A stretch of 64,000 nucleotides of DNA from Saccharopolyspora rhizosphaerae. Lineage in GTDB: Bacteria; Actinomycetota; Actinomycetes; Mycobacteriales; Pseudonocardiaceae. Shown here in pieces: positions 1 through 64,000 of the stretch (positions within the stretch are counted from its first letter, which is position 1; the number at the start of each line of letters is the position of its first letter). A program made the translations under genes and the position numbers. The DNA lies in contig NZ_RSAA01000008.1 of NCBI RefSeq assembly GCF_003931915.1, positions 186,001-250,000 of the forward strand, read 5' to 3'. The notes beneath the pieces were generated by a model. It was not told the DNA's origin, searched no databases, and saw only the letters and a program-made list of their open reading frames with translations.

Positions 1-2586
1 GAACGCGTGCAGATCGACGTGACGCTGCACTCCCCGGTCGACACCCCGGCTCCCGCGGTCCTGCTGGCGCACGGCTTCGGCGGCAGCAAGGCCGACACCG
101 AGGAGCAGGCCCGCGAACTCGTCCAGCGCGGCTTCACCGTGCTGACCTACTCGGCGCGCGGTTTCGGCCGCAGCACCGGGCAGATCGCGCTGAACTCGCC
201 CGACTACGAGGTCAGCGACGCCCGGCAGCTGCTGGACTGGCTGGCCCGCCAGCCCGAGGTGCTGCGCGACCGCGACGGTGACCCGAGGGTCGGTGTCACC
301 GGCGCCTCCTACGGCGGGGCCCTGTCGCTGATGCTGGCGGGCACCGACCCGCGGGTGGACGCTGTCTCGCCGGTGATGACCTACAACGACCTCGGCCAGG
401 CCCTGCTGCCGAACAACGCCCGCCAGGAGCACATCGGCGGCACGACACCGGCGGCCGGCTCCGCCAACCCCGAGGGCGTGTTCAAGCAGGCCTGGACGGG
501 ACTGCTGTTCTCCGCAGGCGGCGCTCCGCGACCGGGCTCGTCTCCGACCTGCGGGAACTTCATCCCCGCGGTGTGCGCGGCCTACACCGAGGTGGCCCAG
601 CACGGCCGGGCGAGCCAGCCGACGCTGGACCTGCTGGCCCGGTCCTCGCCCAAGACCTACAACTCGAAGGTCACCCAGCCGACACTGCTGGTGCAGGGCC
701 AGCGCGACACGTTGTTCGGGCTGGACCAGGCCGACGCCAACGCGCGGCAGATCACCGCGGCCGGCGGTGAGGTCAAGACCATCTGGTTCGCCGGCGGCCA
801 CGACGGCAACCCGCCCGGTCCGGAGGTGCGCGGACGCATCGCCGACTGGTTCGCCTTCCACCTCGGCGGTGTGCCGCCGGTGCCCGACCCCGGCACGGGT
901 TTCCAGTTCGACATCGCCGGACGGCCGCAACGGGACGGCGACATCCCGGTGCGCACGATGACCGCGCCGAGCTACCCGGGCCTGCAGGGCTCGCGGACCC
1001 CGCGCTTCTCGCTACCGCTGGAGGGGCCGCCCACGCCGGTGGTCAACCCGCCCGGCGGCTCGCCCGCGGCCACGACCTCGTTACCCGGAGCCGGGCAGGT
1101 GCTCGACGCGGCGGGCAGCCTCGGCGCGTCCTTGGAACGCGATCTGCCCGGCCAGGTGGCGGTGTTCCGCACCCAGCCGCTGGAGGAGCAGACGCTGATC
1201 TCGGGCACGCCGCGCACGCGGCTGGCGATCGCCTCGGTACCCGGGCAGCCGCAGCCGACCGAGGCGGTGCTGTTCGCCAAGCTCTACGACGTCGGACCGG
1301 ACGGGCAGCGCCAGCTGCTCGGCAACGCCGTGTCGCCGATGCACCTGACCGACGTGCCGCCGGACGGCCGCCCGGTCGAGGTCGACGTGGCGCTGCCCGG
1401 CATCGTGCACCCGGTGGAGACCGGTCACCGCGTCGAACTCGCCGTGGCCACCACCGACCAGGCCTACTCGCTGCCTCGGGAACCGTCGGTGCACCTGGTG
1501 TCGCTGGCCGGCGACGGTGCCGTGTCGATCCCCTCGGTGCGCGCCACGTCCTCCAACGCCGGATCGGTGCCGGTCGGCCCGCTGGTGGGCATCGGCCTGG
1601 TGTTCGTGCTGTCGCTGCTGCTGTGGGGGATCTCGGCGGTCCGCCGGAAGTTCCACGACGCCCCGGACCCGCGGCTGGCCGACACTCCGCTGGTGATCTC
1701 CGGGCTGACCAAGTCCTACCCGGGCAAGAAGGCCGCGGTCGCGGACCTGACGACCCAGGTCGAACGCGGCCAGATCGTCGGCCTGCTCGGCCCCAACGGG
1801 GCGGGCAAGACCACGACGCTGCGCATGCTGCTGGGGTTGCTGCGGCCCACCCGCGGTGAGGTCCGGATCTTCGGGCACCGGCTGCACGCGGGCGCTCCGG
1901 TGCTCTCGCGGGTGGGTGCGCTGGTGGAGTCGCCGGGCTTCCTGCCGCACCTGTCCGGTCTGGACAACCTGCGGCACTACTGGGCCGCGACCGGCCGTCC
2001 GATGCTGCGGGCGCACCTGGACGAGGTGCTGCAGATCTCCGGCCTGGAGTCCTCGGCCAAGCGCAAGGTGCGCACCTACAGCCAGGGCATGAAGCAGCGG
2101 TTGGCGATCGCGCAGGCGATGCTGGGGCTTCCGGAGCTGTTGGTGCTCGACGAGCCGACCAACGGGCTCGACCCGCCGCAGATCCACCAGATGCGCGAGA
2201 TCCTGCGCCGCTACGCCGCCACCGGCCGCGCGGTGCTGGTCTCCAGCCACCTGCTGGCCGAGGTCGAGCAGACCTGCACGCACGTGGTCGTGATGCACAA
2301 CGGCGAGCTGGTGGCCGAGGGCAGCACCGCCGAGATCATGTCGGTCAACGGTGAAGCGACCTTCCGGGTCGACGACCCGCAAGCGGCCGCCGAGGCGCTG
2401 CGCACCATCGAAGGGCTCGGGCTCGTGGAGGTCGAGGGCGACCTGGTGCACGCCGACCTCGCGGGGCACACGGCGGCGGTCGCGGTGAACGTCCTCGTCG
2501 CTGCGGGGATCGCGGTGCACCAGGTGGGGCCGCGGCGTCGCCTGGAGGACGCCTTCCTGCAGCTCGTCGGAGAGGAACAGCGGTGA
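1..2586 (+). CDS. Alpha/beta hydrolase (X-Pro dipeptidyl-peptidase type) fused to ABC transporter ATPase, 5' partial
   Basis: The frame is open to the first base and the protein starts inside the hydrolase fold, so the true start lies upstream; the first internal start is GTG at 7. Counting from it (859 aa), residues 1-285 are an S15/CocE-type alpha/beta hydrolase with nucleophile motif GASYGG (Ser about 101). Residues 295-510 resemble the C-terminal jelly roll of X-Pro peptidases. One membrane helix lies at about 520-540. Residues 555-800 are an ABC ATPase with Walker A GPNGAGKT (about 595), signature YSQGMKQ and Walker B LLVLDEP. The stop overlaps the permease start, so the two form one exporter. 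The substrate is unknown; the hydrolase probably faces outside. The fusion is the odd feature. Confidence 0.85.
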   Translation, partial: ERVQIDVTLHSPVDTPAPAVLLAHGFGGSKADTEEQARELVQRGFTVLTYSARGFGRSTGQIALNSPDYEVSDARQLLDWLARQPEVLRDRDGDPRVGVTGASYGGALSLMLAGTDPRVDAVSPVMTYNDLGQALLPNNARQEHIGGTTPAAGSANPEGVFKQAWTGLLFSAGGAPRPGSSPTCGNFIPAVCAAYTEVAQHGRASQPTLDLLARSSPKTYNSKVTQPTLLVQGQRDTLFGLDQADANARQITAAGGEVKTIWFAGGHDGNPPGPEVRGRIADWFAFHLGGVPPVPDPGTGFQFDIAGRPQRDGDIPVRTMTAPSYPGLQGSRTPRFSLPLEGPPTPVVNPPGGSPAATTSLPGAGQVLDAAGSLGASLERDLPGQVAVFRTQPLEEQTLISGTPRTRLAIASVPGQPQPTEAVLFAKLYDVGPDGQRQLLGNAVSPMHLTDVPPDGRPVEVDVALPGIVHPVETGHRVELAVATTDQAYSLPREPSVHLVSLAGDGAVSIPSVRATSSNAGSVPVGPLVGIGLVFVLSLLLWGISAVRRKFHDAPDPRLADTPLVISGLTKSYPGKKAAVADLTTQVERGQIVGLLGPNGAGKTTTLRMLLGLLRPTRGEVRIFGHRLHAGAPVLSRVGALVESPGFLPHLSGLDNLRHYWAATGRPMLRAHLDEVLQISGLESSAKRKVRTYSQGMKQRLAIAQAMLGLPELLVLDEPTNGLDPPQIHQMREILRRYAATGRAVLVSSHLLAEVEQTCTHVVVMHNGELVAEGSTAEIMSVNGEATFRVDDPQAAAEALRTIEGLGLVEVEGDLVHADLAGHTAAVAVNVLVAAGIAVHQVGPRRRLEDAFLQLVGEEQR

Positions 2587-3515
2587 GCGACGACGACAAC
2601 CCCACTTCCTCCGAGGTGGCCGTGCCGGAAGCGGAGACCGCGCTGGTGCGGACCCCGCAGCTCGGCGTGCCGCAGCCGGACGGCGCGGTCGAGGGCTACT
2701 CGGCCAAGCGCACCCTGCCGATGCGGGTGGAACTGGCCCGGCAGCTGCGGCGCGCGCGCACCCGGTTGACGCTGGCGTTCCTCGTGCTGCTGCCGCTGCT
2801 GCTGGTCGCAGCGTTCGAACTCGGCGACGACGACTCGCGCGGCGGGCGCACCTTCGCCGACATGGCCACCGCCAGCGGGCTGAACTTCGCGGTGTTCACG
2901 CTGTTCGCCTCGACCGGGTTCCTGCTGGTCGTGGTGGTGGCGTTGTTCTTCGGCGACACCATCGCCAGCGAGGCGTCCTGGTCGAGCCTGAAGTACCTGC
3001 TGGCCGCGCCGGTGCCGCGGATCCGGTTGCTGCGGCAGAAGGCGAAGGTCGCCGCGCTGCTGTCGGTGGTGGGCATCGTCCTGCTGGTGGGTGTGGCGCT
3101 GGCGGCTGGCGTGTTCTGGTTCGGCACCGGCAACCTCATCAGCACCACCGGCGAAGCCCTGACCTTCCCGCGCGGGGTGCTGACCCTGGCCGCCGCGACG
3201 CTCTACGTCGCGATCCACCTGAGCTGGATCGCCGGTCTGGCCCTGTTCCTCAGCGTCGGCACCGACGCCCCGCTGGGCGCGGTCGGCGGTGCCGTGCTGA
3301 TCTCCATCCTCTCGGAGATCCTCGACCAGATCTCCGCGCTGGGCGACCTCCGCAACTACCTGCCCACCCACTTCTCCACGGCGTACGCCGACCTCCTCAG
3401 CGAGGACATCGACCCGTCGTCGATGATCACGGGGTGCTTCTCGGCCCTGTCCTACGCCGCGGTGTTCACCACCCTCGCCCTCTGGCGCTTCAACCGCAGG
3501 GACATCACCAGCTGA
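2583..3515 (+). CDS. ABC transporter permease
   Basis: A 310 aa membrane protein beginning with GTG that overlaps the stop of the hydrolase-ATPase gene by 4 bases, so it is translationally coupled. An N-terminal tail of about 50 residues is followed by a first helix near residues 60-75, then about five further helices, in the pattern of ABC-2 type permeases. It should supply the membrane channel for the ATPase encoded just upstream. I cannot name the substrate. No further transporter gene follows on this strand. Confidence 0.8.
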   Translation: MSDDDNPTSSEVAVPEAETALVRTPQLGVPQPDGAVEGYSAKRTLPMRVELARQLRRARTRLTLAFLVLLPLLLVAAFELGDDDSRGGRTFADMATASGLNFAVFTLFASTGFLLVVVVALFFGDTIASEASWSSLKYLLAAPVPRIRLLRQKAKVAALLSVVGIVLLVGVALAAGVFWFGTGNLISTTGEALTFPRGVLTLAAATLYVAIHLSWIAGLALFLSVGTDAPLGAVGGAVLISILSEILDQISALGDLRNYLPTHFSTAYADLLSEDIDPSSMITGCFSALSYAAVFTTLALWRFNRRDITS

Positions 3516-4296
3516 CCTCGCGGATGCTTCGCCCGCACTGCCTTTCCGGTGATCAGGACTCCGGTCGTCGCGGTGGCCGGGAAGGTGTCGTGCGGTGGAG
3601 GACACGCTGCGGACGGCGTTCAGGACTGCGGTGACCGACGCCGGAACTCGCGGACGGGGGACGGCACGACCGGCGAGATGAGCAGACGAAGGTCCGAGTC
3701 GGCGTCGCCGTCAGTCCGGCGCACCGGTAGGCCGCGTTCCGGGAAGAACGGACGACTCGCGTCCGGCGGAGATCTTCACCACCGCCTGGCCGTGGAACGG
3801 GAACCGTTCGGCGGCAACGGAATCGTTCGAGGTGGTCACCCGGGTTCGGAGCGGACCGTCCCGCGGAAGTCCTGCGAGGCATCGTCGGCACGGTCACGTC
3901 TTCGGTGGAGACCAGCGCGGAGGGTGCTCCTGCCTGCGTCGTAGTGCGGGAGGAGTGAGGCCTGCACAGGGTCGAGGTCACCTGAAGAAGTGACCCGATC
4001 GGGTTCTTGCGCTCAAATCCTCTCGAATTCAACCAAAATTCCGCTCGGCTTCCCAGAATCGGCCGCTCGCCGAGATTTCCGAGGTCGGCGGCCCGCGACG
4101 TGGCTTCCGGCCGCATCGTCGCTCCGCTCAACGGAGTCATCGTTGGGCGGAAAGGCCCAATTCACCGGCCGGACGCACTATCATCACGCCGAGTGATACT
4201 TTTGATCATTAGTGGAGCACCAGTAGTCCCCGGTGACGCCCCCGACGCCTCGGCACTCCGGTGCCCGTCACCGACACCCCCGTACCAAGGACGCTG
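3516..4296 (+). other. Intergenic region before the conservon
   Basis: About 780 bases with no ORF that looks like a real protein: the open frames on both strands have poor codon bias and no recognisable domain. The last 150 bases are noticeably AT-richer than their surroundings and probably hold the promoter of the conservon operon. An AAGGA ribosome-binding site lies at 4287-4291. Confidence 0.4.
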
Positions 4297-5982
4297 ATGT
4301 CTGAAAGCCCCTTACCCGCGACCTACACCGACCGAGCCCCCGAAGCCCCACCCCACAACGATCTTCGGGCGAAGCTGCAGCGGCTGGTCGTGGTGTCCCT
4401 GGCCGTGACGGCGCTGCTCGGGACGGCCACGGCGGTCGTCCTGGCCTTCGTCCCGCCCCCTGGACTGCGCTACACCGCACTGGCAGTCGGCATCGTCGCC
4501 TGCATCGCCGTCGTGGTCGTCGGGTACGTGCGGGTCAACGCGCTGGCCGAGGAGGTCGACGACCGGATCCACGAATCCGGCCGCGAGGCGCAGGCCAAGC
4601 TGCAGGAATCCCTGCACCACGCCCACCAGTGGATCGAATCGCTGCGCGCCACCGTCGCGCAGGGCACCCGCGAGCTCCCCCAGCTGGTGGAGCAGATCCA
4701 GGCTGGTCAGCAACCCGCCCCCAAGTGGCCCACCGGTGAGCCCGTCACCGGCAACCCCTACGAACTGCTCGCGCACGAACTCCGGCAAGCCCAGATGGCC
4801 GTCGAGTTCGCTCTCGTGCGCATGCAGAGCGAGCCCTCGCAGCAGAGCACCGTCGAGCCCAGCGTCGCGGTCTTCGCCAACCTCGCGCGGCGCGTGCAGT
4901 CCCTGGCGCACCGCGCGATCCAGCGGCTCGACGAGCTCGAGCAGCAGGTCGAGGACCCGGACCTGCTCAAGGGCCTGTTCGCGGTGGACCACCTGGTCAC
5001 CGGCGTGCGCAGGCAGGCCGAATCCCTCGCCGTGCTCGGTGGTTCGATGCCGCGGCGGCAGTGGAGCAAGCCGGTCGCGATGTACACGGTGCTGCGCTCG
5101 GCGGTCGCCGAGGTCGAGCACTACGCCCGCGTCAAGGTGATCCCGCCGGTGGACGGCACGCTGCACGGTCACGCCGTCGCCGACGTCATCCACCTCATCG
5201 CCGAGCTGGTGGAGAACGCCACCGCCTTCTCCGAGCCCGACACGCAGGTCACCATCAACAGCCAGGTCGTCACCGCCGGCCTGGCGATCGACATCCGCGA
5301 CCGCGGCCTGGGCATCGACCAGCGCAGCCGGGTCACGCTCAACGGGTTGCTCAACAACCCCGACGAGGTCGACCGCGACGCCCAGCTGCGCGACGGCCGC
5401 ATCGGCCTGTACGTGGTCGCCCAGCTGGCCAACCGGCACCACATCGGCGTGGAGCTGGAGAACAACATGTACGGCGGCACCGACGCGCACGTGGTCATCC
5501 CCAACAACCTGCTGGGCGAGACCGACGTCGAGCCCGACGTGAGCGCCGAGCAGAGCTCCTCGAGCGTGCTGTCCACCGTCGAACCGGGCAGCGGCGGCCA
5601 CGACTCGCGCACCGCGATGATGCCCGCACCGCCGACGTTCAACAACGGTCACCACACCGGTCAGCAGCCCGCGTACTCCACCGGGCCGCAGCCCGCGGTC
5701 CACGAGGAGCGCCCGGCCCAGCAGCTGCCCCAGCGCGGACGGCACTCCGGCATCGCCAACAGCGCGCCCCCGGCGGCCTCCGGTCCCAGCGGCGCCGACA
5801 ACGCCGAACGGCCCGCGCTCCCCCGTCGGGACCGCACCCGCAGCTACCTGGTCCCGCAGCTGGCCGACAGCTCCCCCACGCCCGAGGAGAAGCCGCAGGG
5901 CGGCCCGAGCCCGAGCCTGTACGCGTCCTTCCGCTCCGGTGTCGAGGGCGGAACCTCGGACGACAGACCAGGCCAGGGCTGA
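4297..5982 (+). CDS. cvnA: Conservon sensor kinase-like ATPase (CvnA)
   Basis: 561 aa from ATG 4297, chosen over the upstream in-frame GTG at 4261 because AAGGA precedes it by five bases. Two membrane helices lie near residues 28-50 and 55-77, followed by a helical linker. A GHKL ATP-binding domain has N-box ELVENATAF (about 302), G1 DIRDRGLGI and G2 GRIGLYVV (about 368). The last 150 residues are Pro/Gln-rich and probably disordered. In the conservon family this protein senses an unknown signal and acts with a roadblock protein, a DUF742 protein and a Ras-like GTPase, like a bacterial G-protein complex. All three partners follow directly. I see no clear phospho-acceptor histidine box. Confidence 0.88.
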   Translation: MSESPLPATYTDRAPEAPPHNDLRAKLQRLVVVSLAVTALLGTATAVVLAFVPPPGLRYTALAVGIVACIAVVVVGYVRVNALAEEVDDRIHESGREAQAKLQESLHHAHQWIESLRATVAQGTRELPQLVEQIQAGQQPAPKWPTGEPVTGNPYELLAHELRQAQMAVEFALVRMQSEPSQQSTVEPSVAVFANLARRVQSLAHRAIQRLDELEQQVEDPDLLKGLFAVDHLVTGVRRQAESLAVLGGSMPRRQWSKPVAMYTVLRSAVAEVEHYARVKVIPPVDGTLHGHAVADVIHLIAELVENATAFSEPDTQVTINSQVVTAGLAIDIRDRGLGIDQRSRVTLNGLLNNPDEVDRDAQLRDGRIGLYVVAQLANRHHIGVELENNMYGGTDAHVVIPNNLLGETDVEPDVSAEQSSSSVLSTVEPGSGGHDSRTAMMPAPPTFNNGHHTGQQPAYSTGPQPAVHEERPAQQLPQRGRHSGIANSAPPAASGPSGADNAERPALPRRDRTRSYLVPQLADSSPTPEEKPQGGPSPSLYASFRSGVEGGTSDDRPGQG

Positions 5983-6057
5983 CCTCGCCACCGCATCCAC
6001 TCCCCCGCACAAGATCTGCCGCCGCGCAGTGAGAAGAGTCAGGAGACGTTCACCAAA

Positions 6058-6498
6058 ATGGCCAATGACGCACCGGGCTCGTCGTCCGACCTGAGTTGGC
6101 TACTCGCCGACCTGCTCCGACGAGTCCCGCACACCCGCTGTGCCCTGCTCGCCTCCACGGACGGGATCAAGCGGTACTACCGCGGTCTGGACAACGACGA
6201 AGCCGACGCCCTCGCCGCCTGGGCCGCCGCGCAGTGCTCGCTGGCCCGCAACGGCGGTCGCCGCTTCGGCATGAACGGCGGCGGAGTCCGACAGGTCGTC
6301 GTGGAGTTCAACGACCTCGTCGTGTTCGTCTCGGCCGCCGGTAGCGGTGCCGTGCTCGTCGTGCTGGCCACCCCGGAGGCCGACGCCGCCGTGCTCGGCT
6401 ACGAGATCGCCCAGCTCGTCAAGCGCGTCCCGAACCACCTGGCTACCCCCATGCGGCAGCCCACGGCCGCGCGGAGCGCCGGTGAGATGGGCAGGTGA
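6058..6498 (+). CDS. cvnB: Roadblock/LC7 domain protein (CvnB)
   Basis: 146 aa. Nearly the whole length is one roadblock/LC7 domain, opening with SSDLSWLLADLLRRVP and continuing through the usual alternating strands and helices. Roadblock proteins act as regulators of Ras-like GTPases and associate with CvnA at the membrane. It is second in the conservon; its TGA overlaps the GTG start of the DUF742 gene. A purine-rich AGGAG site precedes the ATG. Confidence 0.9.
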   Translation: MANDAPGSSSDLSWLLADLLRRVPHTRCALLASTDGIKRYYRGLDNDEADALAAWAAAQCSLARNGGRRFGMNGGGVRQVVVEFNDLVVFVSAAGSGAVLVVLATPEADAAVLGYEIAQLVKRVPNHLATPMRQPTAARSAGEMGR

Positions 6499-6860
6499 GC
6501 ATGCCCGGCTCGTCGGATGAACCGCTGCTGGATGGTGATGCAGGCCCGCTGCTGCGCCCGTACTCGCTGACCAACGGCCGGACCGAACCGAGCGAACCGC
6601 TGTCCTTGCAGTCGCTGGTCCGGTCCACGGGGCGGTTCTCACCAGAGCGGATCGAACCGGTTCACGCCAAGATGCTGAACCTGTGCCGGCACGCCACCTC
6701 GGTCGCCGAAGTCGCTGCTCACCTGCGGCAACCCGCCGTAGTCACCAAAGTCCTGCTCTCCGACCTCATCGATTGGGGAGCCCTCACCACCCACGCACCC
6801 GCCGACGTGCCGAAGCGCGATCAACTGGAGGCTTTGCTGAATGGGCTCCAACAGCTCTGA
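6495..6860 (+). CDS. cvnC: DUF742 protein (CvnC)
   Basis: 121 aa from GTG 6495, which overlaps the cvnB stop; ATG 6501 is an alternative two codons in. It has the DUF742 pattern: an RPYSLTNGRT segment near the N-terminus and a C-terminal winged-helix-like region around residues 58-118 (HATSVAEVAAHLRQPAVV, then VLLSDLIDWG). The family occurs almost only in conservons and is thought to link the kinase-like protein to the GTPase. Its end overlaps cvnD by 20 bases. Confidence 0.88.
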   Translation: MSMPGSSDEPLLDGDAGPLLRPYSLTNGRTEPSEPLSLQSLVRSTGRFSPERIEPVHAKMLNLCRHATSVAEVAAHLRQPAVVTKVLLSDLIDWGALTTHAPADVPKRDQLEALLNGLQQL

Positions 6861-7413
6861 GCCATTCCCGACCTCGTTCAAGTTCCTCATAGCGGGTGGG
6901 TTCGGAGTCGGGAAGACCACGTTCATCCATTCGGTCAGCGAGATCGAGCCGCTGACCACGGAGGAGACGCTCACCGTCGCCAGCGTCGGGCACGACGACC
7001 TGACCGGCGTGGGTGACAAGACCACGACCACCGTGGCGATGGACTTCGGTCGCATCACGTTCAACCCGCAGAACATCGTGCTGTTCCTGTTCGGCACGCC
7101 GGGCCAGGACCGGTTCTGGTTCATGTGGGACGACCTCGTCGACGGCGCCCTCGGCGCGGTCGTGCTCGCCGACACGCGTCGGCTCGAGGACTGCTTCGCC
7201 GCCGTGGAGTTCTTCGAACGCCGCGGCATCGACTTCCTCGTCGCGGTCAACCAGTTCGAGAACAGCTTCCGCTACCAGCCCGAGGAGGTACGGCAAGCAC
7301 TGGACATCAAACCGCACATCCCCGTCGTGCTCTGCGACGCACGCGATCGCCGCTCCTCCGCCTCGGTGCTGGTGCAGCTGATCGAGCACGTGCTGGAAAC
7401 CCGCGCTCTCTGA
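6841..7413 (+). CDS. cvnD: Conservon Ras-like GTPase (CvnD)
   Basis: 190 aa. P-loop GGFGVGKT is at residues 19-26, a switch II-like FGTPGQDRF at about 84, and a base-recognition position AVNQFE replaces the classic NKxD. This is the MglA/Ras-like GTPase of the conservon, the output element whose nucleotide state is set by CvnA-C. Conservons in Streptomyces influence development and antibiotic production; whether this one does cannot be read from sequence. The start overlaps cvnC. Confidence 0.9.
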   Translation: MGSNSSEPFPTSFKFLIAGGFGVGKTTFIHSVSEIEPLTTEETLTVASVGHDDLTGVGDKTTTTVAMDFGRITFNPQNIVLFLFGTPGQDRFWFMWDDLVDGALGAVVLADTRRLEDCFAAVEFFERRGIDFLVAVNQFENSFRYQPEEVRQALDIKPHIPVVLCDARDRRSSASVLVQLIEHVLETRAL

Positions 7414-7450
7414 TCCCGTTCCGAATCCCCCACCGAAATCGGAGCTTCCC

Positions 7451-8011
7451 GTGACGACCTTCGATGCCGCCGGACACCGGCACCTCAACCCCGTCGACTC
7501 GCACGCGCACGAGCGCGCCGCGCGGCTGCGCCAGCTCGGCCTCGGCGACGCGGCCGACCCCGAGTTCGACGCGTTCGCGCAGCGCGTCGCTCAGACCCTC
7601 GGCGTGCCGAACGCCATGGTCAACTTCATCACCGACACCCACCAGTACCTGGGCGGCCTGTTCACCAAGGCCGCGGGGATGGAGGACCCGGCCTCCGACG
7701 TGGACCCGCGTTCGGCGCCGATGGAGACCGGCTACTGCCCGCACGTCATCGCCCGCCGGATGGCGCTGGTGCTCGAGGACGTGTGCGACTACCCGCGTTT
7801 CGCCGGCAACGACGTCGTGGACAAGATGAACGTGCGCTCCTACCTGGGCGCCCCGCTGATCGACCGCACCGGCATCGCGCTGGGCACCGTCTGCGTGATC
7901 GACAGCGAGGTGCGCCCGTGGGGCCGCGACGGCCTCAACGCCATCAAGGCCCTGGCCGGTGAAGGCGTCGAGCTCATCCACCGCCGCGAACGCGACCTCC
8001 AGGCGGGCTGA
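7451..8011 (+). CDS. GAF domain protein, conservon-associated
   Basis: 186 aa starting at GTG 7451, 37 bases after cvnD and on the same strand, so probably the fifth gene of the operon. A single GAF domain covers about residues 35-180, with the typical YLGAPLIDRTGIALGTVC strand pair and a CPHVIARR helix. GAF domains bind small molecules or chromophores; the ligand is unknown. In many conservons this place is taken by a cytochrome P450, so a sensory GAF protein may replace an enzyme as effector. A hairpin terminator follows. Confidence 0.82.
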   Translation: MTTFDAAGHRHLNPVDSHAHERAARLRQLGLGDAADPEFDAFAQRVAQTLGVPNAMVNFITDTHQYLGGLFTKAAGMEDPASDVDPRSAPMETGYCPHVIARRMALVLEDVCDYPRFAGNDVVDKMNVRSYLGAPLIDRTGIALGTVCVIDSEVRPWGRDGLNAIKALAGEGVELIHRRERDLQAG

Positions 8012-8020
8012 CACCACCTG

Positions 8021-8064
8021 CGCCGAGGGGGCGGGACTGCGAGCGCGGTCCCGCCCCCTCGGCG
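8021..8064. terminator. Bidirectional hairpin terminator
   Basis: Perfect 17 bp inverted repeat (8021-8037 with 8048-8064) around a 10-base loop. It sits between the convergent GAF and acyl-CoA dehydrogenase genes and can end transcription from both. Confidence 0.75.
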
Positions 8065-8094
8065 TTGCAGGGCTCCCAACGCCCCGGTCGGAAC

Positions 8095-9654
8095 TCAGCC
8101 TCGGCGCAGCAGGAGGTCGAGGTCGTGCTGGATCCCCGGCCGGCGTTGCTCGACGTTGCCGAGGCTGGTGTCGAAGTCGCCGATGTGACGGGCGAGTTCG
8201 TCCACGGTGGGCAGTTCGACGAACGGCCGGCTGTCCTCGGCGGTGCGCAGCTTGTCGAGGAGCTGCTGCTCGGTCCAGGACGCCGTGTGGGCGTACATCG
8301 AGGAGCGGTTGCGGCTGTCGGCCGCGAGGACCGCCAGGAGCGACCAGCACACGAGCTCACCGATCTGGGCGGCCAGGACGTGCTGCTGCTGAGCGCTGGT
8401 GGTCGTGGTGGTGGTGAGCTTGTCGATCCGGGCGATGTGCTCGGCGAGCTTCGGGTCCACGTCGAAGTCGTCGAAGATCGACAGGAAGTGCTGCGGCTGC
8501 TTGAGGACCATCGAGCCCAGGTAGACCGTGATGGCCTCGGTGGTGCCCTCGAAGATCCGGAACAGCCGGTAGTCGCGGTAGAACTGCCCGACGACGTTGG
8601 TGTCGACGAACCCGCGGGCACCGAGCAGCTGCACGCAGCGGTCGATGACCTCCCACATCAGCTCGCAACCGAGGATCTTCACCGCGAAGTAGAACGGTTC
8701 GGGCACGTCCCGGCCGGAGTCGAGCCGGTCGGTGATGTGCTCGATCAGCGTCTCCACCGCTTGGACGGCGGCCACCGACTCGGCGACGATCTGCTGGACC
8801 CGCCCGTTCTCGGCGAGGTTGCCGGTGGCGACCTCACGGCGGCGGGCGAAGCGCTGCGCCAGCTCCAGCGCCCGCATGGCCGCACCGAGCGCACCGGTGG
8901 CGAGCACGAGCCGGCCTCGGGTGAAGGCGGTCTTGGCCGCGGCCAAGCCCTTGCCCTCCTCGCCGAGCAGCCCCTCCGCGGGAACGTGCACGTTCTCCAT
9001 GGCGAGGCTGTTCTGCGGAACGGCCTTGAGCCCGAGGGTGATGACCTCGGGACCGCGCACGAAACCGGGTGAGGAGGTGTCGACGAGGAAGCCGGTGATC
9101 CCGGCCTCCTGCCCGTTCTCGTCGGTCAGACGCGCGAAGACGTTGACGTAGTGGGCGTCGGCTCCCAGTGAGATCCACTGCTTGCCGCCATTGAGGACGT
9201 AGGACCCGTCGGGCTGCTTGGTCGCCGTGCTGGTGATCGACCGCACGTGCGAACCCATGCTGGGCTCGCTGATCGCGCTGGTCACCAGCCTGCGGCCCTG
9301 AGCGAGCTCGGGAAGCACGGCCGAGCGCACGTCCTCGCGGGCGAACTGCAGGACCGGCGGCACACCGAGGGTGTTGTGCACGGCCAGGTAGATGAGCAGG
9401 TTGCAGTCGATCGCGCCGGCCTGCCGCATCACCTTCGCGGTGTCGGAATGGGAAAGTTCTCGGCCCTGGTAGCGCTTGGGGACCTGCAAGCCGAGCAGTC
9501 CCGCGTGGGCGAGGTCGGGGATCAGCGACACGGGGAAACCGCGTCGTTCGTCCATGCGCCGGGAGTCGAGTTGCTCCCGGCTGTACTTGCGCAGGAAATC
9601 GAGCATCTCCGACGCCGCATCGGGGTGCGCGGAACTGCTGTTGGTCGACTCCAT
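8095..9654 (-). CDS. Acyl-CoA dehydrogenase family protein
   Basis: 519 aa from ATG 9654, preferred over an earlier in-frame start because AGGAAGG lies just upstream and homology begins here. Residues 15-400 have the acyl-CoA dehydrogenase layout: helical N-domain (DERRGFPVSLIPDLAHAGLL), beta domain (GGKQWISLGADA) and C-terminal helical domain ending in LFRIFEGTTEAITVY, where the Glu before Gly-Thr is at the usual catalytic-base position. About 110 extra residues at the C-terminus are unlike the short 380 aa enzymes. It should be an FAD enzyme oxidising a CoA- or carrier-bound acyl group. It stands alone, so the substrate (fatty acid, branched chain or secondary metabolite precursor) is open. 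Confidence 0.85.
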   Translation of the reverse strand: MESTNSSSAHPDAASEMLDFLRKYSREQLDSRRMDERRGFPVSLIPDLAHAGLLGLQVPKRYQGRELSHSDTAKVMRQAGAIDCNLLIYLAVHNTLGVPPVLQFAREDVRSAVLPELAQGRRLVTSAISEPSMGSHVRSITSTATKQPDGSYVLNGGKQWISLGADAHYVNVFARLTDENGQEAGITGFLVDTSSPGFVRGPEVITLGLKAVPQNSLAMENVHVPAEGLLGEEGKGLAAAKTAFTRGRLVLATGALGAAMRALELAQRFARRREVATGNLAENGRVQQIVAESVAAVQAVETLIEHITDRLDSGRDVPEPFYFAVKILGCELMWEVIDRCVQLLGARGFVDTNVVGQFYRDYRLFRIFEGTTEAITVYLGSMVLKQPQHFLSIFDDFDVDPKLAEHIARIDKLTTTTTTSAQQQHVLAAQIGELVCWSLLAVLAADSRNRSSMYAHTASWTEQQLLDKLRTAEDSRPFVELPTVDELARHIGDFDTSLGNVEQRRPGIQHDLDLLLRRG

Positions 9655-10375
9655 TCCGGTCGGTCCTTCCTGGAAAGACTCTCGCGAGGGGGGTTCGCGA
9701 GCGGGGCGGGCCTGGACACGTTCAGATCGGCGAACGGGCCGCACGCCGCGAATTCGGCGTGGGTGGATTGCCGCGTCCGCCCGCTGTTCGTGCCGCTGGG
9801 GGAAAGGGCGACCCCACCTTCAGACGTGCGCGGGGATCGGATCGAGCAGGGGGGACTCCGCGGCGCGCGACCGCGGCGATGCTCTACCGGGGAGAGGGAA
9901 GTGGCACGTCTTCAGCATTGGGGCTGTCGGGGTTGCCGTCGTCTGCTGCGTCCACGCGGGGGGTGCGGGCTGGCTATCGGCCGGTTCGCCGCAGATCCTC
10001 GGAGGGAACGAGGTCGTGACGATCGGCCGGGATCCATCGTGAGAACTCCGTTTCTCGCACAAGTCCGCAGCGTCCACATGAGGCAGCAGGAGAGTGAAAT
10101 TACCTCAACCCATCATACCGAGGTACCACCTTTTCGGTGAGCACTATGACGGTCCGTAATCAGCGCTGGTCGCCCCGATTCAAGAAACGTGTGAGCAATG
10201 GAACGTAACGCCGGAACGGATTAGTCCAATAACCGTCCACCGTGGACCAGAATCGTAATTGTCCGAGGTCAGGACGAGAACTCGCCAGTAACGACGTACG
10301 CAGAACAGGAAGGTGCGATTTCCCTTCGAAGAGGAGGAGCGGAAGGCGAGACCTTGATCACCTTCCGCTCAGCCC
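9655..10375. other. Intergenic region between acyl-CoA dehydrogenase and uvrB
   Basis: About 720 bases without a credible gene. A TATGAT -10-like hexamer reads leftwards at 10117-10112, so transcription of the dehydrogenase could begin here with a long leader, but no matching -35 is clear. The right end holds the uvrB terminator hairpin (10337-10370). Confidence 0.35.
10337..10370 (-). terminator. Probable uvrB terminator
   Basis: 10 bp arms (10337-10346 and 10361-10370) around a 14-base loop, directly after the uvrB stop. Confidence 0.5.
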
Positions 10376-12547
<2,172 letters not shown>

Positions 12548-12739
12548 ACGACCAGCGTACGAGCCACCACCGACATCATGTCGCGTCACGGGGTGCTTTC
12601 CGAGCCGCGAAGGCGGACAATGGTGTGCGTCACCGGCCCCGACCGATGGGAGGTGACCTGCGAACAGTGGTAGAGAAATAGCGGGCGCGGCGTGCTTCGA
12701 ACGTCGCGCCCGCCTCATGCGCGCGCCTAGAGTGGCGAC

Positions 12740-13336
12740 GTGACCACTCAGCGCGAGATCGCCGAGCGTCTAGGACTGCCCGTGCACCCGCCGAAGACGG
12801 AGGTCTTCGACCTGGTGGCGGGTACGAACACCGACCCCAAGGGCCACGTGCGCACCGTGAGCCGCTACCGCCGCGAGCCCTTCGGGCTCTACCTCGCCCG
12901 GCCGCTACCGGGGCAGCCCACGATCGCCGCGCTGGAGTCGTGGCTGCTGCCCTCGCTCGGGCTGCGGGTGACCCGCTGGTACTGGCGGCCCGGGCACGAG
13001 CGGGACCTGGACTTCTACCTCGACCTGGTGGACATCCGAACAGGTGACGCTCAGTGGCGGACCGAGGACCACTACCTCGACCTCGAAGTGCGCCAGGGCC
13101 GCGATGTGCACCTGCTCGACGTCGACGAGTTCGTGCTGGCGGTGCGATCGGCTCAGCTGGACTCGGACACCGCCGAGGGCGCGATGCGACGGGCCTGCGC
13201 GGCGCTCGAGGGGATCACCCGGTGCGGGTACGACCTCTCGAAGTGGTTGCGCGACAACGGCATCGAGCTGTCGTGGGAAGGACAACCGCTCCAAGGTCCC
13301 GTACCCGAGCCGCGTTCGCTACCGCCATCGGAGTGA
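12740..13336 (+). CDS. DUF402 domain protein
   Basis: 198 aa from GTG 12740. Residues 20-180 match the DUF402 pattern: [19 protein letters not shown], a [20 protein letters not shown] core, and [22 protein letters not shown]. Members of this family include nucleoside phosphatases and the FomD hydrolase, but many are uncharacterised, so I do not assign a reaction. It is divergent from uvrB and followed about 115 bases later by a shorter related gene. The C-terminus (about 185-198) is a loose proline-rich tail. Confidence 0.7.
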
Positions 13337-13452
13337 TCATCACGCGCTTTCCCGGCGCCGTTCTCGGCGGCGGCCGACCAGTGCGGAAAAGTTATGCGGA
13401 AAACCGTTGATGGTGATCACACCTCCGGTTTTCCCGACTACTCTCTGATGCT

Positions 13453-13950
13453 GTGAGCGCTGCGATTTCCCCCGCACTGATGGAAGTCATCGACGTCGTC
13501 AACTCGCAGCGCAGACAGCCCTCCGGGTACGTGCACCACTTGGAGGTCTGCCAGGTCGAGCGGTGGGGCCTGGCCGTGGAGTGCGCGACCCCGGACCACG
13601 AGCACGAGATCACCTGGCTGCTGGCCGACCTCGGGCTGCGGCTGACGAAGTTCCGGCCGCGCAACCGGCACGCCAGGCCGGGCCCGAGCACGCTCACCGC
13701 GGTCACCATCCACCGCGACACCCGCTCGTGGGCCACTACCGACCTGCTGCTGAGCCTGGAGGTCCCCGACGGCGGCCGTCCCCGCGTCACCAGGGCGGCC
13801 GAGTTCGCCTCGGCCGTGGCCTCCGGCGCCATCCGGCACAGCGAGGCCGACTACGCGTTCCGCACGGTGCACCGCACCCTCGACGAGATCAGCATGCACC
13901 GCTCGGTCAACCAGTGGCTCGCCTACCGGGGCGTCTTCGACCCCTGGTGA
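13453..13950 (+). CDS. Hypothetical protein, probable diverged relative of the DUF402 gene upstream
   Basis: 165 aa from GTG 13453. It has no motif I can name with certainty, but its layout mirrors the upstream DUF402 protein: a strand-rich centre (STLTAVTIHRDTRSWATTDLL) and a closing amphipathic region (HRTLDEISMHRSVNQWLAYRG) that parallels the [22 protein letters not shown] segment of the neighbour. It lacks the acidic DFYLDLVDI core, so it may be a non-catalytic paralogue. It converges on coaE, 43 bases away. Confidence 0.6.
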   Translation: MSAAISPALMEVIDVVNSQRRQPSGYVHHLEVCQVERWGLAVECATPDHEHEITWLLADLGLRLTKFRPRNRHARPGPSTLTAVTIHRDTRSWATTDLLLSLEVPDGGRPRVTRAAEFASAVASGAIRHSEADYAFRTVHRTLDEISMHRSVNQWLAYRGVFDPW

Positions 13951-13993
13951 CCACCGCGGCGGCCGTGGTGGGCGCTCGCCGAGCCGGACCCGG

Positions 13994-15172
13994 TCAGGGG
14001 GTCCAACCGGTGGAATCCGCCCAGGCGAGGGCGTTGGTGAGGTTGTCGGCGAACCAACGCTCCTCGGCCGTGGTGCAGGCCTCGTGGTCGGTGTGGGCCT
14101 CGGCGACCTGGCGCTTGTGGGCGAGGTAGTCCTGCCGGGCCTCCGCGTCGGCGCGGAGCCAGGCCGGGACGAGCAGCGCCACCCGCCACGCCGTCGTGCC
14201 CTCGACCCGGACGTGCAGGGTGGCGGGCCGCCCCGGGTCGGCGGAGACGTGCAGGCGCTTGGACCACTGCTCGGGCTCCGGCGCGACGTCGTGCGGGGTG
14301 TCGCGGTCAGCCCCGGGGACCACGGGGAAGCCGGCCTCGCCCAGCGGTTCCGCGAGCGCGTCGGCGTCGGCGAGGGTGCGGACTGTCAGCTGCAGGTCGA
14401 TGACGTCCTCGGCCGGCATCGGCACCGCCGTGGAGCCGACGTGGTCGACTCGCACCGCGCGCTCCCCCGCCGCCCGCTCCACCCGGGCGATGAGCCGCCG
14501 CGCTTGCGCGGCCCACTGCGGGTCGGGGTCGACGATCTCCGGCGGCTTCGCGCCGGCGCTCCGCCCCAGCCTGAGGTTCTCCTCGAACGGCACGAGCCGC
14601 TCGTGCCACAGCTCGTCGACGCGCGCCAGCAGGTCCTCGACCGCACCGGCGTTGTCCAGCCACACGTCGGCGACCTCGCGGCGCTGCTCCTCGGTGGCCT
14701 GCGCGGCGATGCGCGCGCGGGCGTCCTGCTCGGCCAGGCCCCGCTCGACCAGCCGCTGCACCCGGACGTCCTCGTCGGCGTCCACGATGACCACCAGGTG
14801 GTAGTTCGGCGCGTAGCCCGCCTCCACCAGCAGCGGGATGTCGTGCACGAGCACCGAGTCGGCCGGCGCCTCGGCCATCCGCCGGGCGGTCAGCTCGGCG
14901 ACCTTGGGGTGCACGATCGCGTTGAGGTCCAGCCGCGACTGCTCGTCGGCGAAGGCCAGCGCCGCCAGCGCGGGGCGGTCCAACGCCCCGCTCGCGTCCA
15001 GGACGCCCTGCCCGAACCGCTCCACGAGCTCCGCCAGCCCGGCGCTGCCGGGCTCCACCACTTCGCGCGACAGGGCGTCGGCGTCGATCACCACCGCGCC
15101 CAGCTCGGCCAGCCGCCGAGCCACCGTCGATTTGCCCGATCCGATGCCTCCGGTCAAACCCACCCGCAACAT
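13994..15172 (-). CDS. coaE: Dephospho-CoA kinase fused to a GrpB domain (CoaE)
   Basis: 392 aa from ATG 15172, preceded by AGGA eight bases upstream; ATG 15181 is three codons earlier. Residues 1-195 are dephospho-CoA kinase with P-loop GLTGGIGSGKST at 5-16 and the lid/CoA region HPKVAELTARR; it makes CoA from dephospho-CoA and ATP, the last step of CoA synthesis. Residues 210-392 are a GrpB/UPF0157 domain of the nucleotidyltransferase fold (VRVDHVGSTAVPMPAEDVIDLQ). The same fusion is known in mycobacteria. The role of the second domain is unclear. Confidence 0.93.
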   Translation of the reverse strand: MLRVGLTGGIGSGKSTVARRLAELGAVVIDADALSREVVEPGSAGLAELVERFGQGVLDASGALDRPALAALAFADEQSRLDLNAIVHPKVAELTARRMAEAPADSVLVHDIPLLVEAGYAPNYHLVVIVDADEDVRVQRLVERGLAEQDARARIAAQATEEQRREVADVWLDNAGAVEDLLARVDELWHERLVPFEENLRLGRSAGAKPPEIVDPDPQWAAQARRLIARVERAAGERAVRVDHVGSTAVPMPAEDVIDLQLTVRTLADADALAEPLGEAGFPVVPGADRDTPHDVAPEPEQWSKRLHVSADPGRPATLHVRVEGTTAWRVALLVPAWLRADAEARQDYLAHKRQVAEAHTDHEACTTAEERWFADNLTNALAWADSTGWTP

Positions 15173-15247
15173 GCGCTTCATCCTGCCAGGCGCAGCGCCG
15201 CTTGTGAGGGGGCCGTTCGGCGTCCGCACCCGATCGGCCGCGGACGC

Positions 15248-15286
15248 GGAACGGCCCCGCATCCACGGGGGATGCGGGGCCGTTCC
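15248..15286 (-). terminator. rpsA terminator
   Basis: Perfect 17 bp inverted repeat (15248-15264 with 15270-15286) and 5-base loop in the gap after the rpsA stop; it separates rpsA from coaE, which therefore probably has its own promoter. Confidence 0.75.
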
Positions 15287-15312
15287 CGACGTCAGCCTTC
15301 AGGCGTCAGTGC

Positions 15313-16824
15313 TCACGCACCGCCGGAGAGCTTCTCGCGGAGGGCGGCCAGCTGGGCGTCGCTCGCGAGCGAGCCGCTGTCCTTCTGCTCCTCGTCGGAA
15401 CCCGAGGAGTAGTTGCCGCCGCCGGACGGAGCCGGCTGCTCCTCGCCGCCACCGGCGGCCGCGGCAGCCGCAGCCTCGGCGTCGGCCTGGCGGGCCTTGG
15501 TGACCTGCGCGATGTGCTTCTCGTAGCGGGTGTGCGCCTCGGCGTACTGGCGCTCCCACTCCTCGCGCTGGGCGTCGTAGCCCTCCTGCCACTCCTGGGT
15601 CTCCGGGTCGAAGCCCTCGGGGTAGATGTAGTTGCCCTCGTTGTCGTACTCGGCAGCCATGCCGTACTGGGTCGGGTCGAACTCCGAGTCGGGGCTGAAG
15701 CCCTCGTTGGCCTGCTTCAGCGACAGGGAGATCCGGCGACGCTCGAGGTCGATGTCGATGACCTTGATCATCACCTCGTCGCCGACCTGGACGACCTGCT
15801 CCGGGATCTCGACGTGGCGCTCGGCCAGCTCGGAGATGTGGACCAGGCCCTCGATGCCCTCGTCGACGCGGACGAACGCACCGAACGGCACCAGCTTGGT
15901 GACCTTGCCCGGCACGATCTGGCCGATCGCGTGGGTGCGGGCGAACTGACGCCACGGGTCTTCCTGGGTGGCCTTCAGCGACAGCGACACGCGCTCGCGG
16001 TCCATGTCGACGTCGAGGACCTCGACGGTGACTTCCTGGCCGACCTCGACGACCTCGGACGGGTGGTCGATGTGCTTCCAGGACAGCTCGGAGACGTGGA
16101 CCAGACCGTCGACCCCACCGAGGTCGACGAACGCACCGAAGTTGACGATGGAGGACACGACGCCCTTGCGGACCTGGCCCTTCTGCAGCTGGTTGAGGAA
16201 CTCGCTGCGGACCTCGGACTGGGTCTGCTCCAGCCAGGCGCGACGGGACAGGACCACGTTGTTGCGGTTCTTGTCCAGCTCGATGATCTTGGCCTCGAGC
16301 TCGCGGCCGACGTAGGGCTGGAGGTCGCGGACGCGGCGCATCTCGACCAGGGACGCCGGCAGGAAGCCGCGCAGCCCGATGTCGAGGATGAGGCCGCCCT
16401 TGACGACCTCGATGACGGTGCCGCGCACGGGCTCGTCCTTCTCCTTGAGCTCCTCGATGGTGCCCCAGGCGCGCTCGTACTGGGCGCGCTTCTTGGAGAG
16501 GATCAGCCGGCCTTCCTTGTCCTCCTTCTGGAGAACAAGCGCTTCGACGAAGTCGCCAACGGTGACGACCTCGGCGGGGTCGACGTCGTGCTTGATCGAC
16601 AGTTCCCGGGACGGGATGACGCCCTCGGTCTTGTAGCCGATGTCAAGCAGCACCTCGTCACGGTCGACCTTGACGATGGTGCCCTCAACGATGTCCCCAT
16701 CGTTGAAGTACTTGATGGTCTGGTCGACGGCGGCGAGGAAGTCCTCCTCCGTCCCGACGTCGTTCACTGCGACCTGCGGCTTGGTGGCGGCTGCAGTCGG
16801 GACGGTGGTGGTGTCGGTGGACAT
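15313..16824 (-). CDS. rpsA: 30S ribosomal protein S1
   Basis: 503 aa from ATG 16824 (MSTDTTTVPT); the longer open frame upstream has no homology. Four S1 RNA-binding repeats follow one another from about residue 40 to 370, for example GDIVEGTIVKVDRDEVLLDI, VRGTVIEVVKGGLILDIG, KGVVSSIVNFGAFVDLGGV and GKVTKLVPFGAFVRVDEGI. The tail is acidic and Ala/Gly-rich, as in other actinobacteria. Four repeats rather than six is normal for this phylum. S1 brings mRNA to the 30S subunit and is essential. It is divergent from the methyltransferase gene. Confidence 0.97.
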   Translation of the reverse strand: MSTDTTTVPTAAATKPQVAVNDVGTEEDFLAAVDQTIKYFNDGDIVEGTIVKVDRDEVLLDIGYKTEGVIPSRELSIKHDVDPAEVVTVGDFVEALVLQKEDKEGRLILSKKRAQYERAWGTIEELKEKDEPVRGTVIEVVKGGLILDIGLRGFLPASLVEMRRVRDLQPYVGRELEAKIIELDKNRNNVVLSRRAWLEQTQSEVRSEFLNQLQKGQVRKGVVSSIVNFGAFVDLGGVDGLVHVSELSWKHIDHPSEVVEVGQEVTVEVLDVDMDRERVSLSLKATQEDPWRQFARTHAIGQIVPGKVTKLVPFGAFVRVDEGIEGLVHISELAERHVEIPEQVVQVGDEVMIKVIDIDLERRRISLSLKQANEGFSPDSEFDPTQYGMAAEYDNEGNYIYPEGFDPETQEWQEGYDAQREEWERQYAEAHTRYEKHIAQVTKARQADAEAAAAAAAGGGEEQPAPSGGGNYSSGSDEEQKDSGSLASDAQLAALREKLSGGA

Positions 16825-17126
16825 CAGGTGGGTTGCTCCGGTACGGATAGGTTGGTCGCTGGTTCTACGTTTGTGCCGCGCCGAGGCCGGTTTCGTCCAG
16901 TCCGACTTGCAGCCGGACCTGCGGATTCCACCTGCCGAACGCCTTCGCCACCTCGGTGTGACCCGGGGCGCAGAAGCCGACGGGAAAAAGACCCACGGCG
17001 CGGGCGGTATCGTACGCGCTTTCTCGATCGCCAGGCAAACCGCGGTACCCCTCGACACCGGTCGGGTGTCGGACGCAGGACACAATCCCTTCACGTCCGC
17101 CACGTCCACCAGTCCCGGGGGAAGCC
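16825..17126. other. Divergent promoter region of rpsA and the methyltransferase gene
   Basis: About 300 bases between two divergent genes. It must hold the rpsA promoter and leader. No credible protein is encoded, and I see no clear riboswitch or operator. Confidence 0.35.
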
Positions 17127-17981
17127 TTGACACGCTCCGACGAGCAGGAAAACGACAGGTCTCAGAATAGCTCGGCTGAGCGGGTGCTGGGCACCGTCGG
17201 GGTCCGCAAGCGCAGCGTGGACGCCGCGGAGTCGCGCGCGGCCAACCGGCTGTGGTGGGACGCCGACGCCGATGACTACCAGGCCGAGCACGGCGACTTC
17301 CTCGGCGACGACGACTTCGTGTGGTGCCCGGAGGGCCTGCGCGAGGAGCACGCCGGGCTGCTGGGCGACGTGCGCGGCAAGCGGGCGCTGGAGATCGGCT
17401 GCGGCGCGGCGTCCTGCGCGCGCTGGCTGGCCCGGCAGGGCGCGCAGGCCGTGGGCCTGGACATCTCCGCCGGGATGCTGCGGCACGCCGACGAGGCCGC
17501 GCGGCGCACCGGGACCTCGGTCCCGCTGGTCCAGGCCAGCGCGGACCTGCTGCCCTTCGCCACCGACAGCTTCGACCTCGCCTGCTCGGCGTTCGGCGGG
17601 GTGCCGTTCGTGGCCGACGTGGGGGCGGTCTTCCGCGAGGTGGCCCGCGTGGTGCGGCCCGGCGGACGGTGGGTCTTCGCCGTGACTCACCCGATGCGGT
17701 GGATCTTCCCCGACGACCCGGGACCCACGGGCCTGACCGCGACGCACTCGTACTTCGACCGCACCCCCTACCTGGAGGTCGACGGCGCGGGGCGCGCCAC
17801 CTACGTGGAGCACCACCGGACGCTGGGTGACTTCGTGCGCGCCCTGGCCGGGGCCGGCCTGCACCTGACCGACCTGGTCGAGCCCGAGTGGCCGGAGGGC
17901 CACACCGAGACCTGGGGGCAGTGGAGCCCGCTCCGGGGACGCCTGTTCCCCGGCACAGCGATCTTCGTCTGCACGCTGTGA
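17127..17981 (+). CDS. Class I SAM-dependent methyltransferase
   Basis: 284 aa if started at TTG 17127, which has GGGGGAAG only two bases upstream; starts inside the first 25 codons are possible. Motif I ALEIGCGAASCARWL lies near residue 87, an acidic motif II (VGLDIS) near 113, and the post-motif DSFDLACSAFG follows, so the fold is a Rossmann methyltransferase of the UbiE/Methyltransf_11 kind. The substrate cannot be predicted. The gene stands alone, divergent from rpsA. Confidence 0.8.
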   Translation: MTRSDEQENDRSQNSSAERVLGTVGVRKRSVDAAESRAANRLWWDADADDYQAEHGDFLGDDDFVWCPEGLREEHAGLLGDVRGKRALEIGCGAASCARWLARQGAQAVGLDISAGMLRHADEAARRTGTSVPLVQASADLLPFATDSFDLACSAFGGVPFVADVGAVFREVARVVRPGGRWVFAVTHPMRWIFPDDPGPTGLTATHSYFDRTPYLEVDGAGRATYVEHHRTLGDFVRALAGAGLHLTDLVEPEWPEGHTETWGQWSPLRGRLFPGTAIFVCTL

Positions 17982-18377
17982 CGACTGCTTGGAGTCTGCC
18001 CCGTTCAGCGGCGCGGGCAGCACAAGCCGCAGCGGCCACCACCCGCAGCAGCGCCGGCTCGCACCTGAAGCGGCGGCTCCCCGCGTGGACGCACAGCCGT
18101 TCCTCTCCACTTCCGGGTGAGGGGCTGACATCTCGCGCGAGATGTCAGCCCCTCGCCCGGAAGTGGGTTTGTCCGCCCGTTCACCCCCTCAGCTCTGCCG
18201 GTGGTGGATCTTCGGCGAACGGCTGGCTGCGGGTGCGGCGCCTGGTGTAATGCCGGTACGGGCGCCGCCGGGACTTCCTCAGCCACCCGCAGGAGGACCT
18301 GCGGCGGTGTGCCGGTTGATCAGGTGGTGAGGGGTGGAGCGGCGTCGCTCGCCCGCGGACGGATGTGAGGAGCTCCG
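17982..18377. other. Intergenic region with long palindrome
   Basis: About 395 bases with no credible gene. Apart from the long palindrome at 18107-18166, the left end may contain the methyltransferase terminator; the right end has the GTGAGGAG ribosome-binding site of the acetyltransferase. Confidence 0.35.
18107..18166. repeat. 60 bp near-perfect palindrome
   Basis: Two 30-base arms (18107-18136 and 18137-18166) abut without a spacer and match at 29 of 30 positions; only 18118 and 18155 disagree. It lies about 125 bases after the methyltransferase gene. It could be a terminator or a protein-binding or cruciform site. The zero spacer and length exceed the other terminators in this window (10-18 bp arms). 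Confidence 0.8.
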
Positions 18378-19310
18378 GTGGCGACCGCGCAGGATCTGAT
18401 GGCGGCCCAGTTCGCGCGGTTCGCCGCCCTGGACCCGCAATTACCGCAGGACCAGTTCGTGCCCTCGGACGCCGAGCCGATGGCGGCGCGGACCTCCGAC
18501 GGACACCCGGTGGCCGGGCTGATCACGCACACCTCGAACCCGGACGGCTCAGCGCGCGGGCTGTGGCAGGCCGGCGAGGCCTTCGAACTGTTCCCGATCA
18601 TCGGCGAGCACCCGCGCGAAGGACTGGACGCGCTGCTGCACGCGTGGCGGGTGTGGCTGGCCGACCGGGAGGACCCGGGGCCGAACTCCTCGGCGATGGT
18701 GGTCTGGCCGAGCCGGGACGTGCAGGGCACGCGGGCGTTGCTGGACCACGGTTTCCTGCCGCTGTCGGTGCTGGCGATCAGGCCGCCCACCCCCGCCCCA
18801 GATACGGAACTGTCTGGTACCGTAAGTGTGCGTCGCGCGGGACCGGCCGACTTGGACGCCGTCGTCGAGCTCACGCTCGCCGAGCTCGAGTACGCCGCCC
18901 TCGTCGGAACCGCCACGTACCGCTCCGATGCCGCGCAGCTGAAGCGGACCGCCGCCCGAGTGCGCCTGCACTCCGACGATCCGGTCTGGCTCGCGGAGCA
19001 GGACGGCACGCCCGTCGCGGTCGCGGAATGCGGCTGGATCGACACCGGCAAGTCCCCGCGGGCTTACCGGCTGCGCCACGGCTGGTGGGCCTACGTCAAC
19101 TGCGTGTCGGTGGACGAGAAGGCGCGCGGCACCGGCATCGGCCGGCAGCTGATGGCGGTGGCGCACAACGAGTTCGTGCGCCGGGGTGTCATCGGCAGCT
19201 TCCTGTACTACAACCCGCCCAACCCGCTGTCCTCGGTGTTCTGGCCCCGCCAAGGGTACCGGCCACTGTGGACGATGTGGGAGGTGCGCCCGGCGACCGC
19301 GCTGCGCTGA
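18378..19310 (+). CDS. GNAT family N-acetyltransferase
   Basis: 310 aa from GTG 18378 with GTGAGGAG upstream. The N-terminal half (to about 145) is a degenerate GNAT-like region; the second half is a typical GNAT domain with SVRRAGPADLDAVVEL at about 151 and the acetyl-CoA loop VDEKARGTGIGRQLM near 252. It should transfer acetyl from acetyl-CoA to an amine; the acceptor is unknown. Two tandem GNAT folds in one chain are common in actinomycetes. The ATPase gene follows after 46 bases. Confidence 0.8.
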   Translation: MATAQDLMAAQFARFAALDPQLPQDQFVPSDAEPMAARTSDGHPVAGLITHTSNPDGSARGLWQAGEAFELFPIIGEHPREGLDALLHAWRVWLADREDPGPNSSAMVVWPSRDVQGTRALLDHGFLPLSVLAIRPPTPAPDTELSGTVSVRRAGPADLDAVVELTLAELEYAALVGTATYRSDAAQLKRTAARVRLHSDDPVWLAEQDGTPVAVAECGWIDTGKSPRAYRLRHGWWAYVNCVSVDEKARGTGIGRQLMAVAHNEFVRRGVIGSFLYYNPPNPLSSVFWPRQGYRPLWTMWEVRPATALR

Positions 19311-19356
19311 GCCCGATCCGGGCCTGCGCGCAGGTCCAGAGGATCGAGGAGAAGGC

Positions 19357-19992
19357 GTGGAGATCGTCGCCACCGGCGTCGAGGTCATCGGCGCGCACGG
19401 GCCGCTGCTGGCACCCACCTCGCTGCGCGTCAGCGACGGCCAGGCGCTCCTGGTCACCGGCGACGCCGGAACCGGCAGGACCGCGCTCGCGCTGGCCCTG
19501 TCCGGGCGGCTCAAGCCCAGCGCCGGCAGCGTCCGGCTGGACGGCTCCGCCGATCCCGACCGGCTGCGCCGCACCGTGGCGGTCGTCGACGCCCCGCAGA
19601 TCACCGAACCCGATGACGCCCTGCAGGTCCGCGACGTCGTCGCCGAAGGCCTCTCGCTGGCCGGACGCAGCTCCACGCGACGCAGGGTCCGCGCGTGGCT
19701 GGCCGAGCGCGAGCTGCCCGCCGACGTCCGGTTCGAGAACCTCGCCGCCCACCAGCGCACCAGGCTGCTGATCGACCTGGCCTGCGAGTCCCGCACCACC
19801 CGCGCACTGGTCCTCGACTGCCCCGACCGCCACGGCGACGACCCGCAGCACTGGTACTCCCAGGCGACCGCGCGCGCGGCGGCGGGCATGGCGGTCGTCG
19901 CGCTCTGCTCCACGCACTCCGCCGAGAAGCTCGACGTGCCCGCCGTCCGCATCAGCGCGGACGACACCGACAAGTCCACTTCGGCCGGTTGA
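19357..19992 (+). CDS. Small ATP-binding protein of the ABC type
   Basis: 211 aa from GTG 19357, with GAGGAGAAGG upstream; the open frame extends further back but overlaps the acetyltransferase. P-loop TGDAGTGRTALALAL is near residue 35, where Arg replaces the usual Lys of GKT. The signature is weak (ENLAAHQRTRLLIDLAC) and Walker B is degenerate (ALVLDCPDRH). It sits 13 bases before the YhgE/Pip gene and is presumably its partner. With a changed Walker A lysine its hydrolysis may be weak; it could be regulatory. Confidence 0.7.
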   Translation: MEIVATGVEVIGAHGPLLAPTSLRVSDGQALLVTGDAGTGRTALALALSGRLKPSAGSVRLDGSADPDRLRRTVAVVDAPQITEPDDALQVRDVVAEGLSLAGRSSTRRRVRAWLAERELPADVRFENLAAHQRTRLLIDLACESRTTRALVLDCPDRHGDDPQHWYSQATARAAAGMAVVALCSTHSAEKLDVPAVRISADDTDKSTSAG

Positions 19993-20005
19993 CACCTGAA
20001 GGTCC

Positions 20006-22030
20006 GTGATGACTACTTTCCGGCTCGCCGCAACGGAACTGCGACGGCTCACCTCGGGCAAGCTGCCCAAGCTCGCGCTGCTGGCGGTCACGCTGGTGCC
20101 ACTGCTCTACGGCGCGATGTACATCTACGCCAACTGGGACCCCTACGAGAAGCTGGACTCGGTGCCCGCCGCGGTCGTCGTCGACGACACCGGCGCCGAG
20201 AAGGAGGACGGCCGGCCGCTCAACGCCGGCCAGGACGTCCACCGGGAGCTGGTCGACTCCGGCACCTTCTCCTGGACCCGCACCGACCTGCGGCGCGCCC
20301 AGGAAGGCGTGGCCAACGGCGACTACACCTTCGCGCTGGTGGTGCCCGCGGACTTCTCGAAAGCGCTGGTCTCCCCCGCCGACTTCACGCCGCGGCAGGC
20401 CAAGCTGCGGCTGATCACCAACGACGCCAACAACTACCTGGTGGGCACCATCGCCGACAAGCTCGCCGGTGAGATCCGCAAGGGCGTGGCGTCCCACGCC
20501 GGAGCGACCGCCGCCGAGCAGTTCCTGCTCGGGTTCTCCACGGTGCACGACAAGACCGTCGAGGCCGCCGACGGTGCGGGGCAGCTCGCCGACGGCGCCG
20601 GCCGGCTGCACGACGGCCTCGGCGAGGCGCAGCAGGGCGGAACGCAGCTCTCCGACGGAGCGCGTCAGCTGCTCGCCGGGCAGCAGCGGCTCGCCTCCGG
20701 CGCCAACCGGCTGGCCGACGGCACCGGCCAGCTGCACACCGGGCTGCAGCAGCTGCAGGACTCCACCGCCCCGCTGCCGGAGCAGACCGCGAAGCTGGCC
20801 GACGGCGCCGAGGAGGTCGCCCAGGGCAACGAGCAGCTGGCGCAGCGGGCGAACGTCGTCGGCAACCTCTCGCAGGACATCGTCGACAACCTCGACCAGA
20901 CCAAGGCCCAGACCGCCCAGCAGCTGCGGCAGGCCGGGGTCGACGACGCCACCACGCAGAAGATCGTCGACGGCCTGGACCAGCTGAGCAGTCCCGCCAC
21001 CAACGCCAACGCCAAGCTGCAGAACCAGGTCGGGCCGCTCAACGAGCTCGCCCGCGGAGCCCGCCAGGTCGCCGACGGCAACCGCGCGCTCGCCAACGCC
21101 ACCCCCGAGCTGACCGACGGCATCGACCAGCTCGCCGACGGAGCCGAGCAGGTCGACGACGGCGCGGTGCAGCTGCGCGACGGCCAGCAGCAGGCGCTGT
21201 CGGGCACCAGCAGGCTCGCCGACGGCGCCGACCGGCTCGTCGGCGGCACCCGGCAGCTCTACGACGGGTCCGGGCAGCTCGCCGACGGGTCCAGCACGCT
21301 GGCCACCGAGCTCGGCAAGGGCGCCGACGACATCCCGCACCCCGACGACCCGACCCGGAAGGCCACCGCCGACACCATCGGGGACCCGGTCGCCGTCGAC
21401 ACCCAGGCGCAGGTCAAGGCCGACACCTACGGCGCTGGGCTGGCCCCCTACTTCATGGGTCTGGCGCTGTGGGTCGGCGGGTTCGTGCTGTTCCTGCTGA
21501 TGCGGCCGATGTCCCACCGCGCGCTGGCCGCCGGTGTGGCGCCGTGGAAGGTCGCCCTGGGCGGCTGGCTGCCGGCCGCGCTGATCGGCCTGGCGCAGGC
21601 GGTCCTGCTGTTCGCGGTCGTGGTCTTCGCGATCGGCGTGCACCCCGCGCACCAGTGGGAGACGCTCGGGTTCCTGGTCCTGACCTCGTTCGCCTTCACC
21701 GCGGTGGTGCACTCGCTGAACGCGGCGTTCGGCCCGAAGGGCAAGTTCATCGCCCTCGTGATCCTGGTGCTGCAGCTGGTCACCGCCGGCGGCACGTTCC
21801 CGTGGCAGACCATCCCCGAGCCCCTGCACCCGCTGCACCAGGTGCTGCCGCTGGGCTACGTGGTGACCGGGCTGCGCCACCTCATCTACGGCGGCACCTC
21901 GGACGCGGTCGGCCAGGCCGCGGCGGTGCTGCTGTGCTACCTGGTGGCGGCGCTGCTGCTGACCACGATCGCCGCGTGGCGCCAGCGGGTGTGGACCCCC
22001 AGCCGGCTCAAGCCCGAGCTCTCCCTCTGA
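20006..22030 (+). CDS. YhgE/Pip family membrane protein
   Basis: 674 aa from GTG 20006 (ATG 20009 is next). The first helix is at about residues 22-40 (LPKLALLAVTLVPLLYGAMY) and a cluster of five to six helices fills 480-665. The extracytoplasmic part between them is mostly a coiled-coil region with about a dozen LADGAxxLxDG-type 7-11 residue repeats (about 180-435). This matches the YhgE/Pip family (phage infection protein in Lactococcus) and is related to ABC-2 permeases. The small ATPase upstream is its likely partner. A strong terminator follows. Confidence 0.87.
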   Translation: MMTTFRLAATELRRLTSGKLPKLALLAVTLVPLLYGAMYIYANWDPYEKLDSVPAAVVVDDTGAEKEDGRPLNAGQDVHRELVDSGTFSWTRTDLRRAQEGVANGDYTFALVVPADFSKALVSPADFTPRQAKLRLITNDANNYLVGTIADKLAGEIRKGVASHAGATAAEQFLLGFSTVHDKTVEAADGAGQLADGAGRLHDGLGEAQQGGTQLSDGARQLLAGQQRLASGANRLADGTGQLHTGLQQLQDSTAPLPEQTAKLADGAEEVAQGNEQLAQRANVVGNLSQDIVDNLDQTKAQTAQQLRQAGVDDATTQKIVDGLDQLSSPATNANAKLQNQVGPLNELARGARQVADGNRALANATPELTDGIDQLADGAEQVDDGAVQLRDGQQQALSGTSRLADGADRLVGGTRQLYDGSGQLADGSSTLATELGKGADDIPHPDDPTRKATADTIGDPVAVDTQAQVKADTYGAGLAPYFMGLALWVGGFVLFLLMRPMSHRALAAGVAPWKVALGGWLPAALIGLAQAVLLFAVVVFAIGVHPAHQWETLGFLVLTSFAFTAVVHSLNAAFGPKGKFIALVILVLQLVTAGGTFPWQTIPEPLHPLHQVLPLGYVVTGLRHLIYGGTSDAVGQAAAVLLCYLVAALLLTTIAAWRQRVWTPSRLKPELSL

Positions 22031-22036
22031 TCACAC

Positions 22037-22078
22037 GCGGAGCGGGCCCCGGAAAACGTCTTCCGGGGCCCGCTCCGC
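22037..22078. terminator. Bidirectional terminator
   Basis: Perfect 18 bp arms (22037-22054 with 22061-22078) and a 6-base loop between the convergent YhgE/Pip and VOC genes. Confidence 0.8.
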
Positions 22079-22083
22079 GCTGG

Positions 22084-22476
22084 TCAGGACTCGTCGTCGT
22101 AGCGCGCGATCTCGATCAGGTTTCCGTCGGGGTCGCGCAGGTAGATCGAGGTGATGGGGCCCTGGGAACCGGTGCGGCCGACCGGGCCCTCCTCGATGCG
22201 CACGTCGTGGTGACGCAGGTGTTCCTGCACGTCGGACAGCGCGTGGCCGGTGACGAAGCACAGGTTCGCCGAGCCCGGCACCGGGTGGGTCGCGGTGGGT
22301 TCGACGAGCTCAGCGGATTGGTGCAGCTTGATGGTCTGCTCGCCGAAGCGCACCGCGCGCCGCTCACCTGGGAACTCCACCGGCTCCATGCCGAGGACGT
22401 CCCGGTAGAACTCGACCGCCCGATCCACATCGGCGACGGTGAGGACCAGGTGGTCGACTCGGTCGATGCTGATCAT
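22084..22476 (-). CDS. VOC (glyoxalase/bleomycin-resistance fold) protein
   Basis: 130 aa from ATG 22476 with CGAGGAGGAGC directly upstream; the frame further upstream is not coding. It is one vicinal-oxygen-chelate domain: IDRVDHLVLTVADVDRAVEF opens the first beta-alpha-beta unit and YLRDPDGNLIEIARYD closes the second. His 9, His 52 and Glu 124 are candidate metal ligands. Such proteins act as dioxygenases, lyases or drug-binding proteins; the reaction is unknown. Confidence 0.85.
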   Translation of the reverse strand: MISIDRVDHLVLTVADVDRAVEFYRDVLGMEPVEFPGERRAVRFGEQTIKLHQSAELVEPTATHPVPGSANLCFVTGHALSDVQEHLRHHDVRIEEGPVGRTGSQGPITSIYLRDPDGNLIEIARYDDES

Positions 22477-22709
22477 GCTCCTCCTCGGGGTCGGCGCGGT
22501 CGGAGTTCCGGGGCCCGCGCCCTGGTGACGCCCCGCCCGGCCACGACGCCGCAGCGGCCGAGTCGGCCGGAACGCGTAGCGCAGGTTATCCGCACCGGTG
22601 TTCGGTGACCTCGCTCGGGCCCACCGGCGGTGACGTCCGCCATTGCACAACATGAGCCGCACGCACATCCCCGGACCGGCCGATCCGTGATCGACTCGAA
22701 ATCCGCCGA

Positions 22710-25403
22710 TCAGTGCGCGGCGGAATCCCACGACCGGCCGAAGCCCACCGAGACCTCCAGCGGGACGTCCAGCGGGTAGGCCGATCCCATCTGCTCGCGC
22801 ACCAGCTTCTCGACCACGTCGCGCTCGCCCTCGGCAACCTCGATGATCAATTCGTCGTGCACCTGCAGCAGGGTCCGCGAGCGCAGGCCCTCGGCCTTGA
22901 GGGCGTTGTGCACGCCGAGCATGGCGACCTTGATGATGTCGGCCGCGCTGCCCTGGATGGGAGCGTTGAGCGCCATGCGCTCTGCCATCTCCCGACGCTG
23001 GCGGTTGTCGCTGAGCAGGTCCGGCAGGTAGCGGCGACGGCCCAGGATCGTCGAGGTGTAGCCGTCCTTGCGGGCCTGGTCGACGACCTCGCGCAGGTAG
23101 TCGCGGACCCGGCCGAAGCGGGAGAAGTAGGCGTCCATCTGCGCCTTGGCCTCCTCGGCGGAGATCCGCAGCTGCTGGCCGAGCCCGTAGGCCGACAGCC
23201 CGTAGGCCAGGCCGTAGGACATCGCCTTGACCCGCCGGCGCAGCTCCTGGGAGACCTCGCCGATCGGCACGTCGAAGGCCTGCGACGCGACGTAGTTGTG
23301 CAGGTCCTCGCCGGTGTTGAACGCCTCGATGAGCCCCGCGTCACCGGAGAGGTGCGCCATGATGCGCATCTCGATCTGGCTGTAGTCGGCGGTCATCAGC
23401 TCGGCGTAGCCCTCGCCGACCACGAACACCTCGCGGATCCGGCGGCCCTCTTCGGTGCGGATCGGGATGTTCTGCAGGTTCGGGTCGGTGGAGGACAACC
23501 GCCCGGTCGCGGCGATGGTCTGGTTGAAGGTGGTGTGGATCCGGCCGTCGTCCGAAATGGACTTCGCCAGGCCCTCCACTGTGGTCTTGAGCCGGGCGGC
23601 GTCGCGGTGCTCCAGCAGGTGCTGCAGGAACGGGTGCTCGGTCTTCTCGAACAGCGTCTGCAGCGCTTCGGCGTCGGTGGTGTACCCGGTCTTGGTGCGC
23701 TTGGTCTTCGGCATGTTCAGCTCGTCGAAGAGCACCACCTGCAGCTGCTTCGGCGAGCCGAGGTTGATCTCCTTGCCGATGACCGCGTAGGCCTCCTGCC
23801 CCGCCTGCTTGACCCGTGCGGCGAAGCGCGCACCGAGCTCGGCCAGCTGCTCGGCGTCCACCGCGATGCCGGCGCCCTCGAGCTCGGCGAGCACGAGCAG
23901 CAGCGGCAGTTCGAGGTCGGTGAGCAGCGTGGTGCTGTCGATGCGCGCGAGCTCGGCGTCCAGCGCGTCGGCGAGCTCGGCGACCGCGCGGGCCCGCAGC
24001 AGCTCGCCCTCGGCGGCCTTCGCCTTGCTCTCGGCCTCGTCCTCCAGCAGCGACAGCTGCCCGTCCTCGGCGCCGGTGTCGGCCCGCAGCTCGCGCTGCA
24101 GGTAGCGCACCACCAGGTCGGGAAGCTCGAAGGAGCGCTGACCGGGACGCACGAGGTAGGCGGCCAGGGCCGTGTCGCTGGTGAGCCCGGCGATGCTCCA
24201 GCCCCGGTCGCGGATGCCGTGCAGCGGTCCCTTGACGTCGTGCGCGGCCTTGGGCACCCCGGAGTCGGCCAGCCACGCGGCCAGCGCCTGCTCATCCTCG
24301 CCGGTCAGCTCCGTGGCGTCGACGAAAGCTCCGCTGCCGTCGGAGGTGGCCAGCGCGATGCCGGTCAGGTCACCGCGGCCGCGTGCCCAGGTGCCGGTGA
24401 ACGACAGGCCCACCCGCTCGCCGCTGCGCGCGTGCTCGTCCAGCCACGCGGCCAGCTCGCCCGGGGCGACGACGCCACCGGAGATCTCGAAGCCCTCTTC
24501 GACCTCGGGTTCGGCGCTGGAGAGGGTGGCGAACAGGCGGTCGCGCAGCACCCGGAACTCCAGGTCGTCGAACAGGCGGTGCACGGCGTCCCGATCCCAG
24601 GCCCGCACCTCCAGGTCCTCCGGCCCGACCTCGAGGTCGATGTCGCGCACGAGCTCGGTGAGCTGCCGGTTGAGCATCACCGACGACAGGTGGGCGCGCA
24701 GGTTGTCGCCCGCCTTGCCCTTGACCTCGTCGACCCGGTCCACCAGCTCGGCCAGCGAGCCGAACTGCTGGATCCACTTGGTGACGGTCTTCTCCCCCAC
24801 ACCCGGGATCTTGGGCAGGTTGTCCGACGGGTCGCCGCGCAGCGCCGCGAAGTCCGGGTACTGCTCGGGGCTCAGCCCGTACTTGGCCTCCACGGCCTCC
24901 GGCGTGAAGCGGGTCAGCTCGGAGACGCCCTTGGTCGGGTAGAGCACCGTCACGTCGTCGGTGACCAGCTGCAACGCGTCGCGGTCGCCGGTGCAGATGG
25001 CGACCTTGAAACCGCGGGCGGTGGCCCGGGTGGCCAGGGTCGCGATGACGTCGTCGGCCTCGTAGTGGTCCTTGCTCAGCACCGGGATGTTCAGCGCGCC
25101 GAGGATGTCCTGGACGAGGCTGACCTGGCCCTTGAACTCGTCCGGGCTGGCGCCGCGGTTGGCCTTGTACTCGGTGAAGGTCTCGCTGCGGAAGGTCTTG
25201 CGGGAGACGTCGAAGGCGACCGCGAGGTGGGTGGGCTGCTCATCGCGCAACAGGTTGATCAGCATCGAGGTGAACCCGTACACCGCGTTGGTGTGCTGCC
25301 CGGTGCCGGTCTGGAAGTTCTCCTTCGGCAGGGCGTAGAAGGCGCGGTAGGCCATGGAGTGGCCGTCGATCAACAGCAGGCGTCGGTCCTCGGAGTGCGT
25401 CAC
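22710..25403 (-). CDS. polA: DNA polymerase I
   Basis: 897 aa from GTG 25403. Residues 1-300 are the 5'-3' flap nuclease (LLLIDGHSMAYRAFYA, then HYEADDVIATLA). The middle 310-490 corresponds to the 3'-5' exonuclease fold but lacks its acidic metal ligands, as usual in actinobacteria. The polymerase domain has motif A MTADYSQIEMRI, O-helix RRRVKAMSYGLAYG and motif C LLQVHDELIIEV. Tyr replaces the Phe of E. coli Pol I in the O-helix, a trait linked to poor discrimination against dideoxynucleotides. It works in repair and Okazaki fragment processing. A -10 box places the transcript start at the GTG. Confidence 0.97.
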   Translation of the reverse strand: MTHSEDRRLLLIDGHSMAYRAFYALPKENFQTGTGQHTNAVYGFTSMLINLLRDEQPTHLAVAFDVSRKTFRSETFTEYKANRGASPDEFKGQVSLVQDILGALNIPVLSKDHYEADDVIATLATRATARGFKVAICTGDRDALQLVTDDVTVLYPTKGVSELTRFTPEAVEAKYGLSPEQYPDFAALRGDPSDNLPKIPGVGEKTVTKWIQQFGSLAELVDRVDEVKGKAGDNLRAHLSSVMLNRQLTELVRDIDLEVGPEDLEVRAWDRDAVHRLFDDLEFRVLRDRLFATLSSAEPEVEEGFEISGGVVAPGELAAWLDEHARSGERVGLSFTGTWARGRGDLTGIALATSDGSGAFVDATELTGEDEQALAAWLADSGVPKAAHDVKGPLHGIRDRGWSIAGLTSDTALAAYLVRPGQRSFELPDLVVRYLQRELRADTGAEDGQLSLLEDEAESKAKAAEGELLRARAVAELADALDAELARIDSTTLLTDLELPLLLVLAELEGAGIAVDAEQLAELGARFAARVKQAGQEAYAVIGKEINLGSPKQLQVVLFDELNMPKTKRTKTGYTTDAEALQTLFEKTEHPFLQHLLEHRDAARLKTTVEGLAKSISDDGRIHTTFNQTIAATGRLSSTDPNLQNIPIRTEEGRRIREVFVVGEGYAELMTADYSQIEMRIMAHLSGDAGLIEAFNTGEDLHNYVASQAFDVPIGEVSQELRRRVKAMSYGLAYGLSAYGLGQQLRISAEEAKAQMDAYFSRFGRVRDYLREVVDQARKDGYTSTILGRRRYLPDLLSDNRQRREMAERMALNAPIQGSAADIIKVAMLGVHNALKAEGLRSRTLLQVHDELIIEVAEGERDVVEKLVREQMGSAYPLDVPLEVSVGFGRSWDSAAH

Positions 25404-25410
25404 AGCCGCG

Positions 25411-25416
25411 AGTTTA
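25411..25416 (-). promoter_or_regulatory. Candidate -10 box of a leaderless polA transcript
   Basis: TAAACT reads on the minus strand, with seven bases between it and the polA GTG. No ribosome-binding site lies between, so translation would be leaderless, which is common in actinobacteria. No clear -35 was found. Confidence 0.5.
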
Positions 25417-25463
25417 GGCTGAAGGCCTGACAGGCAGTACCGCAGGCGAGGGGAGGACCGGCA

Positions 25464-25910
25464 GTGCCCGCTACCGACAACGGTGAGGCCGTGACCAGCG
25501 GCGAGTCCGACCTCAACGCGCTGCTGAGCGCCACCGACGAGCAGCTGAGCGCGCGGATGGGCATCGAGATCGTCGAACACAGCCCCGATCGTGTGGTCGC
25601 GACCATGCCGGTCGCGGGCAACCGGCAGCCCTACGGCCTGCTGCACGGCGGAGCCAACGCGGTGCTCGCCGAACAGGCCGGCTCCATCGCGGCGGCGCTC
25701 AGCGCCGGCGAGGGACGGGTCGCGGTCGGCCTGGAGCTGACCTGCACGCACCACCGAGCGGCCACCGAGGGCACGGTCACCGCGGTGGCCACACCGCTGC
25801 ACCGGGGGCGGTCGACGGCGACCTACGACGTGGAGATCACCGACGAGTCCGGCCGGCGCACCTGCTCGGCCCGGCTCACCTGCGTCATCCGGGACCAGCC
25901 GCCGGCGTGA
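25464..25910 (+). CDS. PaaI-type hotdog thioesterase
   Basis: 148 aa from GTG 25464 with GGGGAGG upstream. One hotdog domain at residues 25-140: LLHGGANAVLAEQAGSIAA at about 54 contains the HGG motif with the acidic residue (Glu) of the PaaI subgroup, and ELTCTHHRAATEGTVTAVA follows. It should hydrolyse an acyl- or aryl-CoA thioester in the cytosol. It diverges from polA and converges with pdtaR over a terminator. Confidence 0.88.
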   Translation: MPATDNGEAVTSGESDLNALLSATDEQLSARMGIEIVEHSPDRVVATMPVAGNRQPYGLLHGGANAVLAEQAGSIAAALSAGEGRVAVGLELTCTHHRAATEGTVTAVATPLHRGRSTATYDVEITDESGRRTCSARLTCVIRDQPPA

Positions 25911-25921
25911 ACGGCGCGAAA

Positions 25922-25949
25922 AAGCGGGGTGCTCGTGAGCACCCCGCTT
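25922..25949. terminator. Bidirectional terminator
   Basis: 13 bp arms (25922-25934 and 25937-25949) separated by two bases, between the convergent thioesterase and pdtaR genes. Confidence 0.65.
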
Positions 25950-25962
25950 CCGTCGTCGTCGC

Positions 25963-26574
25963 TCAGGACAGGTTCTCCAGAACCGCCTGGGCGACCGCCT
26001 TCATCGTGGTGCGGCGATCCATCGCGGTTCGCTGCAGCCAGCGGAAGGACTCGGGCTCGGAGAGGTTGTGCTTGCTCATCAGCAGGCCCTTGGCCCGCTC
26101 GATGGTCTTGCGCGCCTCGAGGCGTTCGCTGAGGTCGTTGACCTCCGCCTCCAGGGCCTGCACCTCGGTGAACCGGGACACCGCCAGCTCGATGGCCGGC
26201 ACCAGGTCGCGCTTGGCGAAGGGCTTGACCAGGTAGGCCATGGCCCCGGCGTCGCGCGCCCGCTCCACCAGATCGCGCTGGCTGAAAGCGGTCAGGATGA
26301 CCACCGGCGCGATCCGGTCCCCAGCGATGTTGGAAGCGGCCTCGATGCCGTCCATCTTCGGCATCTTGATGTCCAGGATCACCAGATCAGGGCGAAGCTC
26401 CTCGGCGAGTCGGACGGCTTCCTGCCCGTCTCCGGCCTCACCGACGACCTGGTAGCCCTCTTCGCGGAGCATCTCCACCAGGTCAAGCCTGATCAACGCC
26501 TCGTCCTCGGCCACGAGTACGCGACGTTCGACGGGCTTGGCCTCGCGTGTGTCCTCGGCAGCCGGCGTCGTCAC
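25963..26574 (-). CDS. pdtaR: ANTAR-domain response regulator (PdtaR type)
   Basis: 203 aa from GTG 26574, preceded by GGAGGATCCCG; close in length to the 205 aa mycobacterial PdtaR. Receiver domain residues 18-130 have the acidic pair EDE, phospho-acceptor Asp in LVILDIKMPKMDG and the conserved Lys in YLVKPF. The ANTAR domain at 140-195 (RLEARKTIERAKGLLMSKH) binds dual hairpins in RNA and prevents transcription termination. Its usual partner is the sensor kinase PdtaS, not in this window. The sequence AFSQRDLVERARDAGAMAYL is nearly the same as in mycobacteria, which supports orthology. Confidence 0.92.
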   Translation of the reverse strand: MTTPAAEDTREAKPVERRVLVAEDEALIRLDLVEMLREEGYQVVGEAGDGQEAVRLAEELRPDLVILDIKMPKMDGIEAASNIAGDRIAPVVILTAFSQRDLVERARDAGAMAYLVKPFAKRDLVPAIELAVSRFTEVQALEAEVNDLSERLEARKTIERAKGLLMSKHNLSEPESFRWLQRTAMDRRTTMKAVAQAVLENLS

Positions 26575-26694
26575 CGGGATCCTCCAGGAAAAATCGGGGT
26601 CCGCCGATGCGGTTTGCATCGGAAACCGCAGCTTACCGGTAGTGACTTCACCCCGAGGTTAATAGGCGGCGTGACCATTGCGACATCCCTGCGA

Positions 26695-28065
26695 TCAGGC
26701 GTTCGAAGCCTTCCGGCGCACGAAGAGCAAGTAGATCGACAGGATCGCGGCGAGGCTGATGAGGCTCAGCACGAGCTGCGACCGGACATCCGCGACGAAA
26801 GCCATGGTGACGATCACGGTTCCGATGAGCGCCACCGTGATCCACGTCAGGTAGGGGAAGAACCACATCTTCAGCTTCAACGACTCCGGCGCCTCGACCT
26901 CCAGCCGACGCCGCATCCGCAGCTGGGACAGCGCGATCATGCCGTAGATGATGAGCGCCACGGCGCCCGCGCTGTTGATGATGAAGTAGAAGATGGTGTC
27001 AGGAGCGACGTAACTCGCCGCAACAGCGACGTAACCGACCAGTGTGGACAGCAGGATCGCCTTCCACGGAACGCCACGGCCGTTGAGGTCGCGCACCCAG
27101 GCGGGCGCGAACGACCGCCGCTGCAGCGCGAACAGCATCCGGGAGGCGGTGTAGAGCCCGGAGTTGAGCACCGAGATCACCGCGGTGAACACCACGACGT
27201 CGACCACGACTTCGGCCGCGGGAAGCCCGAACCGGGTGAACGCCGCCGCGTACGGGCTGCCTTCGGTCGGGATCTGGTCCCACGGGGTGATCATCACCAG
27301 CAGCGCCACCGAGCCCACGTAGAACAGCAGCACCCGCCACACGACCGCCTTGGTCGCCTTGGCCACCGCGCGTTCGGGCTCATCGGACTCGGCGGAGACG
27401 ATGGTGACGATCTCGGTCCCGAAGTACGAGAAGATCACGATCACCACGCCGTGCAGCACGGAGAAGCCGCCGTGGGCGAAGAACCCGTCCTTGCCGATGT
27501 TGCCGACCGACATCTCGGCGCCCGGCCAGAGCCCCAGGGCGAACACGGTCCCGCACAGCAGGAAGATCACGATCGTGATGACCTTGATGGAGGCCAGCCA
27601 GAACTCGGTCTCGCCGAACGAGCGCACCGACACCAGGTTCGTCCCGGTCAGCACCAGCATGAGGGCGAGCGAGATCACCCACTGGGGCACCACCGGGATC
27701 AACGGGTTGATCAGCTCCGCCCCGGCGACCGCCTCGAAGGCGACCACGCCGACCCAGTAGTACCAGTACAGCCAGCCGAGGGTGAAGCCCGCCCAGTCCC
27801 CCAGCGAGGTCCGCGCGTACTCCATGAAGGAGCCCAACGTCGGTGCCGCCGTGGCCATCTCGCCGAGCATCCGCATGACGAGCACGACGATCAGCCCGCC
27901 GATCGCGTAGGACACCACAGCCGCGGGCCCGACGGTCGAGATCACCGCCCCGCTCCCGATGAACAGGCTCGCCCCGATGATCCCGCCGAGCGCGATCATC
28001 TGCAGGTGCCGGTTCTTCAGACTCCGGCGCAGCCCCGCTTCGCCCCGAACCACCTCATCGACCAC
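26695..28065 (-). CDS. Amino acid permease (APC family)
   Basis: 456 aa from GTG 28065, chosen because GGAGG lies five bases upstream; GTG 28086 is seven codons earlier. Twelve membrane helices are evident. The first carries MIALGGIIGASLFIGSG, the unwound substrate-binding glycine motif of amino acid/polyamine/organocation transporters, and residues after it match the GABA/aromatic amino acid permease subgroup (FSYFGTEIVTIVSAESDEP). It should import an amino acid with protons. It is divergent from the tRNA gene. Confidence 0.87.
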   Translation of the reverse strand: MVDEVVRGEAGLRRSLKNRHLQMIALGGIIGASLFIGSGAVISTVGPAAVVSYAIGGLIVVLVMRMLGEMATAAPTLGSFMEYARTSLGDWAGFTLGWLYWYYWVGVVAFEAVAGAELINPLIPVVPQWVISLALMLVLTGTNLVSVRSFGETEFWLASIKVITIVIFLLCGTVFALGLWPGAEMSVGNIGKDGFFAHGGFSVLHGVVIVIFSYFGTEIVTIVSAESDEPERAVAKATKAVVWRVLLFYVGSVALLVMITPWDQIPTEGSPYAAAFTRFGLPAAEVVVDVVVFTAVISVLNSGLYTASRMLFALQRRSFAPAWVRDLNGRGVPWKAILLSTLVGYVAVAASYVAPDTIFYFIINSAGAVALIIYGMIALSQLRMRRRLEVEAPESLKLKMWFFPYLTWITVALIGTVIVTMAFVADVRSQLVLSLISLAAILSIYLLFVRRKASNA

Positions 28066-28251
28066 AACGGCCTCCGCGTACCCCACACGTGATGAACGAC
28101 CTCGCGAACCTAAACCCCCGTGATCACGCAGACCAGCCCCTCGAGGTGAACAACCTCGTCACACGGGAAAACGCCGCTGACCAGGGACGACACCCGCACC
28201 ACCCTCCCGACCCCCGCTGATCAGCCGTGTCGTATGCTGACGACAAGACCA

Positions 28252-28327
28252 GCCCCCGTAGCCCAACGGCAGAGGCAGCGGACTCAAAATCCGTCCAGTG
28301 TGCGTTCGAATCGCACCGGGGGCACCA
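28252..28327 (+). tRNA. tRNA with anticodon CAA (Leu), integration site
   Basis: Cloverleaf: acceptor GCCCCCG/CGGGGGC, anticodon arm GCGGA-CTCAAAA-TCCGT with anticodon CAA, short variable loop of about five bases, T arm GTGCG/TTCGAAT/CGCAC, discriminator A and encoded CCA. CAA reads the Leu codon UUG, and A73 fits Leu. Odd point: normal bacterial tRNA-Leu has a long variable arm, which is absent here. A -10-like TATGCT is at 28233-28238. The 3' 45 bases are duplicated at the far end of the mobile element. Confidence 0.88.
28281..28325 (+). repeat. Left attachment core (attL)
   Basis: 45 bases from the anticodon stem of the tRNA to the first C of its CCA are identical to 53601-53645. The repeat restores the 3' part of the tRNA, so the gene stays intact after integration. 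Confidence 0.93.
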
Positions 28328-28375
28328 GCCTTCACCAGGCAAAACAACCGAATATGTGGATCATGGAAATGATCC

Positions 28376-28397
28376 TGGGTGCGGCCTTGGGTGCGAG
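28376..28397 (+). promoter_or_regulatory. Candidate integrase arm-type sites, left
   Basis: Two copies of TGGGTGCG start at 28376 and 28388, 12 bases apart, between the attachment core and int. The same pair with the same 12-base spacing is at 53489 and 53501, inside the other end, in the same orientation. In the circular form they would flank the core, as arm sites of tyrosine integrases do. Confidence 0.55.
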
Positions 28398-28410
28398 TAC
28401 ACTCAAGGCC

Positions 28411-29661
28411 ATGAGTCGTTCACACCCCGATGAACGTCAGCGCGGCCGCATCGAGGAGCGCAGCAAGACGCTCCGGGTAGTCGTCTTCGCCGGCAACGAC
28501 CCCGTGACCGGTCGCCGCACCTACCTCCGCGAGACGATCAACGGCACGGACAAGGCCGCCTACAAGCGCGCCGAGAAGGCGCTCACCAAGCTGCTGGCAC
28601 AGGTCGACAGCCAGCGTTCCACCCCGTCGACGGTGAGCCTGTCCTTCGCCCTGGACGAGTGGATGCGCACCAGCGAGATCGAGGACAGCACCCGGCACAC
28701 CTACAGCGGCTACATCGACCGCTCGATCAAGCCCGCTCTCGGCGAGACTGCGGTGAACAAGATTTCCGCGAGGATGCTCGAGGGCTTCTACACCGAGCTT
28801 CGACGCTGCCGCGCTCGCTGCGACGGCAAGCCCTACATCGAGAAGCACAAGAAGCCAGGCGAGCACGACTGCGTCGCCGAGGAATGCCGTCCACACGCGT
28901 GCAAGCCGATGGCTACCTCAACAGTCCGCCAAATCCACGCAATCATCAGCGGCACCCTCGACGCCGCAGAACGCTGGGACTGGATCAGCTCCAACCCAGC
29001 CCGCGTCGCACGGAAACCGCGCCAGAAACGCCCAGAACCCGACCCGCCGACTCCCGCCGAGGCAGCGCGGCTGTCCGAGGAAGCGTTCCGGATGGACGAG
29101 GACTGGGGCACGCTCGTCTGGCTCGCCATGACCACCGGCATGCGCCGCGGAGAACTCGTCGGTCTGCGCTTCTCCCGCGTCGACCTCGATGAGGAAGTCA
29201 TCGACCTTCGCCGTAACTGGGTCCGCGGCAAGGAGAAGGACACCAAGACCCACCAGAACCGCCGCATCGCCCTCGACTCGGAAACGGTCACCCTGCTCCG
29301 CGAACACCGCGACCGCGTCGCCGACCGAGTCCGAGACCTAGGCGGCAAGTTCAACGACGACCTCTACGTTTTCGCCGGCACCCAACACCCCGACCACACC
29401 CAGCCCTACTCCCCCAACGCCATAACCCAGCGCTACAAGGACATGGCCGACCGGCTGGGCATCAAAACCCACCTCCACGCCCTACGCCACTACTCCGCCA
29501 CCGAACTCCTCACCGCAGGCATCGACCTCCCCACAGTCTCCGGCCGTCTCGGACATGGCGGCGGAGGCGCCACCACGCTCCGCGTCTACGCGGCCTGGGT
29601 CGCAGCCTCGGATCGCAAAGCAGCGGAGATCTTGGGGAGTCGCATGCCGAGGCGAAGATGA
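28411..29661 (+). CDS. int: Tyrosine recombinase/integrase
   Basis: 416 aa from ATG 28411; the longer frame runs back through the tRNA and is not coding. The N-terminal arm-binding region is followed by a core-binding SAM-like domain (about 75-200) with a Cys/His-rich insertion at about 130-170, and the catalytic domain. Catalytic residues are Arg245 (TTGMRRGEL), His356 and Arg359 (HLHALRHY), His382 (GHGGGG) and Tyr393 (LRVYAAW). It integrates the element into the tRNA and, with Xis, excises it. It reads away from the attachment core. A decayed copy with about 90 percent identical DNA lies beyond the right core. Confidence 0.95.
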   Translation: MSRSHPDERQRGRIEERSKTLRVVVFAGNDPVTGRRTYLRETINGTDKAAYKRAEKALTKLLAQVDSQRSTPSTVSLSFALDEWMRTSEIEDSTRHTYSGYIDRSIKPALGETAVNKISARMLEGFYTELRRCRARCDGKPYIEKHKKPGEHDCVAEECRPHACKPMATSTVRQIHAIISGTLDAAERWDWISSNPARVARKPRQKRPEPDPPTPAEAARLSEEAFRMDEDWGTLVWLAMTTGMRRGELVGLRFSRVDLDEEVIDLRRNWVRGKEKDTKTHQNRRIALDSETVTLLREHRDRVADRVRDLGGKFNDDLYVFAGTQHPDHTQPYSPNAITQRYKDMADRLGIKTHLHALRHYSATELLTAGIDLPTVSGRLGHGGGGATTLRVYAAWVAASDRKAAEILGSRMPRRR

Positions 29662-29703
29662 TGAGCCACTCCCAAAAGATCCACCGCCCCCTCTAACCGT
29701 TGT

Positions 29704-30354
29704 CTAGTTTGCTGCTGCACGCCCAATCACGATTAACGCTCCTACCCATGAAGAGAATCTACTAACACCTCCCGGGAGGCGAGCCCGTAAGCTCCTCTGA
29801 GTATCTCCCGTATCCGCCCAAAACTGCCCCACCTCCCGTAGGTTATTGTGATTTTTATGCGCTATAAAATTTCGGACAGTCTGCAGTTCAGGTATAGGAT
29901 TGGCGATATCAATCCCATTCTCCGAACGTATGGAAGAAATCGTGACGGCGCCAACCACAGCCGGACTATTTCCAAGCTGTAGCACCCTGCAAAGATCGGG
30001 GACTGCGTCAATCGAATACCATGGAGGCTCACCCTTTACAACGTTTGCGCGAATATTCTTCTTCTTTTTCTCGAGTTGAATCTGCAAGAGCGAGTCAGAT
30101 TCGCTGCGCGACTGCATTGGCCGGTAAACCCGTCCAGACAATCCTTCGCATGGCCCTTTGGCGGACGACAACAAGAGAGAACGCATGAAGCGGTTCCACG
30201 CGTCCCACACTGAAATAACGCACCCGTCTTCAACGGCGCCGTATCGGATGGAGAAGCCGCTTACACAATCATGCCCATCAGCCTCTTCGAATACTTTCTC
30301 TATCTCGCGAAGTTCGCGTTCAAACTCATCGACCACTTCTCGCAAGGAACTCAC
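29704..30354 (-). CDS. Putative HEPN-domain protein paired with DUF262 gene
   Basis: 216 aa from GTG 30354, nine bases after the DUF262 gene on the same strand, so one operon. No family is certain. The C-terminal part has ELQTVRNFIAHKN with Arg161, Asn162 and His166 in the R-N-x3-H arrangement of HEPN ribonucleases, followed by a helical tail. A basic patch EKKKKN is at about 95-100. HEPN proteins often act as RNA-cleaving toxins. Base composition is much lower in GC than the rest of the element, suggesting recent acquisition. It is probably the effector of a two-gene defence or toxin-antitoxin unit; this is inference. Confidence 0.6.
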   Translation of the reverse strand: MSSLREVVDEFERELREIEKVFEEADGHDCVSGFSIRYGAVEDGCVISVWDAWNRFMRSLLLSSAKGPCEGLSGRVYRPMQSRSESDSLLQIQLEKKKKNIRANVVKGEPPWYSIDAVPDLCRVLQLGNSPAVVGAVTISSIRSENGIDIANPIPELQTVRNFIAHKNHNNLREVGQFWADTGDTQRSLRARLPGGVSRFSSWVGALIVIGRAAAN

Positions 30355-30363
30355 AAGTACACA

Positions 30364-31425
30364 TCACCTTGCACTCAACGCCTGATAGAAGTACTCAAAT
30401 CGAACTTGCCTGCTTTTCATGCGTTGCGTAGATGATCGCGCAGCCTCAACAAAGTGGATATAGGGATTATTCCCGTCCTCGTCCTCTGAGTTTCCTTGGA
30501 GCGCTGCGTTCAGTTTCGAGATTTGGTCAACAGTCGCCATTTCGTCTAGCGGAGCATTCGGAACTGGCGGAAAGTCGCTCGAATCTATCCGCCCTGGCGC
30601 CACGTCGCCGCGCATATACGCCAACGTCGCCAGAAGGATAAGGAAATGGGGTCGCTGGACAATTCGTTCCGATTTGAATTGCCCAAGAAGATCGACCACC
30701 TCGCTGATATAGCCTTCAACCTTCTTCTGGTCAGGCAGTTCAGATGCGGTAGCCGATTTCATCCGCTCGTAGAATTTCGTGATTCGAGACTCTCCTCCGT
30801 CACCGATCCCATCAACAAAGAATATGTAAATTTCAGCAATGAGGGAGTGGTCGTTCATCCGCACACGATCCCGCTGAGAAACCGGATTCAGAGACCAAAG
30901 CGACTTAGCGTTGGATACTGTGGATTTAACGAGGCCAGCGAACTCGGTATCAAATCGAGCATTCCTCAACTCAGGCTCATTGACGGGGACAGTGTAAGAA
31001 TTGATTCGGGCGAATACTTCCAGTACGTCATCGTCTGATGCATTCATTAGCTGCTCCGAAGTCAACCTATAGCTAAGGAAGCGGTCCTGCAGCTCCTCAC
31101 TCAAATCGGCATAGCGACAACCAGCGAATTCACCAGCCTTTCCCCCAAGGGGGAATTTCCCATTTGCGAAATCAATAATTGTCCGCAGTCGCTGTTGGCC
31201 GTCGACCACATCCCGTATAGTTCGCTTTAGTTCCCTGTCGATTCGTGTCCGCATAAGAATCTTCGGTATGGGATAACCGCGCAAAATCGAATCGATAAGA
31301 TATGTACGCGCAGCCGAAACCCACACTGAGCCGCGCTGAAACTTCGGGTTCAGCTCAAGCTCTTTGTCATGCGCCCACTTAAGAAAGTCAGCGATAGGGT
31401 AGTGCTCCGGGTTGCTACCTTCCAC
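30364..31425 (-). CDS. DUF262 (ParB/Srx-fold NTPase-like) protein
   Basis: 353 aa from GTG 31425, which has GGAGG four bases upstream; TTG 31455 would add ten residues. The N-terminal 200 residues fit DUF262: LNPKFQRGSVW near residue 26, YLIDSILRGYPIPKI, and the signature VVDGQQRLRTIIDF with DGQQR at 75-79. DUF262 proteins such as GmrS and the N-part of SspE bind or hydrolyse nucleotides and sense DNA modification in phage defence. The HNH (DUF1524) nuclease half found in GmrSD and SspE is absent; the HEPN-like gene follows instead. The region is low in GC. Confidence 0.82.
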   Translation of the reverse strand: MEGSNPEHYPIADFLKWAHDKELELNPKFQRGSVWVSAARTYLIDSILRGYPIPKILMRTRIDRELKRTIRDVVDGQQRLRTIIDFANGKFPLGGKAGEFAGCRYADLSEELQDRFLSYRLTSEQLMNASDDDVLEVFARINSYTVPVNEPELRNARFDTEFAGLVKSTVSNAKSLWSLNPVSQRDRVRMNDHSLIAEIYIFFVDGIGDGGESRITKFYERMKSATASELPDQKKVEGYISEVVDLLGQFKSERIVQRPHFLILLATLAYMRGDVAPGRIDSSDFPPVPNAPLDEMATVDQISKLNAALQGNSEDEDGNNPYIHFVEAARSSTQRMKSRQVRFEYFYQALSAR

Positions 31426-31594
31426 ATTTCCTCCAAAACCTTCACTTTTGATCAATCATACCTCGACACACGCCGACGTAGTCATCTTTCAGTAAGAGTG
31501 CTACGCGACCTCCAAAGCGCCCTCGGCATTAGAGTCCATTGCTCACGAGCTTCTCGCTTGCAAGAGTCCAGCTCTCGCCCCGTAGGCTGCGCGT

Positions 31595-32182
31595 GTGAGC
31601 ACTGAGCGCGGAGCTTGGAAGACGTACGGGGAACGGCTGGTCTACGACAACCGGTGGGTTCGGTTGGGGTTGGCTGACGTGGAGGCGCCGAACGGTGAGC
31701 GGTGGGAGTACCACGTCGTTCACCTGGCTCGGATCGCGATCGCTCTGATCGTGGACGAGCAGGACCGGGCGCTGATGCTGTGGCGCTACCGGTTCCCGAC
31801 CCAGCAGTGGGGTTACGAACTGCTTGGTGGCTTGGTCGACGACGGTGACGACTCAGCTGGAACCGCCGCTCGCGAAGCCGCTGAGGAGAGCGGTTGGGAG
31901 CCGGTCGGCGAGGGTCAGCACCTGGTGACCTTCGAGCCTCTGCCTGGACAGGTCACCGCCCCGGTGGACGTCTACTTGTGGCGTGGGGCGAAGCACATCG
32001 GTGATCCGACCGACACCGAGGAAGTCGGCCAGGTCGAGTGGGTTCCGCTATCTCGGGTTACCGAACTGGCGCAGCGGCAGGAGCTGCTCGGTTCGGGAAC
32101 CCTGGTGGCGCTGCTGTACTTCCTCGCTTCACGCAACATCCTCGGTGGAACCGGGCAAGATCAGCCCGCCGAGCCGGCGTAG
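31595..32182 (+). CDS. NUDIX hydrolase, possible Pif-like exclusion factor
   Basis: 195 aa from GTG 31595. The NUDIX box is at residues 78-101 (GGLVDDGDDSAG, then AAREAAEESGW); the catalytic REAAEE part is intact but the early conserved Glu is Asp. The fold resembles ADP-ribose pyrophosphatases. In the AICE pSAM2 the NUDIX protein Pif blocks redundant transfer between cells already carrying the element, and the catalytic box is required. A similar role is plausible but inferred. About 50 bases of a second copy survive in the dead element at 54211. Its end overlaps the convergent regulator gene by 54 bases. Confidence 0.82.
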   Translation: MSTERGAWKTYGERLVYDNRWVRLGLADVEAPNGERWEYHVVHLARIAIALIVDEQDRALMLWRYRFPTQQWGYELLGGLVDDGDDSAGTAAREAAEESGWEPVGEGQHLVTFEPLPGQVTAPVDVYLWRGAKHIGDPTDTEEVGQVEWVPLSRVTELAQRQELLGSGTLVALLYFLASRNILGGTGQDQPAEPA

Positions 32183-33262
32183 GTGTCGGTCTGACTTGAT
32201 CTGAGAAGCCAGCCGCCGCGCTTGCCTGGAGTGGTCAAGCGCGGCGTCGCGGTCTCCGGCGGCAGCGAACGCCAGAGCCAGGTCGACGAGAAGCCCTGTG
32301 CGCGCCCGCACGAACTGCGCAGGTACGCACGGTAGCGCTTCGACGAGCTGGTCGATCGCCTCTGGCTCGCCTAGCTTGCTCAGGGCGTTGCCGCGCCAGC
32401 GGTCGAGGTGCGAGCCACCCAGGAAAAGGAACGGCAGCGCGGCGTCGACCGGCTCGGATGGCAACAACGCATCTGCCACGTCGAACGCCCGCAATGCACC
32501 GTCGCGGTCGCCAACGGCGGCCAGTCCCTCTCCGTGAGCCGCGGACAGCCATGCTCGCAGCAGCGGCGGTGCCGACCCCTCCGCGACCTCACAGGCGTAC
32601 GCGAGCTGCTCGACGGCCGAGGCGGTCTCGCCGACGTCGATCAAGACGAACGCCTGCTCCGCCGCGGCGTGTGCCAGCAAGGCCGGAGCCATGGCCTCGC
32701 GGGCCGCTGATTTCGCGCGTTCGTAGTGCTCCCACGCCTGCCCGAGAGCGTTCCGGTCCAGCGCTTCCCAGCCCGCCAATGTGGACGCCTCGGTGAGCGC
32801 ACCGGCGAGCCTTTCCCGTTGGCTGCCAATGGTGTTGTAGCTGAGCAGGTCTTCGACCTGCTTGATGGTGCTGCGGAGCTGGTCGAGCAGTGTGATCCCG
32901 CCGAAGCGGCGGTCGACGTGTCTCGCATCGTTGATCTGCCGCAGGAAGACCTCGACCGTGTCCGCGTCCACGGTCTTCGCCATCGCCAGCCTCGACCGCA
33001 GCTCCGCGGCGTCGCTGTCCTCGGCCTCCGGAGGAAAGCCGAGTTCTTCGTTGGTGCGGCCGTAGATGTCGCGGAACAGCCGCTGATAGGTCTCGCTAAC
33101 GGCTTCGTGCCCGTTCTCCCAGCGGGAGAGCTTCGTCTTCAGGCTCGCCGCCGTCATCACCGGGACGCCGAGGGTGTCGGCGCGTTTGAGAAGCATGCGA
33201 ATGACAGCCTCGGCCGAGTAACCGAGCTGCTTGCGGACCGCCTGAAGTCGCTTCTCCTCCAT
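32129..33262 (-). CDS. HTH regulator with C-terminal TPR-like domain (paralogue 1)
   Basis: 377 aa from ATG 33262, with GGTGGGGG upstream; GTG 33274 is four codons earlier. The N-terminus carries a helix-turn-helix (about 30-55, TAASLKTKLSRWENGHEAVS). From about 120 it is a helical repeat domain (LAGWEALDRNALGQAWEHY, HAAAEQAFVLIDVGETASA, PPLLRAWLSAAHGEGLAA). It is clearly paralogous to the regulator at 42388, which shares these blocks. XRE-TPR regulators often respond to peptides or small signals and control mobile elements. Tandem GCGGTTAA repeats lie just upstream. Confidence 0.78.
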   Translation of the reverse strand: MEEKRLQAVRKQLGYSAEAVIRMLLKRADTLGVPVMTAASLKTKLSRWENGHEAVSETYQRLFRDIYGRTNEELGFPPEAEDSDAAELRSRLAMAKTVDADTVEVFLRQINDARHVDRRFGGITLLDQLRSTIKQVEDLLSYNTIGSQRERLAGALTEASTLAGWEALDRNALGQAWEHYERAKSAAREAMAPALLAHAAAEQAFVLIDVGETASAVEQLAYACEVAEGSAPPLLRAWLSAAHGEGLAAVGDRDGALRAFDVADALLPSEPVDAALPFLFLGGSHLDRWRGNALSKLGEPEAIDQLVEALPCVPAQFVRARTGLLVDLALAFAAAGDRDAALDHSRQARRLASQIKSDRHLRRLGGLILPGSTEDVA

Positions 33263-33307
33263 CACCGCCCCCACCTTGAATAACGGTCCTGACCTGCGAA
33301 GTTAATT

Positions 33308-33330
33308 GCGGTTAATGGATTCGCGGTTAA
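33308..33330. promoter_or_regulatory. Tandem GCGGTTAA repeats upstream of regulator paralogue 1
   Basis: GCGGTTAA at 33308-33315 and 33323-33330, 15 bases apart, about 45 bases before the regulator start. A third AGTTAATT is adjacent. They are candidate operator or promoter elements for autoregulation. Confidence 0.4.
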
Positions 33331-33439
33331 CCCGCGCCATCTGCAAAAACTTCCGCGGATGCCGTTTCTTGGTGGCATGCGCAGCACGAACGCAACCACC
33401 AGCCCGCCACTGCGGCGGGCCGTCGAGGACCAGAGCCGG

Positions 33440-33823
33440 CTACCCCGCCCGCTCGCCGTCACTTCCGGTTCCAGCGCGCAGTCGAGCGTTCATCTCGTCG
33501 AGTTGGCGGGTGATCTGGCCAAGCTGGCGCTCGATGGCCGAGAGCCTGGAGGGCACGTCGTCCTCTTTGAACACCGGCTCGCCGGCCAGGGGCGGCTCAC
33601 GCCCTCCCAGCACTGCCAACAGATGTTCCGGGTGCCAGCCGAGCGCGAGCGACAGCGCTTCCAAAGTTCGCGCGCTGCGGCGTCGCTGCACCGTGTTGCG
33701 CTGCAACTCGCGCACCGTCGCCTGCGACACGTGCGAGCGCCGCGACAGCTCCCGCTGACGCATGCCCAGCTCGCTCGTGCGCTGATTGATCGCGCGCGCG
33801 ACCGCAGCCCAGTCTTCCGTCAC
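33440..33823 (-). CDS. XRE-family HTH regulator
   Basis: 127 aa from GTG 33823 with GGAGGA four bases upstream. Residues 5-70 form a Cro/CI-type helix-turn-helix (GMRQRELSRRSHVSQATVRELQR). The C-terminal part (SRLSAIERQLGQITRQLDEMNARLR, about 90-115) is a short coiled coil, probably for dimerisation. It is divergent from xis across about 170 bases that hold two ATTAGCGC copies, so it probably represses the xis-traB operon. The target is inferred from position. Confidence 0.8.
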   Translation of the reverse strand: MTEDWAAVARAINQRTSELGMRQRELSRRSHVSQATVRELQRNTVQRRRSARTLEALSLALGWHPEHLLAVLGGREPPLAGEPVFKEDDVPSRLSAIERQLGQITRQLDEMNARLRAGTGSDGERAG

Positions 33824-33855
33824 GTGTTCCTCCGCGCTCCGCCTCAGCGCCGAGA

Positions 33856-33933
33856 TTAGCGCGCAGTAGCGAATCCGAAAGGCAGACCCGGCTCACGAAT
33901 CGCCGGGCTTCGACCAATCTGCGCAATTAGCGC
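33856..33933. promoter_or_regulatory. Control region between XRE regulator and xis
   Basis: ATTAGCGC occurs at 33856-33863 and 33926-33933; the second copy is part of the dyad GCGCAATTAGCGC. The pair lies in the divergent region between the XRE regulator and xis and is a candidate operator for that regulator. Confidence 0.45.
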
Positions 33934-33996
33934 TGAAATTGGCGTTTGAATGCGCCGAAACAATCTCTTTCCTCTTCAATCGAAGGGCATACCGCC

Positions 33997-34272
33997 ATGG
34001 AAACAAGCGCTGAAAACGCGCGGCCGACCTTCTACACGGTCCGTGAAGCCGCGCAGATCATGCGATGCAATCCCTCGACCCTCTACCGAGCCATCCGCGA
34101 AGGTGCGTTCCCCTCAGTTCGGGTCCGCACTCGCTACGTCGTCCCCGCCGCAGCGGTGGACAAGCTCGCCAACGAGGCCAGCACCTCGGGCGGCTGCGTT
34201 GACGTCGCCCAGATGGCCGCTGAGCACCGCACCGCTCAGGAGATCGCTCGGCTGACGGGTGGTGCGCGATGA
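33997..34272 (+). CDS. xis: Excisionase-type HTH protein
   Basis: 91 aa from ATG 33997, preceded by GAAGGG; the frame extends 17 codons upstream without need. A MerR/excisionase-like winged helix at residues 10-55 (FYTVREAAQIMRCNPSTLYRAI, then YVVPAAAVDKL) is typical of AICE Xis proteins. Xis directs the integrase towards excision. It is first in an operon in which almost every gene overlaps the next: whiB starts inside its stop. It is some 4 kb from int rather than adjacent to it. Confidence 0.82.
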   Translation: METSAENARPTFYTVREAAQIMRCNPSTLYRAIREGAFPSVRVRTRYVVPAAAVDKLANEASTSGGCVDVAQMAAEHRTAQEIARLTGGAR

Positions 34273-34652
34273 ACCACCTCGACATCGAACGACTCCAGCG
34301 AATCGCCGCACAGCTGGATCGCTTGCGGCACGTCCCCACCGATGTGCTCGCCGAGGTCGTCGTGCGCGACGGCAGGTGCATGCAAATCACAACAGACGAG
34401 GAACCGCCGGAATCTGCCAGCGCGGACCCGGATCGGCAGCTCGCGGCCGATCTGTGCACGGGCTGCACCGTCCAGGACGCATGCCTGGAGCTCGAATTCC
34501 GGTTGCACGGCGGACGAACGCTCGGCGTGTGGGGAGCAATGCCCGATCAGGACCGACGAGCGCTCTACCCGATCTGGTTGGCGCATCGACAGCACGGACC
34601 AACGAGCAACGAGGAGGTGACCGGCGATGAGGGTGCAACTGACGCCCGTTGA
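34269..34652 (+). CDS. WhiB-family iron-sulfur regulator
   Basis: 127 aa, start overlapping the xis stop (ATGA). Four cysteines, Cys37, Cys63, Cys66 and Cys72 (GRC, then CTGCTVQDAC), have the Wbl spacing for a 4Fe-4S cluster; GVWGAMPDQDRR supplies the beta-turn motif, here GVWGA rather than GVWGG. Wbl proteins bind sigma factors and regulate development, redox responses and resistance. Its place between xis and traB suggests that it ties transfer to host state. Wbl genes occur on several actinomycete elements and phages. Confidence 0.87.
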   Translation: MNHLDIERLQRIAAQLDRLRHVPTDVLAEVVVRDGRCMQITTDEEPPESASADPDRQLAADLCTGCTVQDACLELEFRLHGGRTLGVWGAMPDQDRRALYPIWLAHRQHGPTSNEEVTGDEGATDAR

Positions 34653-34956
34653 AGTGCTGATCGGCCTGGGCATCGTCGTCGCCTTGTTCGCCGTGTGGCG
34701 CGCGAGTGCGCGTGCTGCGCACCGGGCTTCCGAGGCGACGCGGGCTGGAGCCCGACTCATGTCGCTCACCGGGCGGGTGCTCCTGACGGCGGCGACCATC
34801 GTCGGGGTTCAGTGGATCGTAATAGTCAATCCCGGCAACACGGTGCTGCTGCTCGCGGTGCTCGCGGTGCCGGCGCTGCTCGCGTCGTACACGCTCACTC
34901 GAGCTCTGACCGTGACCACGCTCGACACTCCGCAGCGAAGGAGTCGGCGGCGATGA
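34627..34956 (+). CDS. Small membrane protein of the transfer operon
   Basis: 109 aa from ATG 34627, overlapping whiB by 26 bases and the next gene by four. Three hydrophobic segments are visible (about 8-24, 50-67 and 71-90), with a basic tail ending RRSRRR. I do not recognise the family. Position and topology suggest an Spd-like protein for spread of the element between hyphal compartments, which in Streptomyces plasmids accompany TraB. Confidence 0.65.
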   Translation: MRVQLTPVEVLIGLGIVVALFAVWRASARAAHRASEATRAGARLMSLTGRVLLTAATIVGVQWIVIVNPGNTVLLLAVLAVPALLASYTLTRALTVTTLDTPQRRSRRR

Positions 34957-35681
34957 TCGGGCAGGTTCCGCCTCCGGCGAAGGGTGGGCGGCAGCTGCCG
35001 CCCACCCGGGCCGAGGCCGAGCACGTCGAACAGGTTCGCAAGCAGGTCGACCGCTTGTGCTGGACGGGCATCCTGCTCGGCCTGGCCTTCACGATGACCT
35101 ACGTCCAGCAGTTCGCCGCCGCTGACTCGCCACCGTTGTCGCTGGTGTGGTTGGCGGCGTGGCTGCTCGACCCGATGGTGTCGCTGGTGCTCTTGGCGAT
35201 CCTGCGCGCCGAGCAGGTCACCGCGAGGTACGGCATCCGCACCGGTGGCTGGGTGCGTGCTGCGAAGTGGTTCACGCTCGCGGCCACGTACGTCATGAAC
35301 ACCTGGGCCGCATACGCGGCCGGCGAGGCCGACTCGGTGGTTCTGCACTCCGTGCCTCCACTGGTCGTGTTCGTCGCGGCCGAGGCCGTGACCGATCTGC
35401 GGGACAAGCTCAGCGAGGCCGTCCGGACAGCGTTCACGAACGCAGCGGCTGGCTCGCCCGACCAAGCTCCCCATGACCGCGAGCGGCCGACGCCCCAATC
35501 AAGCGTCAAGCGACGGACGTCGTTCGAGGAGTACCTGGAGCGGGCGCGCAGCGCGTGGAGCCCGGACGTGACGGTGTCGCCGTCGTGGATTCGGGAGGCA
35601 ACTGGCTGCTCGCGTGGACTCTCGTCGCGGTTGGCCGCCGCGCTCGCAGCTGAAGTGGACGGGGGAGGTGGTCCGCGATGA
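34953..35681 (+). CDS. Membrane protein with C-terminal cytoplasmic domain (DUF2637/SpdB-like)
   Basis: 242 aa from ATG 34953, which overlaps the previous stop; the longer frame upstream overlaps other genes. Four membrane helices lie within residues 35-145, followed by a soluble C-terminal domain containing a helical segment (SPSWIREATGCSRGLSSRLAAAL) that resembles a small helix-turn-helix. This layout is like DUF2637/SpdB proteins of Streptomyces elements, which bind DNA and TraB and help intramycelial spread. The stop overlaps the traB start. Confidence 0.6.
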   Translation: MIGQVPPPAKGGRQLPPTRAEAEHVEQVRKQVDRLCWTGILLGLAFTMTYVQQFAAADSPPLSLVWLAAWLLDPMVSLVLLAILRAEQVTARYGIRTGGWVRAAKWFTLAATYVMNTWAAYAAGEADSVVLHSVPPLVVFVAAEAVTDLRDKLSEAVRTAFTNAAAGSPDQAPHDRERPTPQSSVKRRTSFEEYLERARSAWSPDVTVSPSWIREATGCSRGLSSRLAAALAAEVDGGGGPR

Positions 35682-37804
35682 ACGAGCAGGGCGAACCGCT
35701 CCCGGTACCACGGCCATCGAGCGAAGTTGAATCCGCGATCTTCGACGCTGAGCTCGTGGACGATGCGGCGTCGGTCCCGAAGCTGACGCGATGGCAGCGG
35801 TTCATGAACTGGTGGCAGCGTTCACCACGCGTGCCTACCGCACTCAAGTCACGAAAGGCCGCCAAGCAGGCCCTCCTGGATCTCCTTCTGTTCGTCGTAC
35901 ACCTCCCGTGGCGGTTCGTCAGCGCTGCCGGCCGCGGGACGGTCGCCGCGGTGCGTGCTTGGCGTCGGTGGGTCCGGGTTCACGACTACCGGGACGCCGC
36001 GGAGCAGTCCGAGAAGCTCGTGGACAAGTTCATCGAGATCCGAGAGCTGACCCTGTTCCGGTGGAAGGTGACCGGAACAGCCGGGTTGGCTTCCGCCGCC
36101 GTCCTGGTGGTCGCGTACGTCCTGTACGGCGCACCAGCTCTGTGGGCTGCGGGAGGCCTGGCGGCCGCGTCCTTGGCAATCTTCGGACGCCGCAAGGAGG
36201 GATCACCGGGCCGGAAGCCCGTGCTGTCCGGCCCCCGCAGTCTGACCTGGACGATGGATCCGCAAGTCCTGGTCGAAGCGTTCCGCGATGCCAAGCTGAT
36301 CGGCAAGGACGAGTCCCTGCGCCTGGTCGAAAGGGCTGCGCACGACGGCTCGGGCTGGGCGGTCACCGTCGACCTGCCAGCGACGCGCAAGGCAGCGGAC
36401 GTCATCAAGCACAGGGAAGCTCTCGCATCAGCGCTTGCAGTCGATGAGTTGCAGCTCATCATCGAACGAGTTCGAGGCTGCGGCGGGCACGCCGGTCGTG
36501 TCTTCCTGTGGGTCGCCGACGCCGACCCGTACGCAGGGCCTCCGATGCGATTCCCGCTCCTAGACGTCGAGCAGTGGGACGCGTGGCGAGCGATCCCGTT
36601 CGGGCGCGATGCTCGCAACCGCCGCGTCGACCTGCAGCTCGTGTGGACATCGTTGCTGATCGGCGCGATTCCCCGGCAGGGCAAAACCTTCTCGACCCGA
36701 CTGCCTGCTGCAGGGTTGATCCTCGACCCGCACGCAAGGCTGTACGTCTTCGACGGCAAGGGAGGTAAGGACTGGGAAGCCGCGGAGGCCGTCGCGCACC
36801 GGTTCGTCTGCGGTGACGAGATCGAACACGTCGAGGCCGTTCGCGATCACCTCGTGGAGCTGGTGGCAGAAGTCCAATCCCGCTACGCGCGGATGTCCAG
36901 GCTTGATGACGACATCTGCCCGGAATCGAAGATCACCCCGGCAATCTCCCGGGACACCGACCTCGACATGCCGATCACGGCCGTGGTCATCGACGAGGTG
37001 CAGGTGTACCTGGAGAACCCTGCCCGCGAAGACATCGGCGGCAAGAAGAGCACCATCGGCGCCTACATCGCAGACCTGCTCACCTACCTCACGAGGAAAG
37101 GTCCGGCCGTGGGCATCGTGGTCATCCTCGCCACCCAGCGCCCCGACTCGAACACGATCCCGTCCCGGTTGCGCGCGGTGCTCGGTTCGCGATTCGCCTT
37201 GCGGGTCATGGACTGGCGTGATTCCAACATCGTGCTCGGCGAGCAGATGAACACCCGGGGTTTTGATGCCTCGACGCTGCTCCCGAGCCACAAAGGGGTC
37301 GGCATCTTGCGACCGGACAGCGAAACCGGCGCGGACACCATCGCCACGTTGGTCCGCACGTTCTTCATGCCGAACCCAGAATGGCGAACCATCTGCGGCC
37401 GCGGAAGAGCTCTGCGCGAGGCAGCCGGAACGTTGACCGGCCATGCCGCTGGTGATGACCTGCAACGGGCAGTCGACCCAACGGCAGTGGCCAAGGCGCT
37501 CGGCAGCAGCTCCGAGGTTCTGGACGACCGCTCAGCACTGCCAGAACCTCTGTCGTCGGTCGTCGACTACCTGGGAGACGACATCGACCGGCGCGATTTC
37601 GTACCGACGGCCGAGCTCATCGACGCACTCGACTCCGAACCGACCTTGTTCGGCCGGCAGATGGGCGAGCTCGGCTGTCAGCCAAGACGCGCCCGCGTCG
37701 CTTCCGAAGACGGCACCGTGCGCCAGGTCCGCGGCTACTACACCGCGGACCTCCGGAAAGCAGTGGACGAGGCCCACACGGCCCAGGAGAAGGAAGGCGA
37801 ATAG
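35678..37804 (+). CDS. traB: FtsK/SpoIIIE-type conjugal DNA translocase (TraB)
   Basis: 708 aa from ATG 35678. The N-terminal cytosolic part is followed by two membrane helices near 132-170 and a RecA-like motor: Walker A GAIPRQGKT at about 329-337 and Walker B AVVIDEVQVYL at about 434, then VVILATQRPDSNTIPSRLR, typical of FtsK/TraB proteins. The C-terminal 90 residues (about 600-700) fit a winged helix for DNA recognition. In AICEs a single TraB hexamer transfers double-stranded DNA by recognising short repeats (clt), and such repeats occur just downstream. It is the last gene of the xis operon. Confidence 0.92.
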   Translation: MNEQGEPLPVPRPSSEVESAIFDAELVDDAASVPKLTRWQRFMNWWQRSPRVPTALKSRKAAKQALLDLLLFVVHLPWRFVSAAGRGTVAAVRAWRRWVRVHDYRDAAEQSEKLVDKFIEIRELTLFRWKVTGTAGLASAAVLVVAYVLYGAPALWAAGGLAAASLAIFGRRKEGSPGRKPVLSGPRSLTWTMDPQVLVEAFRDAKLIGKDESLRLVERAAHDGSGWAVTVDLPATRKAADVIKHREALASALAVDELQLIIERVRGCGGHAGRVFLWVADADPYAGPPMRFPLLDVEQWDAWRAIPFGRDARNRRVDLQLVWTSLLIGAIPRQGKTFSTRLPAAGLILDPHARLYVFDGKGGKDWEAAEAVAHRFVCGDEIEHVEAVRDHLVELVAEVQSRYARMSRLDDDICPESKITPAISRDTDLDMPITAVVIDEVQVYLENPAREDIGGKKSTIGAYIADLLTYLTRKGPAVGIVVILATQRPDSNTIPSRLRAVLGSRFALRVMDWRDSNIVLGEQMNTRGFDASTLLPSHKGVGILRPDSETGADTIATLVRTFFMPNPEWRTICGRGRALREAAGTLTGHAAGDDLQRAVDPTAVAKALGSSSEVLDDRSALPEPLSSVVDYLGDDIDRRDFVPTAELIDALDSEPTLFGRQMGELGCQPRRARVASEDGTVRQVRGYYTADLRKAVDEAHTAQEKEGE

Positions 37805-37806
37805 GC

Positions 37807-38012
37807 GTCCCATGACAGCCGCGAACCCGTCCCAACTGTGACCACCACACCCGCACCCGTCCCACGCGACGGGACGCGATCAAGTAGCCGTTGACCAGGC
37901 AATACCTTCCTTTGGGACGGCTGGGACGGGTGTGCGTGCACCCGTCCCAGCCGTCCCGGAATCGGCCTCATCTCACCTTCGTGCGCCGCACGACCGCAGC
38001 CTGTCCCACGCG
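37807..38012. other. Candidate transfer locus (clt): CCCGTCCCA repeat cluster with 19 bp hairpin
   Basis: ACCCGTCCCA occurs at 37825-37834, 37855-37864 and 37940-37949, its reverse complement TGGGACGGGT at 37922-37931, and shorter GTCCCA or TGGGACG forms at 37807, 37913 and 38003. GTCCCACGCG is repeated at 37859 and 38003. A perfect hairpin (37914-37932 with 37939-37957) is built from four of the copies. TraB proteins bind short repeats near traB. The hairpin may also terminate the operon. The rest of 37805-38265 shows no gene. Confidence 0.6.
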
Positions 38013-38265
38013 GTTTCTCACTTGGCGCCCGCGCCTGGAGGCTTCTACCTCACCGTCTCCGGCCGTGATTGGTGACAAGTCGCGCTGGTTCCACAGCAGC
38101 GTCGCAATGCCGTCCTGTACGACGGACTCACGGAGCAAACCAAATGAGTGCGATAGCTCACTGGCGTCTGTTCGGGTGATGAGTAGAAGCCCTCTGCAAG
38201 CGATCAGATAGTTCGGATACGGTCGCCCGTGCTTCACATTCAGTAGCCATGGGGAGGAACTGCGA

Positions 38266-38895
38266 GTGAGCAGCGGAGGCGACCGCCCGAGCGTGCTCGA
38301 TCCGGACGAGACGTGGCACATGCCAGCGCAGGTTTACCTGGCAGCCCGGCCGGACGGAAACTCCGGCACCTTGATGTTCGAGCTTCGGGAGTGGAACAAC
38401 CAGTCCGTGGTGCTGGCCTACTCGTCCTTGGATCGGTTCCTTGATAGCTGCGGCGCAGATCAGCCTTGGGTGCTGCTGCCGTCCGAACGGCTTGCTGAGC
38501 TCTCTCGCGGTGAGCACGGCGTCGCGTTCAGCGTGTTGCTCGACGTGCCGCTCTCTTCTGAGCTTCGCGGCACTGCCGGCGGGATGGCCGAGGACGAACC
38601 TTCATGGCAGGAATCTGACTCGCCGGACTGGGCCATGACCTACATCGCCTCGAAGCCGTTCGCCGCTGGTCAAGAGCAGGCGTTGTTGGAACTTCAACCG
38701 ATGCCGGGCCGCCGTCTCGCGATCATGGCGTACAGCTCGTTGCAGTCGTTGGAGAGCGCCTGCGGACCGAATCAACCATGGGTCACCATTCCTGCGGGCT
38801 TGGTCGCCGAGGCCCGGCGCCAATCCGGAGCGGACACGATTTGCCTGGACACACCGTTGCCGACGTACCTGCGTCACGGCGCAGAGGAGGGGTAA
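38266..38895 (+). CDS. SseB/SAV_915-like protein with two internal repeats
   Basis: 209 aa from GTG 38266. It contains two copies of one domain: AYSSLDRFLDSCGADQPWVLLP near residue 50 and AYSSLQSLESACGPNQPWVTIP near 152, each followed by AE.xR. This pattern is seen in SAV_915/SseB-like proteins encoded beside WXG100-type genes in actinomycetes, and an EspC-like gene follows after four bases. The function is unknown; a chaperone or accessory role for a secreted cargo is inferred from context. Confidence 0.6.
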   Translation: MSSGGDRPSVLDPDETWHMPAQVYLAARPDGNSGTLMFELREWNNQSVVLAYSSLDRFLDSCGADQPWVLLPSERLAELSRGEHGVAFSVLLDVPLSSELRGTAGGMAEDEPSWQESDSPDWAMTYIASKPFAAGQEQALLELQPMPGRRLAIMAYSSLQSLESACGPNQPWVTIPAGLVAEARRQSGADTICLDTPLPTYLRHGAEEG

Positions 38896-38899
38896 AGGG

Positions 38900-39196
38900 A
38901 TGGGGAACGACGGCATCAAGGCCGACCCTGACGGGATTCGGCAAATGGCCAGTGAACTCCGGGACAGCACCTCCGGGCTGGAAGGCGCTGCGAAGTCGGT
39001 GCCACCGATGCCGGAGGTCACGATCTCCAACCAGAACGTCGGCTACACGCTCTCGGAGATCACCAAGGCAGCGGCTGCTGTCGCGGCGGGTGTCGAGGAC
39101 ATCGCCAACAAGATCGACGCGAGCGACGGCAGCTACGCGGAAGTGGACAACCGCAACGCCGAAGACTTGTACGGGGTACCGAAGTTCACGCGCTGA
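38900..39196 (+). CDS. EspC/WXG100-like small secreted protein
   Basis: 98 aa from ATG 38900, four bases after the previous gene. It is all helical with the pattern of ESX-type small proteins: a first helix IRQMASELRDSTSGLEGAAKSV, a turn, and a second helix AAAAVAAGVEDIANKIDAS. There is no classic WxG; the closest family is EspC/DUF2580. Such proteins pair with a larger partner and leave through type VII secretion. The long protein encoded next is the natural partner. Confidence 0.65.
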   Translation: MGNDGIKADPDGIRQMASELRDSTSGLEGAAKSVPPMPEVTISNQNVGYTLSEITKAAAAVAAGVEDIANKIDASDGSYAEVDNRNAEDLYGVPKFTR

Positions 39197-39237
39197 GCGT
39201 CGAGTGAAAGAACGACTCTCCTGGGGAGAGCAGGGCT

Positions 39238-40422
39238 ATGGCGGGAGAGCTGAACACTGAGGTGCGTGACGATCCGGCATCGTGCCGGAGCGTGGCCGAT
39301 TGGTTGGGGCAGCTTGCTCCGGGAGTAGGCCAGCTCGGCGACTCGGTCTATCGGCAACGAGGTGAATCGGAGTCGTTCTGGGAGGGCACTGCTGGTCAGG
39401 CATGTCGCGGCGAGCTGACGAGGCAAGGTGAAGACGGGGACACGCTCGAGCAGCTCGTCACGAAAGCTCGCCAAGCACTGACGGACTTTGCAGGCAAGAT
39501 CGATTCGGTGAAGGCCCAGTTCGAGCAGGCTCGCTCCGTGGCACGAACCGGCGAGCTCGTCGTCACGGCAACGGCGATCCTGCCACCAGGCCCTGCTCCA
39601 GGACCTGTCCCCCAGCCACCGACCGGCCCTGCATCGCCCCAAGCTCAAGCGCAGCACAATGCCGCTAGTCAGGCCCACGCCGCGGCGTCAGCGCAGTACG
39701 AGCGCAAGCGACGGGCCTTCGAGGAAGCCTCCGGCATCGCCGACCGCGCTCGAAACCAGCAGGCCGATGCTCACGTGGCCCTGGACAAGGCGATGAAAGA
39801 CCCGCAAGAGTCGGTCAAGAAGCTCAAGACGTACGCGATGTACGCCGTCGGCAACGGCCTGAGCTGGGTCAAGACAACTCAGACCACAGCGAACGACCTG
39901 CTCGAAAGCTCCAAAAAGATGGAAAGTGCCGCCAGCACCATGCAGGCGCGAGCCGCAACGATGACCCACTCCCCTGCCATGCGTGAGCTTGCAGAGCGGG
40001 CCGCTGCACGCGGTACAGACATGGCTGCGGACATCAAGGGGCAATACGCGCAGGTCCAGCGGATGAACAGCGCGATCCCCGAGAAAGCCAGGACCGCGAT
40101 CGAGCAGAACCCTGGCAACTTGGTCAAGAGTGGCTCCACCGTGGGCAAGGTCAGCAAGAACGTCCTCCGCGGCTTGCCGTACGTCGGCACCGGCCTGACC
40201 CTCGCCTCCGGCGGAGCTGACGTAGCAATGGGCAAGGACCCATGGAATGCCACAGCAGACACCGCCGCGAGCCTGGGTGGCAGTATCGCCGGTGGAATGG
40301 CCACAGGAGCCGCCGTGGGTACGGTCTTTCCCGGGGCCGGAACCGTGGTCGGCGGCGTAGTGGGAGGCATCGCCGGCGGCTTGGTCGCCACCGGAGTTGT
40401 CGACTGGCTCCAAGGCGACTGA
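39238..40422 (+). CDS. LXG/WXG-like secretion substrate with glycine-zipper C-terminus
   Basis: 394 aa from ATG 39238. Residues 1-110 form a helical WXG100-like domain (ESFWEGTAGQACRGEL carries the W-x-G turn). A proline-rich linker covers about 118-135, a long coiled coil 140-290, and the last 80 residues are rich in glycine (GGSIAGGMATGAAVGTVFPG and similar), a glycine-zipper membrane region. The layout recalls polymorphic toxins of type VII secretion with a membrane-active end. No enzymatic toxin domain is seen. The next two genes may encode immunity or accessory proteins. Confidence 0.6.
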   Translation: MAGELNTEVRDDPASCRSVADWLGQLAPGVGQLGDSVYRQRGESESFWEGTAGQACRGELTRQGEDGDTLEQLVTKARQALTDFAGKIDSVKAQFEQARSVARTGELVVTATAILPPGPAPGPVPQPPTGPASPQAQAQHNAASQAHAAASAQYERKRRAFEEASGIADRARNQQADAHVALDKAMKDPQESVKKLKTYAMYAVGNGLSWVKTTQTTANDLLESSKKMESAASTMQARAATMTHSPAMRELAERAAARGTDMAADIKGQYAQVQRMNSAIPEKARTAIEQNPGNLVKSGSTVGKVSKNVLRGLPYVGTGLTLASGGADVAMGKDPWNATADTAASLGGSIAGGMATGAAVGTVFPGAGTVVGGVVGGIAGGLVATGVVDWLQGD

Positions 40423-40452
40423 CTCGGCCACACAGCACCGACAGGGACACGG

Positions 40453-41103
40453 ATGGACACGAACTTGTTCTGCACAGCGGCCGAGTTGCCACCCAAGCCG
40501 GATGCGACCACCGGGTTGCCGCGACCTCCCCGAGCACCTGGTTTCCACAAGGAGGACAAGCCCCCGAAGGAACACGACCGCGACCGCGTGCAGGACCCGT
40601 CCAAGGCACCGTCGCCCCCAGACGGCGAAGGGCCGGTGTTGGAGTGGTACCGAAGCTCCCGCCGAAACGCCGTGCTCACCGGCGCCGTCGCCTTCGTGAT
40701 CATGGTGCTGGGACTGACACTGATCCGAGGCGGCGAACTCGCCTGGATGCAGTTCTGGTTCGTGTGGGCGATCCTCGTGCTCGCCTCGCTGGGCGTCTAC
40801 GCGTCCTCGCGGGCCACAGAATGCGCTGTGGGAGCTGAGTGGCTCAAGGTCGGCAAGACGTGGGTTCGGCTCTACGAGCTCACATCGATCAAAGCACGTG
40901 TGCGTAGCAATGCCATCCACATCGATTTGAAGGACGGCGCGGGACGCGAAGTCAAGGTCAGCACCAGTGCACTGCAAGAGGACCGCGACATCTGGGACCT
41001 GGTCTACAACGGCATCCTGCACTCCGTCGTCGCCGGTCACGCCACCACCAACGGAATGGTCCACAGCGCTCTGCAAGTACCCCGACCAGCTCCGGCCCAA
41101 TGA
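40453..41103 (+). CDS. Membrane protein with PH-like C-terminal domain
   Basis: 216 aa from ATG 40453, 30 bases after the LXG-like gene. A charged, proline-rich N-terminal region (1-65) leads into two helices near 73-92 and 98-115, then a beta-rich domain (AVGAEWLKVGKTWVRLYELTSI, then IHIDLKDGAGREVKVS) like bacterial PH domains. The stop overlaps the next gene. I do not recognise a family; protection of the producer membrane is one possibility. Confidence 0.55.
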   Translation: MDTNLFCTAAELPPKPDATTGLPRPPRAPGFHKEDKPPKEHDRDRVQDPSKAPSPPDGEGPVLEWYRSSRRNAVLTGAVAFVIMVLGLTLIRGGELAWMQFWFVWAILVLASLGVYASSRATECAVGAEWLKVGKTWVRLYELTSIKARVRSNAIHIDLKDGAGREVKVSTSALQEDRDIWDLVYNGILHSVVAGHATTNGMVHSALQVPRPAPAQ

Positions 41104-41492
41104 CCCGCTTCCACAGGAAGGACCGACCCGTGACGCTTGAATTGCCCAACGCCGTTCCGGCAATTGACGGCGAAGTCGTCGGCTCGCGTCGTTGGGCCAA
41201 CCGGACCCAGCACTCGGCTCGAGCTGTAGGCGGTCGGCTCTACCTGACCAACCTGCGCGTGGTCTTCTGCCCGCACGCCGTCGACGCAGCGCTGGCAGGC
41301 GAATTCTGGTGGGCTCCTCTCCAGGACATCGCCGAGGTCGGCAAGGAGAAGAGGAACTTCAGGCAGATCTACGGTGGTGGGCTGCGCAACCGCATGAAGA
41401 TCACGCTACGCGACGGCACCGCCGAGCTCTTCGTGGTCAACAAGCTCGATCACGCCATCGAGGAAATCCGAACTACCGCGAACCTCGTCTGA
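41100..41492 (+). CDS. GRAM/PH-like domain protein
   Basis: 130 aa, start overlapping the previous stop (ATGA). No membrane helix. Strands such as GGRLYLTNLRVVFCPHAVDAAL and NRMKITLRDGTAELFVVN, followed by a final helix, give a GRAM/PH-like barrel. Together with the upstream membrane protein, which also ends in a PH-like domain, it forms a coupled pair. Function unknown. Confidence 0.6.
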   Translation: MTRFHRKDRPVTLELPNAVPAIDGEVVGSRRWANRTQHSARAVGGRLYLTNLRVVFCPHAVDAALAGEFWWAPLQDIAEVGKEKRNFRQIYGGGLRNRMKITLRDGTAELFVVNKLDHAIEEIRTTANLV

Positions 41493-41508
41493 TCCCCTCC
41501 ACTTCGCC

Positions 41509-41910
41509 CTACTTCTCACGGGCTTCGGGGGGCTCGTGATCGCTCTCCGAACCTGAGCGCCCCGACCAGTCGATGGGCGCAATGCTGATCGCGCGGGTTA
41601 CAGCCGGCCCAGTGGAGGCCACGACAGCGCCTAGCTCGCCCCATTCGAGCCGTGGCCCTTCTGTCGGCGATGCCTGTTGAGGCCGCTTCCTGAAGTCTCG
41701 CGTAGCTGTCAGATCGGCGTCGTGCTCTTGGCCAACGCCGTGCTTGCCCGGCTTGTTGCGAAGAACCTGTGCAATGCCTTCCAGGACGCCTGCTACCTGG
41801 TGCAAATCGATCGCTTCCGACCTGCCCGCGGCGACTTCGTACGCGACGTCGTCGAGGAGCCACTGGGCTTTTCTCAGCAGGACCGCCAGTGCGGCTGCAT
41901 CACTGGTCAT
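41509..41910 (-). CDS. Hypothetical protein
   Basis: 133 aa from ATG 41910, preceded by AGGGGCGG and overlapping the stop of the zinc-finger gene (ATGA). The first 60 residues are helical (AALAVLLRKAQWLLDDVAYEVAAG); the rest is polar and probably disordered. No known domain. Coupling to the zinc-finger gene supports it as a real gene. It converges with the GRAM-like gene. Confidence 0.6.
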   Translation of the reverse strand: MTSDAAALAVLLRKAQWLLDDVAYEVAAGRSEAIDLHQVAGVLEGIAQVLRNKPGKHGVGQEHDADLTATRDFRKRPQQASPTEGPRLEWGELGAVVASTGPAVTRAISIAPIDWSGRSGSESDHEPPEAREK

Positions 41911-42122
41911 CGTTCCGCCCCTGACTCGGCCAAGGCGTGCGCTTCGCTGTTGCACTCAGCGCAGGTCGGCCACAGCCACGCGACTTCTGTGCTCTTGGCG
42001 ACGGTCACCTTGCGCGCACAAAGCGCAACGATCGTCTCCCCTGTTGCGTACGCCCCTGCAAGACGTACATCCGCCGTGGCATGGCGTCCACCGTCAGCAG
42101 GCACCCATCGAAAAGGGTGCAT
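41907..42122 (-). CDS. Small zinc-finger-like protein
   Basis: 71 aa from ATG 42122 with GGAGG eight bases upstream. It opens with MHPFRWVPADGGRHAT and contains ALCARK and WLWPTCAECNSEAH, so three cysteines and a histidine could bind zinc. Proteins of this form are common near regulatory genes in actinomycetes and their elements. It is the first gene of a two-gene unit divergent from the second TPR regulator. Function unknown. Confidence 0.65.
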   Translation of the reverse strand: MHPFRWVPADGGRHATADVRLAGAYATGETIVALCARKVTVAKSTEVAWLWPTCAECNSEAHALAESGAER

Positions 42123-42387
42123 CTCCGAGACCTCCCAGCTCTGACACAAACCGTCCAGTAGCGCGAGGCGAGAGCTGGTGGGGGTCGGGGCCGCCAGCTC
42201 TCGCCTCATTCCGACCCGACGACAGCGTGAGAGCGCGGAGTGGCGCTGCCGCCGGGCGGAAGTGTGACCGCGAGTAGTCAACGCGTGCCACACTGAAATA
42301 AGCTTCGTAGGCGAGCGATATCAGCGCCACGACCTGAGCACGACATAGGGACGACTTGGAACCCGCGCGCGGACGGGGAGGAACACC

Positions 42388-43539
42388 GTGCGACCACCAC
42401 GCACAGTGCTTGAACAGAAGATTCGAGAGCGACGTCAGACCCTCGAAGAGTTCGCCGAGTCAGCCGAGCGGTTCGCTCGCGAACACGGTGAAGCCGGCAC
42501 TCTCGGGGTACGACACCTGCAGCGACTCGTATCCGGCCGTGGCCCGAAGGGGCGACCTCTCGGCCCGGTACGGCCAGCTACTGCTCGTCTACTCGAGCAC
42601 ATGCTCGGGTCGAGCATCGATGAGCTACTTGCTCCTGCGCCTGTCACTGCCGAGCCGGTAGACGAGGGCACCGTAGAGCTGCGGCAAAGGCTGCACGCCT
42701 CGCTCCAGGTCGATGATGCAGCCCTCACGTTGTTGCGGGACCAGCTCAGCTCTATCCGCCGTCTCGACCGCCAGCTCGGGGCTGTCATTGCGCACGAAGA
42801 GGTGTGCGTCAAAACAAACCAGGTCAGCGCACTGCTCGACCACAGCCTCCCCGGCCGGACACGCGAACAGCTCGCATCGCTGCTTTCCGAACTCCACACG
42901 CTCGCCGGCTGGCAAGCTCTCGACCTCGGCAAGACCGTCCAGTCCTGGCAGCACTACGAGCAGGCCAAGCGCGCCGCCCGCGAATCCGGCATCGAACCTT
43001 TCGAGATCCACACGACCGCAGAACAAGCATTCGTCCTAATTGACATCGGCGAAACCCGGTCCGCTGTCGATGTTCTCGCTGCAACCCGCCGACGAGCTCA
43101 GGCAAAGTCCCCGAAACTGCTACGCGCTTGGCTCGCTGCCGCCCACGGAGAGGCACTCGCCGCAGACGACCAGCGCGATGAATCGCTGCGTGCCTTCGAC
43201 GCTGCCTTCCAATCCCTACCAACAGATCCGTATCTCGAGGACGGCCCCTACGTGGCCTTGGACAACATCCACCTAGCCCGCTGGCGCGGACACGGTCTCG
43301 CCCGTACCGCAGACCCCGCAGCAATCGCCACCCTGACCTCTGCCCTTCAGGACCTGCACCCCACATTCACCCGTGCTGAAGTAGCGCTACGGGTTGACCT
43401 GGCCACCGCCTACGCATCCGCCCACGACCGCGACGCCAGCCAGGAAGAAGCTAGTAAGGCTTCCTTCCGAGCGAAGTCAATCGGCTCAATCCGCCAGCAG
43501 CGTCGCATCGAAGGCATGCTCCGAGCTGGTTCGACGTAA
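42388..43539 (+). CDS. HTH regulator with C-terminal TPR-like domain (paralogue 2)
   Basis: 383 aa from GTG 42388 with GGGGAGG upstream. The N-terminal HTH region (FAESAERFAREHGEAGTLGVRHLQRLV) differs from paralogue 1, but from residue 110 on the proteins match in order: LAGWQALDLGKTVQSWQHYEQAK, TTAEQAFVLIDIGETRSAVDVL, LRAWLAAAHGEALAADDQRDESLRAFDAA. The shared helical domain probably senses the same kind of signal while the HTH regions read different DNA. It is divergent from the zinc-finger operon. Confidence 0.75.
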   Translation: MRPPRTVLEQKIRERRQTLEEFAESAERFAREHGEAGTLGVRHLQRLVSGRGPKGRPLGPVRPATARLLEHMLGSSIDELLAPAPVTAEPVDEGTVELRQRLHASLQVDDAALTLLRDQLSSIRRLDRQLGAVIAHEEVCVKTNQVSALLDHSLPGRTREQLASLLSELHTLAGWQALDLGKTVQSWQHYEQAKRAARESGIEPFEIHTTAEQAFVLIDIGETRSAVDVLAATRRRAQAKSPKLLRAWLAAAHGEALAADDQRDESLRAFDAAFQSLPTDPYLEDGPYVALDNIHLARWRGHGLARTADPAAIATLTSALQDLHPTFTRAEVALRVDLATAYASAHDRDASQEEASKASFRAKSIGSIRQQRRIEGMLRAGST

Positions 43540-43708
43540 CGATGTTGAGGCACAGGCGTCGCCAGCTGGACGATCGCCAAACCCGACAAGCAGGGATGAC
43601 CTCCACTGAGCCAGGCAAGAGACACACGCACATCGAACGGCAACCTCCACAGTCAGCCGACGTGCAAAATGCTGGTCTGTCTGTAGCTGACTTTGAGGGG
43701 TACCGGTA

Positions 43709-44653
43709 ATGACCCGAGCAGCCGACGGTGGTGGTCAGCCAACAATGAAGGCAGCCAACGGGGAGCTCATCGCACCCAAGCAACGGTGGGCATACCGCAA
43801 AGGCTCACAGGGGCCTGTGACCTCTGTCGATGTCATACGACTGGGCTCTGCACGCCCTGCGCGAGTGCGGGTGCGTTTCGTCGAAGACGCATACGAGGGC
43901 TGCGAGGATTGGGTACCGCCAAACCGGCTAAAGGTCCGCTGGGAGGACGTCGCAGCATGGCAAGAGCGAGACGAGCACTGGAACGCCATTCGTGACGCCT
44001 CAGCGGAGGCGCGTGACACCACAGAACACGCAGCCGCAGGGTGGATCTTCGATTTCGCGCCTGACCATGATTGTGCAAGGCAACTGTCGGGCCGGGGCGA
44101 AGGTGCGCTGGAGATCATGGACGTCGACGCCTTGGCAGCGCACCTCGGAATTGACCGAAGCAGGATCATCGACGATCCCGTGGCCTTCACCGAAGAGAAC
44201 GGCTCACTGATCGTGCCCTGGCGGGTGATGCGTGAGCTTGCCCAACTGTTGGCGAAGAGGTACGCGGACCACTACATAGCCGAGATCACGAAGGACGAAC
44301 GCAGGGCTGAGCACGAGAACCGCTGGGGCTACATGCACGGTGACCACCACATCAGCGCGGAGATCTGCGCCGAGGTTGATGAAGAGCACGGTCGCCCACT
44401 CCGTGACCTCATCCGTCAATGGTGCGGAGCCGAAGCCACGGCACGACGAGACGAACTCGACGCGCTGCGGACTGAGGTTAAACGACTTGGTGACCTTGTT
44501 GAGCGCGCAATCGATGCCGTACGCAACGCAGGCGACAGCAGGTCCGCCCGCGAACTCGAACGCGATCTGGGGATACCAGTCGAGCTGCTGCGGCAGGCCA
44601 ACCGCGAGAATCAGCATCCATCAGGTCCGTACGGACTCCATCGTCCGAGGTAA
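43709..44653 (+). CDS. Hypothetical protein
   Basis: 314 aa from ATG 43709. An N-terminal basic part (to about 75) has strands VRVRFVEDAYEGCEDWVPPNRLKVRW, resembling a small chromo/SH3-like barrel; a central helical region follows, and the C-terminus has a coiled coil (ARRDELDALRTEVKRLGDLVERAI, about 245-270). No catalytic motif is recognised. Its end overlaps the convergent gene by 43 bases. A DNA-associated role is possible but unproven. Confidence 0.6.
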   Translation: MTRAADGGGQPTMKAANGELIAPKQRWAYRKGSQGPVTSVDVIRLGSARPARVRVRFVEDAYEGCEDWVPPNRLKVRWEDVAAWQERDEHWNAIRDASAEARDTTEHAAAGWIFDFAPDHDCARQLSGRGEGALEIMDVDALAAHLGIDRSRIIDDPVAFTEENGSLIVPWRVMRELAQLLAKRYADHYIAEITKDERRAEHENRWGYMHGDHHISAEICAEVDEEHGRPLRDLIRQWCGAEATARRDELDALRTEVKRLGDLVERAIDAVRNAGDSRSARELERDLGIPVELLRQANRENQHPSGPYGLHRPR

Positions 44654-46011
44654 GGGCGCAAATCTTCGGGGCCAGGTTCAACGTCCTCGGGCGCTTTGAC
44701 CGGTCCGGTGAGCGGATCAAGCTCATCGGCGTAGGAATCCGCCCACGCAAGCCACTCCGGATCGGCTTGACTCGTCAGACGTGCCGCCTGAGTAAACGTG
44801 CGGACCCGTCGCGCCTGTTCCCAGCTGTCGAGCTGTTCCAGCAGTGCATTGACCCGTCTGTCGCGCCGGAACGCGACTCGCGCCTCCGCCACCGCGTTCT
44901 CCCACGCCTGTTGCCGAGCCTCTGCTTTCTCTTCTTCGGCACGCTTACGCTCGACCTTCGCCTGCGCAATGTCCTCGACCGCGGACAGAACGTCACCAAG
45001 TCGGTCTTCGAGGGACCATCGCTTGCGGTCGGCCCACCGTCGCTGGGCCCCGAACCGCCAAACCCCGGAAACGCTCATGGCGAGCTTGCCCGAGGGCACC
45101 TCCTTGGTCTCCGGCCTGATCCGTTGCCAACCGTAGGTGGACTCAAGCTCCGAAGCCGCCGGCAGAACGTCTTGCTTCACCAGCTCTTCCTCGATCGCAA
45201 CGACCTGAGCAAAACCGTCAATACGGATCTCAATGCCTTGCGAGGCGTCTTCCGACCAGCCGACCTCATAGCCACGTTTCTCGGCCTCTACAAGCAGCGC
45301 CTGCGTGATCCGCATAGCACGTGGCAAGCTCTCCTCCGAGACCGACAGAAGCTCGCCGGGTTGGCTTGATGCTGCCAACAGCGGGTGCCACTCCTGTACC
45401 GAGATCGGCACGTCGATGTCAGCTTTGGCCGACGTTGGTCTTGAGTTGAGATGTGATTCGGAGACCAGGCGCACCCGAATATCGCCTGTCCGCCATTTGC
45501 TCTTCTCGATCCGCTGGCCAGCCGGTATGAGGTGATGGCGCTTCGCGAAGTCGATCACTCGACGCAGGTCGTCCCGTTCCTTCGGACCTGCATCGTTGAC
45601 GACCACCTCACCGTCACGTTGCAGATTCGCGATCAAATCCTCTGCGGCTTCCAGACGATGGGCGGAGACAGCCGTGCGTGAACGTTCCCCGATGTCTTTG
45701 GCTCCCTTACGACCACTTTCGCCGTCAGGGGTACCTGGTTTCGCGTCACCGCTGCGACTACGGAAGGCACCAACGTGACGGTCGTACACCGGCTCCCGCG
45801 GATAACGGCCATGCTCAAGGTAATAGCGACCGGCATCGGTGATCACCGCTCGCCAACCAGCAGCCCGACTCACTCGCACCAGGCCACGGGCTGCGAGCGC
45901 TCGCGCCGAGACACGAAGCGCAACAGCATCCGGGCTACCGAGATCATCACCGTCAGCGATCCTCTGTAGCACAGCAGCCTGCTTGTCGTTTAGCTTGCTC
46001 CATTTGCGCAT
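44611..46011 (-). CDS. Hypothetical protein with N-terminal winged-helix-like region
   Basis: 466 aa from ATG 46011, preceded by GGGGGGAAT; the longer frame to 46128 is not needed. The first 70 residues read like a winged helix (LNDKQAAVLQRIADGDDL, then LAARGLVRVSRAAGWRAVITDAG). The middle is of mixed structure; residues 345-410 are a charged coiled coil (AQAKVERKRAEEEKAEARQQ). No family recognised. As the element lacks an identifiable replication initiator, this and the convergent 314 aa protein are the only sizeable unknowns in the core region. Confidence 0.6.
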   Translation of the reverse strand: MRKWSKLNDKQAAVLQRIADGDDLGSPDAVALRVSARALAARGLVRVSRAAGWRAVITDAGRYYLEHGRYPREPVYDRHVGAFRSRSGDAKPGTPDGESGRKGAKDIGERSRTAVSAHRLEAAEDLIANLQRDGEVVVNDAGPKERDDLRRVIDFAKRHHLIPAGQRIEKSKWRTGDIRVRLVSESHLNSRPTSAKADIDVPISVQEWHPLLAASSQPGELLSVSEESLPRAMRITQALLVEAEKRGYEVGWSEDASQGIEIRIDGFAQVVAIEEELVKQDVLPAASELESTYGWQRIRPETKEVPSGKLAMSVSGVWRFGAQRRWADRKRWSLEDRLGDVLSAVEDIAQAKVERKRAEEEKAEARQQAWENAVAEARVAFRRDRRVNALLEQLDSWEQARRVRTFTQAARLTSQADPEWLAWADSYADELDPLTGPVKAPEDVEPGPEDLRPYLGRWSPYGPDGC

Positions 46012-46450
46012 ATTCCCCCCAGTTGACAGGGCGTCTTGTCGGCACACGAACCAGCCCCTGCAATTCTCCCTCTCACACTTGACCTGATGGCGTGAGGCGA
46101 TAGGTAGTTCGATGCCCGAGGTCTTCACTCAAACATGTCCGCCACTAAGAATCGTTGCGCTTTGAACAAACACGCGATGCCAGCCATCGCGGCGCTGAGA
46201 GGCGTCGAGGGCGCGGACCGTGACATCGAGCCTGGACGACCTGGGGAAAGTACGGAGAAGATCCTACCCGCAGGGTAGGCCACTGGGATCAGCGCAGTCT
46301 CAGGAGTAGCCTCTGTTCCGTTGAAGACCCCAGGACGCAGGAGCAAGCAGTACCCTGATGCGTTCCACCAGACTGACGCGAAGCCTCCGAGCTCGGCTAG
46401 CTCCGTTCTACTCCCAAGCCCGGAAACTCCCGAAAGCGTAAGGCACAACG
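46012..46450. other. Intergenic region before vsr
   Basis: About 440 bases between the divergent 466 aa gene and vsr. A minus-strand open frame of 107 codons fills much of it (46125-46448) but lacks a ribosome-binding site or recognisable domain. The region should hold both promoters. Confidence 0.35.
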
Positions 46451-46897
46451 ATGAACGTCAAGCGACCTCAACAAGTCGATCCGGTAGTCAGCAACCGGAT
46501 GAGCCGTGTGCGCGGTCGCGACACCAAGCCGGAAATCGCCATACGGTCCGAACTTCATCGGCGGGGCCTCAGGTTTCGGGTGCATCAGCGTCCCATCGAG
46601 TCCTTTCGTCGCACGGCCGACATCGTGTTTCGACCAGCCATGGTGGCCGTCATGATCGACGGGTGTTACTGGCACGGATGTCCCGACCACTATCGACCTT
46701 CGACGAAGAATTCGGCCTTCTGGCAGGAAAAGATCGCATTGAACCTCAAGCGTGACCAGGAGACGAACGAGGCCCTACAAGAGGCGGGGTGGCTGGTTCT
46801 GCGATTTTGGGAGCATGAAAGCCCCGTCAGCGTTTCGGACCGAATTCAGGAGTTGGTCACGGATCGGCGCGCGAGCCGTCGACATGAGAGGCGATAA
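46451..46897 (+). CDS. vsr: Very short patch repair endonuclease (Vsr)
   Basis: 148 aa from ATG 46451. The Vsr fold is clear: SRVRGRDTKPEIAIRSELHRRG near the N-terminus, the metal site ADIVFRPAMVAVMIDGCYWHGCPDH at about 57-81 (catalytic Asp, zinc-binding Cys/His), and GWLVLRFWEHE near 112. Vsr nicks at T:G mismatches arising from deaminated 5-methylcytosine. Its usual partner, a C5 cytosine methyltransferase, is encoded 325 bases away on the other strand. Its last 41 bases overlap, tail to tail, the 121 aa gene. It may repair or be a nuclease of the restriction set. Confidence 0.92.
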   Translation: MNVKRPQQVDPVVSNRMSRVRGRDTKPEIAIRSELHRRGLRFRVHQRPIESFRRTADIVFRPAMVAVMIDGCYWHGCPDHYRPSTKNSAFWQEKIALNLKRDQETNEALQEAGWLVLRFWEHESPVSVSDRIQELVTDRRASRRHERR

Positions 46898-47222
46898 TTT
46901 CTTTATCGCGTACAATCTGCCATGCCTGCCGAAGATTTTCCTCGCGCGTATCACGGGTGACCTCGCCAACGTATTTGACGCTGGTCTCCCCATCGCATGA
47001 GTAGCGGAGGTTCGCATAGATTCTACGTCTATTCGGCTGTCGTTTAAGCTCGATCGACGCACGTACCTCTCGACCATCAGGGAGGACCACCAGCCGGGCG
47101 TTGCGCCCACCAGCAGCACGATCTTGTTCCAACGCCAAGTCGCGGGCCGAGCGTCTTCCTTGCGAAATCGGCTTCCAAGCTCGCTCATCCGGAACTTCAT
47201 GCCGCCAGAGTGGATGTGCCAT
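46857..47222 (-). CDS. Small protein of the methyltransferase/MORC operon, unknown
   Basis: 121 aa from ATG 47222, which shares one base with the stop of the methyltransferase gene, so the two are coupled. A basic N-terminal half (HEVPDERAWKPISQGRRSARDLALEQDR) is followed by a strand-rich half (ARLVVLPDGREVRASIELKRQ, then RRIYANLRYSCDGETSVKYVGEV). No known family. As the last gene of the operon it may be a small DNA-binding or specificity subunit. The convergent overlap with vsr is unusual. Confidence 0.65.
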   Translation of the reverse strand: MAHPLWRHEVPDERAWKPISQGRRSARDLALEQDRAAGGRNARLVVLPDGREVRASIELKRQPNRRRIYANLRYSCDGETSVKYVGEVTRDTREENLRQAWQIVRDKEIIASHVDGSRADP

Positions 47223-48541
47223 CACCCCGCCCAATTGATGTCGAGATCTGGTCGAAGCGCTCGCGCGACCGCTTTGGCGAATATCGCCCCGAGATCGACC
47301 GGAACGGCATTGCCCAACTGACGCATCTGTTCACCACGGGGACCGGCGAATCGCCACGTGTCAGGAAAGGTCATCACTCTAGCCGCTTCGCGGACGGTCA
47401 TGTAGCGGTGAGATCCATTGTCCTCCAGAAGCACGGTCTCTCCGCCGGGAACGCCATGCACGCCAGCCTTGACCGTCTTGGCTGGGCGATCAAGAAGATT
47501 CGGGGTATGCCCCTTATAGATCCGCGCCCCCGGCCACCCGATATGGTGGTGGTAACCTTTTAGCTCCTCGCCCACAATCGGCTTCGGTAGGTCGCCGATG
47601 GCGTCGCGCAAGGTAACCCATGGCTTTTTCCCATCGTCGGTAACATGCCGACGACGAGCACGCTCAATGAGTTCATCGTTCGGCGCTAATCCTCGTTTCT
47701 TCCAATAGCTACCGTCGAGTTGACTAATAAACAACGCCGTCTCACTGTGCTGTTTTCTTGGCTCCTTCCAGTCCACTGCAAGATCCTTGCGAAACGCAAC
47801 GATGATGACTCGTTGCCTGATCTGCGGAACACCGTAGTCTGCGGCGTTCACAGGTATCGGCAGTACCTCGTAACGCTGGGTGAGATCACTACCTTCCTTC
47901 TTGAGGGCTCGACGAAGACGGGCGTCGTGTTCGTACCACGGCTCGCCCTCTTTGCGCTCTTCAAACGGAGCGCGCAGCTCGTTCAGGATGTACTCGAAAT
48001 AGGGCGCGAACGACGGCCTCAGCAGACCGCGAACGTTCTCGCACAAGATCGCTTTGGGCCGTGTCTCCCGGACGACCGCGAAAAGCTCCGGAAACATGTT
48101 CCGTTCGTCCTCGTGGCCCTTCGCGACGCCCCCCAGACTGAAGGGCTGGCAGGGTGGGCCGCCAGCCACGACATCTACCTTCTCGACCAGACCTTTGAAT
48201 ACTTCATCATTTATGGCCGTACGGATGTCATTCTCGATCAGCGGCCACGGCGAATTCAGTGCCTCCGGAACCAGGTCTCCCGTCTTCCAGTCCTTGGCCC
48301 CGTTAAGACGAAGAGTCTCGCAAGCACGCTTGGCCACCTCGTTGGTGAGCAGATGACGAAATCCGGCGCGGTGCATTCCCTGAGCGAGCCCGCCGCCACC
48401 AGCGAACAGCTCGATGCTGGTCCCCACCTCGCGGTGCATCGAACTCGCGCTGATGGGCACCGTGTCGTCGGAGGTCTTGACGTCGAACAGGGTGTCGGTT
48501 ACCTGAGGCACCTGGTGACTGTACCGCGGAGGGGTGATCAT
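47222..48541 (-). CDS. dcm: C5 cytosine DNA methyltransferase (Dcm type)
   Basis: 439 aa from ATG 48541; this start has no clear ribosome-binding site and an internal GTG is possible. All main motifs are present: I ELFAGGGG (about 44), IV GGPPCQPFS with catalytic Cys131, VI ENVRG, VIII QIRQRV and X GNAVP near the C-terminus. The target recognition region lies between VIII and X. It methylates cytosine C5 in a sequence that cannot be predicted. It follows the 200 aa gene by 35 bases and is coupled to the 121 aa gene. In this operon it should protect host DNA. Confidence 0.93.
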   Translation of the reverse strand: MITPPRYSHQVPQVTDTLFDVKTSDDTVPISASSMHREVGTSIELFAGGGGLAQGMHRAGFRHLLTNEVAKRACETLRLNGAKDWKTGDLVPEALNSPWPLIENDIRTAINDEVFKGLVEKVDVVAGGPPCQPFSLGGVAKGHEDERNMFPELFAVVRETRPKAILCENVRGLLRPSFAPYFEYILNELRAPFEERKEGEPWYEHDARLRRALKKEGSDLTQRYEVLPIPVNAADYGVPQIRQRVIIVAFRKDLAVDWKEPRKQHSETALFISQLDGSYWKKRGLAPNDELIERARRRHVTDDGKKPWVTLRDAIGDLPKPIVGEELKGYHHHIGWPGARIYKGHTPNLLDRPAKTVKAGVHGVPGGETVLLEDNGSHRYMTVREAARVMTFPDTWRFAGPRGEQMRQLGNAVPVDLGAIFAKAVARALRPDLDINWAG

Positions 48542-48576
48542 GCTTCGAAGGCGCGCCGAGGGGCCGGCTGTTGGAG

Positions 48577-49179
48577 TCACAGCTCGATGTGCTCCACCTG
48601 GAGCTGGCAACGCTGGACAATGCGTCTGTGCAGTGCCTTCGTGTCGGCGGCTACGGGCTTCTCGAAGGTCTCGGTCACCGCTAACACCCACGAGCGGTGG
48701 TCGTCCGACTCGACGGCCTCTAACGCAGCCCACAGAAGATGCTTGAAGTTTTCGGAACTAGCCCAGGCAATGATGCGCGCATCGACTTCCTCACCATGGA
48801 AGGGTGGATGGACCACCATCCGCATCGGTTTCTCGGTAATGGAGTCTGGATCGGGGATCCAACCGGGAAGCGTCAGCCTGACGATCTTCTCGGCGAGCTG
48901 TTGCCGTTCTGCGGCGGGATCGTGGCTCCCTCCCAGCAAGCGAGCGTAGGGGCCATGACCGATCTTGGCGCGAGGCCACTCTTTGACCGGTCCGTCCTTG
49001 ATCCAGTGACGGGGATCGTCCTTGAAGTTCGCGATGATAGCCCCAATCTCGGAATCGTTGTTCCAAAGATCGTATTGTCGGGACCTATCACGAGCACTCA
49101 GTTCGTCCCAGTCAATCGAGCGCATATCGGCATAGATACGGCGGACAACACGGTCACGCACGTCCCTGGGAAGTGACAT
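48577..49179 (-). CDS. Unknown 200 aa protein between helicase and methyltransferase
   Basis: 200 aa from ATG 49179, four bases after the helicase stop. No known domain. It starts with a helical part (RDVRDRVVRRIYADMRSIDWDEL), has a basic/aromatic centre (PRHWIKDGPVKEWPRAKIGHGPYARLLGG) and a mixed alpha/beta C-terminal half (MRMVVHPPFHGEEVDARIIAWAS). Several His, Asp and Lys residues in GHGPYARLLGG could be functional. Its fixed place in a tight operon argues for an essential part of the system. Confidence 0.7.
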   Translation of the reverse strand: MSLPRDVRDRVVRRIYADMRSIDWDELSARDRSRQYDLWNNDSEIGAIIANFKDDPRHWIKDGPVKEWPRAKIGHGPYARLLGGSHDPAAERQQLAEKIVRLTLPGWIPDPDSITEKPMRMVVHPPFHGEEVDARIIAWASSENFKHLLWAALEAVESDDHRSWVLAVTETFEKPVAADTKALHRRIVQRCQLQVEHIEL

Positions 49180-49183
49180 AAGT

Positions 49184-50854
49184 TTAGTTCACGCTCGCTG
49201 ATACGTCGGGGAATTGCAGGTGGACCTCATCGGCGGAGGTCTCCAGGTCAGCAGCATCGCGTATCCATTGATCGAGCAGCGAGCCCACCGAGGCATCAGT
49301 GAATTCAATCTTGTTTCCCCTGGCAAGGGGAAGGTTGAGCGTTTCGGTATCACCGACGTTGAGAGACCGGCGCAGCCGGAGCGCAGCGGCGACACGGCGG
49401 ATGTCGGAGACGAAGTCAAGGGCGAGCAAGGATTCCTTGCCATCCCGCAACCTCAAACCGCGGCCCAGCTGCTGAACGAAGATCCGGCGGCTGTGCGTGA
49501 CGCGAAGGAAGGCGATGATGTTGACATCCGGGACGTCGACTCCCTCGTTGAACACGTCTACGGTCGTCAGGATTGGGACACGCCCCAACCGGAACGAATT
49601 CAGAAGGATCTGTCGATGTTGCTTGGGGACGCCGCTGTGTAGTGCTGCGGCGCGCGCCCAGGCCGGATCGGAGGAGGCGAGGAGTTCAGCCATGCGCTCA
49701 GCATGCTCGATCGTCTGACAAAAGACGATTCCGCGGGGCTCGTGGATACCTCGCCACGCCTCTCGCAGGTAGTCAATTACGACCTCGTCTCGTTGCGGCA
49801 GGAAGAGTTTGCTGTTCAGCTCCCGAATCGTGTGGCCCTGCCGACTGGCCGCCGCGACAAAGTCCCAGTCCAGATCGTCTACGAAAAGACGATAATCGAC
49901 CTTGACGAGATGGCCTTCACGCATCCCCTCCTCGATGCCCATCGTGAAGCTGGCAGCGCCGAAGTGGTCCTCGATATCGAATTTGTCGCCTCGCCATGGG
50001 GTCGCCGTGACACCGAATTGCAGTGCTCCGGCACAAGCTTCGAGCAGCATCTGATACATACCCGCAGCACCGACATGATGTGTCTCGTCAATCATGATCA
50101 GGTTCGGCTTGTAACCGTCAGCAACCAGGCCGAGCGCGGAATCTATGGTCGCGCAGGTAACGCCGTCGAACGCGGTGGGCTTCCGCTCGCTGGTCAAAAC
50201 CTGCGTCGAGACTGTTTTGGGCAAGTGCCGCCACAAAGATCGTTCTAGTTGTTCGACCAGTTCGCGCATGTGCGCTACGACGAGGATTCGATCGTGTGGG
50301 TGCTCGTCGAGGTGTTGGCGGATGACTTCCCCACCGACCATGGTCTTGCCGAGCCCGGTAGCAAGGACCAGCAGCGCGCGTTGGCGCTGGGCGAGATCCT
50401 CCCTCAGTCTTGTGATAGCGCGCTTTTGATACTTCCTGGGCCGTAGTCGTGATGGCACATCGGTCGACATCCGCTCGCCGATTGAAGCCAAAGTCTTACC
50501 GTTCCATACGTCGATCTTGATTCCGACGTCGTCAAGGATCTTTCGTCGACTCTCCGCGCCCCGGCTGAGCGCTCCGTTCGTGGCGAGCACGCACTTGTCA
50601 GCCTCGTAGCGGGTCTTAGCGCGCTCGCAATCGTCGATGCCAACACGATCAATGGTGCCTCGACTCGTCCACTTGGACTGGACGACCCACTGCTGACCGT
50701 TCCGAACAGCCAGTAGGTCAGCTCCTCCATCATCACGGCCATCCACTACCCGCACGTCAACAAAGCCTAGGTGCCACAGTGCCCGTTCCAGCGCATGGGT
50801 CAGACCCCGCGGACCGTCGGCCAAGAGCTTTCGAGAATCCAGGAAATTGGTCAT
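49184..50854 (-). CDS. Mrr-type nuclease fused to SF2 helicase
   Basis: 556 aa from ATG 50854, overlapping the stop of the GHKL gene. Residues 15-115 are an Mrr-like restriction endonuclease domain: GADLLAV with Asp46, then QSKW with Gln59 and Lys61, the QxK variant of PD-(D/E)xK. Residues 135-530 are a superfamily 2 helicase: Walker A TGLGKT (about 166-171), DETH (256-259), GVTATPWR and QLGRGLR. Such fusions are typical of ATP-dependent restriction. With the GHKL ATPase it probably forms the translocating and cutting engine. Confidence 0.88.
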   Translation of the reverse strand: MTNFLDSRKLLADGPRGLTHALERALWHLGFVDVRVVDGRDDGGADLLAVRNGQQWVVQSKWTSRGTIDRVGIDDCERAKTRYEADKCVLATNGALSRGAESRRKILDDVGIKIDVWNGKTLASIGERMSTDVPSRLRPRKYQKRAITRLREDLAQRQRALLVLATGLGKTMVGGEVIRQHLDEHPHDRILVVAHMRELVEQLERSLWRHLPKTVSTQVLTSERKPTAFDGVTCATIDSALGLVADGYKPNLIMIDETHHVGAAGMYQMLLEACAGALQFGVTATPWRGDKFDIEDHFGAASFTMGIEEGMREGHLVKVDYRLFVDDLDWDFVAAASRQGHTIRELNSKLFLPQRDEVVIDYLREAWRGIHEPRGIVFCQTIEHAERMAELLASSDPAWARAAALHSGVPKQHRQILLNSFRLGRVPILTTVDVFNEGVDVPDVNIIAFLRVTHSRRIFVQQLGRGLRLRDGKESLLALDFVSDIRRVAAALRLRRSLNVGDTETLNLPLARGNKIEFTDASVGSLLDQWIRDAADLETSADEVHLQFPDVSASVN

Positions 50855-53178
50855 CGCTCCGGCGCCAGTTCGTCGAGTAGGAGTTGCATGCTCAATCGCG
50901 TGCGCTTTAGACGCAGTTCGCCAGGGTCGTACTGCTGGGCGAGAGCGGCGACGTCGGCCAGCAGCGAGGTGACTTGCGAGACGGATTGCCGCTTTCCAGC
51001 GGCAGAGGTGACTCCGTTATAGGGAGAACGGAATACTTTACCGTCGAGGAACATCTCCGGAATCTCCTCGACCAGTCGCACGAGGAACAGACTTGGGGCG
51101 TAGCGAACGAACGGCGCCTCATCCATAGGCCCAGCGCCTCGGCTGCCACTGGCGATCATGGCGTTCTCGGTGGCCATGAGTTCATCGTCAGTGAGGTATT
51201 GGAACGCTCGTTCTGGTTCGTCCTCGATCTCTTCCGCCATTCGGTTCCGAACCTCAGCGAGAAGATCGTCGGCCTGCGCCTTTATCGTGCGAACGTCGAT
51301 CGCGGTGTCTTGCATCGACTTTTCCTTAACCATCGAAATGGTCTCGGAAATCGACAAATCGGACCCAGCCCTCGCCCGTAGCAGTCCCGCCAACTCAGTG
51401 ACGATGGCATCCTCGTAGGACCATCCGAAACGCACGAAGAGCGGGTGGCGCCGATTCACGAAGGCCGTCGCGGACCCTCCCGAACCGGGAACAACCCGGG
51501 CAGCGGTCTCCTTACCATTGGCGTCCAGCAACCGCTGATCCACGGAGAACGCATCGACCTTTATGAACCCAAGGTCGGGATGCCCAAGGTCGCCGGCCAG
51601 TTCGGCGATGGGCCTACCTTCCTCCTTATAGCGCGCGATTCGCTGTTGGTCAGTCTCAGGCTTCGGTGCGGATGGCGCGGGAGTGGGCGCCGTTACTGCG
51701 CCAACGGCCTCCGACCCGTCATTCGATTCATCCAGCCCGAGCGCGTCGTCCACCGCCGCCTCGTCGACCGCCCCACCTTCGGCTGGGTCAGGTTTCGGCC
51801 GCGCAGCTTCGGCCTTGCGCCTTTCATGCTCGAGAACCTGTTCCCACCACTTCGCATCCGTCTGGTATTCGGCAGCCCCTTTGTGAAACTCCTGCCCCCA
51901 ACGGAAGGCGGTCGAGTGCACCGCCTTCTGACCATCTCCAGGGACCAGGTAGCGCTTCCCCGGGTCGTTCCGTCGAAAGCCGCGATGAAGCCGAGCGAGG
52001 GGGCTGTTATTCGGCTCGTGCCAGCCGAGGTCCTTGGCCTTGTCTGGCAACATGGGACCTCGCCCGCGGAGATACTCAATCGCGCGCCGCCACTGCGGGT
52101 CCGACTTGTCGAAAGTGTCCTTCTTGTAGTCGACCCGCACGTGATCGAGGTGGATCTCACCAACAATACGCCCGCCCTGGCCGAGTTCAATCGGGTACTC
52201 CCTTATGACACGGGAAGTCGGATCGTTGATGTCAGTCCACTGGAAGATGTCCTTGTAGTTAGTAAGGATCTTGCGCCCATTACGAAGGAAATCAATGCCA
52301 AATTCGTCGTTGTCGAGGTAACGTTGAATTCCCACCCATCCATGCATGCGCCGCTTGCGAGGTTTGAGATGTTCGGACTTCCCACAGTTCTCGCACGTAT
52401 TAAGCCCCTGCTGCTGCCAGTGCCCACAATCCATACAGGCGTCGGCGGGCGAGTAGGACTCGTCGATTTCGATAACTGCGGGGATCTGCTCCGACCGCGA
52501 ACCGCTGCCGTAGGTGACGCTCCTGTTCTTGCCCCACGCGCAGTGGCGCCGGGGCTTGACCTCGACGCCAGCGACCCACAGCTCAAAGGGACGATGCTCT
52601 AGCAACCATCCGTAGACCCTGCCAAACTGGGCACGCAAGGCTTTCCCATTCCGTGCAAGCCAATCAAGACGCACGGGATCGAGCCTGCTGATTTCGATCT
52701 TTGTGCCGTGTTCCGACGGATCGTTCTTGGGTTCGACGATGTCGGGCGCCTCGAAGTCGTCCCCAATCTCGTCCAGGTCGATTTCTACGCCGATCCACTG
52801 CGGATCTCCCGCCCGCGTCGTCAGCACGCGGGTCTTTCGCCCGAGCCGCGCCGTGCTCACGTTGAACCCCATCCCGAAGAGACCCAGCTTGTCGAACTGG
52901 TTGTTACTCGACCATCCGGCGCGGACGGCATCCGCGAGACGCTCCCTCGTCATCCCCCGTCCGCTGTCCCGGACGACGATCTCGGCGTCAGCAGGCCGGA
53001 CGTTGGACTTCGGGAGCGTCACGCTGACTTTCATCCCACCGGCCCACCGGATGTCAGAGGTGATGATCTCGTTGAAGTCATCGAAGGCGTTGTCGATCAA
53101 CTCCGCGAGACACTTCCACTCCTCGATCTCGATCTCACCTAGCATGCGGAGAATCCGCGCGGAGGGTGTGATCTGCAC
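50851..53178 (-). CDS. MORC-like GHKL ATPase with zinc ribbon
   Basis: 775 aa from GTG 53178; GAGGGAG lies nine bases upstream. The N-terminal GHKL domain has ELIDNAFDD (Glu26, Asn30), VVRDSGRGM (Asp71) and GLFGMGFN (99-106), as in MutL and MORC ATPases. An S5-like domain follows, interrupted by a zinc ribbon with Cys248, Cys251, Cys262 and Cys265. The C-terminal half is helical and unassigned (about 480-775). Bacterial MORC-like ATPases have been described in restriction-modification loci with helicases, methylases and Vsr-like nucleases, and this operon has that set. First gene of the operon. Confidence 0.85.
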   Translation of the reverse strand: MQITPSARILRMLGEIEIEEWKCLAELIDNAFDDFNEIITSDIRWAGGMKVSVTLPKSNVRPADAEIVVRDSGRGMTRERLADAVRAGWSSNNQFDKLGLFGMGFNVSTARLGRKTRVLTTRAGDPQWIGVEIDLDEIGDDFEAPDIVEPKNDPSEHGTKIEISRLDPVRLDWLARNGKALRAQFGRVYGWLLEHRPFELWVAGVEVKPRRHCAWGKNRSVTYGSGSRSEQIPAVIEIDESYSPADACMDCGHWQQQGLNTCENCGKSEHLKPRKRRMHGWVGIQRYLDNDEFGIDFLRNGRKILTNYKDIFQWTDINDPTSRVIREYPIELGQGGRIVGEIHLDHVRVDYKKDTFDKSDPQWRRAIEYLRGRGPMLPDKAKDLGWHEPNNSPLARLHRGFRRNDPGKRYLVPGDGQKAVHSTAFRWGQEFHKGAAEYQTDAKWWEQVLEHERRKAEAARPKPDPAEGGAVDEAAVDDALGLDESNDGSEAVGAVTAPTPAPSAPKPETDQQRIARYKEEGRPIAELAGDLGHPDLGFIKVDAFSVDQRLLDANGKETAARVVPGSGGSATAFVNRRHPLFVRFGWSYEDAIVTELAGLLRARAGSDLSISETISMVKEKSMQDTAIDVRTIKAQADDLLAEVRNRMAEEIEDEPERAFQYLTDDELMATENAMIASGSRGAGPMDEAPFVRYAPSLFLVRLVEEIPEMFLDGKVFRSPYNGVTSAAGKRQSVSQVTSLLADVAALAQQYDPGELRLKRTRLSMQLLLDELAPER

Positions 53179-53333
53179 CTTGGACGACTCCCTCGAACGT
53201 GATGGCTATGGGCGTGACTCGAACGGCCAACCTGATCGTAGCGACCAGACCCGACAGCCACATCATGTTCCGCCAGGAGTAGCAGCCACAGCGCCCCAGC
53301 TGCCTGAACAACCTCACGAACTAACCCGAATGT

Positions 53334-53397
53334 CGTAGTTACCCGCAAATCGTCACCCTCAGTAAAGACACTGCGGCGAGAACTCCGTAGTTACCCG
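53334..53397. repeat. Direct repeat CGTAGTTACCCG
   Basis: Two identical 12-base copies, at 53334-53345 and 53386-53397, 52 bases apart, 204-267 bases from the right attachment core. Candidate Xis or Int sites, or operators of the MORC operon. Confidence 0.5.
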
Positions 53398-53488
53398 TTT
53401 CTCATGTGCTCACCCGCCTCGTTGACGCCTGAAGCGGTCAAATGTCGCCGAAGGGGCGACTTCTACGTTGAGCGGTCACCGCATCAGC

Positions 53489-53510
53489 TGGGTGCGAGTT
53501 TGGGTGCGAA
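53489..53510 (+). promoter_or_regulatory. Candidate integrase arm-type sites, right
   Basis: TGGGTGCGAG at 53489 and TGGGTGCGAA at 53501, 12 bases apart, match in sequence, orientation and spacing the pair at 28376/28388 by int. Confidence 0.55.
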
Positions 53511-53600
53511 CTACAGCTGAGACTGCCTCTGGAACGACACACCTCCCACCCGCTTCGCTTCGTTCGCCCAGGCAATACACCAGAGCCACAACGTGAAGCC

Positions 53601-53645
53601 GACTCAAAATCCGTCCAGTGTGCGTTCGAATCGCACCGGGGGCAC
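53601..53645 (+). repeat. Right attachment core (attR)
   Basis: 45-base exact copy of 28281-28325 (3' part of the tRNA). The bases before it do not continue the tRNA; the bases after it continue the similarity to the left side for about 40 more bases and then into a decayed integrase. Confidence 0.93.
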
Positions 53646-53729
53646 GAGCCTTCACCAGGCAAAACAACAGAACATGTGGATCATGGTGTTGGTCCTGTGT
53701 GCGGCCCCGGGGGCGGGTACCTCAAGACC

Positions 53730-54145
53730 AACAGTCGTTGACGACTAGATAAGAGTCAGCGTGGCCGCATCGAGGAGCGCAGCAAGACGCTCCGGGTGGT
53801 CGTCTTCGCAGGCAACGACCCGGTGACCGGTCGCCGCACCTACCTTCGCGAGACGATCAACGGCACGGACAAGGCCGCCTACAAGCGCGCCGAGAAGGCC
53901 CTCACCAAGCTGCTGGCACAGGTCGACAACCAGCGCCACACCCCGTCAACCGTGAGCCTGTCCTTCGCCCTGGACGAGTGGATGCGCACCAGCGAGATCG
54001 AAGACAGCACCCGGCACACCTACAGCGGCTACATCGACCGCTCGATCAAACCGGCGCTCGGCGAGACTGCGGTGAACAAGATCCCCGCGAGGATGCCCGA
54101 AGGCTTCTACACCGATCTTCGACGCTGTCGCGCTCGCCGCGACAG
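53730..54145 (+). pseudogene. Truncated, inactivated integrase of an older element
   Basis: Aligns codon by codon with int 28411 over about 139 codons. The start ATG is AAC here (53730-53732), codon 4 is TGA (53739-53741), and another in-frame TAG-like change is nearby; similarity then resumes almost unchanged (RGRIEERSKTLRVVVFAGND). It breaks off near 54145 inside the Cys-rich insertion, so the catalytic domain is missing. Clearly dead. Confidence 0.9.
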
Positions 54146-54210
54146 CAGGTGTGAAGCAACCTCATCGCCAATCTGAGGCCGTACCCGGTTGCGCACGTAC
54201 GGCTCTTGGC

Positions 54211-54260
54211 GTGAGCTCTGAGCGCGGAGCCAGGAAGACGTACGGAGCGGTTGGTCGGGC
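54211..54260 (+). pseudogene. Remnant of a NUDIX (Pif-like) gene start
   Basis: GTGAGCTCTGAGCGCGGAGC and the following 30 bases match the first codons of the NUDIX gene at 31595 with a few substitutions and a short deletion; the rest is gone. In both copies the gene lies downstream of int, so it comes from a sister element. Confidence 0.75.
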
Positions 54261-54450
54261 CGCTGCGCCATCGTGCAACCACAAGGCAACGTGCCGTTGC
54301 AGAGGCCGGACCATTTGACCATTTCCTGGTGATGCGTCATTTCGTCAGCGCCGAGCGCAGGTAGTCATCACTATCGCCGATCTTCGAAGAGTCTGCGCAG
54401 CCAGCACGCCACGGGGTCGATCACCTGGTCCACCGCAGCGTCCGAGCCGT

Positions 54451-54852
54451 TCAGGAATGCAGCATCTTGGCCGCCAGCGGCAGCGGAACGAAAAGTCTCG
54501 ACCGCAGGACCTCCGGTGGCGGCGCAACGCCCGGACCACCGGAGCTCACCCAGTCGACCAACGCGACGTTGATCTCGCGGCTGAAGACCCGCCTCACCCA
54601 GACCGGCCGCACTCCGACCTCGCGTGCGCTCTTGCCGGGCGAGATCACCACGACGTTCGCCTCACCACACGCGAGCAAGCATTCCGCAGTGCGGACACGA
54701 GCCACGTCTCGAGCGCGCTCTCGCAAGTGCTCGAGCAGGTCCGAGTGGTCGATACCGGGGTGCAGCACTTCCGAGCCGCAGCAGCAGCCGCGGCAGATCG
54801 TGATCGTTGAGCGGTCACGATCTGCCGCGGCTCGCCCCTCAGAGAGCCGCAT
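54451..54852 (-). CDS. Thioredoxin-like (2Fe-2S) ferredoxin, cobalt-locus type
   Basis: 133 aa from ATG 54852, overlapping the end of cbtA by 14 bases. STITICRGCCCGSEVLHPG at about residue 15 and RVRTAECLLACGEANVVVI at about 52 supply the cysteines of a thioredoxin-fold 2Fe-2S ferredoxin. Such proteins occur beside CbtA/CbtB and cobalamin genes in actinobacteria. Its role there is unknown, perhaps cobalt handling or redox support. Third gene of cbtB-cbtA-ferredoxin. The 190 bases between it and the NUDIX remnant hold nothing recognisable. Confidence 0.75.
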   Translation of the reverse strand: MRLSEGRAAADRDRSTITICRGCCCGSEVLHPGIDHSDLLEHLRERARDVARVRTAECLLACGEANVVVISPGKSAREVGVRPVWVRRVFSREINVALVDWVSSGGPGVAPPPEVLRSRLFVPLPLAAKMLHS

Positions 54853-55606
54853 CTCGTGAGACCCGCGTTTCTCGCGGTGCGTCCACGCTGCCACGCACGG
54901 ATCCTCGGTGCGCGAGCGCGCCGTGCACCACGCCGACCACCACCCACATTCCCGCGAGCTGAACGAGCGAACCGATGCGGAACTCCCAGAGCAACCCCGC
55001 CGGCACGATCGACGGGATCTCCTGTTCGACGTCTGGCACGACGAGCACGACCGCGATGACCCCGAGGATTCCTGTCACCGCACAGGCCAGCCACCGCCAC
55101 TCCGCTGAGATGGTCCGCAGGGACAGCGCCTTCTCGACGGTGAAGACCACCCCGATCACACCGGCGCTCGCCAGTACGACCAGGAGGTAGGTCAGCGTCC
55201 TCGTGTTCACCGTGTCAGGGTCGCCTACCCCTGGCGGATTGGCGGGCAACACCAACGCAGGCATCAGCACGACGGCGCCGAATGCCAGCGCCGCCAGGCT
55301 GAGCGACCTTCCGAGGTCGGTCCTTCCCGGGAGACGGTGGCGCGCTCGGGCGTAGGCCACCGCGTAAGCGATGCCGAGCAGGACCGCGACAACGACGACC
55401 GTCAGCGTTCCACCGATCTGCTGCTGCAACCGGCTCACGGCCTCGCCGTGATCGTGACCGTGCGAGTGACCGGTTTCCTCGATCGCGATGGCCTGGTCGA
55501 TGGCCGGTTCGACCAACGTCCAGAGCAACGCCGCCGCGGCAACCCCGCCAACCAGGCCGGCCAACGCACCGTTTCCCACACGCCGGCCCCACGTCGGGCT
55601 GTTCAT
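54839..55606 (-). CDS. cbtA: Cobalt transporter CbtA
   Basis: 255 aa from ATG 55606, six bases after the cbtB stop; a GTG at 55621 overlaps cbtB. About six membrane helices. A histidine-rich loop ETGHSHGHDHGEA near residue 45 after the first helix can bind Co2+. VVLMPALVLPANPPGVGDP is typical of CbtA. With CbtB it imports cobalt, usually for cobalamin or cobalt enzymes. I looked for a cobalamin riboswitch upstream and saw none. Confidence 0.85.
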   Translation of the reverse strand: MNSPTWGRRVGNGALAGLVGGVAAAALLWTLVEPAIDQAIAIEETGHSHGHDHGEAVSRLQQQIGGTLTVVVVAVLLGIAYAVAYARARHRLPGRTDLGRSLSLAALAFGAVVLMPALVLPANPPGVGDPDTVNTRTLTYLLVVLASAGVIGVVFTVEKALSLRTISAEWRWLACAVTGILGVIAVVLVVPDVEQEIPSIVPAGLLWEFRIGSLVQLAGMWVVVGVVHGALAHRGSVRGSVDAPRETRVSRDAAL

Positions 55607-55611
55607 GTGGG

Positions 55612-55815
55612 TCAGTGGCACGGCACGCCGAGAGCATGCCGACCGTCATGGGTGATTTCGTGGAGCCACTGGGCTGCGCCCGCTGACAGCAGAGTGCCGT
55701 TCTCCTGCAACAACAGGTACGTTGCGAACAGGGCCAGAGCCATGAGTGCCCAAGCCCATGCCGGGACCCGGACAGCAGTGCCCACGTGGGCGGACGGGAT
55801 GGCTGCGTAGCTCAT
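55612..55815 (-). CDS. cbtB: Cobalt transporter subunit CbtB
   Basis: 67 aa from ATG 55815, preceded by GAAGGA. One membrane helix (about 19-37, AWALMALALFATYLLL) and the histidine-bearing tail HEITHDGRHALGVPCH characteristic of CbtB. It is the small partner of CbtA, and its gene starts the cobalt operon. Just upstream on the same strand ends a fragment of a nitrile hydratase-like subunit, a cobalt-using enzyme family. Confidence 0.85.
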   Translation of the reverse strand: MSYAAIPSAHVGTAVRVPAWAWALMALALFATYLLLQENGTLLSAGAAQWLHEITHDGRHALGVPCH

Positions 55816-55832
55816 GTGAATCCTTCAGGAGT

Positions 55833-56054
55833 TCAGGGCCGCTTCGCCGCGTCGATGGCGACGAGCTCGAGGTGTGCTTTCTGGTGGTGCCGGTCGGGTG
55901 GGGTCGTGAGGACTTCGTGCGTCCTCTCCCGCAGCACCTCCGGGTCGACCGCGCGCAGATCGGCGAGAACCTTCTCGAGCGCGACCACCCAATGCTCGTA
56001 GTAGGACTGAGTGGTGTCCGGCCGCTTGATCGAAATCGCGCACGACAAGCCCTG
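55833..56054 (-). pseudogene. Fragment resembling a nitrile hydratase-family subunit C-terminus
   Basis: About 70 codons ending at 55833, 17 bases before cbtB. YYEHWVVALEKVLADLRAV is like the YYxHWLAALERL helix of nitrile hydratase beta/accessory proteins, followed by PDRHHQKAHLELVAIDAAKRP. Upstream of about 56054 the similarity to a protein stops, so the gene is 5'-truncated. Nitrile hydratases can use cobalt, which fits the following cbtBA genes. Identification from a short stretch is tentative. Confidence 0.45.
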
Positions 56055-56199
56055 GCCAGGACGTATGCGGATCCGCATTCGGCCCAACCACCCCTCTGGA
56101 TCGCTTATCACGATCACCGGCGAGTTGGATCGAGCCGGGCTCGACTGGGTGATGCGCCGCCGTGGTTGGGCCGTTGCCCAGCCTCGTGACGACTCCGTC

Positions 56200-57234
56200 C
56201 ACCGCATCGGTCTGGTGACGAGCAAAACCGGCCCCGGCGCCGTGTTCAGCATCGCCTCGGAGTACATGGCGGAGCTCGCGGTCGAGGAGATCAACGCTGA
56301 CGGCGGTTTGGCGGGACACCCCGTGGAACTGGTCGTCGGCGACGACGCAACCGATGCCGAGCAGGCCTCCCTCGAAGCGCGGAGGCTGGGCCGCAGCCGG
56401 TTGCCGAACGGTGATCGCCGGCGTCACCAGCGCCAGCTTCGCCGGAGTGGCTTCGGTGCTCGCGAACACGGGTTGCCCCGTGATCCATTGCCTGCTGAAC
56501 GAAGGGGGCGGTGGATCCGAGCTCATGTTGAGGTGGGGCGAGCGCCCGCTCGACCAGGTCCGCGCGGCGTCACGTTCGGTCATGACGAGCTGCGGCGGCC
56601 GCCGGTGGTACTTGATCGGCAACAACTATCGCTGGGGCCACGGCGCGCACGCCGCTGGACACCGGGCGCTGGAGGAGGTCGGCGGCCAAGTCGTCGGGAA
56701 TGAGTTCGTGGAGCTCGGGCACCTCGACTTCGGACGCGTGATCGAGGAAATCGAGCGCAGCGGTGCAGATTGCGTGCTCTCGACGCTGGTCGGCGCGGAT
56801 GAAGTCGCCTTCGAGAGACAAGTGTGGGAGGCCGGTCTCCGGACGAAATGGGCGACGCTGTCATTGGCCATGGAGGAGTCCGCGAGAGAGCGCATCGGTG
56901 ACGACGCGGCCGCTGGGATCTGGGCAGCACTGGGGTACTTCGAAGGCCTCGATACGACGGAGAACAAAGCCCTCCTCGGACGTTACCGAGGTAAGTACGG
57001 CCGGTGGGCGCCGCCGCTGTCATCGCTGTCCGAATCCGTCTACGAAGCGGTCGCCCTCTACGCCGCGGCTGTCCGGAACGGCCGCGGCGATGTTCGCGGA
57101 GTGGCAGAGGCGTTGCGCGAGATCAGGATGACGATGCCAGAGGCCCCGTCGAGTCAGCCGGCCCGCACGCGATGCGTCAGAACATGTACGTCGCCCAGGC
57201 AGAGCCCGGGGGCTTTCGCATCAAGACCGGATGA
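56200..57234 (+). pseudogene. Frameshifted amide/urea-type ABC substrate-binding protein (AmiC/UrtA-like)
   Basis: Three frames must be joined: IGLVTSKTGPGAVFSIASEYM to about 56390; then AGCRTVIAGVTSASFAGVAS through EALREIRMTMP to about 57130; then GPHAMRQNMYVAQAEPGGF to the stop at 57234. The joined product is a type 1 periplasmic-binding fold of the AmiC/UrtA family, which binds short amides or urea. Two frameshifts make it a pseudogene unless sequencing errors are responsible. The likely ligand class agrees with the nitrile hydratase-like fragment next to it. Confidence 0.75.
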
Positions 57235-57696
57235 TGGTCGGGATGCACCCGCCTCGCTGAGGCCTCGACGCCTCCGTCCCGCAAGTACCGCAGCGGCCGA
57301 AAGCGCCGACGACTCCGCGGTGAAAGCGCATCGTGACCGCGTTCCGATCCCACCGCGAAGCGATCGACGAACACCGACGCGCAGCCCGACAGCTGCGCAT
57401 GGCGTGCGGTGAACGCGTTCAGCACCTCGGCGGTCTTGCTCGGCACGAGCTCCGGGCGCTGCGATCCCGTCTCCAGCTGATCTGCCGTTGTCGGGCTCGC
57501 CAGTGAGATCGTCGGTCGTTCGCACGTGCTGCCCTCCCCCATCGCGGAGGGAACGGGTCAGCGCCGAGACCCCGCAGGTCGGCAGGCACGCGTCGAATCC
57601 GGCCGTCGCTGTGCGCCGATCACTTCCACACCCGAGCTCTCCGTCCAGCTCGACGTGGCCGCGCCCGGTGAGGCGGCTCGTACGAGAGCCAGCGCT
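57235..57696. other. Degraded intergenic region
   Basis: About 460 bases between the broken binding-protein gene and the Old Yellow Enzyme gene. Short open frames exist on both strands, but none has a recognisable domain or ribosome-binding site. Probably decayed coding sequence. Confidence 0.35.
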
Positions 57697-58818
57697 TCAG
57701 AGTTCCAGTTCCCAGTCCTTGATGTCGGCCAGCGGATTGAAGACATCGGGGTGGGGGTCGGCGGCGATGTCCCGGCCGTCCTGAACGCGCTGTGGCCAGT
57801 CGTGCTGCGCGAGGGCTGCCTTGCCGATGGCAACGACGTCGGCAGCCCCGGAGTTGAGCAGAGAGCGGGCCGTGCGCGGGTCCTCGAGCTGGCCGTTGGC
57901 GATCACGGGCAGCCCGCTGTGCTGCTTGGCGAGCTCGGCCAAGGTGGGGCCGGTGCCGAACGCGGCAGCGTTGGCCCGGTACTCGGTGGTGTGCACGAAG
58001 TGCAGTCCAGTGCGGGCGAGCGTGCTGAAGATGAACTCGGCATCCTCGGCGCCTCCGGCCCAGCGGTGGTGGGCGTCGCTGACCTTCGACTGGGAGATCC
58101 GGATGCCCACCGCGATCTCCGAACCCACCGCTTGCAGCACCTCGTCGCAGATCTCCGCTGCCAGGAGCACTCGGTTGGCGACCCCGCCCCCATAGTCGTC
58201 CTCACGCTGGTTGAGGTAGTCGGTGAGGAATTCGTCGATCAGGTACCCGTTCGCGCCATGCAGCTCGACACCGTCGAAGCCGGCCGAGGCGGCGCGGCGG
58301 GCCGCGGCGGCGAAGCCGCGACGGAGGTCGGCGATCTCGGCCTTCTCCAGCGGTCGCGGGGTCGGGAACGGGCCCTCGCCTCGGTAGAACGCGAGCTGCT
58401 CGCCGCGTGGAGCCACCGCGGAGGGGCCCACCGTCTCCCGGCGGAAACGGTTGCCCTGGCTCTGGGAACCGGCGTGCATCAGCTGGGCGAAGAATGCGCT
58501 GTTCTCAGCGTGCACGGCCTCGACCACCGGGCGCCACGACGCTTCCTGGTCCGCGGTCGCCAGGCCGGGCTGGTCCAGATAGCCCTGGCTGTGCTCCGTG
58601 TCGGTGTAGGTTCCCTCGGTGATGATCAGGCCGAAACCGCCGCGGGCGAATCCCGCGTAGTAGCGCGCATTGCGGTCGGTGACTGAGCCGTCCTCCCTCG
58701 CGCTGACCCGCGTCATCGGAGCCAGCGCGGCGCGGTTGTCCAGTGCTACGCCGCCGATCTTGGCGGGCGTGAACAGGGGATCTTCCGCGGCGGTGGTCTG
58801 CGGAGATGCGGTGTTCAT
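57697..58818 (-). CDS. Old Yellow Enzyme-type alkene reductase (NADH:flavin oxidoreductase)
   Basis: 373 aa from ATG 58818, with GAAGGATGG upstream. FMN-binding TIM barrel of the OYE family: NRAALAPMTRVSA at about 29, FAQLMHAGSQSQ in the middle, the substrate-binding HGANGYLIDEFLTDYLNQREDDYGG, and the phosphate-binding end PVIANGQLEDP with DVVAIGKAAL. In the position of the usual His-His/Asn pair HGAN is seen. It should reduce activated C=C bonds of enones or nitro compounds with NAD(P)H. It is divergent from an ArsR-type regulator over a palindromic operator. Confidence 0.9.
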   Translation of the reverse strand: MNTASPQTTAAEDPLFTPAKIGGVALDNRAALAPMTRVSAREDGSVTDRNARYYAGFARGGFGLIITEGTYTDTEHSQGYLDQPGLATADQEASWRPVVEAVHAENSAFFAQLMHAGSQSQGNRFRRETVGPSAVAPRGEQLAFYRGEGPFPTPRPLEKAEIADLRRGFAAAARRAASAGFDGVELHGANGYLIDEFLTDYLNQREDDYGGGVANRVLLAAEICDEVLQAVGSEIAVGIRISQSKVSDAHHRWAGGAEDAEFIFSTLARTGLHFVHTTEYRANAAAFGTGPTLAELAKQHSGLPVIANGQLEDPRTARSLLNSGAADVVAIGKAALAQHDWPQRVQDGRDIAADPHPDVFNPLADIKDWELEL

Positions 58819-58878
58819 CGTGGCGATCCATCCTTCGGGCTCGGTGCGGCGAATCTCGGCATCGCGACGCACGACGAT

Positions 58879-58949
58879 GTACGACTCACCTAGTAGTACG
58901 AAGACCATCGTACAAACCGTTCGCCCTCATGTACGACAGCTGTCGTACA
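58879..58949. promoter_or_regulatory. Operator region between OYE and ArsR genes
   Basis: A perfect 20 bp palindrome, TGTACGACAGCTGTCGTACA, lies at 58930-58949, nine bases before the regulator ATG. The half-sites TGTACGA (58879-58885) and TCGTACA (58908-58914) recur towards the OYE gene. Both genes are probably repressed from here. Confidence 0.8.
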
Positions 58950-58957
58950 ATGTGCGC

Positions 58958-59290
58958 ATGCTCACCGATCCGCCTCAGCGCCCGGCCCCGAAGCCGCTCC
59001 CGCAGCCCGAGCTGCACGAGATCGGCGTGGACCAGGTGCTGCGCGCGCTCGGCGAGCCCGTCCGCCTGGACATCGTTCGCGCGCTCGCGCAGGCCGAACA
59101 GCCGATGAACTGCGCAGCGTTCGGCCTGGCGGTGTCCAAGTCCACCTCCACCCATCACTTCAAGGTTCTGCGCGAGAACGGCATCATCACCCAGTACGAC
59201 CAGGGAACGGCCCGCTACAGCGAGCTCCGCAGCAGCGAGCTGGAACAGCGGTTCCCCGGTTTGGTGGCGGCCGTCCTCACGGCAGCGTAG
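58958..59290 (+). CDS. ArsR-family HTH regulator
   Basis: 110 aa from ATG 58958; the frame continues upstream but crosses the operator. Winged helix at residues 18-95: ALGEPVRLDIVRALAQAEQPMNC, recognition helix VSKSTSTHHFKVLRENGII, wing QYDQGTARYSEL. There is no CxC metal-binding pair in the recognition region, so it likely senses an organic or redox signal; Cys44 is the only cysteine. It probably represses itself and the divergent OYE gene, as in other enone- or quinone-responsive pairs. Confidence 0.87.
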   Translation: MLTDPPQRPAPKPLPQPELHEIGVDQVLRALGEPVRLDIVRALAQAEQPMNCAAFGLAVSKSTSTHHFKVLRENGIITQYDQGTARYSELRSSELEQRFPGLVAAVLTAA

Positions 59291-60184
59291 GCACCGACGT
59301 CACAGCTCGATCGGAACTCAAAGTCGCGGTACGCGTAGCCACCACGTCGGGCGCCCGGGGCAGAAGCGCTCGGACTGCGGCGTCGACCGGCGAGCTCGCT
59401 GCCGGAAGCGCCCACACGAGCTGTGGAGGTTCAAGCTCGACAGCGCCAACGATGGCGCCGAACATGCGCAACATCGCCGCTCGGGTGTGAGTCGAGCGGC
59501 AACTGCCAGCTGGGGCTCTGCCGGCGGACGGTCAGACCGCGCTCTGCGTGAGCACCCACGGCAGCGTTGACGGCTGGGCCGTTCACCACCGCCACAACGT
59601 TGGATCAACGACGACAGTGAACAGCGCGCTGCGAGCGATCACAGCATCGACGAGGTGCGATCAAGACCTAGGGAGCGCGGCCATTCGCCCAACCACAGCT
59701 GAATTCGAGCTCCCCCAGGAACAACATCGGCACTTCTGATCCCAGCGACCTCAATGGCAACTTGATGGCTCTGGAACAACTTCGGTCACGGGCGAGAGCG
59801 CCCGGCACCACGCGCGTACGACGCCTCGTGGACGCATGGTGTCGCAATCAGACCCCACGGCAGGCGGCTGCACAGCCAGCAATCGGCCGGCCCTCAACTC
59901 TTGCAGCCCTGGCGGCCACCTCCGCGCCGCCACGGCCAACCGGACCGTAGTTCACTGTCGGCCGATTCCGCATCGCCTCGCGTGGCGACGTTTGCCCTCC
60001 CATCCGGCCTCGGTCGAACGTCGCCCCCGGGGCACCAAATCCCGTCCTGGAATCCGAGCACGGGGCCGAAAACCCTCTGACAGACCACCGAGCCGGGAGC
60101 GTTGCGGACAGGCACCACCGGGCGCTTCCCAGCCATCGGCTGCACACTGTCGAACATGGCCGACGACATGACGGCGCCGACGAC
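59291..60184. other. Long region without a recognisable gene
   Basis: About 890 bases. Several open frames of 60-185 codons exist on both strands, but they overlap one another and show no domain, good start or ribosome-binding site. A minus-strand frame at 59277-59474 could be the tail of a decayed gene. The end must hold the permease promoter. Confidence 0.35.
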
Positions 60185-61561
60185 ATGACGGCCAAGGACT
60201 CGCCCAGCAACGCCCAAGGGCCTGCGCTCAAGAGGGTTTTGGGGCCGAAGCTCCTGCTCTTCTTCGTGGTGGGCGACATCCTCGGTACCTCGATCTACGC
60301 GCTGACCGGGAAGGTCGCAGGCAGGGTCGGCGGTGCTCTGTGGGCACCGTTCCTGCTGGCGTTCGTCGTCGCATTCCTCACCGCGTGCAGTTACCTGGAA
60401 CTGGTGGGCAAGTACCCGAGGGCGGGGGGCGCCCCTCTTTACGTTCACCGCGCGTTCGGTGTGCCCTTCGTGACCTTCATGGTCGTGTTCACGGTGATGT
60501 GCTCCGGTATCACGTCGGCCTCAGCGGCAGCCCAGGCCTTTGGTGGCGAATACCTGGAAGAGCTCGTCGGACACATACCCAGCTTGCCGATCGTGATCGG
60601 CTTCGTCCTCGTGCTCATGGCCATCAACTTGCGCGGTGTCAGCGAGTCCGTGAAGGCGAACGTGGTCTTGACTTGCGTCGAGTTGAGCGGGCTGGCGATC
60701 GTGATCTTGTCCGGGGTCTACGCGCTGGTTCTCGGCAGCAGCGATCCGGTGTTCAACCCCACCCCTGCGAGGTTGACGCAGTTCAACAACGAGGGCGGAC
60801 CACTGCTCGCGATCACGTCGGCCACCGCTCTGGCGTTCTTCGCCATGGTCGGTTTCGAGGACTCGGTCAACATGGCCGAGGAGACCAAGAACCCGACCAG
60901 GACCTTCCCGAGGGCAGTCCTGCTGGCGTTGAGCATCACCGCAGCGATCTACCTTGCGGTCGCCCTGCTCACGGCCACTCTGGTCCCGACCGAGGAGCTC
61001 AAGAACACTGATGCCCCGCTACTCCTGGTGGTGAAGACTGCCGTGCCTTGGTTCCCACCGGTGATATTCTCGATCATCGCACTGTCCGCGGTCACCAACA
61101 CAGCCTTGATGAACATGTTGATGGCTAGCCGCCTCCTCTACGGTATGGCCAACGAGGGGGTGATCCCGAAACAGCTCGGCAAGGTGCACACCTCCAGGGC
61201 AACGCCGTGGGTGTCGATCTTGTTCACCAGCATCCTGGCCATCGCCCTGGTGAGCTCGCTCGAAATCGAAGACCTCGGTAGCACCACGTCATTGCTGCTC
61301 CTTGCCGTTTTCGCCCTCGTCAACGTCGCGGTTCTCGTGTTGCGTCGTGAGAAGGTCGAACATCCGCACTTCACAGCCCCTACATGGGTACCCGTGCTGG
61401 GCGCTGCAAGCTGCCTCTTCCTCGCCAGCCCACTCTCGGGCCGTCCGGTCAGCGAGTACCTGATCGCCGGAGCCCTGCTGGGCATCGGTCTGGTCTTCTG
61501 GTTGGTCAACTACTTCGTCACCGGCAGGACGCGGTTCAACGTCGAGCGCATGAGCAGTTGA
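60185..61561 (+). CDS. APC-family amino acid permease
   Basis: 458 aa from ATG 60185. Twelve hydrophobic segments; the first has FFVVGDILGTSIYALTG, a variant of the APC GxxIGxGIF motif. GFEDSVNMAEETKNPTRTFPRA in the middle is the conserved cytoplasmic loop of this family. It most likely imports an amino acid or amine by proton symport. It stands alone and is unrelated in detail to the permease at 26695. The 260 bases after it show no gene. Confidence 0.85.
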   Translation: MTAKDSPSNAQGPALKRVLGPKLLLFFVVGDILGTSIYALTGKVAGRVGGALWAPFLLAFVVAFLTACSYLELVGKYPRAGGAPLYVHRAFGVPFVTFMVVFTVMCSGITSASAAAQAFGGEYLEELVGHIPSLPIVIGFVLVLMAINLRGVSESVKANVVLTCVELSGLAIVILSGVYALVLGSSDPVFNPTPARLTQFNNEGGPLLAITSATALAFFAMVGFEDSVNMAEETKNPTRTFPRAVLLALSITAAIYLAVALLTATLVPTEELKNTDAPLLLVVKTAVPWFPPVIFSIIALSAVTNTALMNMLMASRLLYGMANEGVIPKQLGKVHTSRATPWVSILFTSILAIALVSSLEIEDLGSTTSLLLLAVFALVNVAVLVLRREKVEHPHFTAPTWVPVLGAASCLFLASPLSGRPVSEYLIAGALLGIGLVFWLVNYFVTGRTRFNVERMSS

Positions 61562-61820
61562 TTCCGTCAACGATCACTACGAGCGAAGTCCCGCAGAAGC
61601 TCAACCACTGCGTCTTCTCAAGATCTTCGCAAGACCGCCGAATCAGCTCGTATCAGCTCGTCGAGTCAAACGCTGTGGTCGACACCCCGTTCCCTCTCGA
61701 GTGGCGAGGACGCGGGTAGCAAGGCAACTGCGCCGGCATCTCTCCCCCGCTACTGGGATTCCGAAGGGCTTCGCCGCGTGTGCGAACCTCGTCCTCGCGA
61801 ATCTTTCCGCTTGCACGGCT

Positions 61821-63461
61821 TCAATCACCGGAGCGCAGAGCGGCGGAAACCACCTGTACCGCTTCATCTTGGATGCGCGTGAGGTGCTCCGGGCCCTGGA
61901 AGCTCTCCGCGTAGATCTTGTACACGTCCTCCGTACCGGAAGGCCGAGCCGCGAACCAGCCGGACTCGGTCTCGACCTTCAGCCCGCCTATCGGTGCGTT
62001 GTTACCCGGAGCGGTGGTGAGCAGCGCCGTGATGGGCTCACCCCCGAGGTCCTTCGCACGTACGGCATCCGGCGACAACGCCGATAGACGCGCCTTCTCC
62101 TCCCGGGTTGCCGGTGATTCGATGCGAGCATAGCTGGGGTCGCCGAATCGATCGGCGAGCCTTCGGTACAGCTCGTCGGGCGATGCTCCGGTCCTTGCGG
62201 AGATCTCCGCCGCCAGCAAGCCCATGAGTATTCCGTCCTTGTCAGTGGTCCACACGCCACCGTCGTACCGGAGGAAGGAAGCTCCCGCGCTTTCTTCGCC
62301 TCCGAAGGCGATCGATCCGTCCAACAGACCGGGGACGAACCATTTGAACCCCACCGGGACCTCGACCAGTCCCCGGTCCAGGTGCTCGGCCACCCGGTCG
62401 ATCAACCGAGAGCTGACCAACGTCTTGCCAACCGCTGCACCGGATGACCAATCGGGCCGGTGTCCGAAAAGGTAGTGGATCGAAGCCGCTAGGTAGTGGT
62501 TCGCTTCGAGCAGTCCGGTTTCGCGAGTGACCACCCCGTGCCTGTCAGCGTCCGCATCGTTGCCCACAGCGATCTGGAAGTCGGCACGCCTGTCGATCAA
62601 GGATGCCATTGCGTATCGTGATGAGCAGTCCATGCGGATCTTGCCGTCCCAGTCCAGCGTCATGAACCGGAACGTCGGATCGACGTGCTGCTGAACTGTC
62701 AGGTCGATCCCGTACCGGTCCGCGATTTCGTTCCAGTAAGCGACGCTGGCCCCGCCGAGCGGGTCTACGCCGAGAACGATCCCGGAGGCGCGGATCGCGT
62801 CGAGGTCGACTGCAGAAGGAAGCTCGCGCACGTAGGCATCGACGAAGTCGTATGCGTGCGTGGCCGCTTTGGCGCGGTTGTGCCCGACCCTGCGCACTCC
62901 CTTCAACTCGCCGACCAGGAGTTCGTTAGCGCGCTTGGCGATCCAACTCGTCACCGCGGATTCGGCGGGCCCGCCGTGCGGCGGATTGTACTTGAAGCCG
63001 CCGTCCGTGGGGGGATTGTGGGACGGAGTGACGACGACCCCGTCGGAGACCCCACTGGTGCGACCAGCGTTGTGCGACAGGACCGCCCGGGACAAGGCAG
63101 GTGTCGGTGTGTGACCGTGCCGTGCATCCACGACCACATCCACGTCATTGCCGGCGAAAACCTCCAGCGCGCTGGCGAAAGCCGGTTCCGACAGTGCGTG
63201 GGTGTCCCGAACGAGGAACAGTGGACCGTCGAGGCGCTGGGCAGACCGCCAATCACAGATCGACTGGCTGATCGCCAGGATGTGGTCCTCGTTGAAGCTC
63301 CGAGTGAGGGAGGAACCGCGGTGTCCGGAAGTCCCGAAGGAGACGCGCTGCTCAGGTGCAGTGGGGTCGGGATGCTCGGCGTAGAAGGCGGTCACCAAAC
63401 GTGCGACATCGACCAGATCGGACGGGTCGGCAGGCTGTCCCGCCCTCGGATGGACGGCCAT
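61821..63461 (-). CDS. pgm: Phosphoglucomutase (alpha-D-glucose phosphate-specific)
   Basis: 546 aa from ATG 63461, preceded by GGAAGGGG; same length as E. coli Pgm. The phosphoserine loop is VVTPSHNPPTDGGFKYN (Ser about 145), the metal loop is GNDADADRHG at about 305, the sugar-specificity loop is GGEESAG, and the C-terminal phosphate-binding loop is FAARPSGTEDVYKIY. It interconverts glucose 1- and 6-phosphate for glycogen, trehalose and nucleotide-sugar synthesis. Domains are complete. Confidence 0.95.
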   Translation of the reverse strand: MAVHPRAGQPADPSDLVDVARLVTAFYAEHPDPTAPEQRVSFGTSGHRGSSLTRSFNEDHILAISQSICDWRSAQRLDGPLFLVRDTHALSEPAFASALEVFAGNDVDVVVDARHGHTPTPALSRAVLSHNAGRTSGVSDGVVVTPSHNPPTDGGFKYNPPHGGPAESAVTSWIAKRANELLVGELKGVRRVGHNRAKAATHAYDFVDAYVRELPSAVDLDAIRASGIVLGVDPLGGASVAYWNEIADRYGIDLTVQQHVDPTFRFMTLDWDGKIRMDCSSRYAMASLIDRRADFQIAVGNDADADRHGVVTRETGLLEANHYLAASIHYLFGHRPDWSSGAAVGKTLVSSRLIDRVAEHLDRGLVEVPVGFKWFVPGLLDGSIAFGGEESAGASFLRYDGGVWTTDKDGILMGLLAAEISARTGASPDELYRRLADRFGDPSYARIESPATREEKARLSALSPDAVRAKDLGGEPITALLTTAPGNNAPIGGLKVETESGWFAARPSGTEDVYKIYAESFQGPEHLTRIQDEAVQVVSAALRSGD

Positions 63462-63737
63462 CGAACACCCCTTCCACCGGCTACCGCAGCGTGACCACGA
63501 TCCACCATGGGAGAGCACGCGCTCGTACGATTCTCCCCCGCGAACCAGTTGTCCGCCCACCACGCGCACCGGCGGCCCAGCCCTGCACGACCACCTGCCT
63601 CCAGGCATGTCCTGTTTGACCACTGTGAGGTCGGCGCCGCTTGCGCGACCCGCAGCGCGACGGTGATGCTGGCATCAGCTCGGTCGGCACCTCCCACCCG
63701 GGACTGCCCAACCGTGGCTTTGACGAGGTGGTGCGCG

Positions 63738-64000
63738 ATGAAAGCCGTTCGCCTGCATGAACACGGGAAGCCGCCGGTCGCCGAAGAAGTCCCGGAGCCA
63801 GCGGTGACGTCCCCCTTGGACGTCCTGGTGAAGGTCGGCGGCGCCGGACTGTGCCGCACGGATCTCGACCTCATCGAGGATCGCTGGGTGGGGATGACAG
63901 GCACCTGCCTGCCGTACACGTTGGGTCATGAGAGCGCCGGCTGGGTGTACGACATCGGCTCCGGCGTGACCAATGTAGCTCCGGGAGACGCGGTCATCCT
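63738..64000 (+). CDS. Zinc-dependent alcohol dehydrogenase, 3' end outside window
   Basis: The first 87 codons of a medium-chain dehydrogenase from ATG 63738. MKAVRLHEHGKPPVAEEVPEP opens the GroES-like domain; GAGLCRTDLDLIEDRW gives the catalytic-zinc Cys and Asp, and LGHESAGWVYDIGSGV the second zinc ligand His-Glu. The structural-zinc loop and Rossmann domain lie beyond the end. It should oxidise an alcohol with NAD(P). It is divergent from pgm. Confidence 0.85.
   Translation, partial: MKAVRLHEHGKPPVAEEVPEPAVTSPLDVLVKVGGAGLCRTDLDLIEDRWVGMTGTCLPYTLGHESAGWVYDIGSGVTNVAPGDAVI

Follow-up and report, generated by a model that had tools for sequence, protein, structure and literature searches.

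A low-GC gene pair within an integrative element

The window, the whole 64-kb stretch of DNA analysed here, contains two adjacent genes on its reverse strand. Gene A (30364..31425 (-), GTG start), the first of the pair, encodes a 353-aa DUF262 protein (GmrSD_N, ParB/Srx-like) in which no HNH domain was found, and gene B (29704..30354 (-), GTG start), the second, encodes a 216-aa protein of HEPN type that belongs to no database family. An earlier note, made from the sequence alone, had described two genes nine bases apart beside an integrase, strikingly lower in GC than their neighbours, with DGQQR in the first and R-N-x3-H near the end of the second, and each of these observations is borne out. 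The gap between A and B is 9 nt (30355-30363). The DGQQR motif (31189..31203 (-)) occupies residues 75-79 of A and is the sole DGQQR among the 192 stop-to-stop frames of at least 150 aa in the window, and the second motif is RNFIAH, residues 161-166 of B (29857..29874 (-)). The GC content of the pair is 51.1% (GC3 53-55%), whereas the window as a whole has 66.3% and six other measured genes have 66-70% (GC3 78-96%), and the lowest-GC 1.7-kb segments of the 64 kb (sliding, 100-base steps) are those of the pair. A promoter scan found none, with 1.3 expected in shuffles.

The pair lies within an integrative element of ~25.4 kb whose attachment site is a tRNA-Leu (CAA) gene (28252..28327 (+)). An exact-repeat search gave a left attachment repeat (28281..28348 (+)) made up of 45 bp, one mismatch and 22 bp, matched by a right attachment repeat (53601..53668 (+)). 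Between these repeats the pair is flanked by a NUDIX gene and a tyrosine integrase (28357..29661 (+); PF00589, E 5.5e-20), the start codon of the latter being approximate, with the frame open from 28234. An Rfam scan of the element detected the tRNA only. An FtsK/TraB-like open frame at 35678-37804, named by eye, would be consistent with an integrative conjugative element of the actinomycete kind. A regulatory cluster (32129-34652) separates the pair from the transfer genes and comprises a TPR/HTH-like protein, a Cro/C1 repressor, an excisionase-like HTH_17 protein and a WhiB-like frame assigned by eye. None of the genes immediately next to the pair in the window is a phage-defence gene. A second defence block (46451-53178) occupies the opposite end of the element and comprises Vsr (46451-46897 (+)), a C5-cytosine methylase (47222-48733 (-)), an Mrr-catalytic/ResIII helicase (49184-50854 (-)) and a GHKL ATPase (50851-53178 (-)) with a weak MzaB match (E 0.00068).

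A DUF262 protein without a detected nuclease domain

Protein A matches PF03235 (GmrSD_N) with 81.1 bits against a curated cut-off of 33.2 (E 1.6e-22). The three motifs QR (Q30, R31), DGQQR (D75-R79) and FxxxN (F138/N142), whose names we take from PMC12137116, are all invariant in the nine A proteins of the family described below. A Pfam search of all 353 residues, with E allowed up to 1, found no DUF1524 or HNH match.

Structural models of A and B were each built from 8 sequences, with each protein alone. For the A model (pLDDT 82.7, pTM 0.61) the best fold match is BrxU (Foldseek E 2.9e-4; VIA Z 9.5, rmsd 11.0 over 275 residues), and the alignment spans only residues 1-422 of the 580-residue BrxU chain. 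This large rmsd shows that the domains of A are arranged differently from those of BrxU. SspE comes next (VIA Z 8.2, rmsd 3.5, 135 residues), followed by ParB and Srx folds over approximately residues 1-145. When the A profile was searched against PDB sequences, BrxU was reached at E 0.038 with no stretch passing by itself, and the best PADLOC profile for A is NsnA. Protein A is a DUF262 fold without a detected nuclease domain; the earlier note had read it as a DUF262 protein lacking HNH, which agrees with the absence of any HNH or DUF1524 hit by Pfam or by fold match.

A HEPN-like protein outside the named HEPN families

The window B protein has no match in Pfam, PADLOC or NCBIfam, and for three B proteins tried against PHROGs there was nothing below E 0.05. 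None of the nine B members scores above cut-off with the curated Pfam HEPN models and none matches in PADLOC; the member from L016 reaches Abi_2 at E 0.017, which is below cut-off.

The nine B proteins share a mean identity of 29%, and their invariant positions besides Met1 are W50, W53, E109, P110, W112, N129, R161, N162, A165, H166 and W203. An acid is conserved at position 43 (D/E43, 9/9; helix 2) and at position 184. E109, P110 and W112 form an EPxW signature (30019..30030 (-)) in an insert between helices 2 and 3 that is a hallmark of the family, and R161, N162, A165 and H166 belong to the proposed HEPN Rx4H catalytic motif, RNFIAH. The loose pattern R[ND]x3H is weak evidence by itself because it is present in 14 of the 192 window frames; RNxxAH occurs in only one of the 192, and its conservation in all nine family members places it beyond chance.

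HEPN proteins are expected to carry an Rx4-6H motif at the end of helix 3 and an acid in helix 2 (PMC3710099). The B model (pLDDT 80.6, pTM 0.80) contains helices 4-25, 38-66, 153-165 and 197-215 around the insert, and RNFIAH closes the third of them. Based on this predicted model and the alignment of nine members, B has the HEPN layout of four helices with the motif ending helix 3 and the acid in helix 2, and its RNxxAH fits Rx4-6H with a polar residue after the arginine (9/9). Structure prediction of the 216-aa protein, the check that the earlier note had proposed for its suggestion of a HEPN-like second gene, thus gives a HEPN-type four-helix arrangement.

By themselves the fold searches do not settle this assignment. 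Of the top seven VIA rows for the B model (Z 8.2-9.0, rmsd 4.0-4.9, 124-135 residues), three name a HEPN toxin in their titles and two name MntA together with its toxin; the other two are 7bxo, whose title says just toxin-antitoxin, and 5yep chain B, both of which we take to be HEPN/MNT. SipD follows directly at Z 7.7, and a Z of 8-9 is within the chance range for helical bundles. The best Foldseek row is the unrelated IpaD (E 0.88), ahead of the best HEPN row (E 1.8). A BFVD fold search gave an uncharacterised protein at best (E 0.21), and a search of PDB sequences using the B profile gave at best a ribosomal silencing factor (E 0.073). Since B is a helical bundle and the leading Foldseek values are of this order, the fold would be weak evidence for HEPN if taken in isolation.

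A strong link was obtained by comparing profiles. A second group of proteins, 204-264 aa in length with R[ND]xxAH, is encoded downstream of other DUF262 genes (L004, L005, L007, L071-L073). Alignment of the B profile with that of this group using hhalign gave a probability of 95.9, E 5.4e-9 and a score of 64.8 over 195 columns, with RNxxAH aligned on the motif, compared with a best score of 18.1 in 100 column shuffles and 13.2 for reversed columns. The link is robust: with any one of the six second-group members left out, E is 2.4e-7 or better, and on the B side the window and Planotetraspora proteins alone give E 7.7e-7 and the other seven B proteins E 1.2e-6. One second-group member has weak matches to PF18735 (E 0.085) and PD-T4-2_B (E 0.048), and another to PF18731 (E 0.049) and PF18735 (E 0.31).

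No corresponding alignment beyond the motif was found when B was compared with the HEPN proteins of PF18735 or PF18737 type that accompany other DUF262 proteins. Against PF18735-type partners, hhalign gave non-significant values of E 0.078 for a first set and 0.0099 for a second (probabilities 0.7 and 4%); the first set included L083, a PF18735 match with no adjacent DUF262 seen, which was dropped from the second, in which L084, L097 and L098 were included. Two phage partners (L096, L099) aligned at E 0.23 on the motif alone. Mainly because of the conserved motif and the profile link to the second HEPN-like group, we assign B to the HEPN type. B is HEPN-like by motif, layout and this strong link, and it is outside the named HEPN families.

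Conservation and distribution of the pair

The pair reported in the earlier note is a conserved unit. In all nine loci that have this type of A and retain the downstream DNA, ranging from actinobacteria to a prophage of E. coli, A is followed by B, with spacings of -35 to +9 nt when starts are predicted from the longest frame. These loci are the window, Planotetraspora (L002), E. coli phage vB_EcoM-689R6 (L003) and the IMG/VR loci L011-L016; L017/L064 was excluded as its contig ends right after A, and L063 and L065-L069 are repeats of counted contigs. Identity to the window proteins is 56% for A and 37% for B in Planotetraspora, and 26% and 22%, respectively, in the E. coli phage. The distances among A proteins and among B proteins are correlated (r 0.938), a value reached in 2 of 5000 permutations. 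In six comparisons among the phage loci L003 and L013-L016, pS is saturated (0.80-0.89) whereas pN is 0.10-0.36, and so both genes are under protein constraint there. Thus, A and B co-diverge under protein constraint.

The pair resides in mobile elements. Tyrosine integrases are present in five of seven pair-bearing phage records; in L013 there is instead a serine recombinase at a distance of 0.8 kb from the pair, and the L016 record is a fragment of 4.2 kb. The E. coli version of the pair is located in a prophage between intE and icd (int-A-B-icd) and occurs in 9 of 5426 E. coli genomes. Both genes are annotated in eight of these nine; in H68, where the stretch is one base longer, only A is listed. 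In E. coli RM7190 (L100:10771-15088), for example, the order is integrase, DUF262 gene, gene for a 216-aa protein annotated as hypothetical, and icd. Approximately 0.6 kb downstream of the Planotetraspora pair is a caspase-like open frame recognised by eye (L002:7258-8760), perhaps another defence gene.

Most relatives of B were reached through A rather than through B itself. Sequence searches with B alone gave no match in plasmids and phages and one locus in a collection of genome contigs, a search that detects close relatives only. No second genome with a B of the window branch was found among 297 genomes of the family (searched with a single protein), 396 of the phylum or 397 of the order (both searched with an alignment), and the window branch therefore looks rare.

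Other partners of DUF262 proteins

DUF262 proteins were also seen beside several other, unlike candidate effectors in a survey that was selective, the first plasmid and phage regions being 8 chosen from 60 rows. DUF262 adjoins PF18735 in 4 of 12 sampled PF18735 loci (L084, L086, L089, L093) and also on two plasmids where the partner is annotated 'HEPN domain-containing protein'. In L096, a DUF262 gene is upstream of a MAE_28990-type HEPN gene (PF18737, E 7.6e-18), and a cytosine methylase adjoins. Among 12 other A-like loci from the phylum search of 396 genomes, three are followed by a HEPN-like frame, one by a RelA/SpoT-like frame and eight by no recognised partner.

A RelA/SpoT-like protein (PF04607) follows DUF262 at L075:301-1293 (-), with a Vsr-like open frame nearby, and may be a toxin of the small-alarmone or a related type that DUF262 controls. 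L010 resembles L075 by eye, with a short second gene that has no Pfam match and then an IS5 transposase; its RelA/SpoT-like label in the tree was likewise assigned by eye. A cyanobacterium and Asticcacaulis carry plasmids (L008:2501-4745, L009:2501-4643) on which the DUF262 gene overlaps a protein kinase gene by 8 bases.

The tree of A proteins groups the partner types, with 5 changes compared with a minimum of 4 and a mean of 12.4 after shuffling. The A proteins with a PF18735 HEPN partner form a separate, fully supported branch (4 rows). The tree neither supports nor contradicts a single origin of those carrying the B described here (two changes on the tree; one change in 15% of bootstrap trees), and the same holds for a joining of the window/Planotetraspora and prophage branches.

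Proposed function and alternatives

In BrxU, SspE, GmrSD and Dazbog, DUF262 is associated with the binding and hydrolysis of NTPs and links the recognised DNA state to an effector (PMC10952713). We propose, with a probability of roughly 0.6, that the pair is an anti-phage module of mobile elements in which a DUF262 NTP-driven sensor is joined to a HEPN ribonuclease effector; we infer an RNase activity of B, sensing of DNA and NTPs, a direction of control between the two proteins, and protection. Protein A would be an NTP-binding and NTP-hydrolysing sensor-regulator, thought to recognise the state of invading DNA, and B a metal-independent endoribonuclease that is kept quiet by A or depends on it. 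Upon infection, A would change state on NTP turnover and B would be released or switched on; active B would then cut RNA, and phage production would stop, probably with arrest of cell growth. By analogy with PD-T4-2, the pair could have an abortive-infection or toxin-antitoxin role.

Several alternatives were weighed against this proposal. The pair could be a plain toxin-antitoxin (addiction) module that stabilises its mobile element, in which B acts constitutively as an RNase toxin and A is the antitoxin that binds it directly, phage sensing playing no part. Two small adjacent genes beside a recombinase, as in the window, L003 and L013, would suit such a module, and among the top VIA matches of B are toxins from HEPN/MNT pairs. 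However, the large regulator comes first, and the DUF262 motifs are invariant in all nine members, a degree of conservation beyond what an antitoxin requires; the DUF262 systems related to it (GmrSD, BrxU, SspE, PD-T4-2, Menshen and Dazbog) are moreover defence systems (PMC10952713). Because of the invariant motifs, we favour activation on infection over plain addiction, and we regard an addiction module as unlikely.

The pair could instead guard a restriction-modification system, with A monitoring C5-cytosine methylation or its loss and B arresting the cell when restriction is blocked. The model for such a role is PrrC, which guards a type I enzyme. A C5-methylase is present in three of the seven pair-bearing phage records (L011, L014, L015) as well as in the second defence block of the window element. 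Vsr adjoins it in L011, L015 and the window element, methylase and Vsr being 0.8-3.2 kb from the pair in the two phage records (L011:6221-8397, L015:6485-8051), and L011 also carries an NgoMIV-type restriction enzyme. This frequency compares with 4 of 33 controls (Fisher p 0.088, or 0.033 if the window element is included), the controls being DUF262-bearing virus records without this B (L018-L050) that differ in size and kind; they are 33 of 45 loci with DUF262 and no recognised B (L018-L062) that served as controls only. The L003 record, in contrast, has no C5-methylase, and a guard function seems to us very improbable. C5-methylases that share the element or record with the pair (window, L011, L014, L015) speak against generic 5-methylcytosine as the trigger, although their excess over the control records is weak. 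Sensing it in the context of the pair's own methylase would fire the sensor on its own host, which limits what the DUF262 protein may recognise.

A non-catalytic B, serving as a DNA- or partner-binding helical subunit that makes A a nuclease-like restriction complex, would accommodate the facts that ParB-like proteins have been called nucleases (PMC3710099) and that the most distinctive feature of B, the EPxW insert, is not a known catalytic site, but the HEPN-motif R, N and H and the upstream acid are kept in 9/9 members despite the low mean identity, and the chance of this is similarly slim.

Returning to the sensor-effector module, we tentatively extend it to a wider possibility, one that we would not yet call probable: HNH-less DUF262 proteins of ~350 aa may be a general alarm switch with interchangeable dormancy effectors. 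These effectors would include at least two HEPN-type sets that are unjoined by profiles (the PF18735/PF18737 type, and the two linked groups including the window family), a RelA/SpoT-like protein and protein kinases. In that case the window family would be an undescribed HEPN branch whose sensor is tuned to a signal that the neighbouring C5-methylase must not trigger. The family adds a HEPN-type branch missed by the libraries searched (Pfam, PADLOC, NCBIfam and PHROG). Because the int-A-B-icd prophage carries the same architecture, both the DUF262 signal and the way in which DUF262 drives a separate effector become testable in E. coli.

Comparison with known systems

GmrSD, BrxU and SspE, the type IV enzymes, share with A the DUF262 sensor-NTPase fold and motifs. 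Unlike them, A has no detected DUF1524/HNH, and its proposed effector is a separate HEPN-type protein. The ptuXYZ candidate defence locus, in which a DUF262 protein is combined with a BECR-type RNase in a three-gene arrangement (PMC11980606), resembles the pair in that a DUF262 protein lacking DUF1524 shares an operon with an RNase-type toxin, but its three genes include a PtuA-like ATPase, and its RNase has a BECR/YoeB fold, not HEPN. HEPN/MNT (HepT-MntA) is likewise a two-gene unit with a HEPN effector and leads the VIA rows for B, whereas the partner A is a DUF262 protein and not a nucleotidyltransferase.

RiboL-PSP-HEPN and MAE_28990 HEPN genes have been described in operons with ParB genes, some with a DNA methylase (Anantharaman et al. 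2013; PMC3710099). As in those operons, of which L096 is a case, the HEPN gene here adjoins a ParB-superfamily gene; none of the nine B members, however, matches either Pfam model, and B carries an EPxW insert of its own. For the 20 DUF262 clusters most common in Enterobacteria, a survey describes single-gene and two-DUF262-gene systems, and its main text does not mention HEPN (PMC12373910). Among the top matches listed in the open-licence literature, judged by title and opening of the abstract, there was no description of a DUF262 and HEPN-like pair of the window type.

The closest counterpart is PD-T4-2 (Vassallo et al. 2022), which consists of DUF262 and HEPN (PF18735) components (PMC10952713) and whose deletion from ECOR65 greatly raised T4 plaquing (PMC9519451). 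The window A matches PD-T4-2_A with E 9.8e-21. This match is partial (residues 11-248 of A, 40-283 of the 363-position profile), whereas PF18735-paired A proteins reach the profile end with E 7e-42 to 2e-56 (4/4: L084, L086, L093, L098). The window B has no PD-T4-2_B or PF18735 match at E up to 1, a result to be read with the fact that four of five PF18735-type partners (L084, L086, L093, L098) miss PD-T4-2_B as well, the fifth, L097, matching at E 0.0079. The PF18735 partners seen are also shorter, at 155-180 aa compared with 215-222 aa in the B family. The pairing of DUF262 with HEPN is already in print (PMC10952713, PMC3710099), and the best reading is that the present pair, which fails the PD-T4-2_B and PF18735 tests yet would work like PD-T4-2, is an unrecognised branch of it.

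What the first reader, a model, noticed from the sequence alone, without database searches (positions are those of the whole stretch)
46451..53178. MORC-like ATPase / Mrr-helicase / unknown / Dcm / unknown / Vsr block: candidate unusual restriction system
Seen: five tightly coupled minus-strand genes (GHKL ATPase with zinc ribbon, Mrr-SF2 fusion, 200 aa unknown, C5 methyltransferase, 121 aa unknown) plus a convergent Vsr, on a mobile element. Known: bacterial MORC/MutL-type ATPases have been described in restriction-modification loci with helicases and methylases. Inference: GHKL clamp and helicase sense and process unmethylated DNA; the two unknown proteins may be new subunits. The combination matches no standard Type I-IV layout.
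Basis: partly seen in the sequence, partly recalled or inferred. Interest (0 to 1): 0.88.

Follow-up and report, generated by a model that had tools for sequence, protein, structure and literature searches.

The report
MORC–Mrr-helicase restriction system with Dcm/Vsr
A bacterial gene cluster that most likely cuts incoming DNA lacking the cell's own methyl mark; it belongs to a predicted but, as far as found here, untested class, and comparing about 100 relatives shows it is two separately inherited modules: a cutting machine of three proteins (one a new family) and a marking/repair set.

Summary
They are cargo of a 25.3-kb tRNA-Leu element. The broad class is known: Iyer et al. 2008 predicted MORC + SF2-helicase/RE-fold + Dcm + Vsr restriction operons. 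Found here, from ~100 relatives:
(1) MORC→helicase→P200 is an invariant core (86/86 loci; distance correlations 0.88–0.92). P200 is a third core subunit with a confident model and no convincing fold match.
(2) Dcm and Vsr form a second, exchangeable module (r=0.83; cross-module 0.41–0.61), re-placed at least 22 times.
(3) P121 is probably not a restriction subunit: in 56 loci it is the N-terminal domain of a Vsr fusion.
(4) The Dcm recognition region matches Eco29kI-type enzymes (CCGCGG) and the Deinococcus cassette enzyme, very probably M.DrdVII (YCGCGR).
(5) 20/47 non-redundant loci also carry an Eco29kI-family nuclease; none was detected in this genome.
Best reading: ATP-dependent restriction of DNA unmethylated at a CGCG-core hexamer. 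Restriction itself is inferred, not shown. New variant of a known kind.

The parts
50851..53178 (-). MORC/MutL-type GHKL ATPase with zinc ribbon (core subunit 1, 775 aa)
   Evidence: Pfam HATPase_c_3 1.6e-9; nearest solved proteins MORC3/MORC4; GHKL motifs near-invariant in 74 non-redundant relatives
49184..50854 (-). Mrr-type PD-(D/E)XK nuclease fused to SF2 helicase/translocase (core subunit 2, 556 aa)
   Evidence: Mrr_cat + ResIII + Helicase_C; D46/Q59/K61 and helicase motifs conserved in 66-68 of 68 non-redundant relatives; nearest solved 7CLG (SauUSI), RadD, XPB
48577..49179 (-). P200, new protein family (core subunit 3, 200 aa)
   Evidence: After the helicase on the same strand in 86/86 loci that have both; co-inherited with MORC and helicase, r 0.88-0.90; AF2 pLDDT 94.7; no PDB fold match E<1e-3
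47222..48541 (-). C5-cytosine methyltransferase (module 2), predicted CGCG-core hexamer specificity
   Evidence: Pfam DNA_methylase 2.8e-53; recognition region aligned with Eco29kI-type MTases and the Deinococcus cassette MTase; only C5-MTase found in the genome
46857..47222 (-). P121, stand-alone form of the N-terminal domain of P121-Vsr fusions (module 2, 121 aa)
   Evidence: 61 homologous ORFs, 56 loci with P121 and Vsr in one protein; AF2 helix-3 strands-helix, pLDDT 83.6
46451..46897 (+). Vsr mismatch endonuclease, convergent (module 2)
   Evidence: TIGR00632 vsr 1.5e-32, above curated cut-off
28277..28701 (+). Left boundary repeat of the 25.3-kb element (tRNA-Leu 3' end + integrase 5' part)
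   Evidence: the repeat finder D1/D2, tRNA-Leu 28252-28327, tyrosine integrase
53597..54020 (+). Right boundary repeat, followed by a truncated integrase copy
   Evidence: the repeat finder D1/D2

Best explanation
The locus is an ATP-dependent restriction-modification system made of two modules. Module 2 (C5-MTase, Vsr, P121) marks host DNA with 5-methylcytosine at a CGCG-core hexamer (CCGCGG or YCGCGR) and repairs the T:G mismatches that 5mC deamination creates there; P121 is the auxiliary domain of Vsr. Module 1 (MORC ATPase, Mrr-SF2 helicase, P200) is the restriction arm: the MORC dimer acts as an ATP-gated DNA clamp, P200 is a non-catalytic basic subunit that couples clamp, DNA and nuclease, and the SF2 motor brings the Mrr nuclease onto DNA lacking the mark. 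Shown: gene content, intact active sites, invariant core order, co-inheritance as two modules, P121-Vsr fusion, kinship of the MTase recognition region with known CGCG-hexamer enzymes. Inferred: restriction, sensing of unmethylated sites, the P200 role, and the exact motif.
For: Core order MORC>HEL>P200 on one strand in 86/86 loci; in 47 non-redundant well-covered loci HEL 46, P200 43, MTase 43, Vsr 40. Distance correlations: MORC/HEL 0.92, MORC/P200 0.88, HEL/P200 0.90, MTase/Vsr 0.83, cross-module 0.41-0.61. MTase placement changes at least 22 times on the MORC tree. MTase kept in 23/27 loci without an Eco29kI nuclease, so it is not kept only for that enzyme. MTase recognition region shared with Eco29kI-type enzymes and the Deinococcus cassette MTase; that is the only C5-MTase place on pDrdI, to which M.DrdVII (YCGCGR, 5mC) is assigned (PMC6430315); M.Eco29kI methylates CCGCGG (PMC3039593). 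The closest solved helicase, SauUSI (7CLG), is a demonstrated ATP-driven DNA translocase-nuclease. P200's best-conserved positions are mostly basic (R57, K61, R70, K117).
Against: No biochemical or phage data were found for any member. A few loci lack the MTase or P200. P200 has no informative fold match, so its role is a guess from conservation and context. Distance correlations are inflated by shared ancestry; only the contrast between modules is informative. About 43% of loci also have an Eco29kI nuclease, for which the MTase alone would suffice. Distant viral loci pair the core with MTases of other recognition types, so the core is not tied to one motif.
Confidence: 0.64

Rival explanations
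1. The core is a companion (backup or amplifier) of an Eco29kI-type Type II system rather than a restriction system in its own right: it degrades or arrests DNA after Type II cleavage or when the Type II enzyme is blocked. The window is a reduced copy without the Type II nuclease gene.
For: Eco29kI-family GIY-YIG genes in 20/47 non-redundant loci, always with MTase and P200; catalytic GIY-YIG positions conserved in the seven aligned; near plasmid relatives of the MTase sit in Vsr-MTase-Eco29kI systems without MORC.
Against: More than half of non-redundant loci have no such nuclease, and none was detected in the window's genome (positive control), yet core and MTase stay intact there.
Confidence: 0.18
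2. Modification-dependent (Type IV-like) system: the Mrr domain and helicase attack foreign modified DNA, and the MTase and Vsr are an independent passenger set.
For: Mrr and the SauUSI-like helicase are known from methyl-directed enzymes (PMC7913695); weak co-inheritance of core and MTase.
Against: MTase present in 43/47 non-redundant loci, in many different placements on the MORC tree; a core that cuts 5mC DNA would have to spare the co-encoded mark.
Confidence: 0.1
3. P200 is an adaptor for exchangeable effectors and the system kills or arrests the infected cell rather than only cutting DNA; Mrr and PIN_8 nucleases are alternative payloads.
For: PIN_8 domains fused to a second P200 domain in L038 and L086 and, by sequence, L088; a PIN_8-type gene next to P200 in L014/L015.
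Against: PIN_8 is found in few loci and not in the window block; the Mrr nuclease site is conserved in nearly all.
Confidence: 0.06

Closest known systems
Predicted MORC restriction operons, class 1 (Iyer, Abhiman & Aravind 2008, PMC2292703)
   Same: MORC GHKL ATPase, Rad25-like SF2 helicase fused to an RE-fold nuclease, Dcm and Vsr genes, high mobility
   Different: The text read here describes no P200, no P121-Vsr fusion, no two-module inheritance, no Eco29kI link and no motif; its figures were not viewable
Eco29kI-type Type II restriction-modification (CCGCGG)
   Same: C5-MTase with the same recognition-region signature; Vsr often adjacent; Eco29kI nuclease present in about 43% of related loci
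   Different: No GIY-YIG nuclease detected in this window or genome; an ATP-using three-protein core is present instead
CglI / NgoAVII ATP-dependent systems (PMC4267653)
   Same: Methyltransferase plus ATP-driven helicase and nuclease functions
   Different: Those use a PLD-B3 nuclease and a separate DEAD-Z1 helicase; here Mrr is fused to the helicase, with MORC and P200
SauUSI, ATP-dependent Type IV endonuclease (PMC7913695)
   Same: Nearest solved relative of the helicase domain; translocating SF2 motor fused to a nuclease
   Different: SauUSI is a modification-directed enzyme with a different nuclease domain and no partner MTase (own knowledge); the nuclease here is Mrr-type
MZA and Shedu/paraMORC3 defence proteins
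   Same: GHKL ATPase in a defence context
   Different: MzaB similarity is marginal (E 7e-4); no Z1, AIPR or DUF4263 partner found here

Membership tests
MORC restriction operon, class 1 (Iyer 2008) | GHKL ATPase of MORC type with all nucleotide-binding motifs | tested here: met
   E26, D71, G75, G102, G104 invariant and N30 73/74, T159 73/74; PDB neighbours MORC3/4
MORC restriction operon, class 1 (Iyer 2008) | MORC-specific GhXhhpXXRhl motif in the S5 domain | tested here: inconclusive
   GIDFLRNGRKI at 294-304 fits except K at a hydrophobic position (read)
MORC restriction operon, class 1 (Iyer 2008) | Adjacent Rad25-like SF2 helicase fused to RE-fold nuclease | tested here: met
   Mrr_cat + ResIII + Helicase_C; RadD/XPB/Rad25 among PDB hits
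MORC restriction operon, class 1 (Iyer 2008) | DNA methylase and Vsr genes in the neighbourhood (frequent, not universal) | tested here: met
Type II restriction-modification (Eco29kI) | Cognate C5-MTase with CCGCGG specificity | tested here: inconclusive
   Recognition region aligns with Eco29kI-type and the presumed M.DrdVII; specificity not measured
Type II restriction-modification (Eco29kI) | GIY-YIG Eco29kI nuclease | tested here: not met
   None in the window or genome; same query rings in three positive-control genomes
Type I / Type III | HsdS/HsdM or Mod adenine methylase | tested here: not met
   Block genes show a C5-MTase and no such subunit
Type IV | No cognate methyltransferase | tested here: not met
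   MTase co-encoded and conserved
Type IV | Cuts modified DNA only | not testable with these tools
   Needs biochemical assay
DISARM | DrmA helicase, DrmB and DrmC | tested here: not met
   PADLOC scan shows MTase similarity to DrmMII; no DrmA/B/C among the listed hits
MZA | MutL-like ATPase with Z1 and AIPR partners | tested here: not met
   Only a marginal MzaB hit; no Z1 or AIPR in the block
Any restriction system | Measured restriction of phage or plasmid DNA | not testable with these tools
   Needs experiment

The most novel reading that the evidence does not exclude
P200 founds a new class of adaptor subunit: a MORC clamp plus P200 forms a platform that senses DNA lacking a Type II methyl mark and delivers interchangeable nucleases (Mrr-helicase or PIN_8), acting as an ATP-dependent second line of defence grafted onto, or replacing, Eco29kI-type restriction. 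It would be a MORC restriction system with a defined target and a bacterial model for how MORC ATPases respond to DNA methylation.
Probability: 0.25. Interest if true: 0.82.

Novelty: new variant of a known kind. Interest (0 to 1): 0.62.

Why it matters
Bacterial MORC restriction operons were predicted in 2008, and in the papers searched here none with a worked-out mechanism came up; eukaryotic MORCs, which act in gene silencing, are proposed to derive from them. This work gives such a system a defined three-protein core including a new family, a second exchangeable marking/repair module, a predicted target (CGCG-core hexamer) and cassettes in culturable strains such as Deinococcus wulumuqiensis 479, so the prediction can be tested directly. 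The P121-Vsr fusion also points to an undescribed accessory domain of mismatch repair at methylated sites.

Tried and rejected
P200 as a PD-(D/E)XK nuclease: weak fold resemblances to Ecl18kI, Mus81-Eme1, BstEII and to RPB5-like, endonuclease and resolvase models, all E>1e-3 except one viral hit with TM 0.32, and no acidic residue among the best-conserved positions of the C-terminal half; rejected as a catalytic role. P121 as an AP2/arm-binding or dsRBD domain: topology fits but no PDB match below E 0.1; left open. First-pass iterated profiles mixed P121 and Vsr because of the fusion proteins; redone by domain boundaries. Searches of 397 phylum genomes with P200 and P121 profiles gave only the own genome plus one marginal hit each, too few to test whether P200 occurs outside MORC loci; the viral scan gave one, itself a MORC locus. 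Centring a genome search on a Streptomyces locus was not accepted. DISARM, MZA and Types I/III rejected by family scans. PF09517 rang in no control genome, so an alignment of relatives with positive controls was used instead.

Full report
OBSERVATION. The six genes are present, intact and at the stated places. Five minus-strand genes are packed as MORC (50851-53178), Mrr-SF2 helicase (49184-50854, 4-bp overlap), P200 (48577-49179), C5-MTase (47222-48541) and P121 (46857-47222, overlapping the MTase end). Vsr (46451-46897, plus strand) meets P121 tail to tail with a 41-bp overlap. P200 and P121 match no family in Pfam, NCBIfam, PADLOC or PHROGs, and their relatives give no consistent Pfam hit. 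The block is the right-hand cargo of a 25.3-kb element: the 3' end of tRNA-Leu plus the integrase start is repeated at 28277-28701 and 53597-54020, with an integrase and an FtsK-like gene inside.

RELATIVES. A profile scan of one genome per species found 301 relatives of the MORC protein, of which 80 loci were kept; viral contigs gave 15 strong ones (L098-L112) and plasmids five. Most are Actinomycetota, with others in Deinococcus, alphaproteobacterial plasmids, Chloroflexota, a myxobacterium, a delta-proteobacterium and a spirochaete. In 86 of 86 loci with all three genes the order MORC, helicase, P200 is the same on one strand. In 47 well-covered loci made non-redundant at 85% identity, the helicase is present in 46, P200 in 43, the MTase in 43, Vsr in 40 and an Eco29kI-family GIY-YIG nuclease in 20. 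The sample is biased towards close relatives, because only the best 80 of 301 loci are returned.

TWO MODULES. Across 50 non-redundant loci with all parts, distance matrices of MORC, helicase and P200 correlate at 0.88-0.92 and MTase with Vsr at 0.83, but across the two groups only at 0.41-0.61. On a tree of 64 MORCs the position and strand of the MTase relative to MORC change at least 22 times, while the core order never changes. Shared ancestry inflates all these correlations; the contrast is what matters. So P200 belongs to the core and the MTase-Vsr pair is a separate, exchangeable module.

THE 121-aa PROTEIN. P121 homologues occur in 61 ORFs (the window's included); in 56 loci P121 and Vsr are one protein of about 250-370 aa, with P121 at the N-terminal and Vsr at the C-terminal side. 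Separate P121 genes occur in L018, L043, L044, L055 and here, where the two halves are encoded convergently. By gene-fusion logic P121 works with Vsr. Its model (pLDDT 83.6) is helix, three strands, helix, compatible with a small nucleic-acid-binding fold, but no solved structure matches significantly.

THE 200-aa PROTEIN. The P200 model is confident (pLDDT 94.7): a helical N-terminal half and an alpha/beta C-terminal half. No PDB fold matches at E<1e-3 and viral matches are poor. The best conserved positions are G46, R57, K61, R70, K117 and P118, with K66 and D62 close behind; no acidic residue of the C-terminal half is among them, arguing against a PD-(D/E)XK nuclease. In three loci a second P200 domain follows a PIN_8-type nuclease domain in one protein, and alphaproteobacterial cassettes have a PIN_8-type gene beside P200. 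A non-catalytic coupling subunit is the most economical reading.

TARGET. The region between MTase motifs VIII and IX, where C5-MTases read their site, is shared by the window enzyme, Eco29kI-type MTases and the Deinococcus wulumuqiensis cassette enzyme; two strict patterns drawn from it are both matched by 66 of 94 cassette MTases. M.Eco29kI methylates CCGCGG (PMC3039593). In D. wulumuqiensis 479 the plasmid pDrdI carries M.DrdVII, YCGCGR, 5mC (PMC6430315); the only C5-MTase place found on that plasmid is the gene next to the MORC cassette, so M.DrdVII is very probably that gene (inference). The predicted target here is therefore CCGCGG or YCGCGR. In this genome the cassette MTase is the only C5-MTase found and no Eco29kI nuclease is detectable (positive controls).

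MECHANISM. The helicase's nearest solved relative is SauUSI (7CLG), an SF2 motor shown to translocate DNA and cut it (PMC7913695). The Mrr site (D46, Q59xK61) and helicase motifs are conserved in 66-68 of 68 non-redundant proteins. I propose: the MORC dimer closes as an ATP-gated clamp on DNA, P200 couples clamp and motor, the motor brings the Mrr nuclease to act on DNA lacking the mark, and the MTase protects the host while Vsr with P121 repairs deamination damage at the methylated site. Gene content, active sites and modularity are shown; DNA sensing, clamp action and cleavage are inferred.

COMPARISON. Iyer et al. 2008 (PMC2292703) described MORC operons with Rad25-like helicases fused to RE-fold nucleases, with Dcm and Vsr, and proposed DNA looping between recognition and cleavage sites. 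The system belongs to that predicted class, though one MORC sequence motif fits imperfectly. It does not fit Types I-IV, DISARM or MZA (membership table). What I did not find described in the papers reached is P200, the P121-Vsr fusion, the two-module inheritance, the Eco29kI link and the predicted motif; figures and most subscription papers could not be read, so priority is not certain.

VERDICT. A real, well-conserved restriction-type system of a predicted class, with a new core protein and a testable target: new variant of a known kind, interest 0.62.

Noticed in passing
window 29704-31455 (-): A GmrSD_N/DUF262 gene (30364-31455) with a 216-aa partner of no known family, in a low-GC stretch at the other end of the same element: a second candidate defence pair. 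A cluster of GmrSD_N-type genes also lies near MORC cassettes in six other loci (e.g. L037).
   Followed up: partly
window 53597-54176 (+): Truncated second copy of the element's integrase (about 91% identical at DNA level) at the right boundary, suggesting successive integrations at tRNA-Leu.
   Followed up: partly
L038:5491-7197, L086:14678-16219, L088:14614-16224: PIN_8-type nuclease domains fused to a second P200 domain next to the cassette.
   Followed up: partly
L032:14587-16038 and 23 other loci: Recurrent open frame (483 aa in L032) with a weak sigma-70 region 4 match, overlapping the end of P200 there; may be a gene or an overlapping-frame artefact.
   Followed up: no
L016 (Streptomyces cathayae plasmid): MORC protein with an N-terminal extension annotated as helix-turn-helix and no helicase, P200 or MTase near it.
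   Followed up: no
45 of the related loci, e.g. L020, L066: Two subfamilies of Eco29kI-like GIY-YIG proteins (22 and 23 members), sometimes two genes at one locus; why two kinds exist is unclear.
   Followed up: no
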